This document shows positions 1 through 64,000 of a stretch of 64,000 bases of DNA, piece after piece. Every line of letters starts with the position of its first letter. Position 1 is the first letter of the stretch. The notes under the pieces were generated by a model. It was not told the DNA's origin. It saw nothing but the letters and a program-made list of their open reading frames with translations, and did not search any database. The stretch comes from Liolophura sinensis. Lineage: Eukaryota; Mollusca; Polyplacophora; Chitonida; Chitonidae. A program made the position numbers and the translations under genes. The DNA lies in the NCBI RefSeq assembly GCF_032854445.1, contig NC_088307.1, positions 23,261,953 to 23,325,952 of the forward strand, given 5' to 3'.

Positions 1-221
1 GTCATGCATTTTCATGGGAATTCTGATGGTATTATTCTTTTGGCAACAGCTAATTATATTCCTGCATTTTCTACATTATTGTGAACAAACATGTGGCCAA
101 CAGCTGACCACTACTGAAAGCTGACTTCCATGTGACCCTGGAGCATGACCGGTTGACCCATATACATCTCTGTATTGTGTGGTGCTAAGTGGCCATAACT
201 TTAACCCTTTATAAGCCATGA

Positions 222-465
222 AGGGGCAGCACGCAAGCGTGGTGCAATGCCCTAAGAGCCTCCCACCAATGCAATTGCTGTGAGTTCAAGTCCAGCACAT
301 GCTGACTTCTTCTCCAGCCTTACATGAGAAAGTCCATCTGCAGCCTGCGGATGGCTTTGGGTGTACCGTGGGCTCTGCGCAGTTTCCTCCCACAATAATG
401 CTGTAATCTTTGTATAAGTGAAATATTCTTCAGTACGACATAAAGCACCAATCAAATATATAAAC
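222..465 (+). mobile_element. SINE family A, diverged copy
   Basis: The tRNA-like head is decayed, but the B-box region (gtgagttcaagtccagc, about 282-298), the central box with CTCCCACMATAATGCTG and the tail box (aagtgaaatattcttcagta, then caccaatcaaat) are readable. It runs in the same direction as FKBP15. Many point changes indicate an old copy. Confidence 0.8.
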
Positions 466-610
466 AGTCCTTGAGTAATACATGTTCAAAACCGGGACTA
501 AGATGTATGATGCATGTCAGTCTAATCATTAAGCTTTTATATGCCTTGGTGTAAAGATCTATCAGTCATCTAGTTTATAACTACCAGTTATTCAGTGATT
601 TATTACTGCA

Positions 611-814
611 TTTTACCTAGAGTTTGGAATGTAAAATTGCAATTTCAGAAACACATTAAAGCCTTAAAATGATACTTTTCATGCCGTCACTTTATAATAT
701 TCTCTGATAAGAAATGATCAAACTCTCACAAAAACTCTTTAAATGGGCCTATATGAGGTGGATGAATCAGTTAGAAAGTGTCCCTTAAAAATGCTAAACT
801 CTAGGTGAATTTTA
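611..814. mobile_element. MITE-like element, family F
   Basis: The left end, ttttacctagagtttgg, is matched inverted by the right end, taaactctaggtgaattt. The interior (ccttaaaatgatact, then tctgataagaaatgatcaaac, then gcctatatgaggtggatgaatc) recurs at 6140-6345 and 14770-14962. Inverted ends plus dispersal point to a non-autonomous DNA transposon; no transposase is present. Confidence 0.55.
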
Positions 815-1794
815 GTCAGTGAGTATTTTGAGCCTTATTTTAGACCATATGCAGCAAATGAGCAACTTTGTCATCAGCTTACAAATAAATCGATGAAAAA
901 TGAATGGATAAAATAAGGCTTTAAACTGAAACTGCTGGTGTGTAAAAATTTACTTGCTTTGGGTACTACATATTTTGTTTTTATTATGTTTTTACCCAAC
1001 ATGTGTCAAAAAGCAAAGATAAATACATCATGCCTGCTGATAGACAAGTAAATTATACACGGGTGAAGAGTTAACCTATGTGATAGACATATCCATGCTT
1101 TTTGATTAATATATTCCTGTGCCAATGCAGGCATGTCTTTCAGCATACCTGTGTGATATACCTTTATGATTGTATCTGTCCTTAATCATTAATATAGGTC
1201 AGCTTCAGGTGAACTAGTTGGGTATGCTTCAATGAATAGTAAGAGTGAGGCTTCCAAGTGGGGGTAATGTCTACATAAAGGTGTTAAACTTAAAATCCTT
1301 CTGAATTAAAACATTTTTGGGAAGATGTAGTAAATTGCACTTTTGTAGAAATCAGGAACTGTGAATGTTCATTGCTTGGTTTTGCGGGCTTAAGCCGTGG
1401 TGAACGTGAAAAACTTCTGTACCATCTTGTGAAGTTCTTGACTTCCCACCCAAATTGTCCCCCCTTGCAATAACCTGTAGACAGGGGTCAAGTTTAGCAT
1501 GTTACCTGGCTGTATTTACCTGCGGAATGCCTACCTGTATGACTTAACGAGATTTGTTGATCAGTGCATGTATCTTAATACCCAGACCCACTAGCAGGTA
1601 ATTAACTTTGTTAATAACTTAGCTATAAACCCTTACCATACATACTTGTAGATAGTTGATAGTCAGTGCCTATGTTTTTGTGAAAGCTGAATGATGCAAA
1701 AAAACAGGTCCCACATTCCCACAATTCAGTCAGCCATAATCTTGAGAACAAATTTTCATAGCACTGATGCCTATTTTTGATCTTTTTCTGGTAG

Positions 1795-1878
1795 AATCTG
1801 TCGGAACGAAAGAAAAAGTCTGGCGATGAGCGAAGGAAGCTAGAGGAGGAGTTAGAAGAGGTGAAAGCGCAATACGAG
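1795..1878 (+). CDS. FKBP15: FKBP15 coiled-coil exon (28 codons, phase 0-0)
   Basis: Acceptor ctggtag and donor GAG|gtaagt enclose an open 84-nt exon. It reads NLSERKKKSGDERRKLEEEL and onward, highly charged with heptad-like leucines. It is the first exon of the gene visible in the window. Confidence 0.8.
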
Positions 1879-4800
1879 GTAAGTCTCAGGCTCAGACGAC
1901 ACGGGAGTGTACATCATATGCTGCAGGTAAATACCCTACCCCCGTCTGGGGCCAGTGAGTTCGACCCAGTTTCAGCATCAGTCGTCATACCTCTGTTTGT
2001 ATCCTACACTACCTAGCTCATTATCATGCTCGGGACAGGTGAGTGTAAGTGGGTACCTGCTCAGGTATGTCTGTGGATCCGACGAGACGAACTTCACCTG
2101 AGTCAGTGCTAATTCTCCCAAACAACATAACGTGGACTAAAGGTCACCCAGCTTAAGAACTGCATGTATACATACACGTCCAGTTACGGCCAGTGCGTTG
2201 TATGACATGTACCGTCAGTGATCATACGTGGATTTAATATCCTGCTTTAATACCTGAGAACTGTCAACAACCAAGGATGATATGGTGCAGTGCTACTGCA
2301 TCTTGATTTTATGATATTGGATTTTCACATGTGTTCACCAACTCGATTCAAGAATTATTTGCTGTGAAGTTACAGCTTCCTGTTTTGTAGTTGACATTTC
2401 TGACTCAGATTGGATTGATACCTGGAGGAGGCGATTACCAGGAAGATTAATCAACAGATTCCATTCACGGGACTTGCCTCATATTTTTGGAAAATCACAT
2501 CTCACATGCATGTGATAATTACCTCACTGTTCTGCATCTGAAACTGTGAAAATAGTGGGTTGCAATTGTTATTATTATACATACCATACAAGTAGTGTGG
2601 AAGAGACAGTGCGATGTGCGTTGAATTCTGTTGAAAATGTCGATAAATTTGTGTGCACAGACTTTGTTGGTGCTGAAGTTGATGAAATGTTGAAATATTT
2701 CTGCATTGCACAGAAAAAACAACTGTTGTTATTAGTTGTGAAGCATCTGGCCAGAAGGTAACTGCACACATTGCTAATATTGACTGATACGCAATTGTAT
2801 CAATTTTTTTGTCATGCCAAGCGTTCATACGACTTTGGGATATTTTTTGTTGCATCCATGAATGACAGATTTGCTTGGAATATTGCTGTGTTGTGATTAA
2901 GAGTTACCTTGGATACGCAGTATAATTCACTTTTGTTGATAACTGTCTAATATACTGCCATCATCAGCAAAAATGGGAATTGCCAACTCTGTATATCAAA
3001 TGTTCTGGGGCCAAAAACAGATTCAGAGTGAGGTAAGAAAGGTTTTAGTATTTGTTTAAATTTTTTTTTTGCGTTAAGTCGACAATTTTTTTTGTGAACA
3101 CAAAGTGGAAGCCAGATTTTGGTTCCCTCAGCTGGTAAGGTGATTGATTTCACCCCTTGATTTACTATACTGAAATCAGTATAATGTACCGATGCACTCC
3201 AGCATCTTTTTTCATCAACATGTTCACAGTGCTCGAAGTCCAATTTCACCCAGTAGCTGACCACCATAATAACACCGGAGTAGGGACAAACCATTTCATA
3301 TTTTACATCATACATGTAAAATCAAGTTCTTTATAAATTATTAATTGTGTTTAGGTTACAGTCAGTTACAGCACAGCATATATACATAATGAAAAAAAAA
3401 CTACGAAAACTCAAATTGGATTTTAAAAAAATTCCCTTATGAAAACAAAAGTTTGAAACTGTGGTTGGAAAGTGACAGTGTAGAAATTTGGTATGGTTTT
3501 GTTGTTTTTTTTTTCTTATACCAGTTCTCCACTTCAGAACGTTAAATTTTTTACTTACATACACATATATAGGTATAACAGTAAGATTTTTCTGATGTGG
3601 AGAAATTCTCAGCATTCTACATCTTTGTATTCCGACTGCAATTTCAAATGTCTTGTTCTTATCAAGGAAATGGATATACACATATATAAATACACACACA
3701 GCATGTGACATTCCTGAAATCCTGTTCCACAACATGTGCAGGTGTAGTTTATGGAAACCTTTATAGATGCAGATGGTTCACGGTGTTTTGTGGCATGCAG
3801 GCATGTTCTGCTTAATGCAGGTCAATTGCCTGTAGGCAGACCACACTTCTAGTGTATACAGTGTGCAGCAAACACTCAGGCCCATTTTTGTGTTAGAGCT
3901 GAACTCAATGTTTGCTGAAGAAAATAATTATACTCACATAGATCTATTTTCAGCACAATGTTGCTGTTGTATTTTGGACGTAGAATTGGCTACAGGCAAC
4001 GTTACTTTGAAGAAGGTTGATGGCAGAGAAAAAAGTTTCTGAGCAAGTCATGAATAAATTGTCATTTGCAAGTTTTGTTCATGCAGGACGACTTATCATG
4101 TGTCATGTATTTACTAGGGACAACCATGTATTGCGTACATGCACACCTATATCTGTCTGCACACCTATATCTGTCCACACACCAATATCTGTCTGCACAC
4201 CTATATCTGTCTGCACACCTATATCTGTCTGCACACCTATAATTGTCTGCACAACTATATCTGTCTGCACATTTATATCTGTCTGCACACCTATATCTGT
4301 CTGCACACTTATATCTGACTGCAAACTTATATCTGACTGCACACCTATATCTGTCTGCACAACTATATCTGTCTGCACACTTATATCTGTCTGTACACCC
4401 TATGCAGCTGTTTGTCTGTTTTGACTTTCAATTTTGGGAAAAGTAGTGGTATGCAGACTATTCAAACCTCGAAATAGTGATCAGTTTTTCTTTTATTTAT
4501 TCATCTGTGGAATTACATATCAAGGACATTACCTTGGAATTAGTCTGTTGTGCTTGCATTTTTTTGTGTATATCTACATTAAAGCTGAAGAAAAGTAAAT
4601 GTACACCTGTAGCATTAGTGTTTAATATACTGCTGGCCCTGGATCACAAAGCGATCATAAAGACTAATGTCACAATTTTAGAGACTCTAAAATTGTTATT
4701 TTTATTGTAACAAGGTCAAAATATTAGGACAAGGTAAATTTGGGGTATGTTATTGCACAACAAATTTCAGCTAAAATGACGGAAAGGAACAAACCACATT

Positions 4801-7800
4801 TAATGACTAAAATTTTGACTTAAGTCTAAGATCGCTTTATGATCCCGAGGTAGGACATGTAGTAGAGGTCCTACTACATGGTATCGATCCAGACTCTATA
4901 ACATTTGGTACACATTTTTTAAGTAGATTTTTCTTATGATATAAATATATGTGTAAATATATTTGCCAGTTACATAGCTGTACCGTCATCAGAAATGTCA
5001 TCTTTTTTTTTGTGCTCTCTCTAAAAATACTGGTATTTGCAAGTAACAGGTGTTTTATCTCTTTAGTACACCTAGTAGAAATGCCAATTCAGCACTCAGC
5101 ACTGATAGGTTAGAGCAAGGACGGGTAGGCCCGGTGTCAGTATAATGTAACTTGGTAGGGTGTTATGTGTGGTGTCTTCAGCATTATACCTCAGTGGTGG
5201 CAGCACTTTGGTGCCATGGACTCACCCTGCCACAAGAAGACACAATATATGCACACAATTACATTACTCTTGATGACAACTTGTCATCATATGGCTGAAA
5301 AATTGTGTAACATTAAACCCTAAGCATACATACATACATACATACATACATTCTTAAGGCATCATAGAACAAAAAAAGAACTTTTTACATACAATTACAT
5401 ACAAATTACACAGGTAAAGTTGTGCACGAATCCAGTAAATGTTTACATGTATCAGGTTAATTAACTGTCTTCTCGCTCTTTCATGAGGTACATATTAATC
5501 ACATTATAATGAACCATTTTGAAAAAGTAGTCCGTCTGTCTGGTTATTGGTGCATGTAGACATAGACACTCTAGCAAAATGAGAGAATTGTTAGTTAAAA
5601 AGTAGTCCGTCTGTCCGGTTATTGGTGCATGTAGACATAGACAGCAAAACAAGAGATTTGTTAGCTAAAAAGTAGTCCATGTGTCTGCTTTTTGGTGCAC
5701 GTAGACCTAGACACTCTAGCAAAATGAGAGAATTGTTAGTTAAAATGTTGATTAGATTGTTTTGTTGCATGGAATGCACATATTGAGCCATTTTCACATT
5801 ATTGTGCATTATCATACCTGAACTGGGAAACTTGCACATGTAATAACGAACCTTTTAAACTGACCAATGAAACAAATATTACCAGACAATCTTTATTATT
5901 TAATACCAACTGTTACCTTGGTTATTCCACCTACACCTTTGATTGAGAGATTGGGCAATCACATTAGTGTTGTGAAACATGTTAGGTGGTATTTATTTCA
6001 GTGAAACATTAAAAAATACAAGACAAACGTGAAAAAGTTGGCCAGTAACTTACCAAAGGTCAGTGGTTTACACCAGTTTCTTTCACACATAAACTGATCA
6101 CCATCTTCATTGAAGTTTACTCAGCCATATATATTGTATTGCACCTAAAGCTTTGTGTATAAAAATGCGCTTTCAGAAGAATACGAAGGCCTTAAAATGG
6201 TGCTAATGCTTGTTTTTCTGAAAAACAAGAAATTATTGTAACTTCAAAAAAAAAAAAAAAGTCTGATGAAGCCCTATAAGGTGAATGAATCCATCATTCA
6301 GAATCGAGAAAAATGTTTCAATTGAAAAATGCCAGACTTCAGGGGAAGCTCAGTGCATACGCACACTCATGTAGGTGAATGTTTTCACCCTATAAACTAT
6401 ATTCACATGCTGGCGTCCTCTCCGACTGTACTTGGGAAGGTCTGCCAGCAGCCTGCGGATGGTCCCGAGTTTCTCCCCGGGCTCTGGTTACATTGAGACA
6501 GAATGTATATATATAACTTACTTCCCAACTTTCGGGGCCTTTGGGGCTAAAGAGGTTAACATGCCAAAGCAAGCAATGACCCAGGAGCCTTCCACCATTG
6601 TGGTTGCTATGAGTTAAAGTCCAGCTCATGCTGGCTTCCTCTCCAGCCGTACGTGGGAAGGTCTGACAGCTACCTGAGGATGGTTGTGGGTTTACCCCGG
6701 GCTCTGTCTGGTTCCCTCCCACCATAATGTTGGCTGCCGTCATATAAGTGAAATATTCTTGAGTACGGCGTAAAACACCAATCAAATAAATGAATAAATT
6801 TAAACTATATTCACCGAGTGCATAATATTGACTCTATACTGCATGTACACACACAAGCAGCAGTTCTTTTACCATGGCTATGAATTTCAAGTCTGTCTCC
6901 ATTCCTGGTACCGGGTACTATTAAAGTTTCATTTCTATGTGCAAGGATGTCTGCTTATTTCTACATAAAATAAAACATGTGTAATATATGCACATTAACA
7001 TGTCCAAATCATGTGGGCCAGCCAGCAAGAAACTGGTGCATACTAACTTATGTTAGGGTTGTGTTTTTCCGCCAGGCAGATCTCTAATTACAACCTTATG
7101 TTTCTGATAGCCCAGGCATATGCATACATGGAATGTACCTTTCAGGCTGTGACATTGGGATGAAGGTGCCTCACAATTCACATTTATGGTTGTTTGAGGC
7201 TATTTTTGGAGTAAGTTGCATCTTGTAATATGAAATGTACATGCACAAACAAGTTATGAATCACAAAGTTAAGGTGCATTTTAATTTCGTGAGTAAATTA
7301 AGTTTAGTTTAGCCTTACCTGTGCTTAAATAAGTAAATTGTACAAGTCATATGTAGAGAGTTATAGCATTTGTGATGTTCACGAGTTCCGCTATTAACAT
7401 ATCTTGATGCATGAAGCTTCTAATTATTTATTTGATTGTTTCATTTATTTAATTGATATTTTACGCTGTACTCAAGAATATTTTACATATGTAACAGGGT
7501 GATATGTAAGCTCTATCTGCCTCTGGCTTATTGGAGGGAATTTCCCTTAGTCTAGTGGTTGGAGTGTGGATTCCAAACCCAGAGATAATGTTGCACTGAA
7601 ATAGATATCAATTAACCATTCTTTCACAACACCAATTGCCCAAGGTGTAGGTGCGGTAACCAAGGTAACAGCTGATTTTAAATAATAAAGATTGTCTTGC
7701 AGCATTTGTTTGATTGGTCAGTTTCAAAGGTTCGTTATTAAATGTGCAAGTTTGCCAATTCAGGTATGGTAATGACTCAATATGTGCACTACATAAACTA

Positions 7801-10800
7801 AGCTTTTGTTATGATAAAAAATCGAGTTACATGAATAATTCATGAGCCAGCTACCTGAAAGCGTTTTGTTTATAATGAGTCATCTGTTATTGACAATGCC
7901 GTATTTTTGCCCGTCAACTGAGGGTAGGGGGTATACCACAGCATGGAAAACAAAATTGTATAATCAAGCCAATGGAAAAAAAAAGGATTTCGTCTTTATG
8001 TTACAGTTGTGTTATGAAAGAACATATTGTTTGCAGTATGTAAAAAACAGGTGCTTCATTTCACCAGTAATAAAGTCAAAATCAGTTTTTTGAAATAAGA
8101 AACTTACGTACACGTATACAAGAGAGCCACATGTCTTTTTAGTTGATTTTTTTTGGCTGTGGCTTATCATATTGTCTCCATTGTAATTTTTTCAGACGAT
8201 AGCTGTTACCTCTTTTGAACATCTGGGCACAGTCCATTTAATTTACCTGGAGCATTAGAGAGCTGATGCCCATCAGTGATAACTGACAAACTGCCCATTG
8301 GCTGCTCCTACATGTACCTTATTTATTTTGTTTGATATTGTAAACATTGTACATATATTTATTTTGTTTGAGATTATAAACATCGCACATATATTTATTT
8401 TGTTTGAGATTGTAAACATCTTACATATATTTATTTTGTTTGAGATTGTAAACATCTTACATATATTTATTTTGTTTGAGATTGTTAACATCTTACATAT
8501 ATTTATTTTGTTTGAGATTGTAAACATCTTACATATATTTATTTTGTTTGAGATTGTTAACATCTTACATATGTTTATTTGTTTTGAGATTATAAACATC
8601 ATACAGATATACATGTATTATGAACAGATGTTTGGTTTTGATCCAGACATTTTATTGTTGTTCTTGTCTGTCATATGTAATATACACAAGATCTGGTTGA
8701 ATAATGATTGTGTGGTCTTGGCTGGCTCAGTGGTATAATACGTAGTCACTAGACACCACGATGAGCTGTTGTACTATGAGATGAAGCTTTATGTGTTATA
8801 TCAGCTGTCTTGGCTCTCACTGTCCAAAGCTGTTAAAAGTCTGATCACATTGCGACTCTCAGGCTCTTGACCAAATTAATCCAAATGATATAAATAAATT
8901 CTAACAACCTTACAGACGATGCTGATGTTTCGTAAAAGGAAATTGGTTTGGATATTGTAAATTAATAGCAATAAAGTTCGATTGGATTAGTGCTGATTGA
9001 TTATTTGTCAAAAATTTCTTTTATAGCCTCTTGAAACACCAATAAATAATTTCTTTTCTTTCGATTGTATTGGATTGAGGTGTACCTACCAAGGCTAATT
9101 ATTAAATTAGTGAATTATGTAACTGTGTATAAATGCACCAAGATGCGGTTACATGTATATGTCAGAAATTTGCAAAATGTAATGCTAAGTCAACTCATCA
9201 CATGCTTTTATTTACAGGAAGAAATCAATTCCCTGAAAAACAAACTTCGGAAACAGAAATCCTCAACTGATGCTGCTACAGCGGAGCAGGTAATGTATCA
9301 TAGTGATTTTGAGACGATTTTCTCATCACATTTAAGAATGTGATTTTAAGAACCAATGTCAAATTTAAGTCAAATCCATCTCATGTTGGCTTGCTCTTTG
9401 GTCGTACGTGGGAAGGTCCACCAACTATCTGCTGATCTTCGTGGGTTTTCTCTCGCCATATTGATGGCTGTCTTATAAGTCTATCAAGTACAATGCAACA
9501 TGACACAGACCAGTTATTTTGGATAAATTTATTTATTTATTTGATTGGTGTTTTAGGCCGTACTCAAGAATATTTCACTTATACAACGGCGACCAGCATT
9601 ATGGTGGGAGGAACCCGGGCGGAGCCTGGAGGAAACCCACGACCATCCACAGGTTCCTGGCAGACCTTCCTACTTACGGCCGATTTTGGATATACATGTA
9701 TTAAATATTTGTTTATGATTGCTTGTTAGGGCTGCCAAAGTAGTTACGCCCAAATTCGATACATGGGGTTGAAAGTCGTCCTAGATTGTCAGTCAGAGAA
9801 AATCTACTGTGGTCGGCTTTTGTTAAAGTTGCGATATAATATACCTGGTCTAAACATTTGAATTGTAGGTGGCGCAGTTAGAAAAGGAGATAACAGAGGA
9901 GTGGCAGGAGAAGACAGAGAAGATGATGAAAGCTGCAGAGGACAAGCACAAGAGAGCTCTTCGGGAAATGGAGGAGGAAAAGATACAGGCTCAGCAAAAT
10001 GTTAAAGATTTGGAAAAGAAGGTGATGATGCAGAGGAGAAATACCTTGAATACTGTAATGTTGTCAGCTAAATGTATTATTTACTCAGTCAAAAAAGCTA
10101 TAAACTATTTATTGAAATTTCCTGTAATTTAGAAAAGTGCCAATGAATATAAAGATCATGGAAGTATATTCTGCATTGTGGCTGATGTCAGGATTGCATT
10201 GACAGATCACATGACACTTTTACCACTTTGTGATAATTTAAAGTTTCCTATTGCCCTGATAAGCTAGGTTTATGTCTTGTTAAAATATTTGGCTCAAGCA
10301 GTTGCAGAAGTGCAGTAGTTCAGTTCATTAATAAAAAGTTTATTTTCAAAAAACAAAACAAAACAAAAAAAAAATGAAGTTAAGCAGCTGGTTTGCTTTC
10401 CAGATTTGTAGAAAATAATGTAATGTTGCTGTTACACTGTTCATGAGTTATTATGCTCAGTTTGTGACATGTTAACAACTAGCCCATTCAAAATGGCATC
10501 CAAAATCTTGATCATGTGACAAGGGGAAAAAACCTGCTTTGGTGTCATTTGGTGTGACCTCACCTAACTTTGAAACTATAATGAAATGATATCGTATATA
10601 TATAAGATGAGTTTGTTCTTACATTGAGACAGAATGTATATATATGTATCTTACTTCGCAACTTTGGGGGCCTTCGGGGCTAAAGAGGTTAACATGCCAA
10701 AGCAGCGCAATGACCCAGGAGCCTCCCACCAATGTGGTCGCTGTGAGTTTAAGTCCAGCTTATGCTGGCTTCCTCTCTGGCCGTACGTGGGAAGGTCTGA

Positions 10801-13800
10801 CAGCTACCTGAGGATGGTTGTGGGTTTACCCCGGGCTCTGTCTGGTTTCCTCCCACCATAATGTTGGCTGCTGTCATATAAGTGAAATATTTTTGAGTAC
10901 GGCATAAAACATGAATCAAATAAATAAATACTTTCCCAGTTTTGTACATGGTACAGCATGTGACCATATTTGTTTCCAGGTTCAGGTGTTGAAAAGCTCT
11001 GGTAGTGACAGTGACCAGAAGGTAACCATTTTACAGTCTCGTGTAGAGGAACTGGAGGCATGGAAAGATAAGGTAGGTAAAGCATATCGTCAGTAACTCG
11101 CCTAAGATTGGTGGTTTATTCCGGCCATTCCAGTTTTCTCCATCCTTAAAATTGACTGTCCATGTTTAAGTGAAGAATTCCTGAATGCATCGTTAACAAA
11201 CAATCTAATAAGTAAACAAGATCCTAAATCTCTAAATGTCCAATTTCGGCATTTGAGACAAATGGATTTTTCTAACATTTGATTGATTGTTTTCTGTTCT
11301 ATTACGTAACATTTTGATTGGTTTTTGTGTTTTCCAGTATGATATTTTTCTCTAACATTTGATTGGTTGTTGTGTTTTTCTGTATGATAACTTTTCTAAC
11401 ATTGATTGGTTGTTGTGTTTTTCTGTATGATAACTTTTCTAACATTGATTGGTTGTTGTGTTTTCTAGTATGATAACCTGAGATCTCAGGCAGCTGTGAT
11501 GAAGGAGAGATATGAGGAGAGGATCACAGAGTTAGAGGAAAGGTTAAATGAGACTAGTGCTGCAGCTGCCAAGGGGGGCAACTCTCAGGATGTTGCCAGT
11601 GAGGTAAGTAAAATGTAAACACATGTACAATGTATATACAATGTATTTCCTTGTAGCAGACTGATCTAAAGGCACATATGTTTATAGTGCTTCATCACTA
11701 GAACGCCAGGCACAAGACACCAGGCAAAGGACACCAGGCACAAGACACCAGGCACATTGACAATATGAACAGCAGTGCTTGACATCTGTTTATTGGATTA
11801 TTTCTTTAATGTGATTTATGGCCATTTAGTTTGATTGAGGTCTTTCATGCATGAAGTGTAATTAATTTTAAGCCTTTTCCACTCATGAAACTGACTTCCA
11901 TCTTAACTCCCATGAATAAGCGTCAATCAAATAAATCAATATTAAGGGTTTTAAACTGGTGCCTAGATTGTATTCCCATGATAGAGAAGAAGTGTATTGT
12001 GTACATCTATATTTGTTTGGACTTTCCCTATTTTGGTAATGTGATATTACACCGTACAAGCCAAAAAGTTCATCGGCTTTGTACTGTGTCCATATTAAGT
12101 TTTTGAACTGAGGGCAATTATAGAATGGCTCTGAAGAAGTTAGTCCTCTTTAACGTTTTCCTGTATGATGACCTGTGAATTGTTCCTACATGTATTTGAT
12201 AATGTGATATATTGTTGTCAGGTGAAGAAGATCATGAGCTCTGTATATCACAGTCTGAGAGGCCAGCTGGAGGCTGAGAAGTCTTACAAGGGACAAGAGA
12301 CCCTGGCCATCATACTCAGCACTATCAAGGTATCTATACCTGTAACCTTCGGAATAACTTACCCCATGTAACTTTCAGAATAACTTACCTGTAGAATAAT
12401 TTACCTGAAGAATAGCTTACCCAATTTAACTTTCAGAATAACTTACCTGAAGAATAGCTTACCCCATGTAACCTTCAGAATAACTTACCTGTAGAATAAC
12501 TTTCCATAAAATAACTTACGCCATGTAACCTTCAGAATAACTTACCTATAGAAAATCATACCTGAAGGATAACTTATCTGAAGGTTAACTAAAATACCTG
12601 TAGAATAACTTACCTGAAGAATAACTTACCTGAAGAATAACTTTCCTGAAGGATAACTTACCTGAAGGATAACTAAAATGCCTATAGAATAGCTTATACC
12701 GTGTAACCTTCCAAATAACTTACCTGTAGAGTAACTTACCTATGGAATAACTTACCCCATGTAACCTTCAGAATAACTTACCTGTAGAATAACTTAACTT
12801 ACAGAATAGCTTACCTGCAGGATAACTTATCTGCAGAAAAACTTACTGCTGGATAACTTACATACAGAATAACCGACTGTAGAATATAACTTACCTGTAG
12901 AATAAATGACAAGTAGAATAGCTTACTTGCAGTATGACCTACCTGTAGAGTAACTTTGATGTATACTTTGAAAAAGGTGTCCTCCAAGAAAGATGCATTG
13001 TTCAAAATATCAAATGCTAGAAATTTTTTCTTGAATATTCATTTTGTTCTTCCAAGAATAAAACTTTGTTTTCTGATGTTAATGGTTTATAGTGGGTAGA
13101 TCGTGTCAAGTCATTAGCAATCGGAAATATTTTGGGTAAAATAAGAAAAAAGGTGTTTGTACAATGCTCTCACTAATGATAGATCACCACTGTTCTTCGC
13201 AGAGTGAGACTCTGAAAATGGTGAAGAATGAAGGTGGGGAAGCTGAAGAAAGTGAAGAAGAAAGTGAAGAGGAAGAAGAGGAAAGTGAAGAAGAGGCTGA
13301 AGAAGAGGAAGTTGTTGTTGAAACCATATCAGCCCAAACAGCAAAGCCCATTCAGGGGGCTTCACCTTCAAAAGTGACCTCTGGTGGGAAGGCAGTGAAG
13401 AAAGAGGAGAGAACTATGGAGTCAATAGAGGACCAAATACTTTCACAACTTGTTGGTAAGGACATCATGTGCAAAGTTAGGACCATATTTAGAAAAACAA
13501 TGGAACTATCTGATCCCAAACTTGCAAGAGTGGGAAGTAAAAAGTAAATTTTTTCCATCGAATTAAAATCAAAATAACGCTCACAAAGGGCTTTTAAATT
13601 ATTGGCTGAAAGAAAGTTGTATACAAACCAAACATAGCAAATGTATGAACTGGACGTTGTATTGACCTTACAGTTACTTGAATACATGTATGATATTTCA
13701 GCTATACTGCAAAATGGTATTAAATTTGTTTAGGTTTATATAAAGATTACCTTAGAATGTATTTTTAGACATTTCATAATTCATAAATTTCATAATTGTA

Positions 13801-16800
13801 TCTATCCTTTGGTTGAAATAAAAATGAACTTTTCCTGTTTACTATTAAGGTACAGAAGGAATGACAGTAACTGACAGCAAGCCAGAAAAAGCTAAAGGTG
13901 AGTGGTATTCTCTATCTGAGAATCCAGTTTGAAAAACTTCCTGCAAAGGCTTGAATGTGAATCCAATCTTTTATGACATGGGCTACAAACTATATCATAC
14001 TTTATTTTACATAAAACACCAATCAAACAAACAAATAAATTAAACAAATTATGTTTTACAAAGATGTTAATAAATTTAGCAAAGATTCTAAAATTTATGG
14101 AGGAAAATTATTTTACTTTTTGAAGGTTTGATATAGGTGTTGCAAAACTTACATGTAAGGATACCTGTATTTACTCCTAAATTTTTGCTGCTGTAATTCT
14201 TTCGCATGTTTGCAAGGTGTTTATGCACATTCTAAAAGCATTATTCTGTGTAGTGTAATAAAATTGTACTTTTTGTGAAGCCCTGAAAATGACCAGGTTT
14301 TGTTTCTCTTGTTTCTAAAACCAAATGAAAAAGTTGCTCTTTCATAGGTGAAAAGGTTGGGAAATTCAGACATTATATTAAAGAAATGGATTTTTTGATC
14401 ATAGCATTAAGGGGATGAATGTTTTCAAGCTTATAACCTGAATATTCTTAGCTTGTCTATTTCAGAATTTAAGAATTATCTGTAATTTTGACTGTTTTTT
14501 TTCTGCTTTGAAAATATCTATGTGTGTTTCAGTAAACATTATTCCAATGACAAATCTTAATCATGATTTAAAAATTGACACGTTATCGTTTTCAGAACCA
14601 TCAAAGGGTGGAGAAGATGTGATCAAAGCATCAACAAATAAAATTACTGGTGACAAAGGGAACAAATATTACAGTGAGGAATTAGATAAATCAAAAGGTG
14701 AGAAAGTTGGAACTTTTTTGTACAGGTAGTAAGTTTAGTAATAATGGCTTCTTTTTGTTGGAGTCCTGTATTTCACCTAAAGTTTCATAGAAAAAAATAT
14801 ACAACCTGAAGCGTATAAAAACCTTAAATGATAATTTTCACTTTTTCTGATAAGAAATTATTTAAACTTTACGAATAAGTGGGCTTATAAGGTGGATGCT
14901 TCAGTCAGAATCACACAAATTATGTCACTAGATAGATGCTAAGCTTTCAGAGATCTGGAACGTACAAAAATTGTTTTCACCTAAAACGCTTTCGTAGCCT
15001 TTGTTATCTGAGCAGTCTGATTTGATTACGACCACTAGTCCTTGACAAGTGAGATCAGTTCAGGTGAAGAGTTCAAACCCAGTTCCTGATGGTTTGGCAG
15101 CTGTAAAGTGTGGGAAGGTTTCTCCTCTGTGTAGCATAGTGCACGTTTTTCTCTTTGGCTCTGTTGCATTTCCTGTACCTTTAAACTCCCTTACAGTCAG
15201 AGGTAACGTAACGTGAAGAACATTTGTGATTTGTTGTTATTGGCATGGTGTACAAATTTTTTGAGGGTCTCCATGGCTCAAGTGTTACAGGAATGCGATC
15301 GCTACGAGTTCAAGTCAACCGGCTTCCGCTTAGATACATGAAAGGTCTGCCAGCAACCTGCCGATTGTCATGGGTTTCCTCCCTCCATAATGTTTGTCAT
15401 GGTCACATAAATAAAATAATCCTGAGTATGCTGTAAAACACCAATCAAATAAATAAATAATAATTCTTTATTTCTCAGCAGGAAAGACAGATATAAAGGC
15501 GACAGTTGAACCCAAAGTTAAAAGTTCCGAAGGAAAAACGGAGATAAAGGAAGTTATAGAGCCAGTAATAAAGAGTGAAAAAGATGCTATTACAGGCGAT
15601 AAAGGGAACAAATACTACAGTGCAGAGCTGGACAAGGGGATATCTGCTTCAGGTAATCAAAACATAATAATGTTTGTGTCTTTCAGAATGTTTCCTGCTT
15701 TATCCACAGGAATGTTCTTTATAACTTGCTCTGGAGGCCAGGTACAGATTTGACTGGGTGGCTGGCTGGAGTTGGTCATTTGTCTGGTATACAGAGTGTG
15801 GATTTATGTGTGAAGAGGATATAGAATGACATTTAACTTTAAAGTTACATGTAGTCAAAATATTCTCTGTCATATTTTTTGTACCTGCTTGAAACTCCCA
15901 GCTGAACTATAAATAATTGCTTTTACCCAAATTTGTACTTCAACCCCCATTCAACCAGCTGCAGTGCAGTTCAGCCAGTCACTGAGCAGAGAGATGATTG
16001 GCTAAGCACTGAATGAGGAACCCCGCCCCTCCTGCCAGTCAACGAGAACCATCCATGCGGAATGGATGCCAAGATCTCTGCTGAAGATTTGTAATATTCA
16101 CCCGACGATACCAAGGAGTACATCGAACACAAAATACAAAGCCTCCTGATGCAAAATTCAGTTGAGAAGGACTCCAACAACGGGAGATTTCTTTTTAACT
16201 GTTGTATTGTACATTGATTAACTAAGTGATTCAGTGAGTGAGTTCTGAAACAATAATGCAAAACTCAGATGACTTTACAATAAGAAACGTCAAAATTAAA
16301 CCGAAACAAAAATAAAACCACACAAAAATGTTATGGCGTCATTCAGTGTCTAGTAAACATTTAAAATTGAAATTAATTTCATTTATATTTAAATATTAAA
16401 CATTACAAGTTAGCGCAATAATTTAAGCTTTAAGAATTTAATGAAACTTTGGAAATATTTTTCAATTCACATAGAATACATACATAGTAAATGCTTGACT
16501 AATCAAGCAACAGATAAGGTATTATAACCAAAAATGGGTTACTCATTACTTGGAATATCGCAGAAATATTAACTCTCAAAATGCACATTTACCTATAAAT
16601 TGTTATTAATAAACATTAATAAACAATCATATATCACAGTTAAAGCGATCATCACATTCCATCCATCACAGTAAAAGCGATCATCATATTCCATCCATCA
16701 CAGTAAAAGCGATCATCACATTCCATCCATCACAGTGAAAGCGATCATTACATTCCATCCATCACAGTAAAAGCAATCATCACATTCCATCCATCACAGT

Positions 16801-19800
16801 AAAAGCGATCATCACATTCCATCCATCACAGTAAAAGCGATCATCACATTCCATCCATCACAGTAAAAGCGATCATCACATTCCATCCATCACAGTAAAA
16901 GTGATCATCACATTCCATCCATCACAGTAAAAGCGGTCATCACATTCCATCCATCACAGTAAAAGCGATCATCATATTCCATCCATCACAGTAAAAGCGA
17001 TCATCACATTCCATCCATCACAGTGAAAGCGATCATTACATTCCATCCATCACAGTAAAAGCGATCATCACATTCCATCCATCACAGTAAAAGCGATCAT
17101 CACATTCCATCCATCACAGTAAAAGCAATCATCACATTCCATCCATCACAGTAAAAGCCATCATCACATTCCATCCATCACAGTAAAAACGATCATCACA
17201 TTCCATCCATCACAGTAAAAGCGGTCATCACATTCCATCTATCACAGTAAAAGCGATCATCACATTCCATCCATCACAGTAAAAGCGATCATCACATTCC
17301 ATCCATCACAGTAAAAGCGATCATCACATTCCATCCATCACAGTAAAAGCGATCATTACATTCCATCGAAATCATTGATATGATACATATAGCATTCAGT
17401 CCCCCAGCTGATGTTTGTTTACAAACATGAAGATGGTCTAGCCCACATTAGGGGTGATAGATTGGTCTTTTATTTCAAAATTTCTCAAACATTTAAACCT
17501 TAGGAACATATCTTTCTACTTTTTCGGCTGTATAAAAACCATTCCAAAACACACAAAATAAATCTAATTGAATAAATGCAACTAGATGGAGGTAACAGAT
17601 ATATTCAAATCTGTACACCCGACACAAAAATGGACTGGCTGCCAAAATGAGGCAATTTTCAAAGCCTAAAAATGTACTAGAATGACAACGAAATTAGAGA
17701 TAAATATGACAATTTGTCCATTCTATTTCACCCACATTGCAACAGTAATGCCATTTTATATCAGTATGTCAAAATTACCTAATGATTGGATCACTAGTAA
17801 AACATGTTGAACTGGGTTGTAAAGCCCTTCAAATAAGATGCGTATCCATATTGTCAGCTTGCTCAAGCAGGAGTGAGCATCAAGATTTTGGCTTGCTAAC
17901 ACGGAAAAGCGTCACGGGAGATATATGATGGGATCAGTTAGAAGCCAGACAGGTACACAGGCATTACGCAACACCTCCTGATTGTTGTAAAGCTGTTGAT
18001 TTTATGTATCTGCTTCGTCCTGAACCTAAGGAACCAAATCTTCCCACCTAAAGGAACCCAAGCTTCCCACCCAATAAATCCAATTTTTCCACCCAAAGGA
18101 ACTGAATTTGCTTTTCTAGAAAATATGTTCTCTGATTTTAAAGACAACCAATTTAAAGGGTCAGTGATCACAGAAATGAAAACTTGCCTAAAGATTTCAT
18201 CTCTTTCCCGGTAAGATGAAAGAAAGGATTTGTCTGTGAATATTGAAATTTATTATCCACCCAAGGATATAAAGAACTTAAAGCATAGGGACATTTTCAC
18301 TAATGGAAAACTAATAAAAAGGAAACCTCCCTGTACTCCGAATTTCCCTGTCACCCCAGAATCCAAAACAGCGGACACCAAGCAGGCTTTTCCTGATGCA
18401 TGTGCTATTTTGAAGTTCCCTCACCCTAAACAGTATTGATGTCACTTAAATTTTTCCTGAACCAGTGTGTCCTACCCTGAAGTCATCACCCACAAGAGGC
18501 CTTTGACCCTTGCACACGCAGCTGCACCATTGACAGGATTCTCATGTGTGTAATTCATGTGCTGTAAATATCATATACCATGTTGACAGATGAATCTGGG
18601 GAGGGTTCTGAAGAAGATAGTGAAGATACATCAGAAAGTGAAAGTGAAAGTGATGCCAATGGTGGTGGTGTTGCACAACAGCAGGCAGATAAAGAAACCA
18701 ACCCCATTGAGCATACTGATGTGATAAGTGAAACGGAAAGGGTTCTTGACACTGTGGATGAGGTACCAGAAAACGAGGCTTCTGAAACTGACAGTGGTAA
18801 GGAGGAATATCCTGATGATGATAGAGGATCAAATGCCCTTGATGAAACTGATGAAAAGAAGGAAGTTGGCGAGAAACGTATGGACACTGATACAGCTGAG
18901 CAAGATGAAGTTAAAACAGACATGGGAGAGATTGGAAATGATGAATCCCATACTGCTGATGGTGGCTATGTTTTTAATGCTGCTGGCGATGCGAGTGTTG
19001 ATAATGATGCTCAGAGCAATGAAGTTTCACCTCCAAGTGACAGCGCTGGAAAATCTACCCACCCTGCAGATAATGACACAACTTCTCACCCACAGGATGA
19101 AGTTGGCTACACTCTTTCCTCCCAGGATCAAGTGATGGATGAACCACCTAAAGAAGGTGTCTACAATATGTAATGCAAGCAATAACACTTAAAGAATTTG
19201 TTTCAATTTTACATGTAATTTGGGCTTTATGTCTTTCACAGCTTATTTTATCATGCCACATAAGTTCTGTAGTGTCTCAAATCTGTGACTTTTTATTTAT
19301 ATTGCTGACTCTTCAGGATTTTCTTCCATAAAAGACTTCTATAACTATGGTATAAGGTATAATTCATTGTCATTGGTTCTGACAAATGGAATTACCCTGA
19401 ATCTTCAAACTTTTTCAACCACCTCAGCAACCAGTATTTTGAAACATTTTGAGAGAACTATGGAGTGTAAAGAAATAATCGGCACAGAGTTATAAAACTT
19501 GCATCTTTAGTGACACAAACAAATAACTTTTTGGCTTCATTTTCGTAATAAATGTCTGCAAAAATAATACTGACAAAAGTGCTGTAGCTGTTATAGTATA
19601 TATCAATGTTTCCCCTTCATATTAACCTGCACAGCTGCAGAAGAGACAAACGCTGCACCTGAGGAACAGGCCCAAACAGAAACCAAGGAGCTTAGTCACT
19701 CTGGCCGCTCCGATGAAATAACGATTAAAGGTGAAGCTGATGAGGAAAGCCAAACTTCAGAAGATGACCAGAATGATACAGATCCTGGAGAAAAGGAGAA

Positions 19801-22800
19801 CAGAGAAAAAGGAGTAGCTGAAAATACTGTAAAAAGTGAAATAGGTGGGGGATGATTCAGACCAAGAGGCAGTAGCAAGTTTAGTTACACCTAAACACCA
19901 GCTTATAATTTTAGAACTTTTGAGCCTCTGATCTTTCCTTTCTGCACTTTGTCCACATGTAATATTTCTACCATTAAAAAAATCAGTATGAAGCATCATT
20001 AATGTTACAATTTAATTGCTTGGAAAATAAGATAAATTAAATCCTTCTTTATTTACTTAACTTGAATCTTAATTCAACTTAACTTGAATATAAAATTGAT
20101 TGAATGCGTATATTCTGCACTTTTGACCTTAACCACCAAGGTCATTTGACTTCACAGTTTCATGTCCTTACATCACCATGTTATGTGTTACCCAAGCTAC
20201 CTACCCTATTTCTGTGTTCATTAGAATCTAATCTGTTGTTCTGATATTCACGATCTCACTTAATAAAGCTTTGTGTTGTTTCACCTAATTCCGGAATGTT
20301 CTTGCCAAGACGCTTGTTTCTGGCAGAACCAGACAATTCCAGGTGGCATCGTTCCCTATCCAACAGAGGAATCTCCTGAACCACAACAAGAATTACTTGT
20401 ACCCTGTCTTTACCAATTATAGGAATAAGCTTTGTGTTGTTTGCTTACACTGTTGCACAACCCCCAAACCCTTGGTTGTTGTTAAAAAGCCACTGGATGT
20501 TACACTTCTCTAACCAAGGAAAGGAGGACGTTACCATGCCACCACAAGAACTGGACACGTTCTACCTTAACCTGGCGTAAAACCAAGCTTCATGTGTGCC
20601 CCGTGGCATGTACGTGTACAATACCAAATCTTGAAATGTTGTTGGAGAAATAGACACTTTTTTTTTCTGAAACCCAATGTCTCCCTTCCTTAACCAACAG
20701 AAGGACCACCATCCCAAACCACAACAAGAACTGCATGTTCCTTGCCTTTACAAGTTGTAGAAACAAGCTTTGTCATGTTTGTTTGTGACACAACACCTAA
20801 TAGTGAACTGTTGTTGAAACTGCACCTGATTGTTCCTGAAACCAGATGACACCCTTCCCGGCAACCTACAAGAGAACCACATGTGCCTTCCCTAACCACA
20901 CCTCCAGCAAGCTCCCTCCTTGCTTGTTGACTAATATCACAATCTCTGAATCTTCTTGAATGTCTTTCAAGACTCTCCACCCAGCAGCACGCAGAGTCCA
21001 CCTGTCTCCAGTATGGACTATGATGCGCCATTTGAAGGGCAGTCCATTGTAAAGGAGGAAACTTCTTCGGAAGAAGAACCTGTTCAGAAAGAGGAGCCCT
21101 CTGATGCTCACCACGTAGAAGAACCTTTGGCATCAGCAGAACCTTTTGCGCAAGAAAAACCTTCAGAGAAAGGGGATTCTCTTGCAACTGCTGAAGATGT
21201 GCCTAGTGAGAATGGAGTGTCAGAAGAAGGTGGAGTGTTCCACACAAATTCATGATGTGTAGTTTTGCAATCTTGAAATGTTACTTTTATATCACCGTTG
21301 TCTTGTGGTCAGTTCCAGCCTTGACATTCTTGATTTATCAAAAGAGCTGCCTGCATAGTTTTTTTTTCCAAATTTAAAGCATTTGCAAAAAAAAGGAAGT
21401 TGACAGAATTGTCCTTAGGTTCAAGCTCTTTGGTTATGGCTTGTGTGTCTGCATGATGAACGCAGCTGTTTTGCTTACAATGTGTATATTTAATTAATAT
21501 TTGATTAAATGTTTGAAGATGGAGAGAATCTCTGGCTTGAGGAGAAAAATCCTATGGAAGTAAAATTCCCTAATGGACTTTCACTCAGCAAAGCCAATAC
21601 ACTAATCTTATAATCAGCTGTGTACGTACTGTGAAAAACAGTATTGTGCATGTCTATTACAAATACTGCAACACAGGGAAATATAGCTTCCAGAAAGCTG
21701 ATTCGTCAGAAAGTTGTACATTTCCCTGATTGTTTATTGGAATTCAACAATATTCAAGCAAATAAAGAGGCACTGTGCAGTGAGGGATACAGTTCGATAC
21801 AAGCCACTTAAAACATGGCTATTATTATGTAAATCTATATTTTGTATATTGTAGACAAATCCAAAAAGGATGCATCAAAAGAAGACAAGAAAGCTGAAAA
21901 TCAAGATCATGCAGGTGAGTGTGGCGTTTGGTATTTCAGCATCTGTGTGATACAAAAGTTTATGGTATAATATATGAGCAACCTTTCTTTCTTTAGTTCC
22001 CACAAGGCTATTTCATAAGTTTTGCATTCCTAACATGACTGATGAACCTAAGCAATAAAGGCAGAGACTTTATGTGGCACATAAGACTTCAGTTGCAAAA
22101 TGATTTTATAGGGGCCTTTATAGGGGCCGAGGAGCTAGAGTGCTAGCACGGCACAAGGCCTGTCACCAGTGTGGTCGCTGTGAGTTCCAGTACAGTGCAT
22201 GCTGTCTGTTTCTCTAGTTGTAAATGTATGTGTATCTGGATAGGCCTTCCCCCAGACTTTGTCCAGTTTCCTTGTATCATAATGTTGGCCAACATTGTGT
22301 ATAAAGTGAGGTACATGTATTATTTAGAGGTGTAATTAATAATAATAACACCAATACAAACAAATACATAGAAATCGATTTCAAAATTTTGTAAAATGGC
22401 TGGCATCATATGCCATTGCTGTGATCTTTAATCTTGCAAATTTGAAATGTTACTTTTAGATCACAATTGTCTTGTACCGTCAGTCACAACCTTGACATTC
22501 TGACAGTAGTATTTACTTCGAAAAATGAAGACTTTTCAATTGTTTGAGAAATATTTGTCTGGTGTTGGTAAGAAGACCCTCATTCTCTCGTGGTGGACTC
22601 ACTTAGATTTTGTGTTTTACATCATTAAGGCTTTTCCTCCGCTGAAATAGAGGCCATGTTGTTTGGTTCCTCAACCAGCGGGTCTAAGAAACCTTTGCAA
22701 GCTGAAAAGCAAGCTGGGAAGGTAGTCGAACCCCTAGTGGCAAGCTCAGCTGCAGGTGTCAGCATGGGAGGTAACCCTTACCATGCTGAGAAGCTCGACA

Positions 22801-25800
22801 AAAAAGGCAAAGAGGAAGTCCCTGTAGAGGTGATAGAACCAATGATTGCCAGCTCGACAACTGCCTCATATTTAGGCGCCAAACCATCGGGAAGGGGAGA
22901 CAAATCTGGTGATTATATGCCTCGACCTGAAGTATATATGTAATTGGTGTAGGCTCAAATGCAGATCATATACATTCTCTTGTGCTTTGGTTTGGGTATT
23001 ACATGGGTGTATGCTTATCTAATTTACTATATCAATACTAGATGCATATTCTCTAGGTGCACTGTGTACTGGCATCACTGACCTAGCATTACATTTTTTT
23101 TTTTTTTTTTGCAATTTACATAATTTTGGGGCATCTGCTCATATGGTTTATGTATGTGATTTGAAGATTAATAATATGTAAAAGACAGCAAAAAAAAAAA
23201 AAAAAAATACTCAGTCAAAGATTGGCATCTTTGCCAGTAACGTGCAGATGGATTTGGGTTTCCCTCAGGTTCTCTCACGGTAAAAGTGAAAATATTATAG
23301 AGTATGCATGCATGGCATGAAACATTAAATGAAATAAATAAATTTGCCTACTTAAATATATTTACATGTATATGTAATGCCTGGAGCTGGTTTCGCCTGG
23401 GATTAAGATTAATCCCAGGTTTCACAAAGCATGCTTGATAGTGATAAATAGGCCTTTATAGCTATGTGCACTTTATACCTCCACAGCATATGTTGTCATG
23501 GTACCGGTTGTTAAGGGTTTACTTAGCTAAGTGTGCTTTCTGATACTGACTGCAGGACTCCCAATTTGCAAATGGCTTTCATCATTCATTTCAGACTTTT
23601 CATATGGCTCAGAACAAATTACAATTAATACGAAGTTTAGGCACTAAACAATTTAAGACAGCTTCGTATCTCAGAAGCTTATGATTGAGTAATGATGACA
23701 TAAAGATTAGCTGCTTTCTGCTGTGGATACACATTTCCAGGTCCAAAAAAAAAGAAAAAAACACAACGCATTATGTATATGTTTGGCTAGAGAGGCCTTT
23801 ATTTTGGTTAAGGTTTTGTGTAACGTGTACACATTTGTACCGTCCTGCTTCTAACCCTGTGCATAAAAGCTAGTTATCTCCCCTTACTTCTAAACACTTG
23901 TGCTTTGTTTTAAACTGCTTAATGGATTTGTTTTTATTAGAATTCTTCCAAAAACAATTTTTACATGTACAGAGGTCATGACCATGAAGATATACTAGTA
24001 GTTTGCTTTATCTTTACAAACACTGCTAGCTTCCTTTAGGTCGTGCTCAGAAAGTATGTTCCTATTTTTAACATGATCCATAGATACATGTATTTACTTC
24101 GTGTATGTTACATATATGTCATGGTTTGGGGCCCTGGGGCCACTTTCACAAAGCGGGGTACGATATTTATTTATCGTACATTTGACATACGATATTTTGT
24201 ACGTCAAAATTAACATACCGTTGTCTCACATGTGTGATATCGCACAAGTACTACATCTTTGTGAAAGTGGTTCCTGGTTATTTGACGGCGTCTGCGTTAG
24301 TACGCTGATCAGTCACATGTGGCTGAATCATTTGCCAGTATACCCTGAATGACCTGAAATTTCGCCCATAAAAGTGCATTTTTAGAGGCAAATAAATGTC
24401 ACAAAATATTATTTCTTATGCTGAAACTTACATTTTTCCAGTAGAATATCATCCCATGTTCCAAGAAAACCTCAAAACATCTTTTAAAATCAATAGAACT
24501 CTCAGAATCAGGAAAAATGGGCAAGTTAGTCATGGACGAAATGGTTGGTCATTTAGGGTATCCTTATCTTGAAGTCCTCTGTAAACGGTGAATTATTCAT
24601 TACACATGTAGTGATGATCCTTTGTTATTAAGCTGACTTCAACCAGTAAACAGCACTACTGTTATTCTTCAACCTTTTCACATGTTTTGATGCTGTTTAT
24701 TCATGCAGATTCTGATGGCACTATTCTGTGTAGACTGATAAAATTATACTTTTTGTGAAGCCCTGAAACTGACCAACCCAAGCAGTGTAGTTTTGTCTCC
24801 AAAATTAAGTGAAGCGTACACAAAACTGGTCTGAAGCTTGTCCTTTGTGTGTGTGAAAGGGTTGAGGAATTAGTGTATATGTACTTAGCATTATGTCATC
24901 TGTATGTATGCCCATGTGAGATCATTTGGTGTTACATGAAGTAAACAGAGTCATTTGCATACCATATGCATGTACAGAGCAACTCCTAATCAGCTGATGA
25001 TGGTAATATATTTTCTGTAAAATGTCCATTTTAGGTTTTCTACTGAAATATTTGTCATCCTTTTAAGAAAATATATGAAAGACAAATAGGTATAAATTGA
25101 AACAAAGTGTAGATATATACCTTCGAAGGGTACAAACTGCTATTATAGTAATGACAATTTTTTAGTTTGAAATCTTTATGTTAAAAAGTGCCTGCTTTGT
25201 TAATGCCAGTGACACATTTACCTGTGGTGATATGATGTTGTTTTAAAATCATTCTTTTCATGGAATACCAGTAAGATATAACTTTGATAAACTTTTCAAC
25301 ATTTTTGGGGAAAAACTTTAAAACTTTACTTTCAGAGGTTTCAGCAAATAACTTTATTTCAACAGATAAAAAGCCTGTGTCTGAACCAGAGCTAAAGAAA
25401 TCCAGTGGCAAGATCACTGGTGATAAGGGTAATCGTTACCATGGTGACAAACTGGACAAGTCCACAGGTAATAGTGGGGGAGGACTGGTGTTCGTTTGAA
25501 CAATTCAGGGCTTCAAAAAATCTGATTTGGACAGACCCTTTGCTTAAATTTTCTATTAATAGTTTTGACACCTTTAAAATTCCAATGTAAACTGCTGTCT
25601 TACAAAATTGGCATAGCGGCATAGATATTCATTCCATATTCCAAGGAATATTCAAGCAATTCTATAAAGTTCTCTGTACTTAATTGAGCGTTACATGACT
25701 TAAGGAAGTTTCTTTATTAATGATTAGTTAATTAGGCCTGAGAAAATGTGTGGAAGAATTGTGGTTTATTTGAAGTTACAAATTATTAAGTACAGTTGAT

Positions 25801-28800
25801 AATTTCACAGGCATTGTTGAAGTGTTTAAATAGATTGAGAAAGTCTTTTGTTTTATCCGAGTAAATCGGGTAATAAACCTGTCTGTTCAAAAACTCATAG
25901 AACACATGTGTATACTTGCAACAGTTGTGGAGCCTCTCTTTGGTAAATCTACTGCTCATGTGACTGGTGACAAGGGCAACCGTTACCATAGCAACAAGTT
26001 AGACCAATCATCTCCAGGCAAAGGTGATAACCTTACTTAAACGCAATTTTCTTTACATGGTAATGGTGAAATGCAAAATTACCAAAGGATTGACCTTTTG
26101 TTGACCTTTCGGGTGTCAGCCTTACAGGCACATGTATTTCACATATTCCATAAGGTACATTTGCATTTTCATGTATTATAAGCTTTTTGATTGGATGGCA
26201 TTTCAATTTAATTTTTTTTCTTTTATTTTACTCGATATAGTTACCACTATGTATTTATTAATTTAGTTCTTGTCTAATTTAGTATATATATTTATTTCTG
26301 GATTTTTATTACCATAACTATAATTTTAGGGCATTTTAAATTTTACTTGGTTGGAACATGCATGTCTTCACCTTTGACTTTTTTTGTTTATTATTTATTT
26401 CTTGTTTCTCTGTTGTGATTCTGAAAACAAAATTATTAGTCCAAAGTGCCACAGATAGTGAGGTTATGATCTGTAACTTTTTTCACCTATCATATTATCA
26501 GAAAAGCCACAAGCCGCACCAGTAGTAGAAACAATGAGTACCAGCTCAGCAGGGGGTGGGCTTAGCGCAACCCCAGGGCATGCCCCGGGAGTGTCGTCTA
26601 CCAAGCCCATCCCCGTGGAGGAACCCATGATGGTGGCCAAGTCAGGCTCCGTGTCTATGGCAGGTACAACTTGAAACACAAACAACATTTTACGTTGCAA
26701 TCATTGACTACATACATTAATAACTAGGCTCTAATGAGCAAGTCTTTCCCATCTGATTGGATACATGTAGCTCCATTGCTGGAGCTATGGGGCCATGCAC
26801 CCTGTCTTGACTTGAGCCAGTATTTTCACTGTCGAGATTTATCGGTGTTGGAAATGACATCTCCTTGATGTATTCTCTGACAATGATAACAAATTACTTC
26901 TCTTTACAAGTGACAAGATTTACTTTCATTTTACACAAAACAACATACAAAATTTACATTTATCTCTTTCTTTATGTAGCGAGATGTAAGTTACAAGACT
27001 CACTTCCTGTTGTGTTCAACAGTAAACAAATTACACCCCATGTAACAAGCTTTTTTTTTTCATGATCAAAACTTTGCTGTAACATGTACTGTAACATGTA
27101 CTGTAACGTACTGTAAATAAAAATAGCAGTTGATGGGAAAGTGCATCCATTATTGAATTTTCAGCTAAAAGATAATAACTATTCAGCCCCTCAATAATTT
27201 TTAGCTGTAAATTTCTTAATTAACATCATAAAAATATACATGTGATTGAAAAGACTCTCTCAACTGTGTGATTTTAACTTGGAGGGCTTTATGTGTATAG
27301 CATCATATGATGTGTGTTCAATACTATGATTGGTTCAATACCAATCAATCAATCAATCAATCATTGTCCCAATCGATTCCTGTCCCATGTGTTTCTAGCG
27401 CAGCCTGTTAGTGTCTCAAAAATCTCGAAGTCCAAAGATCACCCTACAGGAGATAAAGGGAATGTGTATCATTCCGCTAAGCTGGACCAGAGTAACAAAG
27501 ACAAAGGTATCACCAACATACCTGTATATACCAGGTGTTATATAGTCATGGGCTTGTAGAGGTAACTCTATTGGTACTAACTCATTACACATCAACATAC
27601 CTGTATATACCAGGTGTTATATAGTCATGGGCTTGTAGAGGTAACTCTATCGGTACTAACTCATTACACATCAACATACCTGTATATACCAGGTGTTATA
27701 TAGTCATGGGCATGTAAAGGTAACTCTAGTGGTACTAACTCATTACACATTAACATACCTGAATATACCAGGTGTTATATAGTCATGGGCTTGTAGAGGT
27801 AACTCTATTGGTACTAACTCATTACACATCATCATACCTGTATATACCAGGTGTTATATAGTCATGGGCTTGTAGAGGTAACTCTAGTGGTACTAACTCA
27901 TTACACATCAACATACCTGTATATACCAGGTGTTATATAGTCATGGGCTTGTAGAGGTAACTCTATCGGTACTAACTCATTACACATCAACATACCTGTA
28001 TATACCAGGTGTTATATAGTCATGGGCATGTAAAGGTAACTCTAGTGGTACTAACTCATTACACATTAACATACCTGAATATACCAGGTGTTATATAGTC
28101 ATGGGCTTGTAGAGGTAACTCTATTGGTACTAACTCATTACACATCATCATACCTGTATATACCAGGTGTTATATAGTCATGGGCTTGTAGAGGTAACTC
28201 TATTGGTACTAACTCATTACACATCAACATACCTGTATATACCAGGTGTTATATAGTCATGGGCTTGTAGAGGTAACTCTATCGGTACTAACTCATTACA
28301 CATCAACATACCTGTATATACCAGGTGTTATATAGTCATGGGCATGTAAAGGTAACTCTAGTGGTACTAACTCATTACACATTAACATACCTGAATATAC
28401 CAGGTGTTATATAGTCATGGGCTTGTAGAGGTAACTCTATTGGTACTAACTCATTACACATCATCATACCTGTATATACCATGTGTTATATAGTCATGGG
28501 CTTGTAGAGGTAACTCTATTGGTACTAACTCATTACACATCAACATACTGTATATACCAGGTGTTATATTTTCATGGGCTTGTAGAGGTAACTCTATTGG
28601 TACTAACTCATTACACATCATCATACCTGTATATACCAGGTGTTATATTGTCATCGGCTTGTAGAGGTAACTCTAGAGGTACAAACTCATTACACATCAA
28701 CATACCTGTATATACCAGGTGTTATATTGTCATGGGCTTGTAGAGGTAACTCTATTGGTACTAACTCATTACACATCAACATACCTGTATATACCAGGTG

Positions 28801-30761
28801 TTATATAGTCATGGGCATGTAAAGGTAACTCTAGTGGTACTAACTCATTACACATCATCATACCTGTATATACCAGGTGTTATATAGTCATGGGCTTGTA
28901 GAGGTAACTCTAGTGGTACTAACTCATTACACATCATCATACCTGTATATACCAGGTGTTATATAGTCATGGGCTTGTAGAGGTAACTCTAGTGGTACTA
29001 ACTCATTACACATCAACATACCTGTATATACCAGGTGTTATATAGTCATGGGCTTGTAGAGGTAACTCTAATGGTACTAACTCATTACACATCAACATAC
29101 CTGTATATACCAGGTGTTATATAGTCATGGGCTTGTAGAGGTAACTCTAGTGGTACTAACTCATTACACATCAACATACCTGTATATACCAGGTATTATA
29201 AAGTCATGGACGTGTAGTGGTAACTCTAGTGGTACTAACTCATTACACATCAACATACCTGTATATACCATGTGTTATATTGTCATGGGCTTGTAGAGGT
29301 AACTCTATCGGTACTAACTCATTACACATCAACATACCTGTATATACCAGGTGTTATATAGTCATGGGCTTGTAGAGGTAACTCTATTGGTACTAACTCA
29401 TTACACATACATACACATGTGTACTGTACTGTATATATCAGGTGTTTATAGCCAGGGCATCTTGTGGTAAATGTATCCAGCAACTGTAAACTAATTCCGG
29501 TAATGTAAAGATTAAAATTTGCACATACATGTATATTCATTTTGATAAAAGACGAAGTCTTTTAAAAGTGCCAATGTTTTGAATCAGTATTAAACATTGA
29601 ATACATTATATTGTTTTAATGACAACATTTTACAAAAAAGCAGTGAAGCCATTGATATTTACAACCATGTATGTGGTAAAACTTTGACATTTTCATTTCT
29701 AAACATAAAGCAGGTGGTAAAGTTGAGCCCTTGATACATCATTCAGCTGGTCACCCAACAGGAGACAAGGGTAATCCCCACCACACTGCACACCTCAACC
29801 AATCAGGGAAAGGTGATGACCTCATATTTGCATATTCACGTTTTATGAATATTCATGAAATTTATTTGATACTCTGATATTAAAGGAACAATAAGGACAG
29901 CCTATGTAACAGCATATTATGATTATTTATGGCCGTTACTCAGTACATAGATTATATATTTTTGTTTTTGCCGTCTTTGGATGTCGACACATCCTATTGG
30001 ATGCTAAGATGCAATGCATGAGAATTGTATTTGATACTTTTATTTGTATTCATTTAAAAACAGAACTTGTTCCTTATTTATTCATTTTATTTATTTATTT
30101 ATTTTATATTATTTGCTTATTTTTAGTGTTTTTTCTTCTGTATTTGTTTAGTCAAATACCTTTATTTCATTGGTTGAAGGAGTCCCAGTGGAGGCAGTAG
30201 AGTCTAAGATTGTCAGTTCCTCAGGGGGTTCAGTAATGAGTGGTAATCCTTATCACTCCTCTGACCTGGGAAAGTCCACTCCCGGTAAAGGGGGCAAAGG
30301 TCTGCCTGTCGAAGAACCCATGATTGCTAGCTCAGCCACATCCCAAACAATGGCGGCTAGTCCAAGCTGTAATAAAAATTCTGACAAAGATAAAAAAGGT
30401 GATTTCTGCTTTTAACATGGCAAACATTTTCATGTAAAGAATTTGGGGGAAGTGCTGTATTAAATATACAGTATTCTATCAAGTGCATTTTAGTGCGGGA
30501 AAATACATTTGGCATTAATTGGAAGAAATTAATAATGAGCATCGGAAGAGCATTGCTGGTGCCAAAAAACTCTTGATGTATTCTGGAAATTTTGAGTATT
30601 AATCTGATAAAATTATAGCCTGAGAGAAAACTCCACAGCCAATACAAATTCATTTTGGGATCACATGACCTCACACATTCCCATTGACAGCTATGCAACA
30701 TGTGCTAATGCAATTCTAATCAGTACATGCATATCAGAGTTTATTTATTTGTAAGTTATCC

Positions 30762-30805
<44 letters not shown>

Positions 30806-33800
30806 CAATACTCACATTTAATTTTGTGTTTACATTAGAAGCTGTGGTTGTTGAACCAATGATAAGTAAGAAAAGTGACCATGTGACTGGTGACCATGGC
30901 AACAAGTATCATAGTGCCAAGCTTGACAAATCCGCAGATGGGAAGCCTAGCCCTAAAGCAGGTATAAATTCTTGTGAGGATGTGAGCATATAACAGCATA
31001 TATGTATACAAACTTCCTTATAATCAATCTGACTATTAATCATGCAGTAACCTCTGTTAATAGATAGTTATAAATTACACTCTACTATCATGGCTGGGGA
31101 CTGGACATATGTATATGAGCTTATCTGATCTCTTCTTGCCCTGTCTCTTTCATGTGTTTTTCTTGTGTTTTTTTTTCTTTTTTTTGAATTTCTGAAGTAA
31201 AGTTTATAGCCTATGGTATTGTTGGAGTTTTGTTCATCAGTCTATTCTTGATAAATTTGGTGAACTAGTTTTTCTTGGCAGTGTTTTACTGATGTTTTGC
31301 CCAAGTACTTCATGTACTGATTCGCTGGTGGGTTAGCTTATACCAGATCACAGACTTAACCCTGTGTACATATAAGATCATGTTTTGCTCTGTAGTTTTT
31401 GTGAAAACACAGAGTCTCCAAAACTGCAATAACTGTTCAATAATGTATCTGATACATGTGATTAAGAATCCAGTCATGATGAGCTCCAAATTCAAAGGGT
31501 ATTTTTTGGAGGCGATGGGGTCTACTTTAGCTTTGCCAAAGTAAGTTTTGAAGGTTAGCCTCCAATTGTTTGTGCCTCCAAATGATCATTAAAATCATTT
31601 ATTTTCATTGAGTTTTTGTGGTCAAATCATGCGCCAAGTTAAGTTTTGTTCGTATCAAATGTGAACTGTCTAAATATAAGTAAGAAAACATGCACCACAG
31701 ATTGAACCTTTAAACTCAAAATTCCTGTTTTAAATAACTTACTTCTTTTCTTCTTTGCTCTTTGAACTACTTGAACTGATAAACCTATGTTAACGATAAA
31801 CCTGGGGTTACTCTGTATGCTTTACTAACATATATGTCAGCAGACTAAGACCGGTTCGTAGTCAGAGTACATTGGCACTAAACTTTGCAAAAGTTAATCA
31901 TTCAAACACCTGTTGATCTACAAATCTTTCTGTCCTAAAATTCTTTGAGCTTCTCTTAAAACTTATAGATATATTACTGCATATTACTAAAATATTATGA
32001 CATGAATGTTTTAATGGATGAAGAGATATGCACATGTCCTTGAATATACTAACATAATCTAGGGGACCTCTTAGCCCCGGTACGTGTGTTTAACAACTGT
32101 TCAGAAGAAAATTAGGCTTCTGCATATAATTGATTTTTATAAAGTCTTCACTGCTTAAAATTTATTTATGTATTTTTAGATACCCCAAAAATCAGTTGGT
32201 GTACTTACATGCAGTTAAGAAGTAAACTGTCTTGTATTTTGTGTAGAGAGAATCTGATTCAAGATTTACATACAAGACTTAATCCTTATCTCTGTTTTTT
32301 TATGTTTTATTTTGTCGATGTTTTAATCATCTCTTCAACTCTTAGAACTTTGATGGATGTTAAAGTTATTAATTTGCTGAAACCTTCCATTCATTAGTGG
32401 TAATTAATGTCTTATTCAACACTTTACTTAGAGTGCATTTGTCCAGCTCTGTTGAAAGATGTTGTCTTTCTCTAGCTCCAGTTGTTGAACCTCTGTTTGC
32501 CAAGTCCTCTGGTCGTGTGACTGGAGACAAAGGGAACCCGTATCACAGCAGTAAACTTGATCGGAAAAAAGGTAGATGTATGGAACTATAGCTTGTTTTG
32601 ACCGGTCGTGGACCATGGGTGACGGGTTTGTGGTGCTCGAGTTTGCTGCATCTTTAGACAAAGATTGAATAAGTACTTCATATATTTTTCAATCACTTTT
32701 AGAAAATATGCTGAAGTAACCAGCAACTGTGAGATGTTAGTTATTTCATGTCGGGTGTCAGCCTGTGAATTTCTTGGTATTTGGGGTGGAGTGTGATGAA
32801 AGTCTACTTTGGTTGCCGATTTGGAAAGAGGGTTAATTAATAAAAGCTTTGCCAATGTTGTTGTGTTAACCTTTTCATATGATACATGCGTTTGAGAATA
32901 TCTAAAAGTTCCCAGAAAATTAGTGTAGAAGATGACAAAACCTTTTAAGGTGAGAGTTATTTTGATATATGCTGCTTTGGAGTAAATTAATTTCCTGGTA
33001 ATAGGTTCCTCTCCGGCCATACATCTCCGGGAAGGTCTGTCAGCAACCTGCACATGGTCGTGGGTTTCCCTCTGGGCTCTGCCTGTTTTCCTCCCACCAT
33101 AATGCTGGCCGCCGTTGTATAAGTGAAATATTCTTAAGTACGGCGTATAACACCAATCAAATAAATATATAAATAAATAAATAAATAAAATTAATTTCCT
33201 GGTATTACTCCCAGTGCATATCTAGTTGAAAGAATGTTACTTATACCAGTTTTCCTTTGTATTCTTTGTTTACATTTGAATAAACAGCATGAAATGATGT
33301 GTAGGAATATTTAATGATTTCATGTACAGTATTTCACATGAAGCTTTAGTGTTTGCATTGTCTCAAAATATAATTTTTTGTCAGCAACCAGAGCTCTCAA
33401 AAAAGTGCTAGCATGCCTTAACCTATGGAATTACCTGTTCAGTTCAACTTAATCCCAGGTATATATCCTGAATGATGTACCGGTTGCCTTTGAAGAGTGG
33501 CTTTATAATTGTAGATTTATATACTGGTGAAGACTCAAAGCTGTACCTGGGTTCAGTAATAATAATAAAGACCAGGCATCACCGCGTAAATGTAAAAGTT
33601 TTCACAAGCTTTTGATCCACATGCCAGCATAATTGCAGATTTATCGATAGACCGGCATAATTGCAGATTTTACATAATTGCAGATTTGTGTGAATTGACC
33701 ATTTCACTTGACCAATGCACGTGTCACGTGTCCAGCTAGCCCTACAATGCATAGTCCCGTAGGATTTGCACTAATCAACACCAGGAGAGCATTTAAATTT

Positions 33801-36800
33801 TAGGCTTCAAATTTGTGACCTTGGGCTTAGTTTTGCAGAACATCTTAAAAATTTCAGTGTTTTGCATAATCACTTTTTGTGATGGCATTATAATCATAAT
33901 CAAACACATTCTTAAAAGAAAAAGCGGGGCCTCCGTGGCTCAGTCGGTTAGCGCGCTAGCGCAGCGTAATGACCCAGGAGCCCCTCACCAATGCAGTCGC
34001 TGTGAGTTCAAGTCCAGCTCATGCTGGCTTCCTCTCCGGCCGTAAGTGGGAAGGTCTGCCAGAAACCTGCGGGTGGTCGTGGGTTTCCCCCGGGCTGTGC
34101 CCGGTTTCCACCCACCATAATGCTGGCCGCCGTCGTATAAGTGAAATATTCTTGAGTACGGCGTAAAACACCAATCAAATAAATAAATAAAATAAAAGAA
34201 AAAGGAAGCAAGAAAATGGATTTATGAGCCTTGAGAAAAGAAATCTTTGCAATCTATTTGTCTTAAAATATTTTGAAGCTTTAATTGTTTTTTCCGACAG
34301 CACATCTCAGGGGAAATTGATGATCATCTTTAAACTGATGACATACCGGTATTTGTTCTCATTACAGACAGCTTTTTATCCACAGTGGAACAGAAGATAA
34401 CTTTCATGTATCAAAATCAAATCAGTGCGATGATAAATAACTGATTCGGTTAAACAGCCCGAAAGCTAGAGATCACATGATCGCTTTAGTAACATGCAGC
34501 ACGGGTGAAAAACCCCAATGTTATAGCATATAAACATACCTATATTGGAATCACTGTCAGAGATAGCTTATTCGTTGGATCTGTATATTTTCAGCAGTCC
34601 AGTTGGGAGAATTTCTGTAGAGCTTATGAGGTGTCCTTTTGTACAACCTGGACTTACTGACTGCTGACAGAGTGACAAATATGGATCCCTTTTCCTTATG
34701 CTGTTTTGTTTTTGTCCTCAGTACAGTGTTCACATGATCTCCATCTTCCGGGCTGTCAAATGGCAATCGGTTTTTGTTTCTAAAACAGCAAAACAAATGT
34801 CAATCAATTAATTAATCCATCAATCAAGAATTGTGACTTTTTTGCAGATGGCTCAGCTCCATTAATTCCAGCCATGAATTCCAGAACGCCTCCCCCAATG
34901 GATAAGTAAGTTCACTTAACTGGAACCTTACCACTTATTTCTTTTTTCCCTCTCTCACCGAAAAGTGATAGGTAGATGGTATTAGGGGCCTATTTCAGAA
35001 GCGGTATTACTGTAATTTTTATGCTTTTTTGCATAAAGAATCAAATTAGAAATGTGAATAAATTACACTGAAAGTTTCTCTCTTATATGTGAAAAGGTTG
35101 AGGAACTGGAGTATGTCAATATGGTAGATAAATATAGGTATGATGTCAGCCATGTATTGTTATGTCTTTGTTATTGTTCTTGGGTACAAGTTCCACGGGG
35201 AGGTTGAGGTTAAAATGCTTGTCTTGTTCAGTTGGTTTAAACACATTCTTGTACAGATACCTCTCTCATTGTCCTGGGTGCCTTGGTAGCAATGTGAAAC
35301 AGTTGAAAGTACGATCTTGGTGTGTTGGAGACCACTTTCTTCCACCAGTTTGACATCTCACGCTTTAAAAAGCTTACCAGAAACTTGTCAAAGGTTGATG
35401 GTTTACTGTAGGCTCTCTGGTTTCCTTCTCCAGTGAAATGTGATGTCATTTTGTATGTTACAGATCTTTCAGTTTCAGGTAATAAACTAATTCCAAGCAT
35501 GTATTGTTTGACTTTGTTTTACTGTGATATGTTTTGATGGAGGATTGATGACCATTTTCACAGTCCATTTTGTTTTTTAATGATTTTTTTTTCTGTGTCC
35601 CATTTCACAAAGCAGAGCCCAAATTTCTAACCCAAATTAGTCACAGTACATTCATGCATCACATCGATGCGCACTAGTATTTATTTATTTATTTATTTGA
35701 TTGGTGTTTTACGCCACAGTCAAGAATATTTTACTTATACGATGGCGGCCAGCATAATGAAACTGGGCAGAGCCCATCGGAAACCTACGACCATCCGTAG
35801 GTTGCTGACAGAGCTTCCCACGTAAGGTTAGAGAGGAAGCCAGAATGAACTGGACTTGAACTCACAGGGACCACATTGCGCAACAATGGTGTGCTGACCT
35901 CCTCGACCGTGTCAGCTCCCTGATGTGCTCAAGTATAATTTTAGCCAAGTTTGAGCATACAGCTTTGTAAAAAAATTTGTTTTGTAAAACCAAAATGGCC
36001 TTTTGAAAAAAGCCCTAGCTTGGTCGATGGTATCCATGGATGATCTTCATGTAGCCGTGGCCAGGTTTCTTGAATCTGAGGTTTCTGCTGATTGGCTTCT
36101 GCTTTGTGAATAATTTTTCTGGACAAAACCCATAACTTGCTCTTGGATTTTTTAGCCATTGTTTGTGGTATGGAATTGAAAAAAGAACTAGCAGAAAATC
36201 TTGAATGAGCATGGAAAATTAAAATTATGGGAAACCAGAAATAAACAAACAGTTGGCAACTGGTAGTATTGAGTTGCTAAGATTGACAGAGATCCAAGCT
36301 GATGCATGCAGTTCTTTCATGTGTGGTGTTATTTTTCAGCTCTCTGTTTGGTGATGATGACACGGTAATGGACACATTCGGTACAGACTTCAAACCTGCC
36401 GACGACAATAAAGAAAAGGGCAATAAAACAGACGGAAAGAAGAAAACAGATGAGAAAAAACCTGGAGATAAAAAATTACCCAGTAAATCTGAGTTACTGT
36501 CAGATGATGTAAGAAACTTCGTTTTTAGATAATAGTAATATAAATGGTCACAACAGTATTCTCTCTGTGTCACAGTGTTAGCGTCAGATCATATGTATAC
36601 TTTTTATTTTACTCCCCAGGGGGAAAAACATGCCAAGCATGTACATAAATATTCATCTGCATGGAGGGAGAAATGTCGGTTCAGTCCGTAATACCTCCTT
36701 ATGTAAGATTGTAGCTAAAACCGTTGAGAGCTTGATTCAAGAATACCTCACTGGTTACCTGCCAAACTTCTGGACATAAGATTGCAGCTGAACCATTGAG

Positions 36801-37799
36801 AGTTTGATTCAAGAATACCTCACCAGGTACCTGGCAAACTTCTGGACACAAGATTGCAGCTGAACCATTGAGAGTTTGATTCAGACACGTAACTTAGTAT
36901 GTCATAGGCTAGCTGTGTCACTAATAAAGCCCATTTCAATAGAAGATGTGGGTCCAGTTGTTCAAAGGTGTATTAGCAAATAAGCAAAGTATTAACATCA
37001 GTCTGAACTAAAGTGCCATTAGTTTTGTATTAGGCCAAGACTGGTGTTAAGATTTAAGCCTGGCTTAACTTTAAATACACTTTTGAACAACAGTTGCCAT
37101 ATAGGATTTAGATCTGGGCCCAGCTGATCAAGGGTGTATTAGCAGTTAAGGCCGGTATGAACTTTAGTCTGAACTAAAGTGCCATTAGTTTTGTATTAGG
37201 CCAAGACTGGTGTTAAGATTTAAGCCTGGCTTAACTTTAAATACACTTTTGAACAACAGTTGCCATATAGGATTTAGATCTGGGCCCAGCTGATCAAGGG
37301 TGTATTAGCAGTTAAGGCCAGTATGAACTTTAGTCTGGACTAAAGCGCCATTAGTTTTGTATTAGGCCAAGACTGGTATTAAGATTTAAGCCTGGCTTAT
37401 TAAACTTTTAAATACGCTTTTGAACAAAGGTAGGTTGATATCTTCCAGGTAAAATGCAAGCCCCAGCACCAACAAGTAATATTATATCACGTTTATTCGC
37501 TTCTTATAATACAAAATTTGCCGTACGTGTGAAGGTCTGGTAGAAACCAGCAAATGGCCGTGGCTCTGCCCGGTTTCCTCCCACCATAATGCTGGCCGCC
37601 ATCGTATAAATGATATATTCTTGAGTACGGCGTAAAACACCAATTAAATCAATAAATCAATCAAATAGTACAAATTTTTACATCATTTACTGTAATCAAT
37701 CATTTGTGTTTATTTTCATTTCAGAGTTTGAAGGAGAAGCCACCACCTTTGTTCGGTGACGATGATGATGATGATGATCTAGACTGGCTCAGCAAATAA
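1795..37799 (+). CDS. FKBP15: FKBP15 (FK506-binding protein 15, WAFL), C-terminal part, 26 exons
   Basis: The exons join into one open frame of about 1298 codons ending in TAA. Assignment rests on two regions I recognise from vertebrate FKBP15: the end of the coiled coil (exon 12222-12329, VKKIMSSVYHSLRGQLE, ending TIK) and the C-terminus (PPPLFGDDDDDDDLDWL). The WH1-like and FKBP domains known for the family lie upstream of the window. FKBP15 is known as a coiled-coil protein of early endosomes linked to actin and WASP-interacting protein. Exons: 1795-1878, 9218-9289, 9869-10021, 10980-11072, 11469-11603, 12222-12329, 13203-13455, 13850-13897, 14596-14697, 15482-15652, 18590-19156, 19641-19844, 20972-21229, 21855-21914, 22630-22908, 25366-25467, 25925-26023, 26502-26663, 27399-27506, 29714-29812, 30180-30398, 30839-30961, 32476-32571, 34848-34905, 36340-36508, 37725-37799. 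Use of every middle exon in one transcript is inferred. An exon could be missing in the 1879-9217 gap. Confidence 0.9.
4135..4400. repeat. 18-bp minisatellite, about 15 units
   Basis: The unit cacctatatctgtctgca repeats almost perfectly, with a few variants (aattgtctgc, atctgactgc). Because 18 is a multiple of 3 it makes artificial ORFs on both strands. It is intronic. Confidence 0.95.
5095..5355 (+). mobile_element. SINE family B, 3' two thirds
   Basis: The element contains gtcagtataatgtaactt, cctcagtggtggcagcactttgg, the box ccctgccacaagaagaca, and a tail box catatggctgaaaaattgt with attaaaccctaagcatacat followed by (TACA)n. The same body is on the opposite strand at 42389-42662. The tRNA-like head is mostly missing here. 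Confidence 0.75.
5518..5745. repeat. About 75-bp sequence in three tandem copies
   Basis: The unit aaaaagtagtccgtctgtc, then ttattggtgcatgtagacatag, then gagagaattgttagtt, starts near 5522, 5596 and 5668. The copies differ at several sites. Confidence 0.85.
5770..6012 (+). repeat. Left arm of a long inverted repeat
   Basis: This stretch (cacatattgagc, catacctgaactgg, aataacgaaccttt, gacaatctttattatttaa, gttaccttggttattcc, ttcagtgaaacatta) is repeated in reverse complement at 7577-7795, in the same order and with moderate divergence. It is either one end of a decayed transposon of about 2 kb or one of two opposed copies of a dispersed repeat. Confidence 0.8.
6140..6345. mobile_element. MITE-like element, family F, second copy
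   Basis: It shares with 611-814 the order cctaaag, then ggccttaaaatggtgct, then aagaaattatt, then ccctataaggtgaatgaatcc, then aaatgcc. The right end is degraded (agacttcaggggaa). Confidence 0.45.
6404..6800 (+). mobile_element. Composite SINE A: truncated copy followed by a copy with a novel 5' extension
   Basis: At 6404-6483 a SINE A fragment stops within the box ccccgggctctgg. It is followed at once by ttacattgagacagaatg, ggggcctttggggctaaag and gaggttaacatgcc, leading into a second SINE A body with the usual tail (gagtacggcgtaaaacacca). The same 5' extension occurs before the element at 10620. Confidence 0.8.
7425..7500 (-). mobile_element. SINE A 3' end fragment
   Basis: tatttgattgtttcatttat, then gatattttacgctgtactcaagaatatttt, is the reverse complement of the family tail. 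The remainder of the element is absent. Confidence 0.75.
7577..7795 (-). repeat. Right arm of the long inverted repeat
   Basis: Reverse complement of 5770-6012: key blocks are ggtgtaggtgcggtaaccaa, ttaaataataaagattgtc, ggttcgttattaaatgtgc and ctcaatatgtgc. The arms enclose about 1.6 kb that holds a SINE A composite but no transposase ORF. Confidence 0.8.
8321..8612. repeat. 36-bp minisatellite, 8 units
   Basis: The unit tttattttgtttgagattgt, then aaacatcttacatata, is repeated with small changes. At 36 bp it keeps frame, which produces a 146-aa ORF on + and a 113-aa ORF on -. Both are repeat artefacts in an intron. Confidence 0.95.
9218..9289 (+). CDS. FKBP15: FKBP15 coiled-coil exon (24 codons, phase 0-0)
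   Basis: Acceptor tttatttacag; donor CAG|gtaatg. It encodes EEINSLKNKLRKQKSSTDAA and on to EQ, a charged helix that fits between the neighbouring coiled-coil exons in the same phase. Confidence 0.85.
9385..9485 (+). mobile_element. SINE A body fragment
   Basis: tctcatgttggcttgctct, then cgtacgtgggaaggtcc, then gtgggttttctc are diverged family A blocks. No head or tail is present. Confidence 0.6.
9524..9684 (-). mobile_element. SINE A, 3' half, reverse orientation
   Basis: It opens with (TTTA)n, then ttgattggtgttttaggccg, gaatatttcacttatacaac and cagcattatggtgggagg, and ends near ccttcctacttacggcc. It is the mirror of the family A body. Confidence 0.85.
9869..10021 (+). CDS. FKBP15: FKBP15 coiled-coil exon (51 codons, phase 0-0)
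   Basis: Acceptor gaattgtag. It reads VAQLEKEITEEWQEKTEKMM, then KAAEDKHKRALREMEEEKIQ and on to DLEKK, a strong coiled coil. The donor chosen, AAG|gtgatg, is weak. An alternative at 10054 (ACT|gtaatg) would add 11 residues in the same phase, and the sequence cannot decide between them. Confidence 0.8.
10615..10930 (+). mobile_element. SINE A with 5' extension, nearly full
   Basis: It begins ttacattgagacagaatg, then cttcgcaactttgggggcc, gaggttaacatgccaaag, gcgcaatgacccaggagcc, the B-box region gtgagtttaagtccagc, the body ctggtttcctcccaccataa, and tail tgagtacggcataaaac with (AAAT)n. The 5' extension is shared with 6484-6565. Confidence 0.85.
10980..11072 (+). CDS. FKBP15: FKBP15 coiled-coil exon (31 codons, phase 0-0)
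   Basis: Acceptor tttgtttccag; donor AAG|gtaggt. It encodes VQVLKSSGSDSDQKVTILQS and on to EAWKDK. It lies 50 bp after a SINE A element, which is embedded close to the 3' splice site. Confidence 0.85.
11270..11468 (+). repeat. FKBP15: Tandemly copied 3' splice site region (about 43-bp unit, 4 copies)
   Basis: The unit is (t)aacattgattggttgttgtg, then tttttctgtatgataact. The last copy is the real acceptor (ttttctag|TATGATAAC). The first copy keeps an AG (ttttccag|TATGATA at 11331-11344); the two between have TG in place of AG. Each unit carries the first bases of the exon. Confidence 0.85.
11469..11603 (+). CDS. FKBP15: FKBP15 coiled-coil exon (45 codons, phase 0-0)
   Basis: Acceptor tgttttctag; donor GAG|gtaagt. 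It reads YDNLRSQAAVMKERYEERIT, then ELEERLNETSAAAAKGG and on to ASE. The heptad pattern fades toward a Gly/Ala stretch at its end. Confidence 0.88.
11704..11757. repeat. Short tandem repeat (about 13-18 bp)
   Basis: Repeats of gccaggcacaagacacc with a variant (ccaggcaaaggaca) follow one another in the intron. Confidence 0.7.
12222..12329 (+). CDS. FKBP15: FKBP15 conserved exon at end of coiled coil (36 codons, phase 0-0)
   Basis: Acceptor attgttgtcag; donor AAG|gtatct. The peptide VKKIMSSVYHSLRGQLEAEK, then SYKGQETLAIILSTIK, matches a segment of vertebrate FKBP15 that I recall as VKKVMN, SLRGEF and NTIK. It is the strongest internal anchor for the gene's identity. Confidence 0.93.
12335..12960. 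repeat. FKBP15: Degenerate minisatellite of AATAACTTACCTG units
   Basis: About 35-40 short units of the type agaataacttacctgaag alternate with ccccatgtaaccttc. The array begins a few bases after a donor site. Read on the minus strand each unit carries CAGGTAAGT, the consensus 5' splice site. Confidence 0.9.
13203..13455 (+). CDS. FKBP15: FKBP15 acidic exon (253 nt, phase 0-1)
   Basis: Acceptor tgttcttcgcag; donor TTG|gtaagg. It encodes SETLKMVKNEGGEAEESEEE, a run of about 25 Glu/Ser residues, then a more mixed part ending MESIEDQILSQLV. Vertebrate FKBP15 also has a Glu/Ser-rich stretch right after the coiled coil. The 3' phase shifts to 1, which sets the phase for the next 16 exons. Confidence 0.88.
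13850..13897 (+). CDS. FKBP15: FKBP15 cassette exon 1 (16 codons, phase 1-1)
   Basis: A small exon between ctattaag and G|gtgagt encoding TEGMTVTDSKPEKAK. It is supported by exact phase continuity with both neighbours. The acceptor has a poor pyrimidine tract, so use may be partial. Confidence 0.65.
14194..14368. mobile_element. MITE-like element, family E
   Basis: The left end attctttcgcatgtttgcaa and the right end aggtgaaaaggttgggaaat form degraded inverted ends. The interior has tactttttgtgaagccctga, as in the other copies of the family (24662, 43089, 61030). Confidence 0.65.
14596..14697 (+). CDS. FKBP15: FKBP15 cassette exon 2, TGDKGN module (34 codons, phase 1-1)
   Basis: Acceptor gttttcag; donor AAAG|gtgaga. 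It encodes PSKGGEDVIKASTNK, then the module ITGDKGNKYYSEELDKS. It is one of eight exons sharing this core. Confidence 0.85.
14770..14962. mobile_element. MITE-like element, family F, third copy
   Basis: The blocks cacctaaagtttcata, ccttaaatgataattttcac, tctgataagaaattattt, gcttataaggtggatgc and tgctaagcttt align in order with 611-814. The right end is decayed. Confidence 0.55.
15260..15470 (+). mobile_element. SINE A, complete but diverged
   Basis: The head reads tctccatggctcaagtgtta. The B-box region gagttcaagtcaa, the body cctccctccataatgtttg and the tail gagtatgctgtaaaacacca with (AAAT)n are all present. It ends about 10 bp before the next FKBP15 acceptor, so its tail lies right beside the polypyrimidine tract. 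Confidence 0.85.
15482..15652 (+). CDS. FKBP15: FKBP15 cassette exon 3, double module (57 codons, phase 1-1)
   Basis: It carries a partial first module (ATVEPKVKSSEGKTE), then VIEPVIKSEKDA and ITGDKGNKYYSAELDKG. The acceptor is a tandem CAGCAG: the exon may start at 15479 or 15482, a one-residue difference in frame. Donor is CAG|gtaatc. Confidence 0.88.
15653..18589 (+). other. FKBP15: FKBP15 intron with a 32-bp satellite
   Basis: The intron holds the satellite at 16632-17370. Between 17930 and 18440 there are short ORFs (with repeated ttcccacc-taaaggaacc blocks and a Pro-rich product), but they lack paired splice sites in the required phase 1, so they are not called as exons. Confidence 0.6.
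16632..17370. repeat. 32-bp satellite, about 23 units
   Basis: The unit agtaaaagcgatcatcacat, then tccatccatcac, repeats with very few changes. Variants such as gcggtcatc and gatcattac recur, which suggests local copying of blocks. Confidence 0.97.
18590..19156 (+). CDS. FKBP15: FKBP15 cassette exon 4, large acidic exon (189 codons, phase 1-1)
   Basis: Acceptor atgttgacag; donor GAAG|gtgtct. Strongly acidic and Ser/Thr-rich (ESGEGSEEDSEDTSESESES, then a long Asp/Glu region with several SETD and NDE blocks). It is probably disordered. If the donor is skipped, the frame runs only a few codons further to a stop (VYNM), giving a short alternative C-terminus. It has no TGDKGN module. Confidence 0.82.
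19641..19844 (+). CDS. FKBP15: FKBP15 cassette exon 5, acidic (68 codons, phase 1-1)
   Basis: Acceptor cacagctgcag; donor ATAG|gtgggg. It encodes ETNAAPEEQAQTETKELSHS, then an acidic region ending ENTVKSEI. An internal AAAG|gtgaag at about 19731 could act as a second donor in the same phase. Confidence 0.75.
20330..20900. repeat. Degenerate tandem blocks before exon 20972
   Basis: Similar segments recur near 20335, 20510 and 20690: ccttaaccaacag, ccacaacaagaact, tacaagttgtag, aagctttgt, and tgttgttgaaac with cacctg. Divergence is high. The product of any ORF here is not recognisable. Confidence 0.5.
20972..21229 (+). CDS. FKBP15: FKBP15 cassette exon 6 (86 codons, phase 1-1)
   Basis: Acceptor tgtctttcaag; donor GAAG|gtggag. 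It encodes SPPSSTQSPPVSSMDYDAPF, then repeated acidic pairs of the type EEPVQKEEPSDAHHVEEP and AEPFAQEKPSEKG. It is a Pro/Glu-rich disordered linker. Confidence 0.8.
21855..21914 (+). CDS. FKBP15: FKBP15 cassette exon 7 (20 codons, phase 1-1)
   Basis: A small Lys/Asp-rich exon (KSKKDASKEDKKAENQDHA) between ttgtag and GCAG|gtgagt. Its phase fits both neighbours. Confidence 0.7.
22110..22370 (+). mobile_element. SINE A, diverged, complete length
   Basis: The head reads aggggccgaggagctagagt. It is followed by caccagtgtggtcgctgtga, gttccagtacagtgcatgct and gtccagtttccttgtatcat. The tail is interrupted (gaggtacatgtattattta). Confidence 0.7.
22630..22908 (+). CDS. FKBP15: FKBP15 cassette exon 8, double variant module (93 codons, phase 1-1)
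   Basis: Acceptor catcattaag; donor TCTG|gtgatt. It reads SSAEIEAMLFGSSTSGSKK, then KVVEPLVASSAAG, the variant core SMGGNPYHAEKLDKK, and a second partial module PVEVIEPMIASSTTASYLG. An LFG triplet near its start recalls the C-terminal LFG motifs. Read-through of the donor would end at a stop after PEVYM. Confidence 0.85.
23200..23345 (+). mobile_element. SINE A relic
   Basis: gccagtaacgtgcagatgg, then gggtttccctcaggttctc, then gtgaaaatattatagagtat, ending attaaatgaaataaataaat. The order matches the family body and tail, with heavy decay. Confidence 0.5.
24134..24274. mobile_element. Short MITE with 18-bp inverted ends
   Basis: The left end ggggccactttcacaaag and the right end ctttgtgaaagtggttcc are inverted copies. 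The AT-rich interior contains further inverted words (tacgatattt and aaatatcgta types). It is about 140 bp with no coding content. Confidence 0.65.
24662..24873. mobile_element. MITE-like element, family E, full length
   Basis: The left end ttattcttcaaccttttcac is mirrored by the right end gtgaaagggttgaggaatta. The interior has tgtgtagactgataaaatta and tactttttgtgaagccctga, as in the other family copies. Confidence 0.8.
25366..25467 (+). CDS. FKBP15: FKBP15 cassette exon 9, TGDKGN module (34 codons, phase 1-1)
   Basis: It encodes KKPVSEPELKKSSGK, then ITGDKGNRYHGDKLDKS. Donor is ACAG|gtaata. Two acceptors fit the phase: atttcaacag (start 25366) and tactttcag (start 25336). The upstream one would add the 10 residues EVSANNFIST and has the better pyrimidine tract. 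Confidence 0.87.
25925..26023 (+). CDS. FKBP15: FKBP15 cassette exon 10, TGDKGN module (33 codons, phase 1-1)
   Basis: Acceptor cttgcaacag; donor AAAG|gtgata. It reads VEPLFGKSTAHVTGDKGNRY, then HSNKLDQSSPGK. It contains LFG inside the module. Confidence 0.9.
26502..26663 (+). CDS. FKBP15: FKBP15 cassette exon 11, diverged module (54 codons, phase 1-1)
   Basis: Acceptor catattatcag; donor GCAG|gtacaa. It has the module's front half twice (PVVETMSTSSAGGG; PVEEPMMVAKSGSVSMA) but lacks the TGDKGN/KLDK core. It is GC-richer than its neighbours. Confidence 0.82.
27399..27506 (+). CDS. FKBP15: FKBP15 cassette exon 12, TGDKGN module (36 codons, phase 1-1)
   Basis: Acceptor gtgtttctag; donor AAAG|gtatca. 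It encodes QPVSVSKISKSKDHPTGDKG, then NVYHSAKLDQSNKDK. The 79-bp satellite begins immediately after its donor. Confidence 0.9.
27508..29408. repeat. 79-bp satellite, about 24 units, with 316-bp higher-order repeat
   Basis: The unit includes caacatacctgtatatacca, ggtgttatatagtcatgggc, ttgtagaggtaactctat and tggtactaactcattacac. The diagnostic variant gggcatgtaaagg recurs 316 bp apart (about 27709, 28025, 28341), so blocks of four units were copied together. The array fills most of the intron between exons 12 and 13 of the cassette region. Confidence 0.97.
29714..29812 (+). CDS. FKBP15: FKBP15 cassette exon 13, TGDKGN module (33 codons, phase 1-1)
   Basis: Acceptor cataaagcag; donor AAAG|gtgatg. 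It encodes GKVEPLIHHSAGHPTGDKGN, then PHHTAHLNQSGK. It is the most diverged complete core (HHT for YHS, HLN for KLD). Confidence 0.87.
30180..30398 (+). CDS. FKBP15: FKBP15 cassette exon 14, double variant module (73 codons, phase 1-1)
   Basis: Acceptor attggttgaag; donor AAAG|gtgatt. It reads VPVEAVESKIVSSSGGS, then the variant core VMSGNPYHSSDLGKS, then LPVEEPMIASSATSQTMA. It closely parallels exon 22630-22908, suggesting both descend from one double-module ancestor. Confidence 0.87.
30763..30801. repeat. (TA)n microsatellite
   Basis: An uninterrupted run of about 19 TA dinucleotides, 38 bp before the next acceptor. Confidence 0.95.
30839..30961 (+). CDS. FKBP15: FKBP15 cassette exon 15, TGDKGN module (41 codons, phase 1-1)
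   Basis: Acceptor gtttacattag; donor GCAG|gtataa. It reads AVVVEPMISKKSDHVTGDHG, then NKYHSAKLDKSADGK. His replaces Lys in the TGDKGN box. Confidence 0.9.
30962..32475 (+). other. FKBP15: FKBP15 intron, no feature seen
   Basis: This 1.5-kb intron is AT-rich. I see no exon in phase 1, no SINE and no tandem array. Confidence 0.6.
32476..32571 (+). CDS. FKBP15: FKBP15 cassette exon 16, TGDKGN module (32 codons, phase 1-1)
   Basis: Acceptor ctttctctag; donor AAAG|gtagat. It reads PVVEPLFAKSSGRVTGDKGN, then PYHSSKLDRKK. It is the last of the phase 1-1 series and close to the module consensus. Confidence 0.9.
33005..33190 (+). mobile_element. SINE A, 3' part
   Basis: The sequence starts at cctctccggccatacatct and continues through tttcctcccaccataatgct to the tail taagtacggcgtataacacc and a long (AAAT)n run. 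The head is missing, as expected of a 5'-truncated retroposed copy. Confidence 0.9.
33925..34192 (+). mobile_element. SINE A, full length, with 12-bp target-site duplication
   Basis: The RNA polymerase III A box (tggctcagtcgg, 33936-33947) and B box (gttcaagtc, 34006-34014) are intact. The body and tail are complete. TAAAAGAAAAAG occurs directly before (33913-33924) and directly after (34193-34204) the element. It is the best preserved copy in the window and probably the youngest. Confidence 0.95.
34848..34905 (+). CDS. FKBP15: FKBP15 exon after the cassette series (58 nt, phase 1-2)
   Basis: Acceptor cttttttgcag; donor GATAA|gtaagt. It encodes GSAPLIPAMNSRTPPPMD. It shifts the phase from 1 to 2, so any number of the preceding 1-1 exons may be skipped before it. 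Confidence 0.82.
35020..35115. mobile_element. MITE-like family E, right-end fragment
   Basis: aatcaaattagaaatgtgaa, then taaattacactgaaagtttc, then atatgtgaaaaggttgagga matches the right half of the family E element. Confidence 0.6.
35681..35925 (-). mobile_element. SINE A, near full length, reverse orientation
   Basis: It opens with (TTTA)n and gattggtgttttacgccaca, passes ggcggccagcataatgaaac and gacggacttgaactcaca-type B-box sequence (ctggacttgaactcac), and ends in cctcctcgaccgtgtcag, the reverse of the tRNA-like head. Confidence 0.88.
36340..36508 (+). CDS. FKBP15: FKBP15 penultimate exon with LFGDDD motif (169 nt, phase 2-0)
   Basis: Acceptor gttatttttcag; donor GAT|gtaaga. It encodes NSLFGDDDTVMDTFGTDF, then a Lys-rich stretch (KGNKTDGKKKTDEKKPGDKK) and SELLSDD. 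Its LFG-plus-acid motif repeats in the last exon. Confidence 0.9.
36706..36884. repeat. About 73-bp tandem repeat, 2.5 copies
   Basis: agattgcagctgaaccattg, then agagtttgattcaagaatac, then caaacttctggaca starts near 36706, 36779 and 36851. Confidence 0.85.
36955..37430. mobile_element. Three tandem copies of a MITE-like unit (about 166 bp)
   Basis: Each unit begins gttgttcaaaggtgtatta or cagctgatcaagggtgtatt and ends aatacacttttgaacaaca, so the unit ends are inverted copies of each other. Copies 2 and 3 are nearly identical over about 100 bp; copy 1 is more diverged. Confidence 0.75.
37520..37668 (+). mobile_element. SINE A, 3' part
   Basis: From ccgtacgtgtgaaggtctgg through cggtttcctcccaccataat to the tail gagtacggcgtaaaacacca. 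It lies 57 bp before the last FKBP15 acceptor. Confidence 0.9.
37725..37799 (+). CDS. FKBP15: FKBP15 terminal exon (24 codons plus stop)
   Basis: Acceptor ttcatttcag. It encodes SLKEKPPPLFGDDDDDDDLD, then WLSK and TAA. Vertebrate FKBP15, as I recall, ends in almost the same PPPTPLFG-Asp7-IDWLG. This fixes the gene's identity and its 3' coding end. The Asp run is coded by (GAT)n, which is prone to length change. Confidence 0.96.
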   Translation, partial: SLKEKPPPLFGDDDDDDDLDWLSK

Positions 37800-38870
37800 T
37801 CATCCGACAAGTTTGCACAGACCCATTTGAAATTTGGATGGACCAGATTTTTGTTTTCTTTTTAGTTTTCCATTTTAAGAATATTCATTATGAAGAATTG
37901 AAGAAATTAATGATAAAAAGTCTGATTGATTCATTCACTAAAGTTTTGAGACGTAAGAAGTTGTCGGAAGTTTTGAGACGTAAGAAGTTGTCAGAAGTTT
38001 TGAGACGTAAGAAGTTTTCGGAAGTTTTGAGACATAAGAAGTTGTCGGATATATGCATTCAGACATTGTAACAAATGGAATCTGCTGACGACAGATTTGG
38101 AACTTCTTCTAACTTACGGAAAGTCTGCAATTAAAAATGTTGTCATCATAATGAGAGGGCTAATGACATTGGCTACGTTAGCTGTGATATGTATAAGAAT
38201 GGAATCATTGAAATCATCACAAGTGTATATTTTATATATATATTTGTACAAACTTGTACACATACATACTCACATATGTAAACCTGTGTACATATGTAAA
38301 TGTGAAAGCAATTAAGTGACTGGTAGTCTTGGTGCTCTTTTGCTGTCTTGTCTGTCTAAAAAAAAATTTCCGTGGTTGTCTGAAACAGTAGTTAATTTGA
38401 TTGTTTTCTTTTCACACCATTTTAAACTTTTAGTCCATTACTTCTTTTTTTAGCTCCAGTAGCTTGCAGTTGTAAAATTCTGTAAGGATGGCGGTTTTTT
38501 TTTTTTTTTTTGATCATTAAGGCTGGATATTAAGGTTTAATGCGGATATTGGCTTTATGAAATGTAATATTTATTCCACATTTTATATGCAAGGGAAATC
38601 AGTGATGTAAAACAAAAAAGTCATAAAAGCTTTGTGGCTCACGATTGGTTGTGCACATATGTAAATGGGCAATAGATTTTCTGATGTTTATATCTAGAAA
38701 ACCCATGCTTAATTACGATTATGCATATTTTAATACAGTCTGCATCAGCCTTGCCCAGATTTATGCAGATTGTCTAAGTAAGCATACCTGATGTATCTAT
38801 GTTTAATTATGACAGGTAGATATTTTATGCATGATCAAAACATATGTTCATTAGAGGCCTGAATAAATTT
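37800..38870 (+). other. FKBP15: Probable FKBP15 3' UTR
   Basis: This follows the stop codon without any further gene signal. It contains a 27-bp tandem repeat (37940-38048), a poly-T run near 38497 and an AATAAA at 38862-38867 that could be the polyadenylation signal. The true transcript end is not determined. Confidence 0.4.
37940..38048. repeat. 27-bp tandem repeat, 4 units, in the FKBP15 3' UTR
   Basis: The unit agttttgagacgtaagaagt, then tgtcgga, repeats with one or two changes per copy. It stays open in one frame (unit SEVLRRKKL), but the ORF start has no support as a gene. Confidence 0.9.
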
Positions 38871-40332
38871 ATGTTATTGAGCATTTATGATATTTTGTTA
38901 GTTATGTTTGTTAAGAATCCAGTTCAGTGCACCTTTTGAGCTCTGATTATTCTGCTATAAACAGGAAATTATCTTCTGATTCTGGAATTAGTAAAATTGT
39001 TAAAATTTTTAGCTTAATACCTCAGCGTCAACTATTTTTTCTCAGCCTACAAATACAAGTATATGTAGTTATTAAGAATGGTATCCAGTAAAAAAGAAGC
39101 AAATTTATTCAACAATAGCACTCTTATTTTGTGGCGTTAAGTTGTCTTTTTTTTTTTGTTCTGTTGAGCTGAGAGGTTTAATAAGAATTCCTTATTGCAT
39201 GGTTCTGTATGAAAGCATATGTGATTTGGCATCAGTTATTAGCAGTGGCAGATTCAAGGGGGAGCCCCAAAAGCGCCCCCCACCTTTCCCCGGCAGCCCT
39301 GATCAAGATAATAAAAAAAGTCATTCACAAAAAACAAAATAACTGCACCTGAAATTGAATTACTTTATTATTTAATGATAATGCAAACAACTTGGATACA
39401 TTGGTAGATTGGCACATTTTGAATGTTTTTTGGTGCGGCAACGTGTGATTTGTGCTAACTGTAATTTTCAAATCTATATGCATACATATTTATCATTCCA
39501 CATGGATAGTACTTTAGCTTATGCTCATTTGTCATTATCTTCATTTTGAAATATAATATGCTATTCCAATGGACAATTTTATTTCTCTTGTTTACATTTT
39601 CTTCTGAATCGATTGAAACATTTATTGGTTAATGACATTTTTGCCAGCCGACTCATTATATATATGATGCTCTACTCAATCCATATGCTGGCCAGTAAAA
39701 CAGCATTTTTGCAGTCTGTTTCTTTTCACTTCAGTCCAGACTTGATAGTATTGAGTGTTATGAGCTTTGGTTAACTAAAGTTACCTAAAGCTCTGTGGTA
39801 TATTAACATGATGGGGTGGCACTGATGGTATTTAAACCAACCATTTGCATTCTTGTCTGTATGCCAAGGTAAATTCTCTATGGCCCAGATTTAGCCAGCT
39901 AACTCTAGTAACCTCTGTAGTCAATGATTTACCATTTTTCCTTTACTCAGACTTTGACGAAAGGAGTAGAGTAGGTTTGAGTTCGAGATCTTTTGTTGCT
40001 AAAGGAAAAAAAAAATGTCCTACTGTATCATGTGGTTTGTCAGAAATGTTAGGCAATGTTTGAGGACATTTTGCTGATCATCTGCTCACCTGTGTTCTGG
40101 AGGCACAAATATTAACACTCCTTTCTTTCAGGAGTTCACAAACTTCCTGCTGCTCAATTCTGTCCATTATTTGTCTACTCTAAATAACTTTGTTCAACCT
40201 CTTTCCAACACTCATGTTATAGTAAATGTAAACAATAGCTGCCTATCATTTCTGACAGGTCACCTGTTATATTAGGGCTTTTTTATGCCTTTAGCAGTAG
40301 AAGAGTTCGAACTCAAAACTCCACTAATACAC

Positions 40333-40590
40333 TGATGCAGAGCCTCTTTAGTGGTTAGAACAGCGCAGGTTCAATCCCATGTCTGGTCAGACTGAAAGCT
40401 TTAGCATCGGTAACCGTAGAGATTTCACTCTTCTGAGCTCAGGAGAATGAAACGGCCCAAGTGCTAGTCAGTCCAATGTCAATACACTGTAAGCTAGCGA
40501 GGTGTCCGGTCAGATGTCTTTGACATAGCATTTGAGTGAGGCAGCACTATATTCAACCCACATTCTACAAAGAAACATGTTTATGATATG
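40333..40590 (+). mobile_element. SINE family C
   Basis: The tRNA-like head is cctctttagtggttagaaca with B-box-like gcaggttcaatccc. The body has tgagctcaggagaatgaaac, tcagtccaatgtcaatacac and gtgaggcagcactata. The last block recurs inverted or diverged near 41222-41250. Confidence 0.6.
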
Positions 40591-40644
40591 AAGAAAGTGT
40601 TGAAAGTGGCATTACAGGTGGCAAGATACAGTAGATACAGTGGT

Positions 40645-40775
40645 AAACTGTGCTCAAGACTATTTCACATATGTGTCTGTGTTATGGTGGGAGGAAAGCA
40701 GGCAGAACCCGGGCAAAACCATGAGCTGCCTGCACACATATACCTGACAGAAGACATCATACAAGTGAAATGTAC
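40645..40775 (-). mobile_element. SINE A fragment, reverse orientation
   Basis: aactgtgctcaagactattt, then tcacatatgtgtctgtgtta, then tggtgggaggaaagcaggca, followed by aacccgggcaaaaccatgag, is the reverse of the family A 3' half. Confidence 0.7.
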
Positions 40776-40875
40776 ACATTTCTAATAAAAAACAGGTGGA
40801 TCAATAAAGGGAGGTAAATACATGTATCTGTATGTGTATGTTAGTTATATATAGGCTAAATTTGGGATAGTGTTT

Positions 40876-41060
40876 ATTTATTGATTTATTTATTTGATTG
40901 GTGATTTACACCACACTCAAGAAGAATTTTTCATGGTATGATGGCAGAGCTTGGATGAAATCCATGGCCACGGGCAGGTTGAGCTGTGACATTCACCTTT
41001 GGCAGACCTTTCTACGCACAGGAGGAGAGGAATTAAGCCAGCATGAGATAAACTTACAGA
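40876..41060 (-). mobile_element. SINE A, diverged, reverse orientation
   Basis: It starts with (TTTA)n, then tttgattggtgatttacacc and actcaagaagaatttttcat, and reaches gaggaattaagccagcatga. It is a degraded copy. Confidence 0.75.
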
Positions 41061-41194
41061 GTGACCAATATTCCTTTAAAGCGGTAGATCTGGGGTTTGG
41101 CTAGTAGAGATTCAAGTCAGTTCTCATACCAAATATTTTAAAATCAAATCTTAGTATCTCAACATAAGAGGAATATGCTCTTTGTCAGTAGGCC

Positions 41195-41290
41195 AATAAT
41201 ATGGGTGAGGAGTTGTCTTCAGCATGGCCTTCCAGTGAGGCAGCACTATATGTGAGCAATGAGTCAGGCCTACTGCAAGGAGAGCATTTT
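41195..41290. mobile_element. SINE C-related fragment
   Basis: ccttccagtgaggcagcactatatgtg resembles the right part of the 40333 element (ttgagtgaggcagcactatatt). Only about 40 bp align by eye. Confidence 0.35.
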
Positions 41291-41713
41291 GAGGCATAAT
41301 TAGATATCCTCCCCCCATAAACATGACCACCATCAAAATAACTGAAGTTATGATGATAAAGAATACGCTGTTAAATATTAATCAAATAGCTGATGTCCAA
41401 TATCAAGAAGAATGTTCCTTGGATATAGCATATGGTTATTTGTCTTCAGTTTTGTGCTGTTTGTTATTTAGACGCTTTAAGCATTTTAGTGTTGCAATTT
41501 GATCAGATATGGTGTCTAACAGCAAAAAAAAAAAAAAAAAATCGGTAAATACTGGTTTGCTTCGGGCCTCGATCTCACGACCAGATGTTCAAGCAAACCT
41601 GCTCAGCTGTGATCCTTTGGGCGGACGAAGGGGGATAACTCAATGATATATTGACATTCGTGCTACAAGAACAACAACAACAGGTGCGACACACAGAGGG
41701 AAAAGAAGTTTGA

Positions 41714-41748
41714 ATGATGGCCGATCTACCGATCACTCTGGAATTCAG
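41714..41748 (+). CDS. URM1: URM1 exon 1
   Basis: ATG-ATG-GCC-GAT start, then PITLEF and donor AG|gtatca (phase 2). It encodes the first beta strand of the ubiquitin-like fold. Confidence 0.9.
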
Positions 41749-44700
41749 GTATCATTTGAATGAGTTTCATTGCAGCTTTTATATCTGAAATGTAGTAGTA
41801 TATACTTGTAAATTTACTTTAAACAAGATAGTAGCATACAGGTAATTTCGATAACTGGACCCTCTGTAAGCCTGATATTGAGAATGACAGTACTGGTACA
41901 ATATTTTATGTTGTTTTAATGACTTCTGAATATGTTTGCTGCTCGACAGCCATGAATATGGCGTATCCAAATATTCCTCCATCAGCAGTCAGTGTACTCT
42001 GACTAAACGCCAACGGCATTGGGTAGCGTTTTTTTTTAAATAAAAAGTCTCTCTTTTTAGCCAATGCTGTACCTGCACCTATCAGTTATCAAATATACGT
42101 GTTGGACCTCTTATTGCATTTATACTCTCCCCCATTGACTTATTGATTGTATGTATGCATAGGTTTTAACCTTATACTTAGAAATGCAGTATGTGGGAAG
42201 CTCTGCCAACAACTTGTGAATGGTCGTGGAATTTCCCCGGGCTCTGCCCTGTTTCCTCCCACCATAATGCTGGTCGCTGTCATATAAGTGAAATATTCTT
42301 GAGTGCAGCGTAAAACACCAATCACATAAGTAAATAAATATACTTAGAAGTAGTCATATCAGGACAAGGAGTCATTAGGTACGTGAACTTCTGTGTCTTC
42401 TTGCGGCAGGGCGAGTCGATGCTGCCAAAGTGCTGCCACCACTGAAGTATCATGCCGGAGACACCAGACATCCACACCTCACCCAGTCACATTATACTGA
42501 CAGTGGGCCAACCAGTCATGTTTCCTTGCTCTAACCTCACAGTGCTGAGCACCAAACGAAGCAGCAACAAGTACCATTTTTAAAGTCTTTGGTATGACCC
42601 GACTAGGTTTGATCCTGGGTCTCCTGCCTGGAGACTGACACTGTAACCATTGGGCCACCAAAGCGATCTATTGATTGTAATGTAATGACTTTCATTTTCA
42701 TTTTCTTTATAGTGGTGGTGCAGAACTACTCTTTGGAAATATTAAGAAACATGATGTGAGTCTCCCAGGCGATGCAGGTGGATGTGAGTATGATTGGGAA
42801 GTTTGCCAGATGTACATGAAATTAAAGTTTTATATCACTGGACACCATATCGCCATACACCATGTATCGCTGGACACCATATGTTACTTTTGTCCTTTAA
42901 CCAGATGGGTGCTTGGGAGGCTCTGGTTATTCTAATTTTGTTTGACAAGTGTGTGTCAAACATGTAGAGCTTGTATAGCAAGAACATGCATATTTTTTTT
43001 AAAGCTCTATTTTATCTGTCAGTTAGGGCTACCTTGGCTTAGTTGGTTAGCGCGCTAGCACAGCATGCAAGCCTGTGTAGGATATCAAGGCTGTTGATCT
43101 TAAAGTTATACTTTTTGTGAAGCTCTGAAACTGACCAGTCCAGCCGATGTATTTTAATCAAATTAAAAATGTGCATAGATTACACTTAAAGTTGCTATTT
43201 CGTATGCAAAAAACCTCGAGGAATAAGGCTATTATCAGTGAGGCTTAATTGATTTAAATGTCTGTTTCAGGGACCATGAAAAAGTTATTGCCATGGATCA
43301 AAGAAAATATGTTGAAAGAGAGGCCAGAATTATTTTTGCAAGGGAATACTATGTAAGTAATGCCTACTTCATCTATAACCAGGCCTGTAAATGGCCCGCA
43401 CTGGCTTCAGCTAAACTATTGCTCTCGCTCTGGCCAGTTTGCCCTGACCAATGAGGTTGTAGGCTCGAATCCAGCCCTCATTAGTTCGCAGATTTTTGAC
43501 AAAAAAGCGATCTGCGCAAATATGGATTTTTTTGCCTAAAATCTCTGGTAATACATCCTAAGTCAGATCTGCAGTTTGCCTGGCAAAAGGCAGTTGCTAA
43601 TTTTCAGAAGACTTTTCAGTTTCCCCCAACCATAAACTTGAGCATCGTTCTTTATGCCAAACACACATCAGTTATAGAAATAAATAGTACCAACATGAGA
43701 CTTCAACATATGCTAGCTGTTAGTTTGATGTCATGAAATTGCCAGACAATGTCAAGTTTTGCCGCAAGTCATTAGGGATGTGAAGCTATAGTCTTAAAGA
43801 TTCATTACCAGGAATCCTCCATTGCTGAGCAAAGTAATGGCCTAGACTAAGGAGGTCATGGGTTCTAAATACAACTCTTGTTGATTCTGTTGTGGTGGGC
43901 AATAACCTTCTGCTGGTTCTGCCTGGTTTCCTCCACATGGAAACCTGTTTTTTGTGTATGGTATTAAAACAGCAAGAAAATCAGTATTCATTGCTGTCAT
44001 TTTTGTCTGTAGCAGATCTTTAGGCAGTCTTTGTGAGCTTGGGCAGTTTGTTTTTGAACAATGCTGAGAATTAAGAACATGTTGCTAGAATACAGTGAAT
44101 CACCATAGAATTTCCTGGAATTGTTCTGCAAGTTTAATTTTGGAGACAAAACTACATTGGTTAAGTTGGCCAATTTCTTGACTCCACAGAGTAATCCCCG
44201 CAGAACATGCTTGAATAAACACCTTGCAAAGATGCAAAATAGTTGAAGAATTGCACTAACTTCACTTGATATTTTCACCAGCTAATTAATCTTGTCTATT
44301 ATGTTTTGTTCAGCCTGAGCTGATTTAAGTGAGTGAGTGAGTGCTTGAGATTTAACATCCTGCTCAACAATTTTTTAGTCATATGACGACGAGGGAATGC
44401 TTAGGGTGTATGTAATGTACCTCCTTTTTTCAGGACGAATTTCCACCACTCTTTTATCTAGTGCTGCTTCACTGAGATGACTTACCAAAGAAAAGTAAGC
44501 CGCCCCACCCAAGCCATTATACTGATACGGGTCAACCAGTTGTTGCACTATCCCCTTAATGCTGAATGCCAATGCTCTTTTAAAGTCTTACGCGTGACTC
44601 GACCCAGGATTGACCCTGGATCTACCACTCCTGAAGCGAACGCTCTGTCAACTGTGCTATCCGGGCCAGTGAGCTGATTTAATAAAGGCCATGTATTATT

Positions 44701-45571
44701 TGTGTTTCATGTTTGAAGACGGCCAGGGATTCTGGTTTTGATAAACGATGCAGACTGGGAACTTCTGGTAAGACTTTTCCACACAATTCCATTTATCATT
44801 ATGCTTTATTTGCTTTCTTTTTTATACACAAATATTTCCAGTTTGAAAACAGTTTGCATCCTTGTGATTAAAGGATATGTGAAATGCTTGGTTTTACTTT
44901 TTTAATGGAATGAATCTGTCTCAGCTTCTCAGGTTTCTTATTGGAAGGTAAAAATGGCTCGAAACTGTTGTATTCATAAAGCCCCAGAAGTCATTAGACT
45001 GGTGACATCAACGATAATAACTATCAAAACAACTTTGTTAGGGTGAGAACCCAAATTGGGTGTGCTGGTCTCTCGTTCCCAGTATGTTATTCACTGATGT
45101 TATTTCTGAATATTTCTGACCACTGACAGAAAATACGCATAAAATTGAAGGGTTATTAAGAATTTGAAAATATGCCTAAGAAATGAATATTTTTTTGCCA
45201 AATCTTTGTTCATTTTCTTTAAAACCATACTTTTTGTTTTATAGTACCTTTTCAGGTATTTTTAAGTTTCATAGCCAGTACCTCATCATAGTCATTTGTT
45301 TAGCTTAAAGCACTGTCTGTCCGATTTTTTACATCCGTTCTGGGGGCTTTTACTTAATTAAGGGCCTTAGTTCAGGACATTGTTGACTTCTCGCAAATTC
45401 ATAGTGATCATGTTTTTGACCTTGTCTTCATTTTTTTGACCTTGTCTTCATTTTTTTGACCTTGTCTTCATTTTTTTGACCTTGTCTTCACATCTGTTTC
45501 AGGGTCAGTTGGACTACACATTAACGCCTAATGACAAAGTGATGTTCATTTCCACACTTCACGGAGGATGA
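41714..45571 (+). CDS. URM1: URM1, ubiquitin-related modifier 1 (5 exons, complete)
   Basis: Exons 41714-41748, 42713-42783, 43271-43352, 44719-44767 and 45503-45571 join to about 100 codons; human URM1 has 101 residues. Visible family features: MADLPITLEF strand, SGGAELLFGNIKKHDVSLPG, LLPWIKENMLKERPELF, then [20 protein letters not shown] and the C-terminal STLHGG with the free diglycine. URM1 is known to be activated as a thiocarboxylate by MOCS3/Uba4. It supplies sulfur for 2-thiolation of wobble uridine in certain tRNAs through CTU1/CTU2, and it can also be conjugated to proteins. Two ATGs lie in tandem and in frame (41714 and 41717); family N-termini (M-A-x) favour the second. No frame break. 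Confidence 0.97.
42180..42345 (+). mobile_element. SINE A, 3' part, in URM1 intron 1
   Basis: atgtgggaagctctgccaac, then ccccgggctctgccctgttt, then tgagtgcagcgtaaaacacc and (AAAT)n. Confidence 0.9.
42389..42662 (-). mobile_element. SINE family B, near full length, reverse orientation
   Basis: Read on the minus strand, the head is tttggtggcccaatggttac with a B-box-like gatcaaacctagtcg. Then come tcagtataatgtgactgggt, ttcagtggtggcagcacttt and gccctgccgcaagaagaca. The body matches 5095-5355, but the 3' tail box is absent. Confidence 0.75.
42713..42783 (+). CDS. URM1: URM1 exon 2
   Basis: Acceptor tttctttatag; donor GGAT|gtgagt (phase 1). It encodes SGGAELLFGNIKKHDVSLPG and on to GG, with the Trp codon completed in exon 3. 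Confidence 0.95.
43089..43228. mobile_element. MITE-like family E, left-truncated
   Basis: tatactttttgtgaagctct, then gaccagtccagccgatgt, then gtgcatagattacacttaaa and aaaacctcgaggaataa, align with the interior and right end of the family. Confidence 0.75.
43271..43352 (+). CDS. URM1: URM1 exon 3
   Basis: Acceptor ctgtttcag; donor CTAT|gtaagt (phase 2). It encodes TMKKLLPWIKENMLKERPEL and on to QGNT, the central helix and the following strand. Confidence 0.96.
44130..44252. mobile_element. MITE-like family E fragment, reverse orientation
   Basis: gagacaaaactacattggtt, then cagaacatgcttgaataaac, then accttgcaaagatgc and gttgaagaattgca are the reverse of the family's left half. Confidence 0.65.
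44322..44672 (-). mobile_element. SINE family B-related, near full length, reverse orientation
   Basis: Read on the minus strand: head ggcccggatagcacagttga with B-box-like gggtcaatcctgggtcgag, body gtatcagtataatggcttgg, and tail box gtcatatgactaaaaaattg with ggatgttaaatctcaagcac and (TCAC)n. The tail matches the fragment inside the 88-bp array at 49244-49328. Confidence 0.8.
44719..44767 (+). CDS. URM1: URM1 exon 4
   Basis: Acceptor catgtttgaag (weak pyrimidine tract); donor CTG|gtaaga (phase 0). It encodes [16 protein letters not shown], the most conserved URM1 segment. Confidence 0.96.
45411..45494 (+). repeat. URM1: 20-bp tandem repeat forming the URM1 exon 5 pyrimidine tract
   Basis: Four copies of cttgtcttcatttttttgac end directly at the acceptor (catctgtttcag at 45491-45502). 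The last copy is shortened and leads into the exon. Confidence 0.92.
45503..45571 (+). CDS. URM1: URM1 exon 5
   Basis: It encodes GQLDYTLTPNDKVMFISTLH, then GG and TGA. The terminal diglycine needed for adenylation and thiocarboxylate formation is intact. Confidence 0.97.
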   Translation, partial: GQLDYTLTPNDKVMFISTLHGG

Positions 45572-46228
45572 TAAGATCACAGAGGTTTTGATGAATGTGG
45601 CGACGAAACCTTCCTGGGCAATTAACTGCTTGAGGAACTGACCGTAAAGAAGCTCATTGAGAAACAAAACTTTGTGGGTGTAAAACAAGCTTTCAGCTAT
45701 AAATTCTTCCGTGAGGCTGGTACTTCAAGGACAGCTAGTGAAATAATAACATTTTTTTTTGTGTGGGTATCCCAGCTGAGGATTTCCAATTCTGGCCAAA
45801 TTGGCGCAGGCCAAATTTGAGACATGATTTTTATGTTTAGCTGCAAGAAATGAAATTTTTGTCATACTGTACTGCAATATGCTTTACAAAAGTCAGCCTG
45901 TTCATACGTTTGTCATTCGGTCTGCAAAAATGCAGCAGGACAAAGACAGGCTGTTTGGTCAAGGACTATTCTGCCGTGTAATTAACAAAGTAAATTTTTT
46001 AATAATGTGAATGGCTGGAAGATTTGTAATTATCTCCTGCTTGAAAATTATTTCCAGGCTTGCAGGATTGTGTCCCTTTTTGTGAAATCCACTTTTAACG
46101 AGGAACAAAGTGTAAGATAACGACAACTATGCATGGAATTCTAACACAGCCTATCATTGAAGATCATAGCTGGCCTGGTGTTTTGAGGGGCTACATTATT
46201 AACAGTGATCAACCTTTATATTGGCTGG

Positions 46229-46500
46229 GGTCGAGAGCCTCCATGACAGAGGGGTTAGCCTACTAGCCCAGGACAATGACTCCCGAGCCTCTCACCAACA
46301 TTGTCACTGTGAGTTCAAGTCCAGTTCATGCTTGTCTTACTCTCCACTCATGCGTGGTAAGGTCTTCCAGCAACCTGCTAATGGTTGTGGGTTTTCCCAG
46401 GGCTTTGCTCAGTTTCCTCCTACAGTAATGCTGGTCGCCGTGTAAACAAAATATTGTTGTGTACCGGTACAGCAGAAAAGACCAATCAAATAAGTAAATA
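46229..46500 (+). mobile_element. SINE A, full length but diverged
   Basis: Head gtcgagagcctccatgacag, B-box gtgagttcaagtccag, body agtttcctcctacagtaatg, tail partly changed (aaatattgttgtgtaccggt) and ending caatcaaataagtaaat. Confidence 0.85.
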
Positions 46501-46787
46501 TTTACCCGAGGTCAATTTTTTTCCTTGGGGTAAAATTTTATTTTCAGGCGTCTGTTATCATTGCTCTGAGATTTCTATTTTTGTATGGGAGGAGGTGTTG
46601 TAGTAAATTACTTACTGTCTGTATCACTTCAGGAGTGTTATAAATACATGTATCCACAGATTCTATAATAAATGACGGCCGTGATGGAGATGTGAAAGTC
46701 CATCACAATACATGTATATGGATTTATGAATTATCAAGTACATGATGTCTTTCACCAATTTCTACATGTGGGGAAAGTTCATCATTG

Positions 46788-46905
46788 ACTTGCCAAAGGT
46801 CAGTGGTTTGCTCCAAGCACTCCAGTTTCCTCCATTCATAAAACTGGTGTCTATTATACAGTGAAAGAATCTTGAGTAGGGCCTGAAACAACAATCATAT
46901 AAATG
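46788..46905 (+). mobile_element. Family D relic (SINE A-like 3' region)
   Basis: cttgccaaaggtcagtggtt, then gcactccagtttcctccatt, then gtgaaagaatcttgagtagg and caacaatcatataaat. Similar blocks occur near 6050, 11110, 35385 and 47195, so this is a separate, older family sharing the general layout of SINE A. Confidence 0.5.
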
Positions 46906-46954
46906 TCTGCACACATATATCTGTCAGTTACAAAAGATATAGTTGGCCATACGT

Positions 46955-47095
46955 GGGAAGGCCTGGCAGCAACCTGCGGTTGGTCATGGGTTTCCCCTGG
47001 GCTGTGCCCGATTTCCTCCCACCATAATGTTGGCTACCGTAGTATGAGTGAAATATTCTTGAGTACGGCATAAAACACCAGTCCAAAAAATTAAT
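46955..47095 (+). mobile_element. SINE A, 3' half
   Basis: atacgtgggaaggcctggca, then tgggtttcccctgggctgtg, then gagtacggcataaaacacca. Confidence 0.9.
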
Positions 47096-48253
47096 AAAAG
47101 ATATAGTTTAAAGCTTGGAATATAGCAATGGCTACAGCTGAATGCTGCCAGTTCTTTATGGTTCAGCTGTGGCATTCAACTCACAGGTTTGTCAGGTATT
47201 TGGCCATTTACCCCAGGCACTGTGGTTTCCTCTACCCATATATGGGGAGTCCCAAGTGAAAAATTCCTGAGTAAAGAATCAAATGCCAAACAAATAAAAA
47301 GAAAAAAAACGCACTCCAAGAGCCTAGATCCAAGAGTACATCTTTCTCGGCTAGATGTACAAAACCACTTTTTGTGTTAATTCTGTTAGGCACTGTTAGA
47401 AACTAAAAGCTTTTTTTAAAATTCTGGATTCAGATCGCTGCCAAAATGTAATGGATTTCATTCCAGGCTAGGAGGAATTTTTTCAGTGGTGTTGCTGACA
47501 GCTAGACAAATGAAAACCAAATGATAGAAAACCTCCTTGGCAGAGCTAATTAATTCTGCTGGTGGTGTGCTTGGTGGCACCTTGTCTTGGGATTTACATC
47601 CTGTAGCACTTGTGGACAAAGGACATTTTATCACAACGTGGCTGAAATATTGCTGTCACAACATTAAGCCTTATTTATTCATTTATTCAAACCCTCATTT
47701 TGGAAGTTTGGCACAGGCTTGACTCTTGATGCGGATGACAAGTGACCGAGGAGGTTTTTATCCCGCTTCTAGTGGTTCAACTGCGCTTTTCAGTCAGTCT
47801 AGGGTTACATTTCTGATTAGTACTGTCGAAGTGGTAGTACTGTCCGTTATGGCACAAATTATCTGTATCTCTCTTATTGTTTTGTTTTTAGTGGCAGCAC
47901 ATCATTGGTTGGTTTATTCAGTTTATTAGTAACACTGTACCACAGAATTATTCACTTTTTGGCTGGGGAAAACAGACACGCAACTCACAGACATTCCTAC
48001 ACTTTTATTCAAGGCAGTAACTGCATACAAAATGCACATGAATGTATCAAGAAAAAACAAACACAACTTGCTGTGATAAAAGTAGATTGGTTTATTGTAT
48101 AAATTCATCATTTTAACATTAACAGATCTGTGTTTGATTCTCTTCTGACTTTTTCACTGCCCCAAAAAAGGTTGAGGTAAAGTTATCATTTGATGTAGAA
48201 TTGTATACATGTCATATCACCCACCTTATATACTAACAGTAATACATATGATA

Positions 48254-48400
48254 GTTAGTTATTTATTTCATTGGTGTTTTACGCCGTACTCAAGAATATT
48301 TCACTTATACGACGGTGGCCAGCATTATGGTGAGAGGAAACCGGGCAGAGCCCAGGGGAAACCCATGACCATCCGCAGGTTGCTGGCAGACGTATGATAG
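48254..48400 (-). mobile_element. SINE A, 3' half, reverse orientation
   Basis: ttggtgttttacgccgtact, then cacttatacgacggtggcca, then gtgagaggaaaccgggcaga and catccgcaggttgctggcag. Confidence 0.92.
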
Positions 48401-48927
48401 TTAACATATAATAAATATACATACATAAATACATGTATACACAAAACCAGCTGAATCCAACCTGTAAAATCCTAAGGTGGTCGAGTTACACCAATTTGGA
48501 AACAAGATATTTAACTTTATTACTACAATCATTTATTCAATTGAATTATTATTGATATAATAATGTATAAAATAATAAATGTCCACTGCACAAAATGTTG
48601 ATTTCAACAATGTTTCACTTTGCATATTATTTTCCATTTATGGATAAAAGTATGTATTACAAATTGATACTGTCAGCCATGCAGCACTGTGCTAATAACA
48701 AAAACAACCATTTCAATGCATTTATTTACTTCGGCCAATCAAAAAAATCATGCCAACAAATGTCAGTATTGTTATATAAAATATATTCTGAAAACATACA
48801 TTTAAATGATATAAGAAATATCAAATATTTTATTGTAGGTGATGAATTACTTCCCTTCAACTTCTCCATGCACATTTCATTGCGTTCACACAGAAAAAAA
48901 AATGGACTGAACAATTAGGTTTAACAG

Positions 48928-49605
48928 CCTCTCAGGTATAGAATCTATTGTTCCGATTGTTCACATTCCTGTGTGCTCACAAAGAAAACTGAACAAACTA
49001 AATGTATACATGTAGTCTCTCAGGTATAGAATCTATTGTTCCGATTGTTCACATTCCTGTGTGCTCACAAAGAAAACTGAACAAACTAAATGTATACATG
49101 TAGTCTCTCAGGTATAGAATCTATTGTTCCGATTGTTCACATTCCTGTGTGCTCACAAAGAAAACTGAACAAACTAAATCTATACATGTAGTCTTTCAGG
49201 TATAAAATCTATTGTTCCGATTGTTCACATTCCTGTGTGCTCGCCCTACTGATTCCTTCGTCGTCATATGACTGAAAAATTGTTGAGTACGACGTTAAAC
49301 CCCAAGCACTCACTCACTCGCTCACGTTAAAACTGAACAAACTGAATGTATACATGTAGTCTCTCAGGTATAGAATCTATTGTTCCGATTGTTCACATTC
49401 CTGTGTGCTCACAAAGAAAACTGAACAAACTGAATGTATACATGTAGTCTCTCAGGTATAGAATCTATTGTTCCTGCTGTTCACATTCCCTTGCGCTCAC
49501 AAATAAAACTGAACAAACCAGATTTATACATGTAGCCTCTCAGGTATAGAATCTATTGTTCCCCTTGTTCACATTCCCTTATGCTCATAAAGAACTGAAC
49601 AACCT
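48928..49605. repeat. 88-bp tandem array, about 7 units, interrupted by a SINE tail
   Basis: The unit ctctcaggtatagaatctat, then tgttccgattgttcacattc, then ctgtgtgctcacaaagaaaa and ctgaacaaactaaatgtata, repeats at a period of 88 bp (for example 48933, 49021, 49109). The fourth unit is broken at about 49244 by a SINE B-type tail. Confidence 0.93.
49244..49328 (+). mobile_element. SINE B-type 3' end inside the 88-bp array
   Basis: cgtcatatgactgaaaaatt, then gttgagtacgacgttaaacc, then ccaagcactcactcactcgc. It replaces or interrupts the end of one array unit and is absent from the other units. Confidence 0.8.
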
Positions 49606-50141
49606 AGATCCACAGGTACTGACTTTACTGTTCATCTAATACACACTATGCCAAATGTAAAAACAAAATGTGTATGTCAAAAAAAACACAGAGAAGTAGT
49701 TAAAAAAAAGAAATGTATGTATTTCAAAAAAAGAATGTTATGAATGCAAAAATGAACATCTAACCAACAGAAAGCACTACAACACAACAAGGCCATATTG
49801 CACAAGTTTGTAAAAGGCACTACCAGAATTCATCCACTTGATCTCTCTAATAAATACACATGTTCAATATACAATTGTATGTGTGTATAAATATAATCTA
49901 CTGATAGTATCACAAGCATGTTCTTATGTGTAAATATCGTATACACATGTGTACTGTACAATGGTGATAATCACAGCTGAATGTAAAAATTATCATTTAT
50001 ATAACATTGTAATAAGTAGTATATACAAATAAATAGTTCATGCCTTTAAAATTATTGTTATTCATAAATATAACATTATTGCATATAATATTATTGAAGC
50101 CCATTATCCAAAATAGGAAATGAAGTTTTATATTAAAATAG

Positions 50142-51741
50142 TTAATACATTTTCTTAACATTGGAGAAAGGAAGAGCATGTTCATCCAACCATTTTCCAA
50201 ACTCTTCCGCACACGTCTGAATATTTTCACCAATGTTATGCAGTCATCTTCTGCAGCATGGGAAACTTTGGTGAATGACCAAAAATTCTTTTGTATATCT
50301 CCGTCAATTTGAAAGACTTACGATTGTTCGATGTAGACGTGCTTGGAACACTGGTTGTTGGCTGATTACAATCTGAATGATTGTCGCGGTGCATAGCTGT
50401 CATTTGATTGGTGTAGTTTTTCACATCTTTTGTCGTAGCAGTAACTGCCTTGACTTCTGATTGGTCCCATTTTCTTGGCGTCACCTGACCAGAATAAATA
50501 TCTGAGGCTTCATTGAAAGTGAGATTTTCGGCACTGTTGTTTTCAGATGACCTGCCCTGTGCTTGTTGGACATGACTGTGAGTTGCTGATGAGTTGGTAA
50601 GTTCCTGTCCTTCCTGATTGTGAGTTGTTGATGAATTTGTAGTTTCTGTCCATCCTCATACTGAGTTACTGATGAGTTTGTAGCTTTGTCTTCATCAGAT
50701 TTTGAGTTGCTGATGTGTTTGTAGTTTTGTGTCCATCCTGATTCTGAGTTGCTGATGAATTTGTATCTGGATTGTCCTTGGTTCTGAGCTTCTAGAGAGT
50801 CTGTGCCCTACAGACAATAACAGAGCAGTTGTTAGCACCTGATGACTGATTTCTGGGTGTTTGGTCCAGTAGCTGGTCAACTGCCGATATTAAATCCTCA
50901 TCAGGAAGCGAGTAGTTATTAGAAACTGTTGTTAAATCTGCCACTTGATTGGATGTGTTTGAGTGGTCATTTGAATTATGGCTAACATCATCTACTGATT
51001 GTTCCTCCACACTCACTTCACTGTCACTGTCGGAAAAATCATCAGGAAATGGTAATAATTCATTAGAGTTGTCTCCCTTCTCTAAATCATGCCTAAATTC
51101 CACAGGCACTGATACACTACCATTTGAATGACTTGATTCTCCTGATCCATCAGTGAAAGCGAGCCTGCGGCGCGCTAGCGGTCTGGACTGCCCCTGTGGT
51201 GAAGGGGGCGGAGATGCTGCGCAGGTGTCTAACGAAAACACACCTCTGTTCAGGCCACAAGATTCGTCTTGCAATAACCGTCTTTTTGCAAACCTCATAT
51301 TTCCTAGGTGTCGTCCATTTTCGGGGCGACTTCGCTTCTTTCTGGGAGCAGGAGGTGGGTGTGCAAAGGGTCCTGTGGCGTCATTATCAGACTTCACCGG
51401 CGTAATTTCACTGGAAAAATATGTCGGCCTTTGGTTTGACAATGTTGGTGTGGAAAGCAGTCTACACCCAGCCATGGCTCCATTTAAGTCATGTCCCTGA
51501 GTTGTCTCCCTTGTGGGGTCAATAGCTCTCAGCGCCTCCAGGGTGTCAGCACAAAGGACATCTGCAGGCAGACTTAGTGCCAAACGCTCCAGTTCCATCT
51601 TCAGCATGGGGAAATCAAATTTATCTCCATTGTGAGCCAACAAACATACTGGCTGTGGCAGTCTTGATAGGAACAAACTCAACATCTTCACAGCATTTTC
51701 ATCAAACACTGGCAAGTCTTCCAAGATATCATTGTAAAGAC
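50142..51741 (-). CDS. TREX-like exon 2 (Exo II, long insertion, Exo III), frameshifted
   Basis: Acceptor (minus strand) tgttttctcag before 51741. It opens LYNDILEDLPVFDENAVKML, then the Exo II block and DTLEALRAIDPTRE, then a Ser/Asn/Pro-rich insertion with a basic patch (APRKKRSRPENGRH; FAKRRLL) that could act as a nuclear signal. Repeated units of the type NSSATQNQDGHKTT follow, then KSFKLTEIYKRIFGHSP, the Exo III block and a TAA at 50144-50142. The frame is open as one piece only from 51741 to about 50795. Confidence 0.8.
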
Positions 51742-53072
51742 CTGAGAAAACAATAATAATGTATTAAGCACTCGGTTTAGTACGGTTTGGTAGAATTTCA
51801 ATATCCTCCAACAGTATAAACATCCTACATAATTTGAAAACATTATTCAAATGAATTATGATCATAAACAGAATGAAAGACTACCACGGCTTTAAGCTAC
51901 ATGCACCTCAGCAGTATTTCAACCCTATTTTGCAGAAAAAATGCTAGACAATAGTATTTGGATGATTTCCATAACTGTTAATTAGGCTATATATGTGTCA
52001 ACATTTTAATTTTACTACCGGACTACATATAAGTGCTCAAAACCATAATCCCAATTAAACATGTTTCTAGTTTAATAATAATAGTAGTTATAAATTCCTT
52101 GATAGTAAGTTGTCTGTTTACTCTCATTTTTTATACATTCCAACACTTGCACATTTTCAGTCAAAATTATGGTACTCCAGGCTGTATTTAGCCCTGGTGC
52201 TGTAAGCTGGTGATAACAGAACAAAAGAGACATCACTATGCTGACATAATGGCATAAATCTAAAAAACCCACATTGCCATTAATACCCAACTCTGCATAT
52301 TATACACAGTCTTAACAAATGAAAAATGAATGCAAAGTTTTAATGAGTACAGCTCATAGTCTTAACAACTGAAGAATGAATGCAAAATTTTAATGAGTAC
52401 AGCTCATGGGGTGGACAATAGAATCAACACAACCGTGTACACAGCTTGTATGATCAAAAGGGTTACCCCATGTAGAGCTCTGTGTTTTTCAATTAGTTCT
52501 GTTTCACTTGAATCAATAAATTTACACCTGTGAACTCAAATCTAATTAACAAAACTTAAATTAGATTAATGAGATTTTTTACAGAACAGCCTGGTGAGAA
52601 TTAGATAATACACCATTTATTCATTTTAATATTTATTAAGATCAACTTCATTTTTATAAAATTATTTAAATTGAAATTAAGTCTCAATGTCAATCTCAGT
52701 GATACCAAGGTAAAGAAAGAAAAAATGACTCTTGAGCATTTCATTATTTTGTTATAGTTATTTCTTTCTGAGAATGTGGTCAATTAGGCATCAGCCACTA
52801 CTGCTTGAAGTACAACCTAATTTAAACTCTGATACTCACCAGTCATGAATGAAGCTCCACACGTCATGGGTTTTCCCTCCAGGGTTAACACACAGAACCA
52901 GTTTGTCCAACACTCTAGGGCTATCTGCAGTGTTATTTCCCTCTGCATGCTTTCTACACACTGCAACGAAACTCATTTCCACAATCCTGGGAGTTTCTCC
53001 AATGCTATACAAGCCAGTTGTTTCCAGGTCCATGAAAACATATGTAGCTATTTTGTTCCCTAAATCTGCCAT
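50142..53072 (-). CDS. TREX-like DEDD 3'-5' exonuclease, frame disrupted
   Basis: Two exons: 53072-52840 and 51741-50142 on the minus strand. Exo I is seen as TYVFMDLETTGL (catalytic D and E), Exo II as LLAHNGDKFDFPMLKMELE and Exo III as SHAAEDDC (H and D spaced as in TREX1 H195/D200). The end LDEHALPFSNVKKMY parallels TREX1. TREX enzymes are known to degrade cytosolic or nicked DNA from the 3' end. Odd: an extra A in an AAAA run near 52869 (exon 1), an in-frame TAG at about 50794, frame changes in a repeat at 50580-50760, and one-base losses near 50263 and 50206. About 400 low-complexity residues separate Exo II from the KLTEIYKRIFG segment, where TREX1 has a short loop. It is a pseudogene, or a gene read through an error-prone consensus. 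Confidence 0.85.
51742..52839 (-). other. TREX-like intron
   Basis: An AT-rich intron of 1.1 kb with a short duplicated block (gtcttaacaa-tgaa-aatgaatgcaaa, 52310-52405). No exon is seen. Mammalian TREX1 and TREX2 coding regions are intronless, so this intron is a difference from them. Confidence 0.65.
52840..53072 (-). CDS. TREX-like exon 1 (Exo I)
   Basis: ATG at 53072; MADLGNKIATYVFMDLETTG and on to RIVEMSFVAVCRKH and LDKLVLCVNPGGK. After that the family-like reading (PMTCGASFMTG, joining exon 2's LYND) lies one base out of frame because of an AAAA run. Donor is ACTG|gtgagt in phase 1 once the shift is allowed. Without the shift the frame ends within the intron (HDVWSFIHDW). Confidence 0.85.
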
Positions 53073-53182
53073 GTTGATGATAATGGTTATTAAATGCAAT
53101 TTTCTCAATCAGTGACCAAAATTGCTTTGTCAATCAGTGAAGTGCTGCACAGAGAATCATAGGTCTTCATTCACTCAAAAAC

Positions 53183-53530
53183 TCAGTTTTCTTCAATATC
53201 TCCAAAGACACTGTTAATACCACGTATGAATGAGCTATCCAAATCTCGAATTCTAAACTTGAGGAAAGAATATGACAGTACGAGATGACAAAAAATGACG
53301 ATGGTGACGGTGAGGAAATTGACACCTATTTTTGCAGCGTTAACATTGGCGGATTTTGCTAGGAAACTGAGATTCATTGCGTAAAAATACTCAACTGGCG
53401 TATCAGCTGCGTATTGCCGGAGCCACAGAAGACAAGGTGGCTTAAATATAACCGACATAATCGATAAATTCATGTCTAAACTCATCGTAAAAACACGGAG
53501 AGAACGGGTATCCCCGCTTAACAAGCCCAT
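53183..53530 (-). CDS. Small membrane-protein ORF, unrecognised
   Basis: A single-exon ORF of 115 codons from 53530, or 100 codons from a second Met at 53485 (MSLDMNLSIMSVIFKPPCLL). One clear transmembrane stretch (IGVNFLTVTIVIFCHLVLSY) lies about residues 82-104 of the long form, followed by a charged C-terminus (RIRDLDSSFIRG). It sits between a CRE and E-box cluster and the TREX-like ATG, 110 bp upstream of the latter on the same strand, with no polyadenylation signal between them. I do not recognise the family. It might be a real small gene or a coding-like leader of the TREX-like transcript. Confidence 0.45.
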   Translation of the reverse strand: MGLLSGDTRSLRVFTMSLDMNLSIMSVIFKPPCLLWLRQYAADTPVEYFYAMNLSFLAKSANVNAAKIGVNFLTVTIVIFCHLVLSYSFLKFRIRDLDSSFIRGINSVFGDIEEN

Positions 53531-53553
53531 TCATGTCTGCTTGTGGCTTCCTG

Positions 53554-53611
53554 TGACGTCATCACAGAGGGGGTATTCCTAGACACGTGGTTAAAAAAAT
53601 TTGGTCACGTG
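53554..53611. promoter_or_regulatory. Candidate promoter: CRE plus two E-boxes
   Basis: A perfect palindromic CRE, TGACGTCA, is at 53554-53561. E-boxes CACGTG are at 53584-53589 and 53606-53611; the second is in GGTCACGTGATT, close to a CLEAR/USF-type site. They lie 24-80 bp upstream of the minus-strand ORF at 53530 and about 500 bp upstream of the TREX-like ATG. Confidence 0.5.
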
Positions 53612-55394
53612 ATTAAGCTGTTCTATTCACCTCGTTTCCTATGTGTGTGTTATATTTTAATCCCTTGTATCTGAACAATTTAGTTGTTGTAAAAAATATG
53701 ATACCTATCCCTCGATATTTTTTTATTTTTATATCTAAAAGAAATCTTGGATTATTTTTTGGCACTCTAGGGTAAGACTATATTTTGGATATGATATCGA
53801 ATATGTCATGAGTAATCTCGTAAACGGAAGAGCCAATAGCCTCCATCTTGAAAATCGGGGTAAAATCCTCACGAACTGCCGCTTGATTATTTTACGTGTA
53901 AGGTAAGTCTTGTAAACTTTGTTATGGTAAATCGAGTATATTCTCCACACATATGATTTTGAAACTTTTAATTTGTCCAACATTTGTTGGCAGTGCATGC
54001 TTAGTACTCCCTGATTTGCCAGGTGAAGTTAACCGGTGCTTGTTGAAAAATGCGGTCAATGGATAAACCGGACGCGATGCTAAACCTGTGAACAGGATAA
54101 AAGGTGTGTCGACCGGCTCTGAGTGAAAGGGGATCCTAAGTAAACTCAATTTTACTTAGTTTTCAAAAGATATATTGTCATACACTCTATATATGTATTG
54201 GCTATTTTTATGGTGTCGAATAAAATTTGACCTTGGTGCTTTCAGTTTGATTTTGTCAGATGATAAATTATTTGGGCTGGGTCATTCCGACGGATAGTGG
54301 TTCGTACTTTTTTTTTATATTAATAATAGACCTGCAAAATGCAAAGTACGAGTGATAATATATTCGATTACCTTGTTTTTTGAATGGCTTATTTTCTTTT
54401 CTTTTGTTATGTTTACTGGTATTATTACTTTCAGCATGCATTTTATTCAGCAATGGTTTGCACTCACATACAGCACTGGTATGCACATTCAAATCGATGA
54501 AGGCAGCCGGCCCTGTAGAATGACTCATATAATACTAAGGCTATTGTCATTCTAGTTCAGTATGACCTGGATTCGGTGCTGAACGCTAAACAGCCAGGAG
54601 GTCACATTCCACTAGCTCTATACAGTGTAATAGTTAGGAATAACAACCTGTCATAGAAAAGGTCATAGAAAATGTACAAATAACAACTCAACTAGGAAAG
54701 ACCCAAATAACACCAGGGACAAGCTGTATAATCTGTAGCTATGAACAGGGTGGCATTGCTAGTTTTGGGCTGTGGTCAGTCCATCAAATTTAACATGAAA
54801 GCTCTGTAATAAAGCTCTATATAATACAGTTTTGCGAGCAACTTAAAAAAGTAATATGTTAATGAACTTAGTGGTACTCATGCACAGCATGTGCCAAAAA
54901 AAAAAACATATTTTACATTTATTGAAATGGGGTGGTAATCTAAGGAAAACCCTTATAATTGAAGTATTCAGACTGGCTTTTTCATGAGGCAGTATGATAA
55001 AATGAAGGAATTTTGACTGTCATAGCACATCTTGAATGATGTTATTGAAATATTGTTGAAAGCTCCAAATCTCTTAGCATTAGCAGCATACGGGATACAT
55101 TAAACTCCTAGCAAGTGATTGAACAGCTTCCAAAACATTGAAATAGATTTTGTTTATTCACTGGTGATATCTTGAAATATTTGTCAGGATTCGAAATTGT
55201 ACGTGCCAATGCACTGAAAACTTCAGATTTTGCTCAATTCATATTATGGTCCTTTCCCAGCACCTAAACTCACTCAAGTCGACATAAAATTTTCAACCTT
55301 TGACATCAAAAGGGCACGTTCTGAAATGTAGAAATGCTACAAGTACTTATGTTCTTTTCATAAACAGTATACATGTACATCAGATGCTTTTCAT

Positions 55395-55815
55395 CCCCTA
55401 AAATAATAAAATGCATTCTCTCCCCAAAAATAATATGATGTATTCTCTACTCCAAAACAAGAAAATGCTTTCTCTACCTTAAAACAAGATGCATTCTCTA
55501 CCCTAAAACAAGAAGATGCATTCTCTACCTTAAAACAAAAGATGCATTCTCTGCCCTAAAACAACAAGATGCATTCTCTGCCCTAAAATGGTGTGATGTA
55601 TTCTCTACGCGAAAACAAGATGCATTCTCTACCCTAAAACAATAAGATGCATTCTCTGCCCTAAAGCAATATGATGCATTCTCTACCCTAAAACAACAAG
55701 ATGCATTCTCTGCCCAAGAACAGTATGATGTATTCTCTACCCTAAAACAATAAGATGTATTCTGTCCCAAAAAAACAATAAGGTGTATTCTCTACCCTGA
55801 GACAATAAGATGTTT
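55395..55815. repeat. 27-bp minisatellite, about 15 units
   Basis: The unit ctctaccctaaaacaataag, then atgcatt, repeats with substitutions and small indels. The minus strand reads as an artificial repeated ORF (SYCFRVENA). Confidence 0.95.
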
Positions 55816-56894
55816 TCCAACACCAATCAGTCTCATTTTAAATGAAATTTGCATACCTGAATGAATAGAGCTACACTGAATTACTTCCCTTAGTTCACTC
55901 TTCTGTTAAAAAGGTGCGATTTTAGGAACTAAGCTGTGCTTAGTTGAGACCAAGCCTTACTGGGGAATTCTCCATTTACACTACATCTGACAGTTTAGCC
56001 TGATCAGAGTCTTTAATCCAAGCTCTTATAAAGTTTGAAAGAGGGTAGAAGGATGGAAAGCTGTGCTTGAAACAGAATACTGTTAATTTTTGTCCCTTTT
56101 CATTTTCTCTCATGTCATAACAGACTATGGTCACATAACTCAATGGCTGTTTTCTGCTGTACTGATACCTTGCCTTGGAACGTTGCTGTGTTAATTTCTG
56201 TCTTTTGCCTTGAAATCTCCTCGCTGTTTCTAGGGATTGAGGTCAGTTGAACTATCCTGAAGACAGGAAACTCTGGTATCTGTTAGACCACACTAAGTTA
56301 AATTGTTGTTTTACGAATGGAATAAAATTTTGGAGAAGCAGGAGCAGGATACTAAAATAAAAGTTGAAAATCATTTAATTTGTGAGAAATGTGGACTATC
56401 TGAGCAATTTTTTCCCTGTTAAAGATATATCTGTGCGATCGAAATTCCTTGGGAAACAGGAAAATCATTGAAACATCGAGATTAGACAAAATAAAAATGT
56501 GGAGTTTACATTTTATAATGTTATCTCTCTCAATAAAAAAAAAAAAAATAGTGCAGCTTTCTTAAAGTGTAAATATCAGCTTTACACCAGTCATCTTCAA
56601 TTCTTTACATACCTATCAGTGTCACTAGCATAGCTGTGTTTAGTCACCCATGACAGTCCCAGGTGTTCATTATCATAACATTCAGAAAGATAGCAAGGTA
56701 TTAGCTGTCTTAAAATGTTACATGTCAAGAGAGACCAGTACATGTAATTGGAATACAAGAAAAGTATAGTCTATGAAATTAGCAAAAAATGTCTCGGATA
56801 TTATAGTCTGACACTACAGATGAGTCCTGCAGATGGCATGGTAACAACATAAACAAATGCCCTTTACATACACTAATTCCTTAGCACATAGGAA

Positions 56895-57080
56895 AGAGCA
56901 ACTTTCAGTGGAATTTACGCTTATTTTTCATGTCATTTAGGTGACAAAACTGCATTGGTTGGATTGGCGAATTCCAGGGCTCCACAAAAAGTATAATTTT
57001 ATCAGTCGACACAGAATAATACCTGCAGAATATGCTTGAGTAAACCACCTTCCAAACATGCTACAAGGGTATAGAATTAT
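56895..57080. mobile_element. MITE-like family E, reverse orientation
   Basis: gaaagagcaactttcagtgg, then gtgacaaaactgcattggtt, then agtataattttatcagtcga, cagaatatgcttgagtaaac and ccaaacatgctacaagggta. Confidence 0.7.
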
Positions 57081-57704
57081 AGTATTTTCATCTTGCCATA
57101 CCAATGAGTTTGTCAGAATTTGCTTATAGTTCGAAAACTGAGTGTTATTGCATATACATACAGTGTATATTAAGAACTAAATGAATGTTTTCATGCGTGA
57201 AATATGGCGGCTTTACCAGATTTTACTTTCTTGTATAGGCTGGATGTCAGAAAAATATAAACATTAATTTGTAGTTTAGAAGTTCACCTGACATTAAGGT
57301 AATAGTATATTTATTCTGCAGATGATTGGAACTTTGTTTAGGTCAACAATTTAAAGCTCCAATCAGTTTGTAATTTGGCTACTAAGAAGAGACAAGCATG
57401 CACCGAAAGTACAAAGTATAAGTGTAAAGCCACTGGATGTAATCTTGAACAAGTTCATTGTGAAATGTGAAAAAGCAGTAATTTTTAGGGAGTACGCTTT
57501 AAATAATGGGATCTGTTTTTTCACCTCCAAGAGTACATGAACAAGGTGTAATAATGTGTGCACATGTTAGATATGTAGGGAAGGGCATTCTCCATGCATA
57601 AGTAATTATTCAGTGTTAGCATACTATACATGTATGTATATATATACCGGTATAATACATATATGTTTGCACATATACTATTTTAGTGTTGTCATATTCA
57701 GCTA

Positions 57705-57778
57705 TTTGTGGGTTTCACCCAGGCTCTGCTCATGTTCCACCCACCATAATGCTGGCCACTGTCGTATAAGTGAAATGT
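57705..57778 (+). mobile_element. SINE A fragment
   Basis: gtgggtttcacccaggctct, then gttccacccaccataatgct, then cgtataagtgaaatgt. The end box is missing. Confidence 0.85.
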
Positions 57779-58529
57779 TGGTTGTTATTGTTGGACTATT
57801 GGTTTGATTTTCTGCATATATTTAAAGTTGGCTTCATTGGCTAAGAGCCTGTTATTTTGCAGTCTGCAGCAAGAGCAACACCTTTGACAATTTGATGAGA
57901 AAAAGCTCCTGATGAAAAAAGTTGAACATAACAATCTCTCAGAGTTGTTCCTATTTGATCAAATATCTGATGCATGTTTTGCCAGTTCCATTTACGATAC
58001 ATTATGAAGAGAACCATGTCAAACGAGCAACAAATTTGAACTGAGTGTACAGCGTATCTCAGATTTATGGAAATACTTTCTCAATACATAGTTTTGTGTC
58101 TAGAGCATGCTGTCCAGTTGTTAGCTGAGGGCATGTGGTTTTGAGTACAGCATGGAAGTGTTTAGGAAATACAGATTATGTGGAGCTTAGCCATGTTGCT
58201 GTAGGTAATCAGTATCCTCATCTCAACCCAGGCTAAATATAGAATACTGATGGGACAATACCATTCTGTAGAATAGGATGGAATTTACACAGCACCTGTT
58301 ACCCCCTGGACTCCAGAATGAACCATGACCAAGTCTCCCCACAAGGTATATTTTAGCATGTGGCAAAGCACAATCAATACCTTGCTCAGAGGGGCTGGGG
58401 TTGCCATGGTAATTTCCTCTTGCTCTGGCTGTTGGATTGTTGTGGTACTGAGACAGATGCTTACAGACAGTACTACATGTATGATGATTGGTTGATGATG
58501 ATGTCATTACCTGAAAACCTCTAGTTATT

Positions 58530-58760
58530 TAGCAGAGCTACCACATTTCTTCATCCTTTTTGCATGTGAAAGAGCAACTTTTGAGTCCAGTATATACATT
58601 TTTGAGTGGATTTTTATGACCAACTACATTGGTCAGATTGGCCAATTTCAGGGCTTTAAAAAAAAAGTGTAATTTTGCTATTCTGCACAGAATCATGTCT
58701 TCAGAATATGCTTGAATAAACACCTTTCAAACATGTGAAGGGGTTGAAGAATTACAGTAT
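58530..58760. mobile_element. MITE-like family E, full length, reverse orientation
   Basis: The left end tttcttcatcctttttgcat and right end catgtgaaggggttgaagaa are inverted copies. The interior has gaccaactacattggtcaga, aaaagtgtaattttgctatt and agaatatgcttgaataaaca. Confidence 0.8.
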
Positions 58761-60156
58761 TTTTTTTCTCTGTAACAAAGCCATTCTGCCATGATTTATT
58801 TACTGTAATGAAAAATCTGAAGCTTTCGACACAGATTTTACTGTGACAAGGGTTAGAGTTAAGGTAGCTCAATATTAACCCGAATACCGTAATTTTCATG
58901 CTACCCATGGATTGGGCTAAATATAATTTCTGCAGTAATGTATGTTAGTCTGGTGCTGGCAAAGGCTTGGTAGCCCTAGTCACATGACTGTGCCAGCTCA
59001 TTTGATATTAATCACTGAATGAACAGCAGTGTAAAATCCTGAGCCCTGGAATGGTAGTAGGGATTATTTTGTTTGCCGTCCGAAAACCAGACCGAAAGCT
59101 CAGCATGTGGTAACATGTAGATCAGTTTCCGTCCTCTACCAGACATTTCATTCCCTTTATATTGCCCTCAACCCTGGCCTAAAGACTGAAATAGGAACCT
59201 TTAGAGGTAAATTCTAGATCCTTGAATACTCAAATTAATCGATAGATCGAGAGCGTTGTATGGGTTAGACAGACGAGGCCAGCGGGGTCAGTTTCACCTC
59301 CAGGCATTTTTATACGGATTCTTTGGCTAGAGCTCTGTATTTTTGGAATCTGCTTCCAACCAGGCTACACAATACATGTTCAGCTGTAATGATACGCTGT
59401 TTGTGTATCCGGTTGGTTGTCGGTTGATATTGACGCAGCATTTCAGATATACATGTATATTCTTAATATCTTGACTCAAGGGATGCTTTTATGAATCAAA
59501 AATAGAGACTGGACATCGGAATGGAAGCAAGATAATGTTATCCTCTTGCTTTTCGTGTCTTTAAGAAGACTCCAACGCTGCACTAAATAGTCGTGAGATG
59601 TTTGCGGAATTATTCTTCGGAGGGAATGCCTCTTTGTACATTTGGATGTACTGAATCGGAGTTTGAGCAAAAAGGCTGTTTAATTCAAGCCCTGGTGCTA
59701 TGTTCAAATGTCCGTTTTTCGAGGAATACCCCGAACTTTTCGTTGTGGCAGTAGCTCTCCTAGTGTTGGTTTATTCATTGTATTTTCTCATCTGCAGCCT
59801 ACTTCTCCACTATTTCTCCTTTCTCCAGCAAGGTATGAGTTCATCCAAGAAGTGACTGGTCTCATTACTTTATATTTGATTGTGTTTTATTCGTTAGAAT
59901 GTCACTGTCTATTTGGATGACCTGATTATCATAAATCTGTCGAAATTGGATTGCACTTTGTTCATGATTTTTCAGCCAGCCGGAGATAAATCATTTCTGC
60001 TGTTAAAAGTTTTGTGACACTTATTTTACCTGATGGATTAGTACAAAAAAACACTGAAGGAGCAAAAGTACGATGATCTGGATGGACAGGAAATTGTTTT
60101 TAATATATTGATGTTTTATTATGATTACTTTTGAATTTCATTTGTTTTGGTTTCAG

Positions 60157-60423
60157 CTCTGACTATTAAACACCAGGATGACGGAAATACAGCCCCGAGA
60201 GATAAAGATTCTGGAAACGGCCGAGGACATTCAACAACGACGTGATGAGGTCCTCGGACGTTATGGTGGCTTCAAGGCAGCGTGCAGAGAACGTCGCGAG
60301 CGCCTTGAGGACTCACGCAGGTATCAGTACTTCAAGCGCGATGCTGACGAACTGGAGAGCTGGATTCTGGAGAAGCTACAGACAGCCTCTGATGAAAGCT
60401 TCCGAGATCCTACAAACCTACAA
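60157..60423 (+). CDS. SPTAN1: Alpha-spectrin first coding exon
   Basis: Acceptor tttggtttcag at 60156, so at least one non-coding exon lies upstream. The first 21 bp are 5' UTR; ATG at 60178 (caggATGa). It encodes 82 residues ending DPTNLQ; donor CAA|gtaagg, phase 0. It is more GC-rich than its surroundings. Confidence 0.96.
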
Positions 60424-63278
60424 GTAAGGGAGACAATCTGTCTGAAAATTGTTACAGAATTTGTTTAAATATTTTATTAGATCTAGGAGATTAATTTTGA
60501 ATTCTCTCAGCCAAATAAAGCTTCAAAATATAAATTGAAATGCAAACAAAATAATTGTTGGTGTCCACATATCACTCATGTGATGTACTTCCTACACCAC
60601 TTTGTCACAACAGTCGGTTGACATGGTTACACATGTTATTCTGTGATCCACGGAGTAAACTTCTTGTGTTGATAGCATCAGATTAATGGCAAAAAGGGCT
60701 CAGATTGTAATTTAATCTTGATATCTAGACTAGAATAGATGAAAGAATGAATACAGAACATCGTATGTAGTGGAAAAATGGGTGAAACTAGCATTATTAT
60801 GAAACGATTAAAATTATAATGCTGTAAAGTCTCATATGTAAAGAAATCCAGAAACTAAAGGAAGATTAATCATGCCAAGGGCAACCTGTTAAACTTGAAC
60901 CATGTTTCAGCAAATTTTTGGACAGAATACACAGTTTTTATTTGTTGTAATGTCTGAGATGGTTACAAAAGAAGAAAAAGATAATTTTAGACTAATTTGT
61001 TGTAGTTTATTAGCAAGCATATGTACATGTAATTCCTCAACCTTTTCGCATGTTTGCAAGGTGTTTATTCAAGCATATTCTGAATACAGTATTTTGTGTT
61101 GACTGATAAAAATTGACTTTTTGGCAAGCCATGAAACTGTCTAGAAAATTAAATTAAAAATGTGCATAAGTTGCACTTTAAGATGCTCTGTCATATGCGA
61201 AAAGAATGAGGAATTAACATCTGACGGTTCCTTGGAACCTAATACATGTATGTCTGCAGAATTGGATAGATTACAGGTGTAGCTTCGTGTTCAAACTCTA
61301 ATGGTTAAAGATGAAAAAAAAAAAGTATCATGCGACATATGAAAAATCTTAGGCATCTAATTTTGATCACATTTACTAGGACATAAGCATCTGAAAAAGT
61401 GTACGAGCTATGGAGAAAGTTGAGACGCTGAACATTGGTGAACTTGATAAGTTCCTAAAGGAAAGAGGTGTTGATATGTTCAGGAGATAGGTAAATAATT
61501 GTCAGCAAGGTTACCCAACATTTGTCTCAAGTCACATGATAAAATAGGACTGTCTTTGTCTTAAAGAGTTTGAGCTGGAAACTCCCGTGGTATGCACTGT
61601 TTCGTATCATACGTGTACTCACATTCCATGCACTCTATATAGCCTCTGTTTCTGCTCTATCCAGGCTAAGATCCAGAAGCATCAGGCATTTGAGGCAGAA
61701 GTGGCGGCTCACGCCAACGCTATAGAGAGTCTGGACAATACAGGACAAGAGATGATCTCGCAAGGTCACTTTGCTTCAGAAACCATCAAGGTCAGTCAGC
61801 TTTCTTCTGTACAAAATTAACGGACAAAGAAAAACGTTCATTTCTTCCTCTTCTAAAATACATGTAGCTAGAAAATTTTCTAGAAGAGAATTGTCTTGAT
61901 TTTCTTTTCCAACAAATTGAGAGTCTTTAATGTATCCTCCAGAATGGTAAATTGTTTTTACCCTTTTCTATTTCTCTCTATATTTTGAGCAGAATCAGTC
62001 AGTAAAATCTTTTACAATCTTGCAAATTTTTAATTTTACATTGTTATTGGAGAACGTTTTCAGCATTTAGCAGGAGTATGTTTTGTTTTTATTTTTTTTA
62101 CACTAAAAAATAAGTTTGCATATAATTTGGCCATTGGTGGATTTTAGCAGTTCATCTTTGTATGTGGTCATCATCTCGTGTAATTTGAATTTTCCCAGGC
62201 CCTTCAAGAACTATCAACATTATGAAAGGCTAATCCAAAAAGTTTACTCATCTGACAGTTCCTCACTGTTTCCTTTGTTTTCAGGCCCGTTTAGAAGAGC
62301 TGCATCGCCTGTGGGAGCTGCTGTTGTCAAAACTGAGGGAGAAAGGCCTCAAACTGCAGCAGGCTCTCAAGCTGGTCCAGTTCACACGCGAATGTGACGA
62401 GGTCATGTTCTGGATCAATGACAAGGTGCGTTGTGGTAGTAATCAGAAAGACAGTTTTTTGATCCAGAATCTGGTTTTGACATGCTTGTAACTACCGTAG
62501 TAGGGGCATCTGAGTGCCAGTGCAGCGCAATGACCTTGGTGCCTCTCACCAATGCGGTCGCAACAAGTTCGAGTCAAGCTCATGCTGGCTTCCTCTCAAG
62601 GCATGGAAAGGTCGGTCAGCAATCGGGGATTGTTGTGGGTGTTGAACCAGATTTCCCCGCACCTTATTGCTACCATATAAGAGAAATATTCTTGAGTATG
62701 GCGTAAAACATCAATCAGATAAATAAATAAATAATCTTCACCAATGAACTGGACAGCCACCATATAAGTTATAATAATAAAATGTCTCCATTGAGAAGTA
62801 TTAAAGGGCTACAAATTTTACCTGTTTTTATCTTTTTTTTTTTTTCTCCCAACCCTTGTTACACATTCAGTGTTGACGTGATGGAAGAATTAAATATATC
62901 CGTACTGTACATATTGAAATGATGACCTATGGCTGTTGACTTTACAGGAAGGCTTGTTCATGCCTTATTTTATGGTGAGCAAGGTAAGGTCAGGCATGGT
63001 GTGATGTGTCAAGTATCCAATCAGATTCCAGGGAATTAACCTTGGAAGCCTAGGCAGTCATAACCATCAATCTCATTGGTTCACTTCAATTCATTTCAGC
63101 CATGTCCATGCTCACAGGTCTATCCTCCATGAATTGGCTATTGTCTCCCTTGTTGAAACTCTTTAGTTGCATGCATTAATCCCTCATGTTTTAGGAAGCC
63201 TTTGTCACTTCTGAAGAGTTCGGACAGGATTTGGAGCACGTGGAAGTCCTGCAAAAGAAATTTGATGAGTTCCAAAAG
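60157..63278 (+). CDS. SPTAN1: Alpha-spectrin (non-erythroid, SPTAN1 type), N-terminal coding part
   Basis: Coding exons 60178-60423, 61665-61790, 62285-62425, an optional 62948-62983, and 63195-63278. The reading closely follows vertebrate alpha-II spectrin: ILETAEDIQQRRDEVLGRY, ELESWILEKLQTASDESF, DPTNLQ, KIQKHQAFEAEV, SQGHFASETIK, FWINDK, then EEFGQDLEHVEVLQKKFDEF. This covers the N-terminal partial repeat, which pairs with beta-spectrin's C-terminal repeats in tetramer formation, plus repeat 1 and the start of repeat 2. Alpha-spectrin with beta-spectrin and actin forms the membrane skeleton. The gene continues past the right edge. No frame breaks were seen. Confidence 0.97.
60424..61664 (+). 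other. SPTAN1: Alpha-spectrin intron 1 of the coding part
   Basis: AT-rich. It contains a full-length family E MITE (61030-61218) and otherwise nothing recognised. Confidence 0.8.
61030..61218. mobile_element. MITE-like family E, best preserved ends
   Basis: The left end aattcctcaaccttttcgca and right end tatgcgaaaagaatgaggaatt are inverted. TA flanks both sides (gTA|ATTCC and GGAAT|TAac), as with Tc1/mariner-type targets. The length is about 187 bp with no coding capacity. Confidence 0.85.
61665..61790 (+). CDS. SPTAN1: Alpha-spectrin exon (42 codons, phase 0-0)
   Basis: Acceptor tctatccag; donor AAG|gtcagt. It encodes AKIQKHQAFEAEVAAHANAI and on to HFASETIK. Confidence 0.96.
62285..62425 (+). 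CDS. SPTAN1: Alpha-spectrin exon (47 codons, phase 0-0)
   Basis: Acceptor gttttcag; donor AAG|gtgcgt. It encodes ARLEELHRLWELLLSKLREK, then GLKLQQALKLVQFTRECDEV and MFWINDK, the third helix of repeat 1 and the linker. Confidence 0.96.
62498..62738 (+). mobile_element. SINE A in a spectrin intron
   Basis: tagggg-catctgagtgccag at the head, then gcgcaatgaccttggtgcct, caagttcgagtcaagctcat (B-box region), ttgagtatggcgtaaaacat and (AAAT)n. It begins only about 70 bp after the donor. Confidence 0.88.
62948..62983 (+). CDS. SPTAN1: Candidate 36-nt cassette microexon of alpha-spectrin
   Basis: Acceptor gttgactttacag and a strong donor CAAG|gtaagg flank an open, phase 0-0 36-nt segment (EGLFMPYFMVSK). 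It would insert 12 mostly hydrophobic residues in the linker after FWINDK, between repeat 1 and repeat 2. Vertebrate alpha-II spectrin, as I recall it, has no insert here. Its first bases (GAAGGCTTGTTC) resemble those of the next exon (GAAGCCTTTGTC). Confidence 0.4.
63195..63278 (+). CDS. SPTAN1: Alpha-spectrin exon (28 codons, phase 0-0)
   Basis: Acceptor catgttttag; donor AAG|gtttgt. It encodes EAFVTSEEFGQDLEHVEVLQ, then KKFDEFQK, the start of repeat 2. It is the last exon visible in the window. Confidence 0.96.
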
Positions 63279-64000
63279 GTTTGTATTTCTTGTTCTTTAT
63301 AAAATGCCTGGATTTTGACTTTTATACAGTACCGATCTACATATTTTTGTTGCATTTTTTTGGTTGGTTTTATTTGGCAATTTTGTGTTAATCATTTCAT
63401 GTCATGCTTAGCTGTTTTTTTGTTGTTTTTTTTTGTTTCAGTATGCTTTGTTATTATTTTGTTATGTCACGTTGTATTTGCTCAAATTGCTGTTGTATAT
63501 CTTATTTAGTATCATGTGACAAAACGTCAGCTGATGATTAAACTAAAAATAATATGAGAGTTCCTATTTATGATTAATTTCATTTTGTATGTTTTAAGTT
63601 TACAACAAAGCATATAAATCAACATTTGATTTTTCTTTTGTTCATCCTTCTTTCATAAGCTTCCACTTTCACATTTTGAGTTTGATTTATTTCACCATTA
63701 ATTTTTTTGATTTTCTTGTACAAATACCCATGTCTGTGATAAGAACATGTATAATATAGAACTCATGTGGATTGGAGTATCCTGAGATGAGAGAGTAATA
63801 GAATATTATCTTGAACTGCATTATGCAGGCAATCCTTAGTCTAAATTTTATTTTTTACCATATAATGCTAATGAAATAAGGTCACCCTAATTCTTCAACC
63901 GTTTCAATCCCCACTGCGACCATTATGTTGAAACATTCTGAGAGAACTATAGGGTGTAGGGAAATACTTTGTGCACAAACAGAAATTACAAACAAATTGC
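63279..64000 (+). other. SPTAN1: Alpha-spectrin intron, runs off the window
   Basis: AT-rich intron. Near 63892-63975 it carries a block (attcttcaaccgtttcaatc, then gaaacattctgagagaacta) that also occurs at 19405-19475, so a further low-copy repeat family is present. Confidence 0.7.

Follow-up and report, generated by a model that had tools for sequence, protein, structure and literature searches.

A short peptide module that is repeated in the tail of a gene of the chiton Liolophura sinensis is, on the evidence of the genome sequence, not limited to that gene, for it is found at four loci. Its copies occupy exons of their own, form one sequence family across the four loci and, in the window (the whole 64,000-nucleotide stretch of DNA analysed here), are under purifying selection. 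The reading we favor, with a probability of about 0.5, is that exon shuffling and the tandem duplication of exons spread a disordered linear-motif module, and that this provides a putative multivalent docking site.

The gene that carries the module in the window is, judging from its domains, FKBP15/WAFL-like, with exons for FKBP_C and PF23649 (FKBP15) upstream on the same strand. An FKBP_C match at C13:23215115-23215258 (+ strand, 52.7 bits, over the cut-off) lies about 47 kb before the window and is followed by five collinear + strand matches to PF23649 on C13:23226101-23263839. Two of these exceed the cut-off, and three fall below it (E 0.0023, 0.057 and 0.11), of which the last lies within the window. 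At another location there is a sixth match, with an E value of 0.66. Within the window, FKBP15-like coiled-coil exons with open frames and AG/GT ends are found on the + strand at 1795-1878, 9218-9289, 9869-10021, 10980-11072, 11469-11603 and 12222-12329, and their joined translations give a partial PF23649 match (profile positions 187-222 of 224) that is below the cut-off. The tail that follows, also on the + strand, opens with an acidic exon at 13203-13455 (phase 0 to 1) and includes a short exon at 13850-13897, acidic exons at 18590-19156 (3′ end tentative), 19635-19844 and 20972-21229 (one tail-phase computation took this exon with its start three bases later), and a further exon at 21855-21914. 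All but the first are of phase 1-1, a shared phase that is partly a product of the search, as non-module tail exons were sought in this phase only. A candidate linking exon (34848-34905) lies between 32571 and the penultimate exon at 36340-36508 (+, phase 2 to 0), which starts SLFGDDD, and the terminal exon (37725-37799, +) encodes SLKEKPPPLFGDDDDDDDLDWLSK before the stop. The FKBP domain, the FKBP15-like domain, the coiled-coil-like exons, and the acidic tail and terminus all resemble FKBP15/WAFL; the difference is the module array, which accounts for the greater part of the tail's second half, whereas we know of no such module in the tail of vertebrate FKBP15.

The module has about 30 residues. 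Eight exons with its core and two with a GNPYH variant had been proposed in a sequence-only reading of the window, and all ten are real: at every proposed start the module is present, AG precedes and GT follows the exon, the length is a multiple of three, and the phase is 1-1. The ten were taken from that list and were not selected by phase. All on the + strand, the core exons are 14596-14697, 15482-15652 (with an additional lead-in), 25366-25467, 25925-26023, 27399-27506, 29714-29812, 30839-30961 and 32476-32571. Of these eight exons, described in that reading as carrying the "full core", TGDKGN is exact in seven (exon 30839 has TGDHGN), YHS is exact in four, and the complete string TGDKGNxYHSxKLDKS occurs in none of the eight, being a consensus. 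The variant exons, 22630-22908 and 30180-30398, each have a second lead-in and are without TGDK, reading SM-GGNPYH and VM-SGNPYH, respectively. Across the ten-copy alignment a G, an N and one L are invariant, E and Y are nearly so, and the consensus is approximately (V/I)EPxxxxSS...TGDKGNPYHSxxLD. With a profile built from the ten copies, these copies themselves reach 53.4-68.6 bits, values that are high by construction, since the same copies trained it; outside the training set, 19 ORFs at three other loci score 23.9-45.0 bits, which is above chance, as five shufflings of 5321 ORFs gave 10.3 bits at most. An eleventh exon, 26502-26663 (+, phase 1-1), absent from the earlier list, is probably a core-less relative with two lead-ins, PVVETMSTSSAGG and PVEEPMMVAKSGSVSM; its profile score of 9.0 bits is at noise level, so that its relatedness rests on the lead-ins and the shared phase.

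Together with the three further loci in the same genome, the window gene makes four among the best candidates scored. Whole-genome protein searches with different queries and E values up to 10 placed every match within these four loci (29/29, 20/20, 8/8, 28/28 and 28/28). At least about 32 copies are present in 609 Mb, all in tandem sets at the four loci; as only the best candidates were scored, the copy counts are lower bounds. The locus on C12 is an array of 18 copies, 15 of them intact, between RanBP1-domain exons, and 15 of its ORFs account for profile scores of 23.9-45.0 bits (profile of the ten window copies). Its flanks match Ran_BP1 (E 7e-47 upstream, and 2.3e-6 downstream for two ORF pieces joined) and Zn_ribbon_RanBP (E 4.8e-8), and this arrangement of RanBP1-domain and RanBP zinc-ribbon exons on one strand resembles RANBP2/Nup358, a protein that also has a cyclophilin domain and an N-terminal TPR. 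We know of no description of RANBP2 in which this module forms an array of 18 exons. Gene A has two copies (27.5 and 25.1 bits) among adenylate-kinase exons, with ADK domains on both sides on the same strand (E 3e-54 downstream and 1.1e-24 upstream, from joined ORF pieces), and its modules would be part of an adenylate-kinase transcript. Gene B has two copies (38.0 and 34.0 bits), and inspection of its flanks by eye recognized no domain; what we take to be a gene with CCP-like repeats, 25-34 kb downstream, seems to be separate from it. A DNA-pattern search for letters of the GNPYHSSF type gave seven matches, one of them outside the four loci, on C9; the reversed control gave two, and we take the C9 match to be chance.

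Phase 1-1 is found in 15 of the 18 C12 copies and in both copies of gene A and of gene B. The three remaining C12 copies are broken: two contain a stop and are not a multiple of three in length, and one is frameshifted with the donor missing. Mean identity of the module between loci is only 33-43%; this figure, like the selection comparisons that involve C12, uses 14 of the 18 C12 copies, the three broken ones and an intact copy at 7970, one codon shorter, being omitted. The recurrence of the module at three other loci points to transfer of a ready-made exon from gene to gene, and we infer such movement in preference to repeated origin. That similar peptides arose separately at four loci and were selected for the same binding would accord with the view that linear motifs usually arise anew, for which one study offers an actin-filament motif that emerged ex nihilo, not via exon shuffling, and is called typical (PMC13364712). 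We consider such convergence very unlikely, since the lead-in is part of the likeness, which covers about 30 residues, and the intact exons at all four loci have the same phase. A mobile element might instead have donated the exon, the copies being exonised transposon pieces, and their dispersal over unrelated genes is what one would expect of this; moreover, the flank of exon 15482 and that of one C12 copy have 51 bp in common at 82%, probably a SINE-like repeat. Yet the copies, at least about 32 of them, remain in tandem sets at four loci, no further common flank was found among the 16 exons compared (which include two of the 18 C12 copies), and no family was matched over cut-off, so that a mobile-element source appears most improbable. 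The 400-bp flanks of the ten window exons have nothing in common except the overlap of neighbors and a minisatellite, and neither dispersed matches beyond the four loci, among the best candidates scored, nor common ends among the compared exons were seen. A search for a viral origin with one degenerate peptide pattern gave no match in viral contigs.

Selection on the peptide is apparent in the window. Among the eight core copies pS is 0.983, with synonymous sites saturated, and pN is 0.222; pN is below pS in all 28 pairs, and in the TGDKGN segment the values are 0.036 and 0.857. With pS saturated while pN is low, selection acts on the peptide, and the proposal that the copies are old and kept by such selection is borne out; a dN/dS near 1, named in advance as evidence against it, is not what we find. 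The youngest copies show no sign of selection: five nearly identical C12 copies lie in one block, and among them p-distance is 0.036 for the exon and 0.025 for the intron, so that the exon is conserved no better than the intron. Omitting the broken C12 copies lowers dN/dS somewhat. These values bear on the idea that selection has kept the repeats as a spacer or a charge-patterned filler, in which net basic exons beside acidic ones tune the length and charge of the tail. In the joined sequence of 16 tail exons, acidic residues make up 21% and basic residues 12%, the core modules have a net charge of +1 to +4 in seven of eight cases (-2 in one), and phase 1-1 exons ease changes in length. A spacer, however, needs a composition and not particular residues, and both the low pN of TGDKGN and the return of the same residues at three other loci make this a decidedly unlikely account.

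No named domain corresponds to the module. None of 12 module queries exceeded the curated cut-offs of Pfam/NCBIfam, as the sequence-only reading had anticipated, and no transposon envelope was seen; a clear match to a Pfam family or a transposable element, the other finding that the reading had named as refuting it, thus did not turn up. The best match below cut-off was to DUF4165 (E 0.0022, 18.5 bits against 25, four joined modules), followed by DUF7522 (E 0.0065, 17 bits against 27, two joined C12 modules). A sequence profile search of the PDB with E up to 10 returned nothing credible; of its three matches, which cover 9-12 residues, two were to MtrB chains (E 0.013) and one to an antibody (E 4), and we take them to be chance. 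In the literature searched, TGDKGN, GDKGNPYH and GDKGNRYH were not found, and no paper on the module was evident from titles and the beginnings of abstracts among the matches listed. A folded mini-domain was considered and set aside: AlphaFold2, given copy 30839 and an alignment of the ten window copies, predicted no confident fold (mean pLDDT 65, pTM 0.15). On this prediction the module is probably disordered, as a linear motif is expected to be. Were the repeats instead an array of modification sites, such as substrates of a kinase or glycosyltransferase, the partner would be an enzyme and not a scaffold. The conserved Tyr, Ser/Thr and Thr, in a repeat with no predicted fold, fit such a role, but the Tyr and Ser are not invariant in the ten-copy alignment, and we regard it as unlikely.

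We return to the docking module that we favor. A short, probably disordered module with a phase 1-1 exon to itself could have passed from one gene to other, unrelated ones as exon shuffling placed it in phase-1 introns, and tandem exon duplication could then have multiplied it inside each gene. As the module exons are symmetric, copies can be gained, lost or skipped with the frame intact, making copy number tunable. Its most likely use would be multivalent linear docking, in which many weak, similar peptides gather a common partner onto endosomal, nucleoporin-like and adenylate-kinase proteins. We presume that the copies are expressed and that they bind a partner common to the host proteins; no match points to a partner. 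Also counting against this reading are the three broken C12 copies, the lack of a selection signal in the youngest copies, the low identity between loci and the C9 match. More tentatively, the motif may behave as a mobile domain: one symmetric exon would have entered at least four unrelated genes unbroken and multiplied in each, so that the endosomal adaptor, the nucleoporin-like protein, the adenylate kinase and a fourth protein would each show multiple copies of one tag for one shared receptor, with valency set by copy number and splicing. Class 1-1 exon-shuffled modules have the same symmetric phase, tandem duplication and spread into unrelated genes, but those known to us are folded, mostly extracellular domains, whereas the present module is short, predicted to be unfolded, and found among intracellular domains.

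The LFa repeats of FAM21 (WASHC2) are similar in that an endosomal protein again has multiple short linear motifs repeated along its tail. An LFa repeat consists of Leu-Phe followed by acidic residues; the module, in contrast, is mostly net basic, has about 30 residues, and on reading showed no LF with an acidic run in any of the ten copies. By this definition, the C-terminal LFGDDDDDDDLDWLSK is the sole LFa-like part of the window gene. According to one report, FAM21 carries 21 LFa motifs, which differ in their affinity for VPS35/VPS29 (PMC4110399), and another states that FKBP15 co-precipitates with VPS35 and WASH proteins and is reported missing in fly and worm (PMC4024763). COX1 is open throughout when translated with the invertebrate mitochondrial code, and this and the reported absence from fly and worm agree with a spiralian source.

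Linear motifs are thought to originate in place through point mutation, and a motif that travels in an exon would, if our reading is correct, be a datable and testable exception. It would also predict a common partner for the FKBP15-like, RANBP2-like and adenylate-kinase proteins of this animal group, and the module itself is a bait of known sequence with which that partner may be found.

In the window, each copy of the repeated peptide occupies its own exon in an FKBP15/WAFL-like gene on the plus strand. All ten module exons that the sequence-only reading had picked out were located, each preceded by AG and followed by GT, and all ten start and end in phase 1. Their alignment gives the consensus xxxVVEPxIxKSxxxxTGDKGNxYHSxKLDKSxxxx, in which G, N and L are invariant. 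The motif under which that reading presented the module holds in part: the exact string occurs in none of the eight core copies, but TGDKGN is exact in seven and YHS in four. A further exon (26502-26663) carries the VEP-type lead-in twice without the core; since its profile score is at noise level, its kinship to the module rests on the lead-ins and on phase. A second lead-in is also present in exon 15482 and in the GNPYH variants 22630 and 30180, and lead-in and core are therefore separable.

Several repeats lie among these exons. A 79-bp minisatellite of 24 copies (27514-29408) begins eight bases downstream of module exon 27399, occupying most of the intron as far as exon 29714. A tandem repeat with a 32-bp unit, present in 23 copies (16633-17367), is likewise intronic in the FKBP15-like gene. 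A dispersed repeat, recognised from recurring peptide strings in ORF lists and SINE-like by look only, is found on both strands (6390-6833, 9436-9729, 10749-11115, 15230-15470, 32586-33221, and at 46.4 and 47.0 kb); two of its copies adjoin module exons 15482 and 32476.

The window opens inside the host gene, with coiled-coil-like exons on the plus strand, and a Pfam FKBP_C match lies about 47 kb upstream on the same strand. Five collinear stretches of the contig (C13) match PF23649 (FKBP15). Two of these matches pass the cut-off and three fall short of it, and the final one lies in the window; a sixth falls elsewhere on C13 (E 0.66). An acidic terminus closes the gene at 37799, and vertebrate FKBP15 probably has a near-identical ending. 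The C-terminal LFGDDDDDDDLDWLSK (exon 37725-37799) resembles an LFa-type or tryptophan-acidic motif, with putative binding to retromer or a motor. After 13203-13455 and up to 32571, 16 tail exons were placed, all phase 1-1, an agreement that for the non-module exons is partly a product of the search, part of which required that phase; one more exon would be needed to link them to 36340. One study (PMC4024763) describes co-precipitation of FKBP15 with retromer and WASH proteins, calls its precise function undetermined, and reports it as lacking in fly and worm. Farther along the window are minus-strand exons at 50792-53108 with a resemblance to a TREX-type 3′ exonuclease, and plus-strand exons at 60163-62400 that resemble alpha-spectrin.

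The module proved genuine and broader than the sequence-only reading had it, occurring at three other loci besides the window. At the DNA level, a degenerate pattern for TGDKGN has 14 genome matches, seven in the window gene and seven on contig C12 (reversed control, 0); a looser pattern has 17, all within three of the four loci (control, 3); and a GNPYH pattern has seven, of which six fall in three of the four loci and the other, a GNPYHSS-like match (C9:22613452-22613477), is provisionally taken as chance (control, 2). Protein searches with different member or consensus queries, in which the best candidates were scored, returned only the four loci; more diverged copies may exist. The C12 array consists of 18 GVVEEIVEPSVRSSTGFTTGDKGNVYYSQQLDKT-like exons, some of them arranged in 170-bp units whose introns measure about 65 bp. 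Of the 18 copies, 15 have an open frame and phase 1-1, and three are broken. RanBP1-domain exons flank this array on both sides and a RanBP zinc ribbon lies upstream, so the host is RANBP2-like. A sequence from the RANBP2-like region (L008, 3621-5386, reverse complement) also holds a tandem repeat, open in all three frames, with a period of about 83 bp as judged from ORF spacing. Two genes on C13 carry two copies each, all phase 1-1: gene A (15.788 Mb), with adenylate-kinase exons on both sides, and gene B (29.461 Mb). Elsewhere in the assembly, seven COX1 copies spaced about 15.5 kb apart on one contig (C99) most likely reflect a mitochondrial genome assembled as a concatemer. Under the invertebrate mitochondrial code COX1 gives an open frame of 512 residues, with AGA/AGG codons at expected Ser positions and AAA codons at expected Lys positions, a pattern at odds with the echinoderm, cnidarian and vertebrate codes. 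Together with the reported lack of FKBP15 in fly and worm, this makes a lophotrochozoan source likely.

A profile trained solely on the window copies was applied to 5321 ORFs from the window and the other three loci. It scores 19 ORFs at the latter three at 23.9-45.0 bits; the frameshifted C12 copy reaches 11.7, and the next ORF and the best of five shuffled sets each reach 10.3. Copies in the window gene are on average 47% identical to one another and 14 C12 copies 91%; between loci the mean is 33-43%. These comparisons are best explained by common descent followed by amplification within each gene, with a recent expansion of the C12 array.

Selection on the peptide, as first proposed from codon usage, is borne out among the eight window core copies: over 16 core codons pN is 0.222 and pS 0.983, with pN the lower of the two in all 28 pairs. 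The dN/dS near 1 that would have counted against the proposal did not appear, pN being far below pS; no finite dS is obtained because synonymous sites are saturated. For TGDKGN alone the values are 0.036 and 0.857 (27/28 pairs), and for the 12-residue lead-in pN/pS is 0.69 (25/28). Amino-acid identity is 0.69, against means of 0.39 to 0.30 and a maximum of 0.53 in a simple neutral simulation run to nucleotide divergences on either side of the observed 0.38. A comparison of the 400 bp on each side of the ten window exons shows nothing in common beyond a minisatellite and the places where neighbouring flanks physically overlap, and the duplications are therefore old. For C12, dN/dS is 0.26 over 14 of the 18 copies, a value that omission of broken copies favours; within a young block of five copies, divergence is as great in the exon as in the intron (0.036 versus 0.025), so selection is not visible there.

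The module has no credible match in Pfam, NCBIfam or PDB, in keeping with the earlier remark that no named domain of this form is known. A structure predicted for one copy, with window paralogues as alignment, has mean pLDDT 65 and pTM 0.15, and DSSP returned nothing for it; such a low-confidence model agrees with disorder but is no proof of it. Seven of the eight core modules are net basic, and the tail also has strongly acidic exons.

FAM21, which has 21 LFa motifs of varied affinity that bind VPS35/VPS29 (PMC4110399), offers a possible analogue for many module copies in the flexible tail of an FKBP15-like protein; by that analogy, many weak copies would collect a partner through avidity. 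Since the module also occurs in nucleoporin-like and adenylate-kinase genes, we infer one partner common to all three settings rather than an endosome-only ligand. Repeated linear motifs and exon-shuffled domains are already known; what is unusual here is a motif without a predicted fold that would have moved between genes as a symmetric exon.
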